From Alphaproteobacteria bacterium (lineage in GTDB: Bacteria > Pseudomonadota > Alphaproteobacteria > DSM-16000 > Inquilinaceae), in contig JAAAOG010000134.1 of assembly GCA_009909005.1 (NCBI GenBank), positions 1-36,418 of the forward strand: 36,418 bases of DNA, given 5' to 3'. The position numbers and the translations under genes are program-made. Shown here one piece after another: positions 1 to 36,418 of the stretch; positions within the stretch are counted from its first letter, which is position 1, and the number at the start of each line of letters is the position of its first letter. The notes below the pieces were generated by a model. That model was given only the letters and a program-made list of their open reading frames with translations. It was not told where the DNA came from and did not search any database.

Positions 1-1229
<1,229 letters not shown>

Positions 1230-1416
1230 CTATAGCGCCCGGCGGCGGGGCGGGAAACCGTGCTGCAGCGCGCCATGCGTCGCGGCGCCGGCTTTGTTCG
1301 GCCCGGGCCGGCGCGCTGCCTTCACGCGGCGGCCCGGCGAGACCACATGCAAATTAGGGGGACTATCGTTGCCATCCCGCCATCTCCCCTCGGCGCAGCA
1401 GCAAATGGCCTCAACC

Positions 1417-1869
1417 ATGCGATATCCCAAGATCGTGACATGGATCGTGGTCGCCAATGGCGCCCGCGCGCAAATCCTCCAGCAGAACCGCAAGGGCAAC
1501 GGGCTGCATCCCGCCGTGCCCTTCGGGCTGATCGGCCGCAACCTGCCGACGCGGGACAGCGTCAGCGACCGGCCGGGCGTCGTCTATGACCGGCGCGGCT
1601 ATGCCAGCCACGCCATGGCGCCACGCAATGACGCGCACCGGTACGACAAGCTGCAATTCGCCCGCGCCCTGGCCGACGAACTGGTGAAGGGGGCGGAGAC
1701 CCGCGCCTTTCGCCGGTTGGTCCTGGTGGCGCCGCCGCAGACGCTGGGCGATTTGCGCGGCGTGCTGCCGGACCGCGTGCGGTCGCTGGTGCAGGCGGAA
1801 ATCCCCAAGGACCTGACGCACCTGTCCCTGCCGGCGGTGCATCGCCAGCTGGCCGGCAAGGCGGTGTAG
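1417..1869 (+). CDS. Host attachment family protein (Host_attach-like)
   Basis: This 150-residue soluble protein matches the family annotated as 'protein required for attachment to host cells'. Visible hallmarks are the N-terminal WIVVANGARAQIL strand-turn, a central basic segment, FARALADEL, then LVLVAPPQTLGDLR and EIPKDLTHL near the C-terminus. No signal peptide or membrane segment is seen, so a direct surface role is doubtful. The fold resembles release-factor-like (baeRF) ribosome-associated proteins, which is family knowledge rather than something shown here. An in-frame ATG at 1405 would add four residues (MAST). I prefer 1417 because family members start close to the first strand. It is a single-gene unit, divergent from guaB and followed by the repeat mosaic. 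Confidence 0.85.
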   Translation: MRYPKIVTWIVVANGARAQILQQNRKGNGLHPAVPFGLIGRNLPTRDSVSDRPGVVYDRRGYASHAMAPRNDAHRYDKLQFARALADELVKGAETRAFRRLVLVAPPQTLGDLRGVLPDRVRSLVQAEIPKDLTHLSLPAVHRQLAGKAV

Positions 1870-1916
1870 GCGGAGGCGGCGCTCCGCCCGCCGGGTTGCT
1901 CCGCGCAGCCCCGGTG

Positions 1917-2513
1917 TTCGTCCTTGCGAGGAGGGCCAAAGGCCGGACGAAGCAACCCATGTTTTTGGAACAAATGGATCGCCAGGCCACTCTTCGCTGA
2001 ACCAAGAGAGAGGTGTCGAGGACGGGCTTTTTAATCTGCGCAATTCGTGCAATCTGTGGATATGTACTTTTTGACGGCGGCAGGATGCCGCCGCTCCTTG
2101 GTGCACGGCACTGGAGGGTCGGCATCCCTGCCGACCATCGTCGAAAGAATTCATCCACAGATTACGCGGATTCCACGGATGAAAAACACCCAAGAACCAT
2201 AAAATCCGCCGTCATTGCGAGGAGGGCCAAGGGCCCGACGAAACAACCCATGTTTTCCGGCGGCAGGAAAACAAAAACATGGGTTGCTTCAGGCACTTCG
2301 CGCCTTCGCAATAACGGTTTGCAGAAAAACAAATACATGGGTTGCTTCAGGCGCTTCGCGCCTTCGCAATAACGGTCAGCGAGGACGCTACGCCTCACTC
2401 GTCCTTGCGAAGGCGCGAAGCGATTGAAGCAATCCATGGTTCCTGCGGCCGCGAAACCGGACCGCGAACCTGGATTGCTTCGCCCGGCCGAAAGGCCGGG
2501 CGCGCAATCGCGG
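1917..2513. repeat. Mosaic of palindromic intergenic repeats
   Basis: The 666-base gap between two gene ends is nearly filled with short palindromic units. Variants of a 'TTGCGAGGAGGGCCAAAGG...GACGAA' and 'CATGGGTTGCTTC...CTTCGC' element lie at about 1919-1965, 2211-2256, 2279-2317, 2337-2375 and 2399-2440. A perfect hairpin (CGCCCGGCCG/AAA-loop) sits at 2481-2502. A separate inverted pair, AATCTGTGGA near 2050 and TCCACAGATT near 2155, brackets a GGCGGCAGGATGCCGCC hairpin at about 2078-2094. I see no credible gene inside. Copies occur in both orientations, as in REP/BIME clusters. They may also terminate transcription from both flanking genes, but that is inference. Confidence 0.75.
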
Positions 2514-2535
2514 TAGAAATGTCGCCTTTCGAGGG

Positions 2536-3999
2536 TCAATCCGGGGTCCAGGGGGTCTCCGGCGCCGGATAGGGGGTGTTGAGGATGCCGATCTGGTTGC
2601 CCATGCGGGTCTGGACCGCCGGGCTGATCATCTCCGCCCCGTTCGTGCCCTGGATCGGCGAGAACAGCAGGATGTTCAGCGACCCGCCGAAGAGGAAGTT
2701 GCCGAACGGCGTGACGCCCTTTGTCACCTCCGCGCCTTCCATGACGTCGTCTGCGAACACCACCGAGCCGACCGTATCCAGCCCGACGGGGATCGAGGCG
2801 ACATAGCCGGTAAGCTCCGCCGGCTCCTCGCCCGGCAGGTTGGCATAGGTCACCCGGATGATGATGACGCCGCGTTGGAAGCCCTGGAACTGACTGAAAT
2901 CCGTGCCCGGCCGGCCGACATTGCCGTCGAGCGGCACCCAGTTCGGCCAGTCGCTATAGCCGAAGGTGCCATAGGCATAGGGGTTGGCGCCGTCGGTCCC
3001 AGCCTCGACGATCTCGGCATATTCGATCACCCCGTCCACCGGGCTGTGGAAATGGTGATAGGTGTTGGGCATCAGCACGCAGGACAGGCCGGTGCCGCCG
3101 GTGAACGCGTCCTTGAGGTCCTGCGGCGCATTGGCCAGCAGGGCCTCGACCGACATCGGGATGCCCTTGACGTCGAGCACCGTGTCCTGTTGCAGCGGGT
3201 TTTCCAGAAGCTGCCGGGTGACCGGTCCGGGGTCCCGCTCCACCACCTGGACCAGCGGGTTCATGATGCAGTCGGTCGGCGAGACGATGACATAGTCGCG
3301 GTCCGGCATGGTGACGGGGCGCGACGGATAGGTCCCGGTCTCCGGATCGAAAATCAGGTTGCGGGCGAAAAAGGCGTTCCAGTTGTCATAGCCTTCCGGA
3401 TCCTGAATGACATAGTCCTCGATCTCGATCCGCGGGTCGGCCACCCATTCCGGCACATAGGTCGTCGACTCCGGACTGTTCATGTAGGCGAGATAGTCGT
3501 CATTGAACAGGATGAGGAAGTTCGCCACCGTCTCCAGCGGCTGGTCGGGATCATTGGGGTCGATGCCGGAGACCAGCCGGACACCGGCCTCGTTGTGATA
3601 ATAAAGCCAGGCGAAGTACTGAATGGAATCGAGCGCGTTGTCGTTGGTGCCGACGATCTGCGGAAGCAGAGTGCAGACTTCGGCATAGAACTCTTGGACG
3701 GCCGCGAACAGACCTTCGCCGCTGCCGGCCGCCGCCCAGGGGTTGTCGGTCGAGCCGTCATAGGCATAGCCGGGCGGCAGCGGCTGCAGGCCGTCATAGA
3801 CCGCGTCGAACGCCGCCCGGGTCCGCGGGTCGTTTTCGTACTCCTCGGCCAGATAGTCGAGCGACGGGGCGCAGGGCGACGCCGCCTCCTCGGCCTGCGC
3901 CTGCGCCGTCCCGGCCGCCGCCATGCCCAGCAGCCAGACACCGCCGGCCAGGGCGGCCAGCCGCCCGGCACGCCGGGCGTTGATGATGTATTCCGTCAT
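2536..3999 (-). CDS. Secreted phosphatidylserine decarboxylase-like protein
   Basis: The 487-residue protein starts at the ATG at 3999, preceded by an AGGGAG ribosome site; upstream in-frame starts lack one. It has an N-terminal signal peptide (basic start, then LAALAGGVWLLGMAAAGTAQA) ending near residue 37. The body shows phosphatidylserine decarboxylase (PF02666) signatures: WNAFFARNL (compare the N-x-FF-x-R-x-L of PSD), the catalytic-histidine segment YHHFHSPVDG near residue 315, and a late FLFGGSLNILLF near residue 435. In this family serine in LGST/GGS is self-cleaved to form the pyruvoyl cofactor. Canonical PSD is inner-membrane bound and about 220-320 residues, so the export signal, extra ~180 N-terminal residues and GGS motif point to a divergent decarboxylase of unknown substrate. 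It stands alone, divergent from the DUF3830 gene. Confidence 0.72.
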   Translation of the reverse strand: MTEYIINARRAGRLAALAGGVWLLGMAAAGTAQAQAEEAASPCAPSLDYLAEEYENDPRTRAAFDAVYDGLQPLPPGYAYDGSTDNPWAAAGSGEGLFAAVQEFYAEVCTLLPQIVGTNDNALDSIQYFAWLYYHNEAGVRLVSGIDPNDPDQPLETVANFLILFNDDYLAYMNSPESTTYVPEWVADPRIEIEDYVIQDPEGYDNWNAFFARNLIFDPETGTYPSRPVTMPDRDYVIVSPTDCIMNPLVQVVERDPGPVTRQLLENPLQQDTVLDVKGIPMSVEALLANAPQDLKDAFTGGTGLSCVLMPNTYHHFHSPVDGVIEYAEIVEAGTDGANPYAYGTFGYSDWPNWVPLDGNVGRPGTDFSQFQGFQRGVIIIRVTYANLPGEEPAELTGYVASIPVGLDTVGSVVFADDVMEGAEVTKGVTPFGNFLFGGSLNILLFSPIQGTNGAEMISPAVQTRMGNQIGILNTPYPAPETPWTPD

Positions 4000-4247
4000 C
4001 TTATTCGCTCCCTGGATGTGTTGAAGCCCCATGATAATAGGCCATGGCGGCCCCGAAACCGGAGCGTATTCTTCCGAGACGGGAGGATTTACGCCGCAAC
4101 ACGCGTTGCTCGCGCCGCCATCGGGATCGAACGCAAAGCGTGTGCGCGCAATTTCCTCGGGCGCCACCGATTTCCGTAGACCGGTCCGCTGCCTGGCTGG
4201 GTTAATGTCACACTATCGTGCTGACGGACACGCGAGGGTGACCCATC

Positions 4248-4661
4248 ATGACCAGGCTGATTGTCGAGGCCGGGCCGTTCGCTTTTGAGGCCCGGTTCGA
4301 GGAGGCGGCGGCGCCGCAGACCTGCGCGGCCTTCAAAAAGGCCATGCCTTTCACCGGGCAGGTGGTGCATGTCCGCTGGAGCGGTGAAGGGGTCTGGATA
4401 CCCCTTGGCGATCGCGATTTCGGCGTGGGCTATGAGAACCACACCAGCTACCCGGCGCCGGGCCAGATCATTCTTTACCCCGGCGGAATCAGCGAGACCG
4501 AGATCCTGCTCGCCTATGGCGGTGTCCACTTCGCATCGAAGATGGGGCAGCTCGCCGGCAACCACTTCATCACCCTGACATCGGGGCTTGAGCATCTGTC
4601 GGCGCTGGGCACCGCGGTCCTTTGGAAAGGCGCGCACGACATCAGATTTGCGTTCGAATGA
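4248..4661 (+). CDS. DUF3830 family protein
   Basis: A 137-residue cytoplasmic protein with clear DUF3830 (cyclophilin-like fold) character: N-terminal TRLIVEAGPFAFEARFEE, central VVHVRWSGEGVWIPLGD, then the family signature segment YENHTSYPAPGQIILYPGG and the tail ISETEILLAYGGVHFASKMG. A GAGGGTGA ribosome site precedes the ATG. DUF3830 genes are repeatedly found beside racemase, hydantoinase and ABC-importer genes in proteobacteria, which matches the downstream cluster. The biochemical role is unknown. It is the first gene of the plus-strand run, but a 549-base gap separates it from the ABC genes, so it may have its own transcript. Confidence 0.85.
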   Translation: MTRLIVEAGPFAFEARFEEAAAPQTCAAFKKAMPFTGQVVHVRWSGEGVWIPLGDRDFGVGYENHTSYPAPGQIILYPGGISETEILLAYGGVHFASKMGQLAGNHFITLTSGLEHLSALGTAVLWKGAHDIRFAFE

Positions 4662-5210
4662 CCGCCCCGCCCTCCGGCCGGACCGCCGGCGAGGCGGGCA
4701 AGGGACCACCCCCGGGTCGTCTCCATAGACGAGCGGGTGTCAGAGACTCAGGGGTAGAGTTTCTCGATCCGAAAATCCTAATAAATCGCATACACTCATG
4801 CGCATGCCTTGATCCGGCGGCTCTCGGGACTTGCAATAGCCAGAGCTGTGATCTCGGTCTTTGTCGCGGCGGTCTTTGATCGATCAGAAGGGCGCTGACG
4901 CAGCATTCGGGTCCGCGGCAGGAGGGACTTGGTATCTCGCCCAGATTCTCACCGTGTTGCTTTCGACGTGAGCCTTCCTGCCCCGAACTGCCCAGAAAGG
5001 CGGCAAACAAGGCCGGCGCCGCCCTCTCCGGATCACCGGCAAAGACGCACTCCTGCTCATTGATCACCCACCGAAGACGGCTGCGGCGGCTGGCATAGCG
5101 TTTGCTGAAACGGGGCTGTGGCCGCGGAAGGCAGGCGGCCCGCTACCAGTCCTGACTCCGGGTCGCAGGACCCACAGCCGGGACCGCAGCGAGTCTATCG
5201 GGGAGTGGCC
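4662..5210. other. Intergenic stretch without a convincing gene
   Basis: This 549-base gap separates the DUF3830 gene from the ABC importer. It carries a short AT-richer patch near 4770-4800 (CCTAATAAATCGCATACACT) that could contain a promoter. A small GGGTC-loop-GACCC hairpin lies at 5160-5173, just before the ATP-binding gene. A 141-codon open frame on the minus strand (4642-5067) has no recognisable domain, no ribosome site and unusual composition, so I do not call it. No RNA gene was recognised. Confidence 0.5.
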
Positions 5211-6404
5211 ATGCCGGCCTCGCAAGATCTTCCGGCCGTCGATGTCGAGCTGATCAAGGCGACCAAGCGCTATGGCAGCACCTTGGCCGTGGACTGCGTC
5301 GACCTCAAGATCCCGGCCGGCACCTATTGCTGCCTCCTCGGCCCGTCCGGCTGCGGCAAGTCCTCCTTGCTGCGGATGATGGCGGGCCATGAGGGCGTGA
5401 CCGACGGCGACCTGCTGATCGGCGACACCTATTCCAACGACCTGCCGCCGGCCGGTCGCCGCACCGCCATGATGTTCCAGCATTACGCCCTCTTCCCGCA
5501 CCTGAACTGCCTGGACAATGTCGCGTTCAGCCTGCGGATGAAGGGGGTGCCCAAGGCCGCGCGCCATGCGAAGGCGCGCGCGCTGCTCCGGCTTGTGCAC
5601 ATGGAGGATTACGAAAAGCGGCTCCCGGCGCAGCTGTCCGGTGGGCAGCAGCAGCGCATCGCTCTGGCGCGGGCGCTGATCACCGATCCCGGCGTCCTGC
5701 TGCTGGATGAGCCGCTCTCGGCCCTCGACCCGTTCCTGCGGGTCCGGATGCGGGCGGAACTCAAGCGCCTGCAGACCGAACTTGGCATCACCTTCATTCA
5801 CGTCACGCACAGTCAGGACGAGGCGATGGCCCTGGCCGACCTCGTCGTCGTGATGGACAGGGGCCGCATCGAGCAGGTCGGCACGCCGCGGGACGTCTTC
5901 AACCAGCCGGCCACGGCGTTCGTCGCGCGTTTCATCGGCGGGCACAATGTGCTGTCGGGAGAGGTGGTGTCGGCGACGTCCGGCCATGCGCTGGTCGCGC
6001 TGGCGGATGGCCACCGGATCGGCCTGCCCGCATGCGGCGCTTCGCCGGGGGACAGTCTTGCCTTCACCGTGCGCGCCGACCGGCTTTCGCTGTCGCCGGC
6101 CGCCGCCGTCAAGCCGGTGGCGCCGTCGCCGGATGCCGGGCCCGACGGCCATGGCGAGATCACCGGCCGCGTTTCCTCTATCCAGTATCAGGGCACCCAT
6201 GTCGAGGTGCGGCTGGCCTTGCCGGAGCAGGCCGAGCTTCTCCTCGCGACGGTGCCGGAGCGAACCTTTTTCGACGCGCCGCTACAGGAAGGCGACCGCG
6301 TCACCGCGCGCTGGAACGCGCGCGACGTCCATGCCCTGCCCGAAGCGGGTCGGCCGCAAGCGGCAGAGGAGCAAGTAGAACCGCGACAACAGGAGGCAGT
6401 CTAG
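5211..6404 (+). CDS. ABC importer ATP-binding subunit (PotA type)
   Basis: This 397-residue subunit powers a polyamine/opine-type (PotABCD class) importer at the inner membrane. Visible motifs in order: Walker A GPSGCGKSS (~44-52), Q-loop MMFQHYALFPH, signature LSGGQQQRIALARAL (~142-156), Walker B VLLLDEPLSALD (~163-173), and switch histidine in VTHSQDEAMAL (~198). A TOBE-like regulatory region fills roughly residues 290-380. ATG 5211 follows GGGGAG; an in-frame upstream extension has no ribosome site. The stop is two bases from the next start, so it is the first gene of a tight operon with the binding protein and two permeases. The neighbouring ureide and carbamoyl hydrolases suggest an allantoin, hydantoin or similar nitrogen compound as substrate (inference). 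Confidence 0.93.
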   Translation: MPASQDLPAVDVELIKATKRYGSTLAVDCVDLKIPAGTYCCLLGPSGCGKSSLLRMMAGHEGVTDGDLLIGDTYSNDLPPAGRRTAMMFQHYALFPHLNCLDNVAFSLRMKGVPKAARHAKARALLRLVHMEDYEKRLPAQLSGGQQQRIALARALITDPGVLLLDEPLSALDPFLRVRMRAELKRLQTELGITFIHVTHSQDEAMALADLVVVMDRGRIEQVGTPRDVFNQPATAFVARFIGGHNVLSGEVVSATSGHALVALADGHRIGLPACGASPGDSLAFTVRADRLSLSPAAAVKPVAPSPDAGPDGHGEITGRVSSIQYQGTHVEVRLALPEQAELLLATVPERTFFDAPLQEGDRVTARWNARDVHALPEAGRPQAAEEQVEPRQQEAV

Positions 6405-6406
6405 CC

Positions 6407-7699
6407 ATGTCCTATAGGAAGCGCAGCCCATTCTCGACCGTCTACACCCGTCGGGACTTTGTGAAAACGACGGCCCTGGCGGGGACTGCCGCTGCCGTGT
6501 CCAGCTTTCCCGCGCCGTTCGTTCATGCCCAGGAGGCGGTCACGCTCCGGATTGCCGGCACCGGCGTGAATGCCTTCAACGAGCTGGCGGAACGCGCGCT
6601 GGAAGAACTGGGCATAAATATCGAATACATCGTCCTGACCTCCGACGATGTCGTCACGCGGGCGATTACCCAGCCGACATCGTTCGACATGATCGACAGC
6701 GAATACTGGATGCTGGCCAAGATCGTCCCGTCGGGGAACCTGAAGGGGATGGATGTCTCCCGCATCCAGTATTACGACGACATTGTGCCGATCTTCACCC
6801 GGGGCGAGCTGCCGGACGGCACCCAGATGGCCCGGCAGGGCACGGCGCCGATCAAGGTCAGCTATCTGACGGCCGAAGAGTCCTCGACCTTCGCCGAGGA
6901 GCCGACCAATTTCATGACCCTGATCCCGACGGTCTACAATGCCGACACGCTCGGGATCCGGCCGGACCTGATCAACCGCCCGATCGAGAGCTGGGCCGAG
7001 CTGCTGAACCCGGAATTCGCCGGCAAGACCGCGATCCTCGACATCCCGTCGATCGGCATCATGGACGCCGCCATGGTCTGCGAGTCGCTGGGCGAGATCC
7101 AGTATGGCGACAAGGGCAACATGACCCGTGACGAGATCGACCGGACCATGGCCATCCTCACCCAGGCCAAGCGCGACGGTCAGTTCCGGGCGTTCTGGAA
7201 GGAGTTCAACGAGAGCGTGACGCTGATGGCCTCCGGCGAGGTGGTGATCCAGTCCATGTGGTCGCCGGCCGTGACGGCGGTCCGCCAGCAGGGCGTGCCC
7301 TGTGTCTACCAGCCATTGCGGGAAGGCTATCGCGCCTGGGCCTCCGGTCTCGGCATTCCGTCGCATCTGAGCGGCCGTCAGCTCGACGCCGCTTATGAGT
7401 TCATCAACTGGTACCTGTCCGGCTGGGTCGGCGCCTTCCTCAACCGTCAGGGCTATTACACCGCGGTCCTGTCGACCGCCCGCGAGAACATGACCGAGAA
7501 TGAGTGGAACTTCTGGATGGAGGGCGAGCCTGCGGCGGAACCGATCGTCAGCCCGACCGGCACGGTGATCGAGGAGCCGGGCGCGGTGCGCGACGGCGGG
7601 TCCTTCTGGGAGCGGATGGGCGCGGTCGCCTGCTGGAACTCGGTGATGGACGAGGATCGCTACATGGTCCGCAAGTGGAACGAGTTCATCGCGGCATAA
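6407..7699 (+). CDS. ABC importer substrate-binding protein (PotD type, Tat signal)
   Basis: This 430-residue periplasmic binding protein captures the ligand for the importer encoded around it. The N-terminus carries a twin-arginine signal, TRRDFVK at residues 14-20, then a hydrophobic stretch and probable cleavage after VHA near residue 41. The mature part has features of extracellular solute-binding proteins of the spermidine/putrescine class: FDMIDSEYWML early, a hinge around IPTVYNADTLG, and a C-terminal AYEFINWYLSG. AGGAGG lies 10 bases before the ATG, and the upstream stop is two bases away. Tat export implies folding before transport, common for solute-binding proteins in this lineage. 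The ligand cannot be read from sequence. Confidence 0.92.
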   Translation: MSYRKRSPFSTVYTRRDFVKTTALAGTAAAVSSFPAPFVHAQEAVTLRIAGTGVNAFNELAERALEELGINIEYIVLTSDDVVTRAITQPTSFDMIDSEYWMLAKIVPSGNLKGMDVSRIQYYDDIVPIFTRGELPDGTQMARQGTAPIKVSYLTAEESSTFAEEPTNFMTLIPTVYNADTLGIRPDLINRPIESWAELLNPEFAGKTAILDIPSIGIMDAAMVCESLGEIQYGDKGNMTRDEIDRTMAILTQAKRDGQFRAFWKEFNESVTLMASGEVVIQSMWSPAVTAVRQQGVPCVYQPLREGYRAWASGLGIPSHLSGRQLDAAYEFINWYLSGWVGAFLNRQGYYTAVLSTARENMTENEWNFWMEGEPAAEPIVSPTGTVIEEPGAVRDGGSFWERMGAVACWNSVMDEDRYMVRKWNEFIAA

Positions 7700-7726
7700 C
7701 CTCGGCGCTTGCCCCAAGGGGGCTTT

Positions 7727-7784
7727 GTCATGCCCGCGAAAGCGGGCATCCAGGAAAATGGATCCCCGCTTGCGCGGGGATGAC
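7727..7784. repeat. Palindromic repeat, copy 1 of 3
   Basis: A GTCAT...ATGAC-bounded element made of two hairpins: TGCCCGCGAAAGCGGGCA followed by ATCCCCGCTTGCGCGGGGAT. It lies in the 139-base gap between binding-protein and permease genes. Copies 2 and 3 are at 11325-11395 and 15684-15754. In mRNA it would fold into stable stem-loops that could reduce downstream expression or protect the abundant binding-protein message (inference). Confidence 0.85.
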
Positions 7785-7838
7785 AAAAAAGTGCAATCCC
7801 TCGATCCACTGACGTGATTCCAGCCTCGGCCATCGCCC

Positions 7839-8711
7839 ATGACCGCCCTTCGCCAGACTGCCGTGACCAAGGCCGTGCCGCTCCTCCAGGCGCTGCCGCT
7901 GGCTGCCATATTGATTGCCTTCTTTGTGGGGCCGGTGTTGCTGGTCGTCGCGGTCAGTTTCTTCGATTACCAAACCTGGGACATTCTGATCCCCGATTTC
8001 ATCCTCTACAATTATGAGATCCTGCTCGGCAGCGAAACGACGTACCGGACCTATTTGAATACGGCCAAGCTTTGTTTGCTTGCCTGGTTCTTTACTTTGA
8101 CGATCGGTTTCACCATCGCCTATTTCCTTGCCTTTCACGTCCGCTCGGTGCCGCTGCAGATCGGGCTGTTCCTCCTGTGCACGATCCCGTTCTGGACCTC
8201 CAACATCATCCGGACGATCAGCTGGATCCCGCTTCTGGGCCGCGAGGGGCTGGTCAATCAGGGGCTGATGGGCGTCGGGATCGTCTCGGAGCCGGTGGAG
8301 TGGCTGCTCTATTCCGAATTCGCCGTCATCCTCGGCTATGTGCACCTGTACACGCTGTTCATGATCGTGCCGATCTTCAACTCGATGCTGCGGATCGACC
8401 GCGCGGTGATCGAGGCGGCGCGCGATGCCGGCGCCAGCGGCTTCCAGATCCTGCGCCACATCCTGCTGCCCCTGAGCAAGCCGGGCATGGCGATCGGCAC
8501 GATCTTCGTCGTGGCGCTGGTGATGGGCGATTTCTTCACCGTCGACGTCCTGGGCGGCGCCAAGGTCGCCTCGGTCGGCAAGACCATCGTCAATGAGCTC
8601 GGCTATCTGCAATACCCCCCGGCCGCCGCCAATGCGGTGGTGCTGACCATTGTCACCATTCTGCTGATCGTCGCGCTGATGCGCATCGTCAACATCCGCA
8701 AGGAGCTGTGA
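7839..8711 (+). CDS. ABC importer permease (PotB type)
   Basis: A 290-residue inner-membrane permease of the PotB class. It shows about six hydrophobic segments, beginning at LLQALPLAAILIAFFVGPVLL. The cytoplasmic EAA coupling loop EAARDAGASGFQILRHILLP lies at about residues 191-210 and contacts the ATPase. The conserved DxFxxxVLGG-like segment (GDFFTVDVLGGAKVAS) follows. The gene comes after a palindromic repeat that interrupts the operon, and its stop is six bases before the second permease. It should form the heterodimeric pore with that partner. Confidence 0.93.
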   Translation: MTALRQTAVTKAVPLLQALPLAAILIAFFVGPVLLVVAVSFFDYQTWDILIPDFILYNYEILLGSETTYRTYLNTAKLCLLAWFFTLTIGFTIAYFLAFHVRSVPLQIGLFLLCTIPFWTSNIIRTISWIPLLGREGLVNQGLMGVGIVSEPVEWLLYSEFAVILGYVHLYTLFMIVPIFNSMLRIDRAVIEAARDAGASGFQILRHILLPLSKPGMAIGTIFVVALVMGDFFTVDVLGGAKVASVGKTIVNELGYLQYPPAAANAVVLTIVTILLIVALMRIVNIRKEL

Positions 8712-8717
8712 TCGGAG

Positions 8718-9557
8718 ATGGGGGAGCAGCGCGGACCGACCTTCTACATCCTCGCGGCCTTTTTCGGGATGTTCGTCATCTTCCTGTACGGCCCGATCAT
8801 CACCATCGTGATCCTGTCGTTCCAGGGGCCGCAGGGGAACCTGGTCTTCCCGATGAACGGCTTTTCGCTGCACTGGTTTCGCGAGCTGTTCACGGATCAG
8901 CCGATCGGCGACATCCACGGCGCCTTCGGCCGCTCGATCCGCCTGGCGCTCATGGTCATGGTGCTGACGGTGCTGGTGTCGGTGCTGGCGGGGCTGGCCT
9001 ATCGGCGGCGGTTCATCGGCGCCACGGCCCTGTTCTACACCGCGGTGGCCAGCCTGATCATGCCGTCGATCGTGATCAGCATCGGCATCGGCGCCGGGTA
9101 CGAGCTGCTGGGCTGGACGCGCACCTGGTACGGCTCCACCCTGGGCGCGCATCTGACCTGGACGCTGCCCTTCGGCCTGCTGATCATGTTCGCGGTGTTC
9201 AACCGGTTCAGCCCCGCCTATGAGGAGGCCGCGCGCGACCAGGGGGCCACGGGCTGGCAGACCATCCGCCATGTCGTGCTGCCGATCATCGCCCCCAGCC
9301 TGATCGGGGTGGCGCTGTTCGGCTTCACCCTCAGCTTCGACGAGCTGGCCCGCAGCAGCCAGGTGACCGGCGATCTGAACACCATGCCGAAAGAGCTGCA
9401 GGCGCTGCAGACCAACACGGTGACGCCGGTCATCTACGCGCTGGGCACGCTGACCACGCTGATCTCCATGGCGGTGATCGCCACCTGCGTCAGCACCGTG
9501 CTGATCATGCGGGCGCGCCGCCGCCGCCATGGCTCCGACGCCGGCCAGGGAGTGTGA
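8718..9557 (+). CDS. ABC importer permease (PotC type)
   Basis: A 279-residue PotC-class permease, partner of the preceding gene. The N-terminal membrane segment (FYILAAFFGMFVIFLYGPII) with following serine/phenylalanine-rich periplasmic loop is typical, and the EAA loop EEAARDQGATGWQTIRHVVL sits at about residues 168-187. The C-terminal helix ends in a basic tail (MRARRRRHG). Its stop lies four bases before the racemase ATG, which ties transport and catabolic genes into one transcription unit. Confidence 0.93.
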   Translation: MGEQRGPTFYILAAFFGMFVIFLYGPIITIVILSFQGPQGNLVFPMNGFSLHWFRELFTDQPIGDIHGAFGRSIRLALMVMVLTVLVSVLAGLAYRRRFIGATALFYTAVASLIMPSIVISIGIGAGYELLGWTRTWYGSTLGAHLTWTLPFGLLIMFAVFNRFSPAYEEAARDQGATGWQTIRHVVLPIIAPSLIGVALFGFTLSFDELARSSQVTGDLNTMPKELQALQTNTVTPVIYALGTLTTLISMAVIATCVSTVLIMRARRRRHGSDAGQGV

Positions 9558-9561
9558 GGGC

Positions 9562-10323
9562 ATGAAGCTGCTGATCGTCAATCCCAACACCACCGCCGGC
9601 ATGACCGACAAGATTGGCGATGCCGCACGCTCCGTTGCCGCGCCCGGCACCGACATCCTGGCCGTCAACCCGGACAGCGGCCCGGTCAGTATCGAAGGCC
9701 ATTATGACGAGGCGTATTGCGTCCCCGGCCTGTTGGAGGAAATGGCCAGGGGCAAGGCTGCCGGGGTGGATGCCGCCATCGTCGCCTGCTTCGACGATCC
9801 GGGCCTGGGCGCCTGCCGCGAGCTGATGGACGTCCCGGTCCTCGGCATCTGCGAGGCGGCCATGTATGCCGCCGCCATGACCGCCGGCTCCTTTTCGGTG
9901 GTGACGACGCTGAAGCGTGCCACCCCGATCATCGGGGCCCTGGCGCTCCGCTATGGCATGGAGCGGCATTGCCGCAGCATCCGCGCCGCCGAGGTGCCGG
10001 TGCTGGCGTTGGAAGAGCCGGGCAGCGATGCGGCCGACAAGGTGAAGGCCGAGGTCAGGCGGGCGCTGGAGGAAGACGGTGCCGAGGCCGTGCTTCTGGG
10101 GTGCGCCGGCATGGCCGATCTGGCCCGCCGCTTTACCGAGGAGGTCGGGGCGCCGGTGATCGACGGGGTGGCCGCGGCGGTCAAGCTGGCCGAGGGGCTG
10201 GTCGGCCTCGGGCTGAAGACCAGCAAGGCCGGCAGTTTCGCCGCGCCGCGGGCGAAGCCCTATGCGGGCCGCTATGCCGCCATGGCTCCGGGTGCGCCTG
10301 CCGCGGCGCGCGCAGCCGAATAG
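9562..10323 (+). CDS. Asp/Glu/hydantoin racemase family protein
   Basis: This 253-residue cytoplasmic protein belongs to the cofactor-independent Asp/Glu racemase superfamily, closest in appearance to hydantoin racemase (HyuE) and allantoin racemase (HpxA). The start reads MKLLIVNPNTTAGMTD. The two catalytic cysteines are visible at C76 (IVACFDDPG) and C181 (LLGCAGM). Such enzymes interconvert enantiomers of 5-substituted hydantoins or of allantoin so that stereospecific hydrolases can use both. The following PuuE gene makes an allantoin substrate plausible, while the two carbamoylases downstream also fit hydantoins; sequence alone does not decide. I use ATG 9562 rather than an in-frame ATG 11 codons upstream, which would overlap the permease gene. 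Confidence 0.88.
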   Translation: MKLLIVNPNTTAGMTDKIGDAARSVAAPGTDILAVNPDSGPVSIEGHYDEAYCVPGLLEEMARGKAAGVDAAIVACFDDPGLGACRELMDVPVLGICEAAMYAAAMTAGSFSVVTTLKRATPIIGALALRYGMERHCRSIRAAEVPVLALEEPGSDAADKVKAEVRRALEEDGAEAVLLGCAGMADLARRFTEEVGAPVIDGVAAAVKLAEGLVGLGLKTSKAGSFAAPRAKPYAGRYAAMAPGAPAAARAAE

Positions 10324-10334
10324 GGGGTGTGGCC

Positions 10335-11297
10335 ATGACCGTGCCTCTCGGCCCCTACCCCCGCGACATGATCGGCTATGGCCGCACACCGCCGGACCCG
10401 CGCTGGCCCGCGAGCGCGCGGGTCGCGGTGCAGTTCGTGATCAATTACGAGGAGGGCGGGGAGAACACCATTCTGCATGGCGACCCGGCCTCGGAGGCCT
10501 TTCTGTCCGAGATCATCGGCGCGGCCCCGCTGCCCGGCCAGCGCAACCTGAACATGGAATCGATCTACGAATATGGCAGCCGCGCCGGCTTCTGGCGCCT
10601 CCACCGCCTGTTCGCCTCGCGGCAGGTGCCGGTCACCGTCTACGCCGTCGGCATGGCGCTCGCCCGCAACCCGGAGGCCGGCGCCGCCATGGCCGAGGCG
10701 GGCTGGGAGGTGGCGAGCCATGGCTGGCGCTGGATCGACTATCAGGACGTGCCCGAGGCTGTTGAGCGCGACCATATCCGCCTGTCGGTCGAGGCGATCG
10801 CGGCGGCGACGGGCGAGACGCCGGTCGGCTGGTACACCGGCCGGATCAGCCCCAACACGCGGCGGCTGGTCGTCGCGCATGGCGGCTTTCTCTATGACTC
10901 GGACAGCTATGCCGACGATCTGCCCTACTGGGACCACAGCCATGGCCGGCCGCACCTGATCATCCCCTACACGCTCGACACCAACGACATGCGCTTCGCC
11001 ATGGCCCAGGGCTTCAACACCGGCGAGCAGTTCTTCGCCTATCTCCGCGATGCCTTCGACGCCCTCTATGCGGAGGGGGCGGAGGCGCCGAAGATGCTCA
11101 GCATCGGGCTGCATTGCCGGTTGGTGGGGCGGCCCGGGCGGATCGTCGGGCTGGCCCGCTTCCTCGACCATGTGCTCTCGCATGACCGGGTCTGGGTCTG
11201 CCGCCGGGCCGACATCGCCCGGCACTGGCACGCCACCCATCCGCCCGCTGCGCCGCTACCCGATCACAAAGGTGACTGCGATGTCTATTCGGGTTGA
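10335..11297 (+). CDS. puuE: PuuE-type allantoinase (polysaccharide deacetylase family)
   Basis: The 320-residue protein closely follows the cofactor-independent allantoinase PuuE, which opens allantoin to allantoate. Landmarks in order: YPRDMIGYGRTPPDP, VQFVINYEEGGENTILHGD, NLNMESIYEYGSRAGFWRL (~72-90), ASHGWRWIDY (~133-142), GWYTGRISPNTRRL (~171-184), IPYTLDTNDMRF and LSIGLHCRLVGRPGR near the C-terminus. It belongs to the NodB/polysaccharide deacetylase fold. The gene lies 11 bases after the racemase. Uricase, transthyretin-like and OHCU-decarboxylase genes that often accompany puuE are absent here, so either allantoin is imported or the enzyme opens another ureide ring. Confidence 0.88.
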   Translation: MTVPLGPYPRDMIGYGRTPPDPRWPASARVAVQFVINYEEGGENTILHGDPASEAFLSEIIGAAPLPGQRNLNMESIYEYGSRAGFWRLHRLFASRQVPVTVYAVGMALARNPEAGAAMAEAGWEVASHGWRWIDYQDVPEAVERDHIRLSVEAIAAATGETPVGWYTGRISPNTRRLVVAHGGFLYDSDSYADDLPYWDHSHGRPHLIIPYTLDTNDMRFAMAQGFNTGEQFFAYLRDAFDALYAEGAEAPKMLSIGLHCRLVGRPGRIVGLARFLDHVLSHDRVWVCRRADIARHWHATHPPAAPLPDHKGDCDVYSG

Positions 11298-11324
11298 TGA
11301 ACCATCGCCATGAGTACTTCGTCG

Positions 11325-11395
11325 GTCACCCCCGCGGAAGCGGGGGTCCAGAAAGTCAACGGAGAGAACTGGATTCCCGCTTTCGCGGGAATGAC
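11325..11395. repeat. Palindromic repeat, copy 2 of 3
   Basis: Same design as copies 1 and 3: GTCA-bounded, with an ACCCCCGCGGAAGCGGGGGT hairpin, a short spacer and an ATTCCCGCTTTCGCGGGAAT hairpin ending in ATGACAGG. It fills most of the gap between puuE and the acetyltransferase gene. Confidence 0.85.
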
Positions 11396-11481
11396 AGGAA
11401 AGGATTGAGTGGTCCGACCATGACTCAAGACCCGTCCAGTCGGATCTCTGCCAGCCTGAGCGGGCCGGGCGGAGAGGCGCT

Positions 11482-12360
11482 ATGACCGTGAACGAGGCGC
11501 CGGGCGGGTTCACCGTCCGCCCGATGACGGCGGCGGAGGTCGCGCTGGCCGTCGACTGGGCCGCGGCCGAAGGCTGGAACCCGGGCCATCACGATGCCGC
11601 GCTGTTCCATGCCGTCGATCCGGACGGCTTCCTCATCGGGCTTGCCGACGGGCAGCCGGCCGCCGTGATCTCCGTCGTCAACTACACCGCCGACTTTGCC
11701 TTTCTGGGCTTGTACATCGCCCATCCGGAGACGCGCGGCCGCGGCTTCGGCTGGCGCACCTGGCAGGCCGGGATTGCCGATGCCGGCGACCGCCTGATCG
11801 GCCTGGACGGCGTCGTCGCCGAGCAGGACAGCTACCGCAAATCCGGGTTCCGGCTGGCCTATCGCAATATCCGCTACAGCGGCGCCGTCGCCGTGCCGGA
11901 TGCCGGGCCGCGGGCCGGGACGCCGGCCGGGACGCTGGTTCCCTTGACCGGGGTGCCGATCGACGCGATCGCTTCGCTTGACGCCGCGGTGTTTCCCGTG
12001 GCGCGCCCGGCATTCCTCGACGCCTGGGTGTCCGCACCGGGCCATATCGGCCTGGGCCTGGAGCGGGACGGCGCACTTGCGGGCTTCGGCGTGCTGCGAC
12101 CGTGTCGGACAGGGTACAAGCTCGCCCCCCTGATCGCGCCTGACGAGCCGGCGGCGGAGGCGCTTTTCCTCGGTCTTGCAAGCGCGGCCGGCGGGGCGCC
12201 GCTGGCGATGGACGTGCCGGAGCCCAACCCGGCCGCCATCGCCCTTGTCACGCGCCATGGTTTGCAGCCGGTGTTCGAGACCGCGCGCATGTACACCGGC
12301 CCGGTCCCGGCTCTGGCGCTGGACCGCCTGTTCGGCGTCATGTCATTCGAGCTGGGGTGA
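11482..12360 (+). CDS. GNAT-family N-acetyltransferase, two-domain
   Basis: A 292-residue cytoplasmic acetyltransferase. The N-terminal GNAT domain (about 10-140) carries the acetyl-CoA pyrophosphate loop TRGRGFGWRTW (residues 84-94), preceded by strand FAFLGLYIAHP. The C-terminal half (about 155-290) resembles the YitH/HolE-type domain: DAAVFPVARPAFLDAW, then GYKLAPLIAPDEPAAEAL and PNPAAIALVTRHGL, ending with a conserved-type ETARMYTGP segment. The acceptor is not predictable. Its place among ureide and carbamoyl-amino-acid genes suggests it acetylates an amine or amino acid product, or detoxifies an analogue. An ATG follows a GGAGAGG ribosome site. Confidence 0.87.
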   Translation: MTVNEAPGGFTVRPMTAAEVALAVDWAAAEGWNPGHHDAALFHAVDPDGFLIGLADGQPAAVISVVNYTADFAFLGLYIAHPETRGRGFGWRTWQAGIADAGDRLIGLDGVVAEQDSYRKSGFRLAYRNIRYSGAVAVPDAGPRAGTPAGTLVPLTGVPIDAIASLDAAVFPVARPAFLDAWVSAPGHIGLGLERDGALAGFGVLRPCRTGYKLAPLIAPDEPAAEALFLGLASAAGGAPLAMDVPEPNPAAIALVTRHGLQPVFETARMYTGPVPALALDRLFGVMSFELG

Positions 12361-12395
12361 GGGGAGTTGAGCATGCACTCGAGCAACGGAGCTGA

Positions 12396-12491
12396 ATTCA
12401 AACCGCCCGCGCTGCCTTCGGCGTCGTGATCGACAACGGCCGGGTGGACGAGACCGCAACCGCCGCCCTGCGCGCCGCCCGCAACGTGTGA
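12396..12491 (+). pseudogene. Probable C-terminal remnant of hydantoinase B (hyuB-like)
   Basis: An open segment without a start codon ends at TGA 12489-12491 and translates as ...ARAAFGVVIDNGRVDETATA followed by ALRAARNV. The pattern (aromatic)-GVVI-x-x-G-x-VD-x-x-AT-x-x-LRA is, as I recall it, the C-terminal tail of hydantoinase B/oxoprolinase subunits. The frame is closed upstream by TGA at 12393, and nothing else of a HyuB gene is found nearby, so the rest appears deleted. An 18-codon frame from ATG 12373 overlaps it and is not credible. The assignment depends on about 30 residues, so it is tentative. Confidence 0.45.
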
Positions 12492-12518
12492 AACACGAGA
12501 AAGACCGAGCCACCAACC

Positions 12519-13787
12519 ATGCACAATCTGCGTATCGATGCCGAGCGGCTGTGGGACAGCCTGATGGAGACCGCCAGGATCGGCGCGACAGCCAAGGGCG
12601 GCATCCGCCGGCTGACCCTGAGCGAAGAGGACAAGGCGGTTCGCGACTGGTTCAAGGCGGCGTGCGAGGCGATCGGCTGCACCGTCAGCTGGGACGACAT
12701 GGGCAACATGTATGCCGTCTATCCCGGCAAGCATCCCGACCGGTTGCCGATCGCCATGGGCTCGCATCTCGACACCCAGCCGACCGGCGGCAAGTTCGAC
12801 GGCGTGCTCGGCGTCCTCGCCGGGCTGGAGGTGCTGCGCACGCTGCACGATGCCGGCTACGAACCAGACACCCCGCTGATGCTGGTCAACTGGACGAACG
12901 AGGAGGGCGCGCGCTACCAGCCGAGCATGATGGGCTCCGCCGTCTATGCCGGCGCGCTGACCCGGGAGCGATGCTACGACCAGACCGACGGCGACGGCGT
13001 GCGCTTCGAGGACGCGCTGGAGGCCATCGGCTACAAGGGCGAGACGCCGGCGGGCCCTGAGACGGGGGCGCCCGGCTTTGCCGGCATGTTCGAGCTGCAT
13101 ATCGAGCAGGGCCCGATCCTGGAAGCCGAGGACAGGACCATCGGTGTCGTGACCGGCATTCAGGGCATGCGCTGGTACAAGGTGTTTCTGACCGGCAAGG
13201 AGAACCATGCCGGCACCACGCCCATGCATCTGCGCCAGGACGCCATGGTCGGCGCGGCCAGGCTGACCCTGGCGGTCAACGAGATCGCCCGATCCTATGA
13301 GGGCCGCGCGGTCGGCACCGTCGGGCGCATCGAGATCCGCCCGGGGTCGCCCAATGTCGTGCCGGGCGACGTGTTCTTCACCGTCGATTTCCGCTCGCCC
13401 GATGCCGCCATCCTCGACGCGATGGAGGCCGGGTTCCGCGAGGTGGCCGATGCCGTCACGGCGGAGCACGGTCTGGGCATCGACGTCCAGAAGGTGAGCG
13501 ACAGCCCGCCGGTGACCTTCGACGGTGCCGCGATCGACGCGGTGCGGGCCTCTGCCGACTCGCTCGGCTACAGCCATCGCGAGATGCTGAGCGGCGCCGG
13601 CCATGATGCCGGCTATGCCGCCTATGTCGCGCCGACCGCGATGATCTTCGTGCCGTGCAAGGACGGCCTCAGCCATAACGAGCTGGAGGACGCCACGGCC
13701 GCGCACTGCGCCGCCGGCGCCAATGTGCTGCTGCAGGCGGTGCTGGCGCGTGCCAATGCCGCCGATGCGGCCCCCGACACGCGATAG
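12519..13787 (+). CDS. M20 Zn-dependent N-carbamoyl-amino-acid / allantoate amidohydrolase
   Basis: This 422-residue M20-family metallohydrolase belongs to the L-carbamoylase, beta-ureidopropionase and allantoate amidohydrolase branch. Metal and catalytic signatures: GSHLDTQPTGGKFDG (H83, D94), NWTNEEGARYQPSM (E128/E129), FELHIEQGPILE (~196-208), the dimerisation-domain GKENHAGTTPM, and the late histidine segment GAGHDAGYAAYVAPTAMIF. It would release CO2 and ammonia from an N-carbamoyl group. Next to puuE it could act on allantoate; next to the racemase it could be an L-carbamoylase. The substrate residue set cannot be resolved by eye. It starts at ATG 12519, just after the putative hyuB remnant. 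Confidence 0.9.
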   Translation: MHNLRIDAERLWDSLMETARIGATAKGGIRRLTLSEEDKAVRDWFKAACEAIGCTVSWDDMGNMYAVYPGKHPDRLPIAMGSHLDTQPTGGKFDGVLGVLAGLEVLRTLHDAGYEPDTPLMLVNWTNEEGARYQPSMMGSAVYAGALTRERCYDQTDGDGVRFEDALEAIGYKGETPAGPETGAPGFAGMFELHIEQGPILEAEDRTIGVVTGIQGMRWYKVFLTGKENHAGTTPMHLRQDAMVGAARLTLAVNEIARSYEGRAVGTVGRIEIRPGSPNVVPGDVFFTVDFRSPDAAILDAMEAGFREVADAVTAEHGLGIDVQKVSDSPPVTFDGAAIDAVRASADSLGYSHREMLSGAGHDAGYAAYVAPTAMIFVPCKDGLSHNELEDATAAHCAAGANVLLQAVLARANAADAAPDTR

Positions 13788-13800
13788 GGTGGACCCGTAG

Positions 13801-14355
13801 GTGGCAGAGAGAAACGGGGGTCCGCGGTTGCAGCGCCTGGGGCTGGTCGCCGGGAGCGCCAGCCGGCACCTCAACCGCTGGGTCGAGTATGCCTGTGCGG
13901 CCCTGGCGGTGGTGCTCGTGCTGACGGTCTGGCTGGGCGTGTTCGTGCGCTATGTCTGGCCGCTCCCGATCACCTTCACCGAAGAGGCGGCACGCTATCT
14001 GATGATCTGGATGGCGCTGCTGGCGGTCTCCTGCGGGGTCGCGCGGCGCGAGCATATCGGCGTGACGCTGCTGTTCGACCGTCTGCCGCAGCGCCTGCGG
14101 CGCCCGGGCGTGGTGACGCTTGACCTCGTCGTCATCGGCTTTTTCGCGGTCATCCTGTGGTTCGGCATCGGCTTTGCCGAGAAGGGCCAGACGCGCCTCA
14201 CCATGATCTACGGCGCATCGAAATTCCTGCCCTATCTGGCGGTGCCGGTGGCCGCGGCTCTGGCCATGGTGCAGGGCCTGCTGGTGCTCGTCCGCGACGC
14301 CACGGCACCCGAGCCGCCCTCCGACCTCGCCGAGAGCCATCTGGAGCTGCGCTGA
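13801..14355 (+). CDS. TRAP transporter small permease (DctQ type)
   Basis: A 184-residue protein with four membrane segments, the small subunit of a tripartite ATP-independent periplasmic transporter. Segments are visible at about residues 24-43 (YACAALAVVLVLTVWLGVFV), 60-80 (YLMIWMALLAVSCGVARREH, with the family's R-R/K-x-E-H-I), 105-125 and 150-170. The start is GTG at 13801, 13 bases after the hydrolase stop. Its TGA overlaps the large-permease ATG by one base (TGATG), indicating translational coupling. Confidence 0.9.
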   Translation: MAERNGGPRLQRLGLVAGSASRHLNRWVEYACAALAVVLVLTVWLGVFVRYVWPLPITFTEEAARYLMIWMALLAVSCGVARREHIGVTLLFDRLPQRLRRPGVVTLDLVVIGFFAVILWFGIGFAEKGQTRLTMIYGASKFLPYLAVPVAAALAMVQGLLVLVRDATAPEPPSDLAESHLELR

Positions 14356-15632
14356 TGCTGGCCGTCGGGCTGTCCTTCTTTCTGCTGCTCGTCACCAGCC
14401 TGCCGGTGGCCTATGTGCTGGGCATCGCCGGGCTGATCGGGCTGGCCGGCATCGGCCCGCGCTATCTGGCCATGGCGCCGGACCGGCTGTTCGGCGGACT
14501 GGACCTGTTCCCCTTCCTGGCCATGCCGTTCTTCATCCTTGCGGGCGAGATCATGAACCGCACCGGCATCACCGAGCGGCTGATCGAATTCGCCCGGGCG
14601 CTGGTCGGCTTCCTGCGCGGCGGGCTCGCCCATACCAACATGGTGGCGAGCGTCTTCTTCGCCGGCATCACCGGCGCGGCCACCGCCGATGCCGCCGCCT
14701 TCGGCAACACCATGGTGCCGGCGATGGTGCGCCAGGGCTATAGCCGGCCCTTCGCCTGCGCGGTCACGGCCGCCGGCTCGATCATCGGGCCGACCATCCC
14801 GCCCTCGACGTTGATGGTGATCTACGGCTCGATCATGGGCGTGTCGATCGCCGGGCTGTTCGCCGCGGGCATCCTGCCGGGGCTCCTGATCTGTATCGCC
14901 TGCATGCTGGTGATCGCCTTGCTGGGCGCCCGGCTCGGCCTGCCGAAGAGCGAGGCCGGCTTCCAGACGGCTCTGGTCCTCCGTTCCTTCCGGCGCAGTC
15001 TGCCGGCGCTGGTGCTGCCGGTGTTCATCCTGGGCGCCATTCTGGGCGGCGTGACCACGCCGACGGAGGCGGCGTCGATCGCGGTGCTCTATGCGCTGGT
15101 GGTCGGCGGCCTGCTCTATCGCCGGCTGACCTGGCGCGACCTGCTGGAGATGCTGGTGCGCACCGCCCGGATCACCGGCATCATCTTCTTCATCATCGCG
15201 ACCGCCTCGATCCTCGGCTGGTGGATGACCTTCAACCAGGTGCCGCAGGCGATCGCCGAAGGGTTCCTGGCCGTATCGAACGAGCCCGGGATCATCATTG
15301 CGATGGTCCTGCTGCTGCTCCTTCTGATCGGCATGTTCATGGACATCAACGCCGCGCTGATCATCCTGGCGCCGGTCCTGGCGCCGCTGACCGTGGCGAT
15401 CGGGCTCGATCCGGTTCATGCCGGCGTGATGATCATTCTGGCGCTCAACATTTCGCTGATGACGCCGCCGGTCGGCGCCTGCCTGTTCGTTCTGGCCTCG
15501 GTCACCGGCGAACGGGTCGAGCGCATCGCCGGCGCGCTCATTCCCTTTCTTGCGGTGGAGGTTCTGATCCTGATCGCCATCGCCTATTGGCCGGACCTCA
15601 CCCTGACCATCCCGAGACTGCTCGGGCTGTAG
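14355..15632 (+). CDS. TRAP transporter large permease (DctM type)
   Basis: A 425-residue inner-membrane protein with about 12 hydrophobic segments, the ion-coupled transport subunit of the TRAP system. Family landmarks: LDLFPFLAMPFFILAGEIMN near residue 55, GITGAATADAAAFGNTMVPA near 105, GSIIGPTIPPSTLMVIYGS near 140, and late GMFMDINAALIILAPVLAP with ISLMTPPVGACLFV. Na+- or H+-driven uptake is family knowledge. It is coupled to dctQ by a one-base overlap, while the binding protein follows after an intervening palindromic repeat. Confidence 0.94.
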   Translation: MLAVGLSFFLLLVTSLPVAYVLGIAGLIGLAGIGPRYLAMAPDRLFGGLDLFPFLAMPFFILAGEIMNRTGITERLIEFARALVGFLRGGLAHTNMVASVFFAGITGAATADAAAFGNTMVPAMVRQGYSRPFACAVTAAGSIIGPTIPPSTLMVIYGSIMGVSIAGLFAAGILPGLLICIACMLVIALLGARLGLPKSEAGFQTALVLRSFRRSLPALVLPVFILGAILGGVTTPTEAASIAVLYALVVGGLLYRRLTWRDLLEMLVRTARITGIIFFIIATASILGWWMTFNQVPQAIAEGFLAVSNEPGIIIAMVLLLLLLIGMFMDINAALIILAPVLAPLTVAIGLDPVHAGVMIILALNISLMTPPVGACLFVLASVTGERVERIAGALIPFLAVEVLILIAIAYWPDLTLTIPRLLGL

Positions 15633-15683
15633 CGGGAATGAAGGAGAACGCCACACTGAGCAGGCCCAACCGCCCCCTCATCT

Positions 15684-15754
15684 GTCATCCCCGCGTAAGC
15701 GGGGATCCAGAAAATCAACCGATGGCCCTGGATTCCCGCTTCCGCGGGAATGAC
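15684..15754. repeat. Palindromic repeat, copy 3 of 3
   Basis: A GTCATCCCCGCGTAAGCGGG hairpin, a spacer and an ATTCCCGCTTCCGCGGGAAT hairpin ending ATGACAGG. It lies between the TRAP large permease and the TRAP binding protein, like copy 1 which lies between ABC binding protein and permease. Confidence 0.85.
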
Positions 15755-15787
15755 AGGACTGGTTCAACAAGAAGGAGTCCTTTGACC

Positions 15788-16834
15788 ATGACCCGTACGC
15801 TAACCGCCACGCTGGCCGGCGCCGTTTCGGCCCTCGCGCTTCTGGCCGGCCCCGGCCCGGCCGCCGCGCAGGACACCGTCCTCCGCCTGGCGCACCTGAA
15901 CCCGGCCGATCCCTTCGAAAGCCATTCCGGCGCCATGGCTGCGGTGTTCAAATCGCTGGTCGAGGCCGGCACCAATGGCAGCATCGAGGTGCAGCTGTTC
16001 CCGAACGGCCAGCTCGGCCAGGATGCCGACGTCATCGGCCAGGTGCGCGACGGCCTGGTCGAAGCCACGATCTCCTCCGCCGGCGGGGTCGCCCAGCATT
16101 ATCCGCTGGTCGGCGTGTTCGACGTGCCGTTCGCCTTCCCGAACATCGCGGTGGCGCACGAGGTGATGGACCTGTCGAGCAGCTTCGGCCAGACCTTCGC
16201 CGCCGATGTCGAGGAGGAGACCGGCATGAAGGTGATCGGCCTGCTGGACAGCGGCGGATTCTTCGCGCTGACCAACTCCGAGCGGCCGATCGAGAGCGTC
16301 GACGACATGGAGGGCCTGCGCATCCGCACCATGACCCTGCCGACCCATGAGGCGATCATTTCCTCGCTCGGCGGCCAGCCGACCCCGCTGCCCTGGGCGG
16401 AAGTCTACACGGCGCTGCAGACCGGCGTGGCCGACGGCCAGATGAACCCGATCCCGATCATCGCCTTCGCCAATTTCGACGAGGTGCAGGGTTATCTGTC
16501 GCTCACCAATCACATCATCACGCCCTATGTCTGGCTGATGAACGGCGACTTCTACGACAACCTGACCGAAGAAGAGCGCTATGTCGTCGACTATGCCGCC
16601 CGGGTGGCGGTCGATGCCGGCCGCGGCGTCAGCCGGGTGATCGAGGCCTCGGAGAACGGCCTGCCGGCGCTCGCCGCCTCTATGGAAGTCAACGCGGTCG
16701 CGCCCGAGGAGCTGGCCCGCTTTGCCGAAGCCAGCCAGCCGGCCGTGGTGGCGCTGATCGAGGAGCGCTTCGGCGAGGAGGGCACGGCCATGCTTGACGC
16801 CTTGATGACGGCCATCGAAGAGGCGCAGGAGTAA
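15788..16834 (+). CDS. TRAP transporter substrate-binding protein (DctP type)
   Basis: A 348-residue periplasmic binding protein. A signal peptide covers about residues 1-26 (LAGAVSALALLAGPGPAAAQ). The mature protein begins DTVLRLAHLNPADPFESH and shows DctP-family features: IEVQLFPNGQLGQDADVIGQ, the ligand-arginine region MEGLRIRTM (family knowledge: this Arg usually binds a carboxylate), WAEVYTALQTGVADGQ (~200-215) and a long C-terminal helix. AAGGAG lies eight bases before the ATG. The conserved Arg implies a carboxylated ligand such as an N-carbamoyl amino acid or allantoate (inference). Confidence 0.94.
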   Translation: MTRTLTATLAGAVSALALLAGPGPAAAQDTVLRLAHLNPADPFESHSGAMAAVFKSLVEAGTNGSIEVQLFPNGQLGQDADVIGQVRDGLVEATISSAGGVAQHYPLVGVFDVPFAFPNIAVAHEVMDLSSSFGQTFAADVEEETGMKVIGLLDSGGFFALTNSERPIESVDDMEGLRIRTMTLPTHEAIISSLGGQPTPLPWAEVYTALQTGVADGQMNPIPIIAFANFDEVQGYLSLTNHIITPYVWLMNGDFYDNLTEEERYVVDYAARVAVDAGRGVSRVIEASENGLPALAASMEVNAVAPEELARFAEASQPAVVALIEERFGEEGTAMLDALMTAIEEAQE

Positions 16835-16837
16835 AAG

Positions 16838-16945
16838 AAGCCTCCGGCGGCCAGAGGGACTCGGTCCCTCTGGACTCCCGCTCTCTTGATGGAATGGGAT
16901 TGCAAAGGGCCCCCGGCCCTTTGCCCGCCGGAGGCACTTTTTCTT
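16838..16945. repeat. Compound palindrome with possible terminator
   Basis: An outer 11-bp stem, GCCTCCGGCGG (16840-16850) with CCGCCGGAGGC (16925-16935), encloses two inner hairpins: CCAGAGGGA/TCCCTCTGG at 16851-16873 and GCAAAGGGCC/GGCCCTTTGC at 16902-16924. A T-rich run (ACTTTTTCTT) follows at 16936-16945. The cruciform-like layout suggests a mobile intergenic repeat, and the T run could make it a rho-independent terminator separating the TRAP genes from the ammonia-lyase gene. Confidence 0.7.
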
Positions 16946-16962
16946 AAACGGGCCCTTATCCA

Positions 16963-18201
16963 ATGAGCATGACCTTGATCCCGCCCGCCTGCCGCCCGGC
17001 TGAAGCCCGCTGGCTGGCTGTCCCGGAGTCCGACCCGGCCGGCGTCGCCGCTGCCATCGACGCGGTGTTGCCGGCGACGATGTTGGACGAGGCGCGGGAT
17101 GTGATCACCTCCTGGGACAGGTATGACCCGACGCCGCTGCACCGCCTGTCGGCGCTTGCCGGCGAGATCGGCGTCGGCACGCTGCTCTACAAGGACGAGA
17201 GCACCCGCTTCGGCCTGGCCTCGTTCAAGGCGCTGGGCGGCGCCTATGCCGTCTTCCGGGTCGCCGCCGAGCGGGTCGCAGCCCGGACCGGCGTTCGGCC
17301 GTCCGTGACGGAGATCGAAGCCGGACGCCATGCCGAAGATATCCGCGGCCTGACCGTCTGTTGCGCGACCGACGGCAATCACGGCCGGTCCGTCGCCTGG
17401 GGCGCCCGGCGGGTCGGCTGCCGCTGCGTCATCTACGTCCATGAAGAGGTCAGCCGGGCGCGGCGCGACGCCATCGCGGTCTTCGGCGCCGAGGTGCGCG
17501 TTGTAACCGGTGGCTATAACGACAGCGTCCGCCGGGCCGCCGAGGATGCCGGTGGCGCGGGCTGGACGATCGTTTCCGATACCAGCTGGCCGGGCTATGA
17601 CGAGATTCCGCGGCTGGTGATGGCCGGCTACATGCTGATGGCCGACGAGGCGTTCGAAACGATGGGTGCGCCGCCGAGCCATGTCTTCGTCCAGGGCGGC
17701 GTCGGCGGCCTGGCCGCTGCCGTCGCTGCCGCCGCGCACCACCGCTGGGGCCCGCGCCGCCCGCTCCTGATCGTGGCGGAACCGGAGAACGCCGCCTGCC
17801 TGCTGGCGAGCGCCGAAGCCGGCCGGGCCGTCGCGCTGTCCGGCGCGTGCCACTCGCTGATGGCCGGGCTGGCCTGTGGCGAGCCCTCCATGCTGGCCTG
17901 GCGGGTGCTGGCCGCCGCGGCCTCGGGCTATATCGCGCTGCCCGACCATGCCGTGGCCCCCCTGATGCGCCGGCTCGCCGACCCGCCGCCCGGCGAGCCC
18001 GCCATCGTGGCCGGCGAGAGCGCCGTCGCCGGGGTGGGCGGCCTGGCCGCGGCGATGGCGGTGCCGGAGATCGCGTCTGCCTTCCGCCTCGGTCCCGACA
18101 GCCGGGTCCTGGTCTTCGGGACCGAAGGCGCGACCGACCCGGACCTCTATCGCCGGCTGGTCGGTCATGCGGGCCCTGCTTTGCCGCATCCCTGTCGTTG
18201 A
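16963..18201 (+). CDS. dpaL: Diaminopropionate ammonia-lyase
   Basis: A 412-residue fold-type II PLP enzyme that splits 2,3-diaminopropionate into pyruvate and two ammonia. The PLP lysine is K89 in RFGLASFKALGGAYA, the signature that separates this family from threonine dehydratases. Also visible: LLYKDESTR upstream, CCATDGNHGRSVAWGAR (~130-146), the phosphate-cradling FVQGGVGGLAAAV (~243-255), EPENAACL and the C-terminal FGTEGATDPD. In enterobacteria the homologue YgeX lies in a ureide/purine-degradation cluster with HyuA and YgeY, which fits the gene company here. ATG 16963 and ATG 16969 are both possible. A TTGACA overlaps the stop and may serve the next locus. Confidence 0.88.
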   Translation: MSMTLIPPACRPAEARWLAVPESDPAGVAAAIDAVLPATMLDEARDVITSWDRYDPTPLHRLSALAGEIGVGTLLYKDESTRFGLASFKALGGAYAVFRVAAERVAARTGVRPSVTEIEAGRHAEDIRGLTVCCATDGNHGRSVAWGARRVGCRCVIYVHEEVSRARRDAIAVFGAEVRVVTGGYNDSVRRAAEDAGGAGWTIVSDTSWPGYDEIPRLVMAGYMLMADEAFETMGAPPSHVFVQGGVGGLAAAVAAAAHHRWGPRRPLLIVAEPENAACLLASAEAGRAVALSGACHSLMAGLACGEPSMLAWRVLAAAASGYIALPDHAVAPLMRRLADPPPGEPAIVAGESAVAGVGGLAAAMAVPEIASAFRLGPDSRVLVFGTEGATDPDLYRRLVGHAGPALPHPCR

Positions 18202-18223
18202 CAAGAATGCCGGTCAAGCCCAG

Positions 18224-18245
18224 TTTCCGGAAATGTATCCGGAAA
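18224..18245. promoter_or_regulatory. Inverted repeat, likely toxin-antitoxin operator
   Basis: TTTCCGGA (18224-18231), a six-base spacer and TCCGGAAA (18238-18245) form a perfect 8-bp inverted repeat ending six bases before the antitoxin ATG. Type II antitoxins usually repress their own promoter through such a site. A TTGACA at 18198-18203 could be the -35 box; no strong -10 is seen. Function is inferred from position. Confidence 0.45.
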
Positions 18246-18251
18246 AGGCGG

Positions 18252-18578
18252 ATGACTGTGGATCAGGCGAAATCAGCCAATCGAACGAAGGCCCGCGTGG
18301 TGCGTCATCGCACCAAAGTCGCGGCTTCCGGTTCCAAGCGGATTGAGGTCACAGTGCCCGGCCGTGACGCAGGTCTGGTCAAGGCGATTGCGGGCGCATT
18401 GCGCGCAGGCGGCAAGGATGCGCAGCGTATTCGAGACTCCGTTCAACCGATCGTCTCTTCATCGAAGGCAAAGACCGGATCAGAGTTGGTCGCGTTCCTC
18501 CGCACGGCGCCGCTCGTTGGCGATGACCTGCACATAGAGCGCGACACATCGACGGGCCGCTCAGCCGAGTTCTCCTGA
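18252..18578 (+). CDS. Putative VapB-like antitoxin
   Basis: A 108-residue basic protein. The N-terminus is lysine/arginine-rich (SANRTKARVVRHRTKVAAS) and is followed by a region that could bind DNA (RIEVTVPGRDAGLVKAIAGA). The C-terminus (ELVAFLRTAPLVGDDLHIER) resembles the toxin-wrapping tail of antitoxins that precede PIN-domain toxins. The TGA overlaps the ATG of the vapC remnant by one base, the classic coupling of such pairs. I do not recognise a named antitoxin family with certainty; the call rests on the arrangement and the upstream operator-like repeat. Confidence 0.6.
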   Translation: MTVDQAKSANRTKARVVRHRTKVAASGSKRIEVTVPGRDAGLVKAIAGALRAGGKDAQRIRDSVQPIVSSSKAKTGSELVAFLRTAPLVGDDLHIERDTSTGRSAEFS

Positions 18579-18693
18579 TGGCATACCTGCTCGATACGAG
18601 CACCTTGCGGCTGCCGATACCCGCAACGTAAAGGATTTCGAGCGGTTCGATCTCGACGTGCTGAATCCCTGGGAAGCGTCTGTCGAAGGCTGA
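18578..18693 (+). pseudogene. VapC-type PIN toxin, internally deleted
   Basis: The open start reads MAYLLDTST, a typical PIN-domain N-terminus with the first metal-binding Asp. After a few codons the +1-shifted frame continues as ADTRNVKDFERFDLDVLNPW, a typical VapC C-terminus, ending at TGA 18691-18693. About 90 residues including the central acidic active-site residues are missing, and the junction near 18600-18615 is out of frame (the original frame stops at 18629). A complete VapC is about 130 residues, so the toxin is dead. Confidence 0.75.
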
Positions 18694-18754
18694 TGCGGCA
18701 CATTCATGAGGTGCCTCGGCCAAGGCCAGCCCCGCCGACCCTGGAGCCCGTGCC

Positions 18755-19678
18755 ATGACCCGATTGCTGCCGCTGGCGACCGCTCAACTCGGCCCGATCG
18801 CGCGTGACGAGGCCCGGCCGGCCGTGGTGCGCCGTCTGATTGCCCTGCTCGAAGAGGCGGCGTCCCGTGGGGCCGGGCTGGTGATCTTCCCCGAGCTGGC
18901 GCTGACCACCTTCTTCCCGCGCTGGTGGATGGAGGACCCGGCCGAGATCGACGCCTTCTTCGAAACCGAGATGCCGTCGGCCGAGACGAGGCCTTTGTTC
19001 GAAGCGGCCGCCCGGCTCGGCTGCGGCTTCCATCTCGGCTATGCCGAGCTGGCGCCGGACGGCCGGCACTTCAACACCGCGATCCTGGTCGACAGGGACG
19101 GGCGGATCGTCGGCAAGTACCGCAAGATCCACCTGCCGGGCCATGCCGATCACCAGCCCTGGCGGCCCTTCCAGCATCTGGAGAAGCGCTATTTCCAGCC
19201 GGGCGATCTCGGCTTCCCGGTGTTCGAGGCCTTCGGCGGCCGCATCGGCATGCTGATCTGCAATGACCGCCGCTGGCCGGAAGCCTATCGCATGCTGGCG
19301 CTGGCGGGCGCCGAGCTGATCGTGCTCGGCTACAACACGCCGCGCCACTATCCGCCGGTGCCGGAGCACGACCATCTTCAGGACTTCCACAACCACCTGT
19401 GCATGCAGGCCGGGGCCTATCAGAATGGCTGCTGGGTGGTCGGGGTGGCCAAGGCCGGGGTCGAGGAGGGCTGCGAGTTGATCGCCGGCTCCTGCGTCAT
19501 CGCGCCGACCGGCGAAATCCGTGCCCGCGCGACCACGGCCGGCGACGAGGTGGTGTTCGCCGAAATCGACCTCGACCGCGTGCGCGAGATCCGCGCCCAC
19601 ATATTCGATTTCGCCCAGCACCGCCGGCCGGAGACCTACGGCCTGCTGACGGAGGCCGGCTTCCACCCCACGATGTGA
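18755..19678 (+). CDS. N-carbamoyl-D-amino-acid hydrolase (nitrilase family)
   Basis: A 307-residue cytoplasmic member of the carbon-nitrogen hydrolase superfamily, very similar along its length to the Agrobacterium D-carbamoylase, which cleaves N-carbamoyl-D-amino acids to D-amino acid, CO2 and ammonia. The catalytic triad is in place: E47 (VIFPELALTTFFPRW), K124 (GKYRKIHLPGH) and C169 (GMLICNDRRWPE). Other shared segments are FQHLEKRYFQPGDLGFPV, GYNTPRHYPPVPEHDHL and the C-terminal HIFDFAQHRRPETYGL. Length matches the ~304-residue enzymes. It follows the dead toxin locus and is the last gene of the catabolic run. A D-carbamoylase normally partners with a D-hydantoinase, which is absent in this window. 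Confidence 0.9.
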   Translation: MTRLLPLATAQLGPIARDEARPAVVRRLIALLEEAASRGAGLVIFPELALTTFFPRWWMEDPAEIDAFFETEMPSAETRPLFEAAARLGCGFHLGYAELAPDGRHFNTAILVDRDGRIVGKYRKIHLPGHADHQPWRPFQHLEKRYFQPGDLGFPVFEAFGGRIGMLICNDRRWPEAYRMLALAGAELIVLGYNTPRHYPPVPEHDHLQDFHNHLCMQAGAYQNGCWVVGVAKAGVEEGCELIAGSCVIAPTGEIRARATTAGDEVVFAEIDLDRVREIRAHIFDFAQHRRPETYGLLTEAGFHPTM

Positions 19679-19975
19679 GCCGGCCCCTTGTTCCTCTCAC
19701 GCAGTGCGCGAATCGCCATCATCTCTTCAGCCATTTGCGAACGCCCGGTTCGGTTGTGCATGACGGGGCTGCAGCTGTGCATGGATCGATTCCCATACGA
19801 ATGAAACGGACTCAGAACCCATCACCAATGCTTTTTGATCTCAAAGGTTCGTTTGCCTTTTTTGCGTGCAATATAGGCTTTCACGATTTGAGCCGTTAAG
19901 TTATTATTCAAACACAAGTCACATCACCAGTACGCCTTGTCATTGATAATTATTTGCAGAAAAGGGAGGCTCCCC
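19679..19975. other. AT-richer leader upstream of malic enzyme gene
   Basis: This 297-base gap becomes clearly AT-rich from about 19800. It probably carries the promoter for the malic enzyme-cyclase pair, though I cannot pick -35/-10 boxes reliably. Two direct copies of TGTGCATG start at 19755 and 19776, 21 bases apart (two helical turns), which could be a regulator site. A TTG-initiated extension from 19937 is possible but lacks a ribosome site, whereas GGGAGG precedes ATG 19976. Confidence 0.45.
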
Positions 19976-21724
19976 ATGAAGACGATATTTCTCGAAGAGG
20001 CCCGGCGCCTGGTTGGTCTCGATGAAGTCGAGTTTCAGACCTTTTGCAAGGATGGGTGCGAACGCTTGGTCGAGGCCGGCACGGTCATCATCCCGGAGGG
20101 CAGCCGCGGCACCAGCTTCTTCGTGCTCGACAGCGGTGTCGTCGAGATACGCAAAGGCGGCGTGAAAATCGCTGCTTTGGATCGGCCGGGCACCGTTTTC
20201 GGAGAGATGTGCCTGTTCAACGAACAGGTGCGGGTCGCCGAGGTCGCGGCACTCGAACCCGCGCGGCTGATCGAGATCGACATCGAAACCTTCGCCCGCC
20301 AGGTCCTGCAGAACGAGCCCGGCGCGGTCAAGCTCATGGAATGGCTGGGGCACATCATGGCAGAGCGCTTGCAGCGCGAAGACGCAGCCATGATGAGCCG
20401 GATTGCTGCCAGTGATGAAAAGGCCGCTGCTCTGGCGGAATTCTTCGCGCCGCTTAAGAAACAGCTGATGGCCGACTGGGCACTGAAGTACCATGCCATC
20501 GGCAAGCCGGGAAAACTGGGAATTGTCAGCACCAAGCCGGCAATCGATGCCGCCTATCTTTCGGTCGCCTATTCACCCGGCGTTGCCGAACCGTGCCTGA
20601 AGATCAGGGCAGACGTCGAAAAGGCCTATGATTACACCGGCAAGTCGCATCTGGTCGGTGTGGTCACCAACGGCACTGCCGTCCTCGGCCTCGGCAATAT
20701 TGGTGCCGCCGCCGCCAAACCCGTCATGGAAGGCAAGGCGGTACTGTTCAAGACGTTTGCCGATGTCGACGCCTTCGATATCGAAGTCGATGAACGCGAT
20801 CCCGAACGCTTCATCGACATCGTCTGCGCCCTGGCGCCGACCTTTGGTGGGATCAATCTCGAAGACGTGTGTGCCCCCGAATGCTTCCATGTCGAGGAAG
20901 CCTGCCAGCAGCGCCTCGACATCCCGGTCTTCCATGACGACCAGCACGGCACGGCCATCGTCGCCGGTGCCGCGCTGCTCAACGCCCTCGACCTGGTCGG
21001 CAAACGCATCGCGGATATCCGGGTGGTCTTTTCGGGAGCCGGGGCCGCCGGGTTCGCCTGCGCGAAATTCCTGCTCTCACTCGGCGCGCGGCGCGAGCAG
21101 CTCATCCTCACGGATATTGACGGCGTCGTCTTCCGCGGACGGGGCGACAACAATTATCTGGACGAACTCGCCGCCGACACGCCGCACCGCACGCTCGCCG
21201 AAGCGATTGAGCAGGCCGGCGTCTTCATCGGCGTCTCGGCCGCCGGCGTCCTGCGGCCGGAGATGCTGATGGCAATGCAGGACGATCCCATCGTCTTTGC
21301 GATGGCCAATCCGGTTCCCGAGATCGACGTTGGCCTCGCCCGACGGACCCGCAATGACGTCATCATGGGTACCGGGCGCAGCGACTATCCCAACCAGATC
21401 AACAATGTTATCGCCTTTCCCTACATCTTTCGAGGCGCGCTTGACGTGCAAGCCAGGGCAATCAACGAAGAGATGAAGCTTGCGGCGGCCGGCGCTATCG
21501 CTGCCCTGGCCCGACAGCCGATCACCGCCGATGCCGGCTTCGATGCCGAGGGGCTCGGTTTCTCGCGCGATTACTTGGTACCGAAGCCCTTCGACCGCCG
21601 CCTTCTGCCGGAGGTCGCGTCAGCGGTGGCGGAGGCCGCGATGCGAAGCGGGGTGGCCCGCCGCGCGCTCGACAGTGCCGCGTATCGGGAGCGGCTGCGC
21701 GAGCAGAGCGGGCGGGGCGGGTGA
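19976..21724 (+). CDS. Malic enzyme with N-terminal cyclic-nucleotide-binding domain
   Basis: A 582-residue soluble fusion. Residues ~20-135 form a cNMP-binding jelly roll: GTVIIPEGSRGTSFFVLDSG, then the phosphate-binding cassette FGEMCLFNEQVRVAEV, with the phosphate-contacting Arg at 86 although the usual following Ser/Thr is Val. A helix (~136-170) links to a malic enzyme core with AYSPGVAEPC (~198), SHLVGVVTNGTAVLGLGNIG (224-243), KTFADVDAFDIEVD, FGGINLEDV, FHDDQHGTAIV (~319) and the NAD(P) motif VVFSGAGAAGFACAKF (~350). Malic enzyme decarboxylates malate to pyruvate. No DNA-binding helix-turn-helix and no C-terminal phosphotransacetylase-like domain (common in proteobacterial MaeB) is present. 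A class III cyclase gene starts 28 bases downstream, suggesting allosteric control by cAMP. Confidence 0.92.
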   Translation: MKTIFLEEARRLVGLDEVEFQTFCKDGCERLVEAGTVIIPEGSRGTSFFVLDSGVVEIRKGGVKIAALDRPGTVFGEMCLFNEQVRVAEVAALEPARLIEIDIETFARQVLQNEPGAVKLMEWLGHIMAERLQREDAAMMSRIAASDEKAAALAEFFAPLKKQLMADWALKYHAIGKPGKLGIVSTKPAIDAAYLSVAYSPGVAEPCLKIRADVEKAYDYTGKSHLVGVVTNGTAVLGLGNIGAAAAKPVMEGKAVLFKTFADVDAFDIEVDERDPERFIDIVCALAPTFGGINLEDVCAPECFHVEEACQQRLDIPVFHDDQHGTAIVAGAALLNALDLVGKRIADIRVVFSGAGAAGFACAKFLLSLGARREQLILTDIDGVVFRGRGDNNYLDELAADTPHRTLAEAIEQAGVFIGVSAAGVLRPEMLMAMQDDPIVFAMANPVPEIDVGLARRTRNDVIMGTGRSDYPNQINNVIAFPYIFRGALDVQARAINEEMKLAAAGAIAALARQPITADAGFDAEGLGFSRDYLVPKPFDRRLLPEVASAVAEAAMRSGVARRALDSAAYRERLREQSGRGG

Positions 21725-21752
21725 GCGGCCGGTTTCTGCAGGGGACGACCGG

Positions 21753-23780
21753 ATGACAACCGAAGGCGACCCGGCCGGCCGGGAGCATGACCCGGCTGCC
21801 GATGGGCCGGGCAGCGCGGCAGCCGCCCCGCGCCGCAGTCCCATGCGTCTGCAGCCGGCAGAATGGCTGATCTCGGCCATAGCGGTCCTGCTGGTCACTG
21901 CGGTGATCGTGGTGCTGCCTCGGGTTTTCGCCCCGGCGGCCGCGCTGGAAACGGTGGTCGACGATGTCAGGGTGAGCTTTTTCGCACCCGCGGAACCCCA
22001 GCGCGACGAGATCGTGATCATCGCCATCACCGAAGAGACGCTCGCCACCTTTCCCTATCGCTCGCCGATCGATCGCGGCTTTCTCGCCGACCTCATCCGT
22101 CTTCTGGAGGAGAGAGGGGTGCGGGCGATCGGCCTGGATATCCTGATCGACCAGCCGACCGAGCCCGAAAAAGACGAACGCCTGCGCCGCCTGCTGATCG
22201 ACAGCCCGGTGCCGATCGTCGCCGCCACGGTGCTCGACCCGTTCCCGCTGACCGAACGCCAGCGCGCCTATCACGAGGCCTATGTCCGGCAGGCGACAAC
22301 CGGCTTCGTCAACCTTGCCAAGGACGCCATGGACGGCGTTGTCCGGCGGCATATCCCGCTGCTGACCGAAGGTGGCGGCGTGGTGCCCAGCTTTTCGGCC
22401 CGGCTGGCGCTGGTCCTGGGACACCGCATCCCCTTCGAGCCGCTGCGCATCGACTGGCATGGCACCCCCGACGCCGCGACGCCACCCTTCCCGGTCTACC
22501 CCGCCCACACGCTTTCCTATCTGCCGAGCGCATGGATCGAGGATCGGGTAGCATTAATCGGCATGGTGGCGCCCGGCATCGACGAGCACCGCACGCCGCT
22601 CTCCATCCTCCGCGGCGCCCTGCCCGGCGTCGAGGTGCACGCCCACAGCCTGGCCCAGCTGCTCTCCGGGCGCCAGGCCATCCCAGCCGTCGGGCTCTGG
22701 CCGGAGGTCGCGATCGTCCTCATCCTCGCCGCCGCCGGCGCTGGGCTGGCCATGCTGCGCACCTCATTCTGGGTGATGCTCATGCCCAGCCTCGGGGTTC
22801 TATGCGGCTTCTGGGTTGCCGGCTTTGCCGGCTATTCCTGGGGCGCGCCGATGGCACCGCTGATCCTGCCCAGCCTCGCCTTCGTCCTGGCGGCCGGTAT
22901 CGAGAGCGGGGTGCTGAGCGGTCGCCACCGGCGCAAGAGCCGCACCATCCGGGAAGCCTTTTCCCGCTATGTTTCGCCGACCGTGGTCGCCCGGCTGGAA
23001 CAGAAGCCTGAGACGCTACGCATCGGGGGCACCTGGCGGGAGATCACGGTCCTCTTCACCGACCTTGAGGGCTTCACGGTCACCGCCCGGCAGCTGCAGC
23101 CGAACGTTCTTGCGGACATGCTGAACGAATATCTGGACGGCATGTTCGACACCGTCATGAAACACGAAGGCACGCTGGACAAGTTCGTCGGCGACGCCAT
23201 CCTGGCCTTCTTCGGTGCGCCGGAAGCCCAGGCCGACCATGCCGAGCGGGCCGTCGCCTGCGCGCTTGCCATGGACCGCTTCGCCGAAGCCTTCCGCAGC
23301 GATCAGGTGGCAGCCGGGCGGCCGCTGGGCCGGACCCGGATCGGCGTACATTCGGGCGAGGCGCTGGTCGGCAATTTCGGGGGCAAGGCCCGGTTCAACT
23401 ATACGGCGATCGGGGATACGGTCAATACGTGCTCCCGCCTGGAGAGCGCCAACCGCCATCTCGGGACCCGGCTCATCGTCAGCGCGGCGACCGCGACGCG
23501 TTGCCCCGGGCGACGCTTTCGCCCGATCGGCGATCTCCTGGTCAAGGGACGCCAGGAGCCGGTCTCCACCCTGCAGCCGGTGGTGCCGGGCGGGTTCCCG
23601 GCCGCCTTCCTCGATGCCTATGACGACGCCTTCCGCCTGCTCGATGAGGACCCCGAGGCTGCGCAGGCGGCCTTCGAACGTCTGGCCGCCGAGGCACCGG
23701 ATGACCCACCGGTCGCCCTTCACCTTCACCGCCTGCGCCACGGCATGCCGGGCCGCCGCATCGTCTTGACCGAAAAATAG
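21753..23780 (+). CDS. CHASE2-domain adenylate cyclase
   Basis: A 675-residue inner-membrane receptor cyclase. One membrane segment (~35-58, EWLISAIAVLLVTAVIVVLP) leads to a periplasmic CHASE2 sensor (~60-305; VDDVRVSFFAP, RGVRAIGLDILIDQPTEPEK, LIGMVAPGIDEHRTPL). Three membrane helices follow (~315-395), then a class III cyclase domain (~425-600). Catalytic features: first metal Asp in VLFTDLEGFTVTA, second in DKFVGDAILAFFGAP whose Lys specifies adenine, and GVHSGEALVGNFGG with FNYTAIGDTVNTCSRLES carrying the second purine-specifying position and the transition-state Arg. All required residues are present. The immediately upstream gene encodes a cNMP-binding malic enzyme, its likely effector. 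The gene ends 26 bases from the convergent secreted-protein gene. Confidence 0.93.
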   Translation: MTTEGDPAGREHDPAADGPGSAAAAPRRSPMRLQPAEWLISAIAVLLVTAVIVVLPRVFAPAAALETVVDDVRVSFFAPAEPQRDEIVIIAITEETLATFPYRSPIDRGFLADLIRLLEERGVRAIGLDILIDQPTEPEKDERLRRLLIDSPVPIVAATVLDPFPLTERQRAYHEAYVRQATTGFVNLAKDAMDGVVRRHIPLLTEGGGVVPSFSARLALVLGHRIPFEPLRIDWHGTPDAATPPFPVYPAHTLSYLPSAWIEDRVALIGMVAPGIDEHRTPLSILRGALPGVEVHAHSLAQLLSGRQAIPAVGLWPEVAIVLILAAAGAGLAMLRTSFWVMLMPSLGVLCGFWVAGFAGYSWGAPMAPLILPSLAFVLAAGIESGVLSGRHRRKSRTIREAFSRYVSPTVVARLEQKPETLRIGGTWREITVLFTDLEGFTVTARQLQPNVLADMLNEYLDGMFDTVMKHEGTLDKFVGDAILAFFGAPEAQADHAERAVACALAMDRFAEAFRSDQVAAGRPLGRTRIGVHSGEALVGNFGGKARFNYTAIGDTVNTCSRLESANRHLGTRLIVSAATATRCPGRRFRPIGDLLVKGRQEPVSTLQPVVPGGFPAAFLDAYDDAFRLLDEDPEAAQAAFERLAAEAPDDPPVALHLHRLRHGMPGRRIVLTEK

Positions 23781-23806
23781 CCCGGTTGGACAAGGCGGTA
23801 ACGCGG

Positions 23807-24169
23807 TCACTCGGTTTCGATCGCTCGTGATGCGCCGACATCGCGCATGTCGACGGCATTGCCGCCGATCAGCGACTCCCAGCCGGCCGGGAGGTCGCCG
23901 TCGCCCTCCGGAACCGGGCCGGAGTAAGGCCCTTCCACCGCCACCTGAATCCCGGCCTGGGTCAGGAACACCGCCGTACCGCCGGCCGGCACGTCGATGG
24001 CCGTGCCGGCGGCGACGAGGACCCCCGGCACCAGGCCGGCGGCGCTCGATTCGAGGACGATGGAGTCGGCCTTCGCAGCCGCTGCCATGCCGAGCCCGGC
24101 CAGCAGAATGGCGAGGGCCGGGAGAAGCCTGCCGGCCCCCTTCGCGAACCGCGTCCTGTCCATCCTCAT
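23807..24169 (-). CDS. Small secreted protein of unknown function
   Basis: A 120-residue protein with a signal peptide (GRLLPALAILLAGLGMAAAAKA, cleaved near residue 34). The mature ~85 residues are acidic and strand-rich: SIVLESSAAGLVPGVLVAAG, then a segment around IDVPAGGTAVFLTQAG and VEGPYSGPVPEGDG. The PAG-x-x-AVFL-x-x-x-G...GP pattern is reminiscent of a minimal FecR-like beta unit, but I do not recognise a named family. ATG 24169 follows GGGAG; ATG 24163 is the alternative. It is the last gene of the TPS-CHAT operon, 43 bases after the CHAT gene, so it probably works in the periplasm with that system. Confidence 0.7.
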   Translation of the reverse strand: MRMDRTRFAKGAGRLLPALAILLAGLGMAAAAKADSIVLESSAAGLVPGVLVAAGTAIDVPAGGTAVFLTQAGIQVAVEGPYSGPVPEGDGDLPAGWESLIGGNAVDMRDVGASRAIETE

Positions 24170-24212
24170 GTCTCCCTTTTTGATGGTTCAATGGTGCAAT
24201 CGCGCTGTCATG

Positions 24213-27200
24213 TCAAAGCTGCCGGCCGCCGTCGCCGACCAGGGTGAAGCCTGCCCAATTATAGGGATGAGCGGTCGCCGGGTCGTCGATCAGACGCAGC
24301 TGGCTCTGCCTCAGAGCTTCCGCCGTGCTGCGCCCGCCGGCCACGCCCTCGCGGAAAAGCCCGGCCAGAAGGGTAGCCGTCGGCCGGTCGGGCACATGCC
24401 AGTGCGAGGCGAGCAGTGATCGCGCGCCGGCATAAAAGAAAGCGCGGGCCAGTCCGGTCAGGCTCTCGCCGCCGGTATTCGCCCCGGCCCCGGCGGTATT
24501 GCAGGCCGAGAGGACGACGAGGTCGGCATCGAGTTCGAGGTCGAGGATCTCGGCGGCATCGAGGATACCGTCCTCCGCCGGCTGCGCGTCGGCCGGCCGG
24601 GAGACGACCAGCCCCGGTTCCGACCAGCAGTCCAGCTCGCCGGGCAGCAGGCCGTGGGTGGCGAAGTGCACCACCCGGAACTCGGCCAATCGCTGCTCGC
24701 GGACCGTGCGTTCGGTAAAGGCCGCGCCCAGGATCAGATCGCCGGCGCCGGCGTCCAGCGCGGAGGCGGCCGCCCGCAATTCCGCCGCGGTGGCCGGCAG
24801 GGGGGTGGCATTGGCCACGGCGGCGGCATCGTCCCGGCAGGTCTCGGGCAGCGCGCGTGCCGCCAGGATCGCCGCGGTGTCGCCGGCGGGCTGGAAATCC
24901 CCAAAGCCGATAAAGGGGCGTGAGGCTTGCGAGGGGGTCGCAACGTCGCGGATATGGACGAAGGCGCGCACCGAAGGCGCCAGCGTCAGGGCGTGGCGGC
25001 GGAGCAGCCAGGCCGCGTCTTCATAGCCCGCTTCGCGGGGCGGCTCGGTCAGCAGCATGCCGAAAGGCAGGCTGAGCAGCGGCTCGGAGGGCACGATCAC
25101 CACGTGCCGGGCCGCAGCCATCCGGCCATCGATCTCGGCGAAGAGCAGCCGGTAGAGGGCGTGCGCCAGTGGCAGGTTGAAGGCCTCGCGGCCGGCGCCC
25201 TCGTCGACCGGCCGCCGCAGGCCGCGGACGATCTGCAGGGCCAGGGCCCGGTTCAGGGCGATCAGCCGGGCCTCCAGGCCCTCCGGCGCCACCAGCACCA
25301 CCAGGGTGCGATCGCCCCCGACCAGGATTTGCACCAGCGCCTCGTCGGGCTGCAGCTGGGCCTGCACGGTCCCGGCATCAATCGGCAGGTCGACCAGCTG
25401 GTTGTAGCGCGGCGAGACCGACTGCACCTGAAGCTCCAGCGCGGCGATGCGCGCCCCGGCCGCCTCCAGCTCGCGGTCCAGCTGTCGCAGCTGCTCGGGC
25501 AGGACATTGGGCTGCGCCTGCAGGTGCAGCAGCGTCGTGTTGAGCGTGTCGCGCTCCATGCGGGCATCCTGCAGGGCCCGGATCAGTCCGCTGATCTCCT
25601 GTTCGCCATCGGCCAGGCGGGCGGCGGCGAGCCCGATGGTCTGCGCGGTGAGGCTGCCGCGGATGGTCTGGCTGACCGCGAACAGCTCCTGCAGCAGGGC
25701 ATCCGCCCGGCCGGGCTGCTGCGCCACAGTCGCGAGCACCGCCTCGAAATAGGGCAGGGCCTGCTCGAAGCTGAGCCCGCCGCCCTGCGCTTCGATGATG
25801 GCAAAGCCGGCGCGGAAGGCGTTGAAGGCGTCGGCGGCCTCACCCTGCTGCCAGAGCAGCTTGCCGAGCAGCAGCCAGGCCAGCCCCTCGGTGCGCGACT
25901 GCGCATACAGGCCCGCCTGCGCCTCGATACTGCGGCGCACCAGGTCGATTGCCTCGGCGGGCCGGCCGGCGGCCTCGGCGAAACGGGCCTGCTGGAGATA
26001 GAGCTCCGGCTGCCAGTGCGGCGGCAGATCCGGATCGCGCCGGGCAATGCGCTCCGCCCGGGCCAGGCTGGCCCCGGCCCCCTCCCGATCGCCGAGGACG
26101 AATTGCATGATTGCCTCGGTATAGAGGCTGCGGACGGCATCGCCGATCGCCGCCGGGCCGGCGGCGGGGTGCGGCGACTGGCCGGCGCCTTCGCCCGCCA
26201 GGTCGAGCCGTTGCCGGGTGGCCGCGCGGGCCAGCTCCAGGGCATGCTCCGGCTGACCCTGATTGGCCGCATGGATGGCCAGGTAACTGTCGAACCGCGG
26301 CCGCTCGGCAGGATCGAGGGAGGCGCCGAGCAGGCTGCCGGCCTGCTCGAACAGCGGGCCGGCCTCGGCGAAACGGCCCTGATTGCTGAGTTGCAGGGCG
26401 ATGTGCATCAGGACGAAGGCGCGGCCGGCGGCGCCGTCCGGCACCAGGCGCCGGTGCAGCCGGAGCGCGTCCCGATAGGCCCGCTCTGATGAGGCGAAGT
26501 CCTTCGTATAGTTGTGGTACTGCGCCAGGCGCAGGAGGCGGCTGTAATCCTGAAGGTCGCCGGTACTGAAGAGAGTCCCGCCCAGCTCCGCCTCGACCTG
26601 GCGGATGGCGGCGGAATAATCCTGCGGGGTGCCGGCTTCGGCGGCCGGGCGCGTCCGTCCCGCGGCGATGCCGATGGCCGCCTCGAGCGCCGGCAGGGCC
26701 GCCGGGATGCCGTCGCCGAGCAGCAAGGCCCCGTCGCTTGCGGCCGCCACCGCGACATAGGGCCAGCCGCCCTCGCGGAAGGCGCATTCGGCGAAGAGGT
26801 GGGCCGGCAGGCTGTCGAGGATCTCGGATGGCGTGCCCTCGGCGCAGACCACCCGGTGGTCCAGCGCCGCGCGCCACCAGCCGGCGCGAGCCGCGGCCGC
26901 GGGGTCGCCCGTTACCGCGCTGCCCGTCCCGGCAGGCGCGCGGTAGACGGTGCCGCTGGGCTCCTCCCAGTCGCCGCAGCGTATCGCGTAGGCCGCGGTG
27001 CCGGCCGGGGCGCCGTCGGGGATGGGGGCAGGCTGCATCCGGCAGGCCTCGCCGATCAGATTGTCGCCGACGCCAATCGTGCGGACCGGGGCATTCGCAT
27101 CTTCGCCCGGAGCGATCGTGCAGCCCCCCGGGAGCGAAAGGCAGGCCAGGGCGGCAAGGACCAGCCTCCATCGCCATGACCGCTGCCGGCCCCGTCGGGT

Positions 27201-27254
27201 CACGGTTGCACGCGTCGTTCCGGCCATTGCCTTGGTCTCCCGTCCTGCCGCCAT
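24213..27254 (-). CDS. TPR-CHAT domain protein, exported
   Basis: A 1013-residue protein with an N-terminal export segment (WRWRLVLAALACLSLPGGC) whose cysteine might be lipidated, although PGG-C is a poor lipobox. Residues ~230-550 contain TPR-like helical pairs, ~551-620 a predicted coiled coil (ARMERDTLNTTLLHLQAQ), and ~640-1013 a CHAT domain. The caspase-like dyad is visible: His in FRVVHFATHGLLPGEL (~865) and Cys in LVVLSACNTAGAGA (~916), followed by LARAFFYAGARSLLASHWHV. The ATG overlaps the TpsA stop as TGATG, implying coupled translation; a GTG one codon upstream is an alternative. CHAT domains are C14-like peptidases or scaffolds. Exported CHAT proteins beside two-partner secretion genes are known, but their role is not established. 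Confidence 0.92.
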   Translation of the reverse strand: MAAGRETKAMAGTTRATVTRRGRQRSWRWRLVLAALACLSLPGGCTIAPGEDANAPVRTIGVGDNLIGEACRMQPAPIPDGAPAGTAAYAIRCGDWEEPSGTVYRAPAGTGSAVTGDPAAAARAGWWRAALDHRVVCAEGTPSEILDSLPAHLFAECAFREGGWPYVAVAAASDGALLLGDGIPAALPALEAAIGIAAGRTRPAAEAGTPQDYSAAIRQVEAELGGTLFSTGDLQDYSRLLRLAQYHNYTKDFASSERAYRDALRLHRRLVPDGAAGRAFVLMHIALQLSNQGRFAEAGPLFEQAGSLLGASLDPAERPRFDSYLAIHAANQGQPEHALELARAATRQRLDLAGEGAGQSPHPAAGPAAIGDAVRSLYTEAIMQFVLGDREGAGASLARAERIARRDPDLPPHWQPELYLQQARFAEAAGRPAEAIDLVRRSIEAQAGLYAQSRTEGLAWLLLGKLLWQQGEAADAFNAFRAGFAIIEAQGGGLSFEQALPYFEAVLATVAQQPGRADALLQELFAVSQTIRGSLTAQTIGLAAARLADGEQEISGLIRALQDARMERDTLNTTLLHLQAQPNVLPEQLRQLDRELEAAGARIAALELQVQSVSPRYNQLVDLPIDAGTVQAQLQPDEALVQILVGGDRTLVVLVAPEGLEARLIALNRALALQIVRGLRRPVDEGAGREAFNLPLAHALYRLLFAEIDGRMAAARHVVIVPSEPLLSLPFGMLLTEPPREAGYEDAAWLLRRHALTLAPSVRAFVHIRDVATPSQASRPFIGFGDFQPAGDTAAILAARALPETCRDDAAAVANATPLPATAAELRAAASALDAGAGDLILGAAFTERTVREQRLAEFRVVHFATHGLLPGELDCWSEPGLVVSRPADAQPAEDGILDAAEILDLELDADLVVLSACNTAGAGANTGGESLTGLARAFFYAGARSLLASHWHVPDRPTATLLAGLFREGVAGGRSTAEALRQSQLRLIDDPATAHPYNWAGFTLVGDGGRQL

Positions 27255-30200
27255 CACTCATCCCCCGGCGTTGCAAGGAGCCAGGTCTCATCGTGCGGAT
27301 CGTCCTGATAGCGGTAGGTGCCGGTGCCGGTGCGGCGAACGGCCGGCTGCGTTTCGGCAGGGGCCTGTTCGGCGAGGTCGAGGCGGATCGGGGCGTTCGG
27401 GCGGGCCCCGGGTTCGCCCGGATCGGCCAGCACCATCTCGGCGTCTTCCATCTCTCCAGCCGGCTCGGCAAGGACTGCGGGAAGATCGGGGCTGGCGCGC
27501 AATACCCTCTCGGCCGGGAGCGGCTCGATATCCAGGCGGCCGGCGACGAAGGAGAGGCCATAGCCGGCGGGCGAGGCGAGCGTGCCCGCCTCGACGAGGA
27601 TCGGGAAGCTGCCGGCCGGGCTCTCCGGGCTTGCCGGGGTCGACAAAGCCGGGGCGCCGGTCAGTGCGGTGGCGGCGGTGTCGCCGTCGATGAAGCCGGT
27701 GACGGTGACCGGTTCCAGCGGCGGGTTGGGGTCGCCGGCAAAGCGGCTGAGGGTCGGGCCGGCGACGGTCAGGACCGGCTCGACCTCATAGAGGAAGGCG
27801 ATGCCGGGCACGATGGTCGGCGGCGGGTCGGCGGCGAAGTCCCGGCCATACTGCCGGCCGCCGGGCAGGCCGCCGCGCACGTCGCGGCGTGGGTCGACCG
27901 AATAGACCAGAAAGCGGCCGTCCTCTGCGGTCAGCCCGGCCCCGGCAGCATTGTCGAACGCCTCGCGCGTCACCAGCACGATGTCCGACGTGGCTGTGAC
28001 CGGCTGCTGCAGGACCAGAGCACCGTCGGCGATCACGGTTGTCGTTCCCAGGACCCAGGGCGCCCCCGTGCCGCCGAGGCCGAGATCATCGGCATCGCGG
28101 AACTCCAGCTGTCCGACGCTCGCGCCGCTCCCGCTCAGGTCCTGCAACTCCAGCACATCGACATCATTGGCGCCGAAAAACAGGCCGGCCGCATCCGGGC
28201 CGGAGAAGGCGAGAGCGAAAGTGCGCCCCGCGATTGCGCCCGCGGGATCCTGTACCGCGTCGGCGCCGATATCGAGCGTCAAACGGTTGCCGGCGGTCAG
28301 CACGGCCCCGGCCTGCTGGGCGAAATCGCCGCCGATGGTCAGCGAAAGGTCGTTGCCGGCGGCGATCACGCTGTCCGGCCCCTGCAGCAGGCTTCCGCCC
28401 ACCGCGAGGCTCAGGTCTTCACCGGCCAGAATGCCGGCGAATTCGCCGGCCGCGGCGGGCGACAGGTCGCCGACGGTGCGGAACGACAGGGACCCGCCGA
28501 TATCCGCGGCCAGCTCTGCGACGGCATTCCCTTCGGGAAGGCTGACATTGCCCCCGGCCTCGAGCACCAGCCGGGAGGCGGCGAGCGCGGCGCCCTCGCC
28601 TTGCGTGACGGTCTCCGCCGCTTGGAAGGCAAGGGTCTCGAAGGAGAGCGGCGCGCCGATGGCGATCGAGTCCTCGAGCAGCGTGATGGTCCCGCTCTCG
28701 CCCGAGCCGTCCGGACCGGCCGTGGTCGCCCGGCCGAGAGCATAGGCGTCGACGTCGAAGATGCGGTCGAGCGGCAGGATGATCTCCAGGTCGTTTCCAG
28801 GGCGCGACGGTCCGTCCACAATCTGGCCTGGCGCCCGGTTGCGGATCGAGACGCTCGCCAGGGCATTGATGCCGCCGGAGATCAGCGTGATGGTGCCGGT
28901 CCCGGTCGCCACATCGGCGAAGAAGTTGATGGCGCCGTCGTCGAAACCCGCCGGCGCATGGGGCGAATGCGCTTCCAGGTGCAGCGGCCCATTATTGGTG
29001 GTCACTGGGGCATCGATGGTGATGTTGCGGCCGGCCTGGAAAGTGAGACCGACGCCGGGCTCGGCGATGTCGATCGGCGCGGCGACAGTGATGTCTGTCG
29101 TGGCCTGGATGATGACGTCCTGTCCGGCGTTATTGATGGCGGCGGTCGAGATCGTGGCGATGTCCGGGGCGTCATCAAAGCCGATGGGCGGCGCGACGGG
29201 AAACTGCTCGGGGTCGAGATCGTCGATCCGCACCGACGCCGGATCGATCAGCCAGCGCCCCGGCGCCCCGGCGGGCGCGCCGGCGCTGACGGTGCCGAAG
29301 GCCAGCAGGCCGGCCGCCGCCGAGGTCTCGACAAACCCGCCATCGCCGCCGGCCGGGCCGCCGCGGGCGGTGATCGTGCCGGCAAAGCGGGTGCCGCTGT
29401 CCGACCAGAGGACGACCGCACCGCCATCTCCATCGCCGGTGGCGTCGGCGGCGATGCGCGCGCCCGGTGCCATGTCAACGCGCGCGGCATTAGGCAGCGG
29501 GCCGGCACCGCCGCGGCTGCCACCGACCGCGACCCGACCACCGCCGGCTGCGCCAACGACGTTGATCGCGGCACCGTCTTCAAGGGTGATGTGGCGCCCG
29601 AGGACCGTCACCGAGCCGCCGCGCCCGTCCGGAGCGCTGCTGCCGGCATCCAGCCGGCCGGCCAGCGCGACCTCGCCCCGCAGGCCGCCGTCAAGCGTGA
29701 TGACCCCGTCCTGCGCCGAAACCGTCCGTGCCTCGACCACGCCGTCGAGATTGATCACCCGGTCGATGACGCCGTCGGCGGCCTCGGCGGTGATCAGCAC
29801 CCGGCCGCCGGGTGCGTGGACGGCGCCGCTGTGCGCGACCAGGGCCTCCGCCCCCTCCGGAGCGCCGGTGACGGGCCCGCTGGCGGCGAAGCGCACCAGC
29901 CCGTCCCCATGAAAATCGATGGCGAAGGTTTCGGACCCCGCGATCACCACCTGGGCCAGGCGGCCTTCGATGACGCCGCTGTTCTCGACGCCCGGTGCCA
30001 CCAGCGCCGCCAGTCCGCGCTCGCCGACGGAGACCCGGCCCTGATTGACCACCCGGGCATCCGGGTCGGACGAGGGCCGGTCGAAGACGAAGCGGTCCTC
30101 CAGAAAATCGCGGTCGGCGATGTCGGCGGTGGTCGCCAGGAAACCGCCGACGTCGATCCGGGCATCCGGCCCGACCAGCACGCCTTGCGGATTGACCAGC

Positions 30201-30553
30201 CAGACCCGGCCATTGCTTTCGAGACGGCCCTCCAGGGCCGAGCGCCGGCTGCCGACCACCCGGTTGAGCGAAATCGAGCCGGCATCCGGCTGGTTGATAA
30301 TCGTCGTCTCGCCGGCGCCGATGCTGAAGTCCTGCCAGGTGATGACGGCCCGGCGGGTCGCCTGGTCGATGCGGGTCACACCGCCGGGCTCCCGGGCGAT
30401 CTCGGCCTCTCCGGCCACCACGCGGCCGCCGCCCGGTCCGGCGCCGGCCGGCGTACTCGAGAGAGCCAGGGCGAGTCCGCCCACCAGGGCTCCCGCGGCG
30501 AGGCCGACCAAGCGGCTCGCGGCCCGGCGGCTCTCCGCGCGCAATCCGCTCAT
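27254..30553 (-). CDS. TpsA-type exoprotein (filamentous haemagglutinin N-terminal domain)
   Basis: A 1099-residue exported protein. A signal peptide (~1-39, LVGLAAGALVGGLALALSST) precedes the TPS secretion domain (~40-290), recognisable by ITWQDFSIGAGETTIINQPD, SISLNRVVG, RVWLVNPQGVLVGPDARIDV and GGFLATTADI. A long right-handed beta-helix follows, with repeats such as GNDLSLTIGGDFAQQAGAVL and a GGxVxVxG-type glycine-rich tract (~330-420). Near residues 940-1040 an MBG-like module appears (LTVAGPTLSRFAGDPNPPLE). The C-terminal ~55 residues are charged and proline-rich. It should be threaded through the TpsB pore encoded just upstream (27 bases). AGGAGGG precedes the ATG. It is likely an adhesin or biofilm matrix protein; no toxin domain is seen. 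Confidence 0.93.
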   Translation of the reverse strand: MSGLRAESRRAASRLVGLAAGALVGGLALALSSTPAGAGPGGGRVVAGEAEIAREPGGVTRIDQATRRAVITWQDFSIGAGETTIINQPDAGSISLNRVVGSRRSALEGRLESNGRVWLVNPQGVLVGPDARIDVGGFLATTADIADRDFLEDRFVFDRPSSDPDARVVNQGRVSVGERGLAALVAPGVENSGVIEGRLAQVVIAGSETFAIDFHGDGLVRFAASGPVTGAPEGAEALVAHSGAVHAPGGRVLITAEAADGVIDRVINLDGVVEARTVSAQDGVITLDGGLRGEVALAGRLDAGSSAPDGRGGSVTVLGRHITLEDGAAINVVGAAGGGRVAVGGSRGGAGPLPNAARVDMAPGARIAADATGDGDGGAVVLWSDSGTRFAGTITARGGPAGGDGGFVETSAAAGLLAFGTVSAGAPAGAPGRWLIDPASVRIDDLDPEQFPVAPPIGFDDAPDIATISTAAINNAGQDVIIQATTDITVAAPIDIAEPGVGLTFQAGRNITIDAPVTTNNGPLHLEAHSPHAPAGFDDGAINFFADVATGTGTITLISGGINALASVSIRNRAPGQIVDGPSRPGNDLEIILPLDRIFDVDAYALGRATTAGPDGSGESGTITLLEDSIAIGAPLSFETLAFQAAETVTQGEGAALAASRLVLEAGGNVSLPEGNAVAELAADIGGSLSFRTVGDLSPAAAGEFAGILAGEDLSLAVGGSLLQGPDSVIAAGNDLSLTIGGDFAQQAGAVLTAGNRLTLDIGADAVQDPAGAIAGRTFALAFSGPDAAGLFFGANDVDVLELQDLSGSGASVGQLEFRDADDLGLGGTGAPWVLGTTTVIADGALVLQQPVTATSDIVLVTREAFDNAAGAGLTAEDGRFLVYSVDPRRDVRGGLPGGRQYGRDFAADPPPTIVPGIAFLYEVEPVLTVAGPTLSRFAGDPNPPLEPVTVTGFIDGDTAATALTGAPALSTPASPESPAGSFPILVEAGTLASPAGYGLSFVAGRLDIEPLPAERVLRASPDLPAVLAEPAGEMEDAEMVLADPGEPGARPNAPIRLDLAEQAPAETQPAVRRTGTGTYRYQDDPHDETWLLATPGDE

Positions 30554-30580
30554 GTCGGCACCCTCCTCTCTGGTCCGGCG

Positions 30581-32308
30581 CTAAAACCGCGCCACGAGGC
30601 GGAACAGCACCTCGGGGTCATTGGTGGTGCCGCCGTCCGAGCGGCGGCTGTCACGGGTCAGCGGCTTGGCGACGGTCAGCTCGGCGTCCAGCCAGTCGGT
30701 CACGTTGGTCCGGATGCCGAGGCCGGTCGAGGCCAGCGACAGGCCCGAACGGCCGTCATCGTTGACCCAGACCTGCCCGAAATCATAGAAGGCGAAGGCT
30801 TGGTAGTTTTCGAAGAAATCGCCGTCCCGGCTGCCGTTATACTGCATCTCGACAGTCACGCCGACGCCGTGGTCGCCGTTCAGCTCCGACGGATCGTAGC
30901 CGCGGCCGAATTCCCGGCCGCCGACCGAGAACTGCTCGAAAGGCAGCAGATTGTCGGCGGAATACTGACCGGCCAGCTCGACATAGGCGGTGAAACCGTA
31001 GGCCAGGCCCTGAAGGCGGGAAGCGCGGCCGCGCACCAGAGTGAACCGCCCGGTGGCGTCCAGGCGGGAATTGTCCGGATCGCCGGTGTCGCTGGCATCG
31101 AGCAGCGGCAGGCCCTGCCGCAGCGACAGCGATGCCAGATTGGCGCCGCGCCAGCCGTCGATATGCTCGGCGGTGGCGGTGACGTGCACCACCCGCAGCC
31201 GGTCGCGGCTGAAATCCTCGCCCAGGCCGTCCGTATCCTCGACAACGAAATCGAAGCCGCCTTCCAGCATGAGATTGGTCCGGCGCGACCGAATGAGTGG
31301 GTAGCCGACCGCGACCTGCGCGAACAGCGTATCGGTCTCCAGGTCGAAATCGTCGAGGGTGAAGCCGGGCTCCGAGGCGCCATAGGACAACAGCCCCCGC
31401 GCCCAGGCGCCGTCGCTGCCGATCCTGGTTTCGTAATTGATCTGGCCCACCGCTTCGCCCAGCCGGCCGTCCGACGCACCGACACTGGCAATGCCGAGGA
31501 GGCGGTCGCCCAGGCCGGCCAGCCCGTTCACCGCGCCGCCCAGGGTCGCTCCCCAGGGCCCGGTGAATTCCGACCGGGCGGTGTTGCCGAGGACGGCGAA
31601 GCCTTCCAGCCGCTCCTCCTCGACCGTGACGTCCAGGACCGCCGCGCCGGTCTCGCCATCGGAAGGGCGCAGCAGGCCGGACGCGGCAATGCCGGGCACG
31701 TCATTGACCAGCAGCATGCGGCGCTCCAGCACGGCGAGAGTCAGCGGTCGCGCCTGGGTGATCGGTGCCAGCATGCGCCGGATCAGGTCGGCGGAGCGCC
31801 CCGGCGTCCCCTCGACCACGATGTCGCCGACATAGCCTTCGATGACCTGCACCCGGAAGACGCCGTCTTCGACCGTCTGCGGCGGCAGGATCGCGCGCGT
31901 CAGGAAATACCCGTCGCGGCGGTACTGCGCCTCGATCGCCGCCGCGATGTCGTAGAGCACGTCGAGGCCGATTTCCTCCCCCCGATAGGGCGCGAAGGCG
32001 GGAACCAGTGCGACCCGGTCGTAGACCGTGGCACCCTCCACGACGACGTCGGAAAGCGTGAAACGAATGGCTTCGGCCCCCGGCGGCGGCCGGCTGGGCG
32101 CGGCGCGCGGCACGGTGATCTGCGGTCCCGGACCGGGTTCGGGCCGCGGCAGTTCCTGTTCCAGCCGGACGTCGGGCCGGGCGGCGGGCGGAATGCCGGG
32201 GGGTACCGTCTGGGCCCGGGACGAAGCGGGGAAGGCCACCAGGCACATGATGAACAGGCGCGTGAGGAGGAGCGGCGTTCGTCTTGGTCTTATTTCGCGC
32301 AAATTCAT
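30581..32308 (-). CDS. TpsB outer-membrane transporter (ShlB/FhaC/HecB family)
   Basis: A 575-residue Omp85-superfamily transporter for TpsA proteins. A signal peptide (~1-32, LLLTRLFIMCLVAFPASSRA) is followed by a proline-rich linker, POTRA 1 (~82-155; FTLSDVVVEGATVYD, AIEAQYRRDGYFLTRAILPP), POTRA 2 (~156-235; FRVQVIEGYVGDIVVEG) and a beta-barrel to a terminal Phe (LFRLVARF), the usual outer-membrane assembly signal. The lid-lock motif region GREFGRGYDP (VRGY-type) is visible in the barrel. I start at ATG 32308 because it directly precedes the basic n-region; an in-frame ATG 29 codons upstream would overlap the gap before the adhesin stop and weaken the signal peptide. Confidence 0.93.
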   Translation of the reverse strand: MNLREIRPRRTPLLLTRLFIMCLVAFPASSRAQTVPPGIPPAARPDVRLEQELPRPEPGPGPQITVPRAAPSRPPPGAEAIRFTLSDVVVEGATVYDRVALVPAFAPYRGEEIGLDVLYDIAAAIEAQYRRDGYFLTRAILPPQTVEDGVFRVQVIEGYVGDIVVEGTPGRSADLIRRMLAPITQARPLTLAVLERRMLLVNDVPGIAASGLLRPSDGETGAAVLDVTVEEERLEGFAVLGNTARSEFTGPWGATLGGAVNGLAGLGDRLLGIASVGASDGRLGEAVGQINYETRIGSDGAWARGLLSYGASEPGFTLDDFDLETDTLFAQVAVGYPLIRSRRTNLMLEGGFDFVVEDTDGLGEDFSRDRLRVVHVTATAEHIDGWRGANLASLSLRQGLPLLDASDTGDPDNSRLDATGRFTLVRGRASRLQGLAYGFTAYVELAGQYSADNLLPFEQFSVGGREFGRGYDPSELNGDHGVGVTVEMQYNGSRDGDFFENYQAFAFYDFGQVWVNDDGRSGLSLASTGLGIRTNVTDWLDAELTVAKPLTRDSRRSDGGTTNDPEVLFRLVARF

Positions 32309-32384
32309 CGGGTCAGGCCTTGTGAGGGTCCGGGCCGCTTGATCAGGAGACGGCCCGGACCTCGGCGGGAAGAAGGCGACCGGC

Positions 32385-33940
32385 TCAGCCGGCACCGAAC
32401 AGGAGATCCGCTTCCGACTGCGGCAGCGGCAGGATGGCCGGGCCGGAAAAGTCGTCGGGCGGATATAGGAAATCCCCAGGGATGAAGCCGATCTCGCCGT
32501 TCGGTCCGCCGCCGCCGACGCCGTGCCGGGGCACCACCGCTCCCAAGGGTTCTGCCGCCGCGAACAGGGCTGACGGGTCGGGGCTGCCGGCGCCGAAGCG
32601 GTCGGTGAAATTGAGGGCGATGACCACCTCGACCGTTGCCGTGCTGTCTTCGCTGCCGTCGGTGGCGGTGTAGGCGAAGCTGGCCCGCTCCCCGTCGAAG
32701 TCTTTGGTCGCGGTGAAAAGGACCACCGGCTCTCCGGTCTGCGGGTCGTTGGCCAGGGCGACCGTCACCCCCGGCGTCATGCTTTCCGCGGCGGTCACGA
32801 CCAGCATGTCGCCGTCGACATCGGTGTCGTTGGCCAGAAGGGCCGCCACGGCGATGGTGAGCGGTACAGTCTGGATGGCGATGAACCCGCCATCGTCTTC
32901 GGAAACCGGCGTGTCGTTGAGGCCGTTGACGGTGATCGCCACCATCGCCGTGTCCCGCCCGCCCTGGCCGTCCGACAGGGCGTAGGTGAAGTGGTCGGCG
33001 CCAGCGAAGTCGGGGTTCGGGGTGTAGGTAAAGCGGCCGTCATCGCCGCCCGTCACGGTGCCGCCGACGGGCGGGTCGAGCAGCGAAGCCGTCAGCGGAT
33101 CGCCGTCGGGATCGCGGTCATTGCCCAGAACATCGACGGTGACCGGCACCTCCTCGTCGGTCTCGGTCGTGTCGTCATTCGCAATCGGGTCGTCATTGAC
33201 CGACCGGACGCGGATGATCACGACGGCCTGGTCGCTGCCGCCGCGGCCGTCGTCGATGCGGTAGGTGAAGCCGTCGGTCCCGTGGAAGCCGGGGGGCGGC
33301 ACATAGCGGAAGCTGCCGTCTGCGGAGAGGTTGAGGGCGCCGTTCCCGGGCCCCTCGATCAGCGCGGCGGTCAGCGGGTCGCCGTCCGGATCGGTATCGA
33401 CGCCATTGCCGTTGTCGGCCAGGACGGAGCCGTCGAGCGCCCGATCCTCGAAGCCGGCAACATTGTCATCGGCGGCGACGGGTGCTTCGTTCACAGCCTC
33501 GACGACGATGTCGACGCGGCCGATGTCGGCCCCTCCCTTGCCGTCCTCGATTCGGTAGTCGAAGCCGTCGGTTCCGGAGAAACCGGGCTGGGGGACATAG
33601 GTGAACTGGCCATCCTCGTCGAGAACGACCGTGCCGTGCTGCGGCCCTCGTCCCGGCACGAGAACAACGCGAAGGCTATCGCCGTCAGGATCCCTGTCGA
33701 CCCCGCTGCCATTGTTCGTGAGAAGATTGCCGCTGAGACTGCCGCCCCCTCCGATGACAAAACCGTCATCGACTGCGATCGGCGGATCGTTGTCCTCCTC
33801 GGGCGGTGGATCTTCCGGGGGAGGCGCTGGTGGAGACGCCTCGGGGGGCTCCTCCGGTGCGGGCTCCTCCGGTGGCGGCTCCTCGGGCGGTGGCGGCAGG
33901 GCCTCGGCCGCCTCTGCCGTCCGAGGCGTCGGCCATGGTG
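32385..33940 (-). pseudogene. Large adhesin, C-terminal part (cadherin-like repeats)
   Basis: This is the last third of a broken adhesin gene. The true reading enters near 33940 at a proline-glutamate hinge (ALPPPPEEPPPEEPAPEEP). It continues through four ~95-residue cadherin-like/Ig-like modules, each opening PxAxDD and ending with a GGxDxAxVxIxVxxVND-type strand, with repeated DPDGD calcium-type loops. The final ~60 residues (GFIPGDFLYPPDDFSG...LLFGAG) are not repeat-like and may be a processing or secretion tail. An ATG at 34070 opens this frame, but its first ~45 codons (basic, tryptophan-rich) are out-of-frame beta-helix sequence. The stop lies 76 bases before the TpsB start. Confidence 0.8.
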
Positions 33941-34614
33941 GCACCGCCGGTAATGACCAGCCCCTCCACCGTCGCTTCCACGTCTTCGCCGAAATCGAGG
34001 ACGCGCCGTGGCTGAAAATCCGGCCCGGCTTGGGCAAGCGCGGTTGCCGGGTTTCCATCCCCGTCGGCATTGGCGTCCAGCGTAATGTCGGGAGTCCCGT
34101 CGTTATCGGTATCGCCGTCGATGGTGACGTCGCTGTTGGCGTCCAGTTGATCCAGCAGTGAGATCACCCCGCCGGCGAGCCCGGGCGCGAAGGTGATGGT
34201 GTCGGCACCGGGTTGGGCGTCGGCAAAGGCCAGCGCCTCCCGCAAAGTCACCTCGCCGTCGGGATTGGTATTGTCCTCCAGGATGGTGACAATAAGCCCT
34301 TCATCGGGCCCCTCATCCGCACCGGTGATCGTTACAGTGACGGTGGCGGTGTCAGTGCCGCCATTGCCGTCAGAGATCTTGTAGTCGAAGCTGTCGTTGT
34401 CGGTCTGGCCGTCAATGAGTGCCTCGAACTGGCCGTTCGGGTCGTAGTCGAAAGTGCCATCGGCATTCAGCCTCAGCAACGCCCCGGAAGCCAGGGTCAT
34501 CTGGCTGCCGACACCGCCGGCCTGGCCGTTCACTTCGGTGACGGTCAGTTCATCGCCGTCGGGATCGCTGTCCGCGCCGGCGCCGTTGTCGGCCAGGACA
34601 TTGCCTGTGGTCAG
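33940..34614 (-). pseudogene. Large adhesin, middle part (shifted frame)
   Basis: The second piece of the adhesin, in a different frame from both neighbours. It runs from just after the poly-C tract at 34614-34618 through LTTGNVLADNGAGADSDPDG and a cadherin-like module (DSFDYKISDGNGGTDTATVT). It then enters a fresh beta-helix anchor: GEVTLREALAFADAQPGADT, DITLDANADGDGNP, VEGLVITGGATMADASDG. After about 33950 the frame degenerates into alanine-arginine-rich sequence until a stop at 33766, while the proline-glutamate hinge resumes in the original frame. The helix domain is therefore cut short, suggesting a deletion at the second junction. Confidence 0.75.
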
Positions 34615-36317
34615 GGGGTGTCTTCGTCGGTTGAGGCGGTATCGTCGCTGGCGACCGGCGCGTCGTTGATGCCGGTGATCGTGACGACAACCGTCGCTTC
34701 TGCTGTGTCGAGTGGGCCGAGATTGTCACTAAAAGTGTAAGTGAAGCTGTCGGTCGTAGTCTCGCCCAAGGCTAGGCTGTTAAAGTCATTTGCTGAATAT
34801 GTCAGAGTGTCCGTGGCATCGTCGAAGCTTACCGTTCCGGTCGTATTTACCGAATTTACCGCGATGATATTCTTGGAATTGGGGTTGTCCGGATCAACAT
34901 CATTGGCAAGTAACGAAGCATGCAGATTGAGAGTCGTTTCGTCTTCGTTGACATTGACCGTGTCGTCACCGGCAACCGGTGGATCGGGTTGGCCGGATAC
35001 CATGATGTTGACCGTGGCCGTATCGGTCGCCCCATTCCCATCTCTTATCGTATAAGTAAAGCTGTCTGCGCCTTTCTCGCCCAAATCAAGATGATCGAAC
35101 CCCGTTGCCATGTAAGTCAAAGTATCGGTGGAATCTTCAAAAAAAACGGCACCCACTGTCCCGCTTGTATCGACTGAAATAATATCTCTATTATCATTTT
35201 CATCGGGGTCGGTGTCATTCGATAGAAGTAAGCTGTGCAAATCGATGATGAAATCATCTTCGGTGGGGTCAAGAAGTTCATCCGTGGCAACCGGCGGATC
35301 GTTGACTCCGTCAATGATGATTTCGACGGTGGCCGTATCCAGGCCACCGTTTCCGTCGCCAATGGTATAACTAAAGCTGTCTGTGTCTGTATCTCCAACC
35401 CCTAGGCTTTCGAACTTGCCGTTCGGGTCGTAGGTGAAGGTGCCATCCACTCTGAGCGTCAGTAGCGCCCCGGAAGCCAGGGTCAACGGGGTGTCGACAT
35501 CGCCGGCCTGGCCGTTGACCTCGGTGACCGTCAGCAGATCGCCGTCGGGATCGCTGTCCGCGCCGTTGCCGTTGTCGACCAGGACATCCCCGCTCAGCAC
35601 CGTGTCCTCGTCGGTGCTCGCCGTGTCGTCGGCCGCGGTCGGCGGTGCGTTGGCGGCGGACTGCAGTTCGTAAGCACCGATATCCACGGTTTCATCGAAG
35701 ATGCGGGGAAAGCCCGGCCCGCGCTGGTCGTAGGCGAGACCGACCGCCGCGGCATTGTTGCCGGCATTGACGGCAGGGTCAAACGGCAACAGCGCAATCG
35801 TCCGGGTCGGCCCGCCATTGTCGTGCAGCCCGCCGTCAAAGATGCCGGCTGCATCTTTAACGATAAGATTATTGTTTCCTGTGTATCCACCGATAATTTG
35901 ATTGTCGGATAAGTTGCCGGCCACGATCGTATTGTTCAAGAGGGGGGTCGGAGCGCTCTCGGATGAATAAACTCCACTGCCGTTTCCTGTAAATGTTGCA
36001 TTTATTAGCTCTAGCCTCCCGTTATTCGAGCCAAAATATATGCCCCCATAGTTGCCAGAAATGGTGCTATTTCTAACGGAGAATTCTGACCTAAAGCCGC
36101 CGAAATAAATTCCCCCATTATTTTCAATGATCCCGCCATCATCAATGACCCCGCCACCATCAAAGATTCCGCCATTGTCATTGACAGTACTGTTGGTCAG
36201 CGTTACCGTGGCCGCGGATGATTTCAGTTCCAAAGCCGGATTATTATAATTATTGTTAATTGTGCTGTCAACTATTTCGAAATCTCCACCCGATCCACCG
36301 GAATATATGCCGCCATC
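34611..36317 (-). pseudogene. Large adhesin, N-terminal surviving part (beta-helix plus cadherin-like)
   Basis: The frame is open from the stop TGA at 36318-36320 and has no good start; a TTG at 36233 is the first possible one. It begins with asparagine/glycine-rich parallel beta-helix turns (GGIYSGGSGG, TVTLTNSTVNDNGG, GGIYFGGFRS, FSVRNSTISGNYGGIYFG) that end in a choice-of-anchor-type closure: NNTIVAGNLSDN, LHDNGGPTRTIALLP, FDETVDIGAYELQS. Three cadherin-like modules follow, and a fourth starts at APVASDDTASTDEDTP, where the frame stops in a C5 run. No signal peptide or secretion domain is present, so the original N-terminus is missing or separated. Base composition is noticeably more AT-rich than flanking genes. 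Confidence 0.78.
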
Positions 36318-36320
36318 TCA

Positions 36321-36418
36321 GCATCCATCAGTTTCTGACGAAAGGTTATTGACGGTCGGAATCGGCGTGTGATTCAAGGAGTCCGCCCAAATTTTGAGCG
36401 GACTCGGCGCATGGACGG
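36321..36418. mobile_element. Possible insertion-sequence end at window edge
   Basis: The adhesin frame is lost at 36318-36320. The remaining bases do not read as beta-helix sequence and contain a near-perfect inverted repeat, GAGTCCGCCC (36379-36388) with GAGCGGACTC (36396-36405), just after GTGTGATTCAAGG. Such 'TGATTCAAG' ends followed by a hairpin resemble termini of some IS5-family elements, but no transposase is visible in the few bases available. Tentative. Confidence 0.25.

Follow-up and report, generated by a model that had tools for sequence, protein, structure and literature searches.

A predicted exported, pyruvoyl-decarboxylase-like protein of the phosphatidylserine decarboxylase family with a PsiD-like modelled fold

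The window analysed here is a whole stretch of 36,418 nucleotides from contig JAAAOG010000134.1 of an alphaproteobacterium of the Inquilinaceae. Its reverse strand carries a gene of the phosphatidylserine decarboxylase (PSD) family with the following features.

2536..3999, minus strand: PSD-family (PF02666) pyruvoyl-decarboxylase-like gene, predicted exported, 487 aa (ORF call, Pfam, alignment)
3892..3999, minus strand: residues 1-36, a predicted Sec signal peptide that is probably cut after AQA36 (our own hydrophobicity rule)
3334..3882, minus strand: N-terminal helical domain, residues 40-222, like those of PsiD and the Aspergillus oryzae arginine decarboxylase, with Cys43 and Cys109 (structure comparison, hhalign)
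2587..3327, minus strand: PF02666 PSD domain, residues 225-471 (Pfam E 6.7e-18)
3265..3279, minus strand: PTDCI segment, residues 241-245, with Asp243 (equivalent of E. coli PSD Asp90) and Cys244 (invariant 34/34; profile alignment)
3031..3072, minus strand: MPNTYHHFHSPVDG segment, residues 310-323, with His315 and His318 (equivalents of E. coli His144 and His147; histidines invariant 34/34)
2680..2688, minus strand: GGS motif, residues 438-440, predicted autocleavage before Ser440 (invariant 34/34)

The gene starts with the ATG at 3999, preceded by a ribosome-site-like stretch, AGGGAG, 8 nt upstream. We regard a long antisense ORF (2875-4179, plus strand) that overlaps it as a shadow ORF. A palindromic repeat lies close to the downstream end of the gene, where 2263-2441 holds two direct copies of 56 nt and one inverted arm of it. 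On the other side, divergently oriented neighbours encode a DUF3830 protein and an ABC transporter. The subunits of this transporter come closest to polyamine (PotA-D) or 2-aminoethylphosphonate systems, without any of them reaching an equivalog cut-off. These genes belong to a longer stretch (4248-15632) that also encodes an Asp/Glu racemase, a PuuE allantoinase domain, an allantoate amidohydrolase and a TRAP transporter, and whose gene content suggests the use of ureides or amino acids. Farther away, 24213-36233 encodes a CHAT-domain protein and, next to it, a TPS-domain protein and a transporter of the ShlB/FhaC type, followed by proteins with cadherin-like repeats; this is probably a cluster for two-partner secretion that has a caspase-like protein at its side.

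A link between an amine-making enzyme and an amine importer was considered as a clue to the substrate. Across 37 loci (the window and 36 others; ORFs of at least 90 aa clustered, a family being counted if present in at least three loci), clustering found no conserved neighbour; besides the enzyme itself it returned only the enzyme's shadow ORFs and small sets, namely generic regulators, ABC ATPases and one three-member set. Because no neighbour family is shared, the link to the importer is not relied on.

The 36 loci came from a scan of contigs from 84,980 species genomes with short patterns taken from the window protein. They lie in Pseudomonadota, Acidobacteriota, SAR324, Nitrospinota and Thermodesulfobacteriota, many of the contigs being metagenome bins, so that some of these placements may be binning errors; isolates with the gene include Thalassobaculum fulvum, Caenispirillum salinarum and Tistlia consotensis. 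Among 385 genomes drawn from the same class, five have relatives, the window's own genome counted. The family alignment holds 34 rows, the window protein and proteins from 33 of the 36 loci, L049, L054 and L055 being left out for partial or broken frames; it also omits the copies in L014, L015 and L017, whose scores are identical to those of L030, L046 and L048, and the copy in L016. Start codons were picked by eye as the first ATG (GTG in L048) before the hydrophobic segment. Identity to the window protein ranges from 42 to 75%, and with the frame, the motifs and the N-terminal signal kept in the 33 homologues over that range, sequence conservation indicates that the gene is not a chance reading frame.

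In a tree of 49 rows, the window family and a cytosolic paralogue share one branch (100/99), and the canonical PSDs (100/100), the PsiD-like proteins and type B lie outside it; six of the 14 canonical PSDs requested for this tree passed the motif filter. The paralogue falls beside L053, the most divergent member (94/89), with long branches flagged there. It is a cytosolic-looking protein encoded at L033:6324-7442, directly upstream of an exported-type copy, in a Nitrosomonas MAG. Type B, as we name it (L018, L019, L073), is a second PSD-like family with signal-like N-termini, and L073 stands in tandem with the window family's homologue in L040. The phage collection searched gave no match to the window family. 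A plasmid search gave 12 distant matches, the best being in Embleya, where the homologous region has no signal-like start as judged by eye; this PSD-like gene (L116:6344-8158) is overlapped, then followed, by an ORF (L116:7102-9615) whose product, from a motif, presumably resembles a serine carboxypeptidase.

Signal calls were made by a rule of our own, combining charge, the Kyte-Doolittle (KD) mean of an 11-mer and A-X-A sites, and not by a trained predictor. By this rule the signal peptide proposed in the preliminary description is borne out: the n-region has a net charge of +2, an uncharged hydrophobic 11-mer begins at residue 14 with a mean KD of 2.10, and A-X-A sites past the hydrophobic segment end at residues 29, 34 and 36, which suggests a cleavable signal and gives no clear sign of a stop-transfer anchor. 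An uncharged N-terminal hydrophobic 11-mer with a mean KD of at least 1.95 is found in all 34 aligned members. The signal-less PSD-family controls (L010, L077, L078 and the L033 neighbour) have a KD of at most 0.9 or no uncharged 11-mer, and two canonical PSDs gave 1.62 and 0.34. The type B proteins L018, L019 and L073, at 2.57-3.15, look exported as well. A strict A-X-A site occurs within the scanned region in 17 of the 34 members, and in some members the N-terminus may be an uncleaved anchor; L035 has a lipobox-like Cys. The signal-like character of the window protein's N-terminus is a property of its sequence, and from it we infer export.

The same description's claim of a divergent PSD domain with an intact catalytic His segment and a GGS motif also holds. 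PF02666, the only domain found in the Pfam search of the window protein, scores 65.5 bits against a gathering score of 22. The curated PSD equivalog models of NCBIfam stay far below their cut-offs (PRK00723, 48.8 against 371 bits; TIGR00163, 38.7 against 111.75), and the Pfam and NCBIfam models used do not resolve the family. The catalytic His segment reads PNTYHHFHSPVDG and the cleavage motif FGGS440. Profile alignment pairs Asp90, Asp142, His144, His147 and Ser254 of E. coli PSD with D243, T313, H315, H318 and S440, and D243, H315, H316, H318 and GGS440 are invariant in 34 of 34 members, together with Cys43, Cys109, Cys244 and Cys307. For the E. coli enzyme, PMC7952604 attributes autocleavage to Asp90/Asp142-His144-Ser254 and recognition of the carboxylate to His144. 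Given the equivalent Asp, His and Ser residues, self-cleavage and Schiff-base decarboxylation by the window protein are likely. Two of the invariant cysteines are missing from two relatives that have no signal-like start: the paralogue in the Nitrosomonas MAG has no equivalents of Cys43 and Cys109 and keeps only Cys307 of the four, and the Embleya relative, judged by eye, keeps Cys244 and Cys307, has neither Cys43 nor Cys109, and carries Tyr at the Cys109 position. This pattern fits a Cys43-Cys109 disulfide that would form only after export.

About 180 residues (about 37-222) separate the signal from the PSD domain. AlphaFold2 with the family alignment modelled the window protein at a pLDDT of 80.2, and residues 40-222 alone at 95.2. 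With the whole model, Foldseek ranked PsiD first (E 8e-11), followed by the A. oryzae arginine decarboxylase and E. coli PSD, and VIA-align gave the same order, with Z 26.2 for PsiD (rmsd 3.1 over 316 residues, model 39..438), 23.7 for the arginine decarboxylase and 15.2 for E. coli PSD over 134..438. The N-terminal domain alone reached Z 7.8 with PsiD (146 of 183 residues), just below the caution level of 8, 7.0 with the arginine decarboxylase and 5.0 with E. coli PSD over 61 residues, the next unrelated chain scoring 3.5; Foldseek with this domain alone found nothing significant, its best match being to E. coli PSD at E 2.0. By hhalign, the window family aligns with type B over residues 37-456 (E 3.7e-33) and with a bacterial PsiD-like set within the PSD domain only. 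PF12588 (PSDC), by which Pfam represents the N-terminal domain of the PsiD type, matches the bacterial PsiD-like proteins L010 and L078 and, weakly, type B L073 (18.1 bits), and none of the 34 family members at E<=10. The N-terminal residues are present as first described; their supposed novelty is not upheld, since structure comparison of the model indicates that they are most likely a divergent PsiD-type domain. Because PF12588 is unmatched in the 34 members, we file the window family as a divergent relative and not as a PsiD-type member. The suggestion of an exported PSD-like enzyme that may act on amino acids, as the PSD-related tryptophan decarboxylases do, is the best supported, the mature protein as a whole matching PsiD better than E. 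coli PSD in the model.

We therefore propose, with somewhat more belief than doubt, that the window gene encodes an exported, self-activating pyruvoyl decarboxylase for a free amino acid or another small amine; the PsiD-like fold is that of the model, and from it we infer the amino-acid substrate. The precursor would be exported by Sec and would fold once it is in the periplasm, where Cys43 and Cys109 would probably pair in a disulfide. Cleavage at the Gly439-Ser440 bond by the Asp243/His315/Ser440 set would then yield a C-terminal fragment that bears a pyruvoyl group. A small substrate, most probably a free amino acid, would be bound to this group through its amino group as a Schiff base, His315 would aid recognition of the carboxylate, and CO2 and an amine would be released. 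Since a serine of the protein itself would supply the cofactor, PLP need not be exported along with the enzyme.

Is the protein instead the PSD of its cell? The gene is the sole PF02666 match in its own genome (G000), a situation that the preliminary description had counted against its proposal if the signal were also an anchor; the A-X-A sites described above point away from the latter. The separate canonical psd that was looked for was not found there, and PS synthase was not detected either: neither type II (TIGR00473) nor type I (NF006946) PssA appears over cut-off, and of the three CDP-alcohol transferases of G000 one is PgsA and the other two reach the cut-off of no PssA model. Among 17 genomes of the bacterial family to which the window genome belongs, 11 have a PF02666 match and six have none, the 11 comprising eight high-scoring canonical-type matches, PsiD-like ones in G008 and G009, and the window gene. 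TIGR00473 exceeded its cut-off in seven of 18 genomes tested, the same seven that have a canonical psd, and scored at most 34 bits in the other 11.

Across the 34 genomes of the window protein family, a pssA match at E<=1e-12 was found in 26 (20 of them over cut-off) and not in eight (G000, G397, G399, G403, G407, G408, G415 and G422), and an E. coli-type PssA was over cut-off in none. A canonical-type PSD, taken as a frame of at most 333 codons or the 390-codon frame of G413 at 202 bits, occurs in 24 of the 26 pssA-positive genomes, being absent from G416 and G427. No short canonical psd was found in any of the eight pssA-less genomes, and in seven of these the window-type gene is the only PF02666 match, G397 having two further long ones. 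The pssA and psd genes are adjacent in relatives and the G000 assembly is 96% complete, so that a single assembly gap could hide both; the double absence recurs in seven other genomes of the protein family, the isolate Tistlia included. The eight pssA-less genomes, and likewise G008, G010, G012, G014 and G015, yielded no PssA over cut-off and no canonical psd, and the ones of known kinship belong to the bacterial family of the window genome. Judging from gene content, such genomes may make no phosphatidylserine and possibly no PE from it. PF13444, which we take to be the OlsB-type domain used for ornithine lipids, is present in 13 of 13 genomes tested. Since no PssA was detected in G000, its sole PF02666 gene need not be the cell's PSD, and the window protein probably is not.

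These data weigh on both sides of the alternative that the protein is an exported PS decarboxylase supplying PE, with PS drawn from the outer leaflet of the inner membrane, from the outer membrane or by scavenging. A PF02666 domain with the complete PSD catalytic set, the pssA matches in most genomes of the protein family and the fact that the most similar named models, though below cut-off, are PSD models would all fit such an enzyme, whereas the genomes without PssA, the window's among them, the lack of E. coli-type PssA and an N-terminal part that is PsiD-like rather than made of canonical PSD membrane helices do not. PMC7952604 names Tyr137 of E. coli PSD as a phosphate contact. The corresponding position is an invariant Val (V308) in the window family, a weak point against PS, since short canonical PSDs from the genomes searched have Phe there, and we dropped this position as a discriminator of PS binding. 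Overall we consider an exported PS decarboxylase unlikely.

Slightly less probable still is a decarboxylase for an envelope-specific or unusual substrate, such as a lipid that carries an amino acid but is not PS, an osmolyte or the terminus of a peptide, rather than a free proteinogenic amino acid. The signal peptide, the want of conserved metabolic neighbours, the occurrence in several PS-less genomes and the Val at the Tyr137 position are compatible with such a role; the closest solved relatives by fold, according to their PDB entry titles, act on free amino acids. A non-enzymatic, structural secreted protein retaining the PSD fold seems very improbable, for although M23/LytM and EIIA folds are weakly similar to the same beta core (Z about 6-9), a likeness we set aside as one of shared beta cores, catalytic and cleavage residues kept in every member down to 42% identity would be unexpected in a dead enzyme. 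We would be just as surprised by a cytoplasmic or membrane-anchored enzyme with a mere anchor at its N-terminus, which the gene's status as sole PF02666 match and the 17 members without a strict A-X-A site might suggest, since the window protein has A-X-A sites after its hydrophobic segment and invariant cysteines, and its positive N-terminus before that segment would, by the positive-inside rule, put the rest of the protein on the outer side even without cleavage.

The decarboxylation of amino acids is usually regarded as a reaction of the cytoplasm that is based on PLP; a cofactor derived from the protein itself would allow the proposed exported pyruvoyl decarboxylase to be active after export. 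We speculate, holding the idea evenly in the balance, that the family represents a widespread and so far uncharacterised class of exported pyruvoyl decarboxylases, which would leave the cytoplasm by Sec, activate themselves outside and make periplasmic amines from amino acids, also in bacteria without PS. The family also carries a warning for annotation: PF02666 alone would confer the label "phosphatidylserine decarboxylase" in seemingly PS-less genomes and mislead the reconstruction of lipid pathways.

How does the window protein compare with known systems? A secreted PSD exists in Toxoplasma, and a literature search, largely confined to papers available without subscription, did not turn up any paper on a bacterial decarboxylase of the PSD family that is exported. 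E. coli PSD (PDB 7cnw, 6l06) shares PF02666 and the equivalents of Asp90, His144, His147 and Ser254 with the window protein, and is described in PMC7952604 as a monotopic membrane enzyme with N-terminal amphipathic helices; the window family differs in lying far below the PSD equivalog cut-offs and in having a signal peptide and, ahead of the PSD domain, an additional domain. Type B proteins share the full-length profile match and the signal-like N-terminus, yet they form a different clade in the tree and at least one member (L077) has no signal. PsiD, the L-tryptophan decarboxylase (PDB 8x4q, 8zia), combines an N-terminal helical domain with a PSD domain, as the window protein does, and by analogy the two would share the pyruvoyl chemistry of the PSD family; PMC12603985 places PsiD in the PLP-independent PSD family and reports it as monomeric. 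In contrast to PsiD, to which it is about 19% identical, the window protein is bacterial and has a signal peptide, four invariant cysteines and no PF12588 match. The arginine decarboxylase of the fungus A. oryzae (PDB 9jer, 9jf5) is the best sequence match in the PDB (E 9.8e-12 with the family profile) and has the same domain layout, with Asn at the His147 position where the window family has His, and the window protein adds to this layout a signal peptide.
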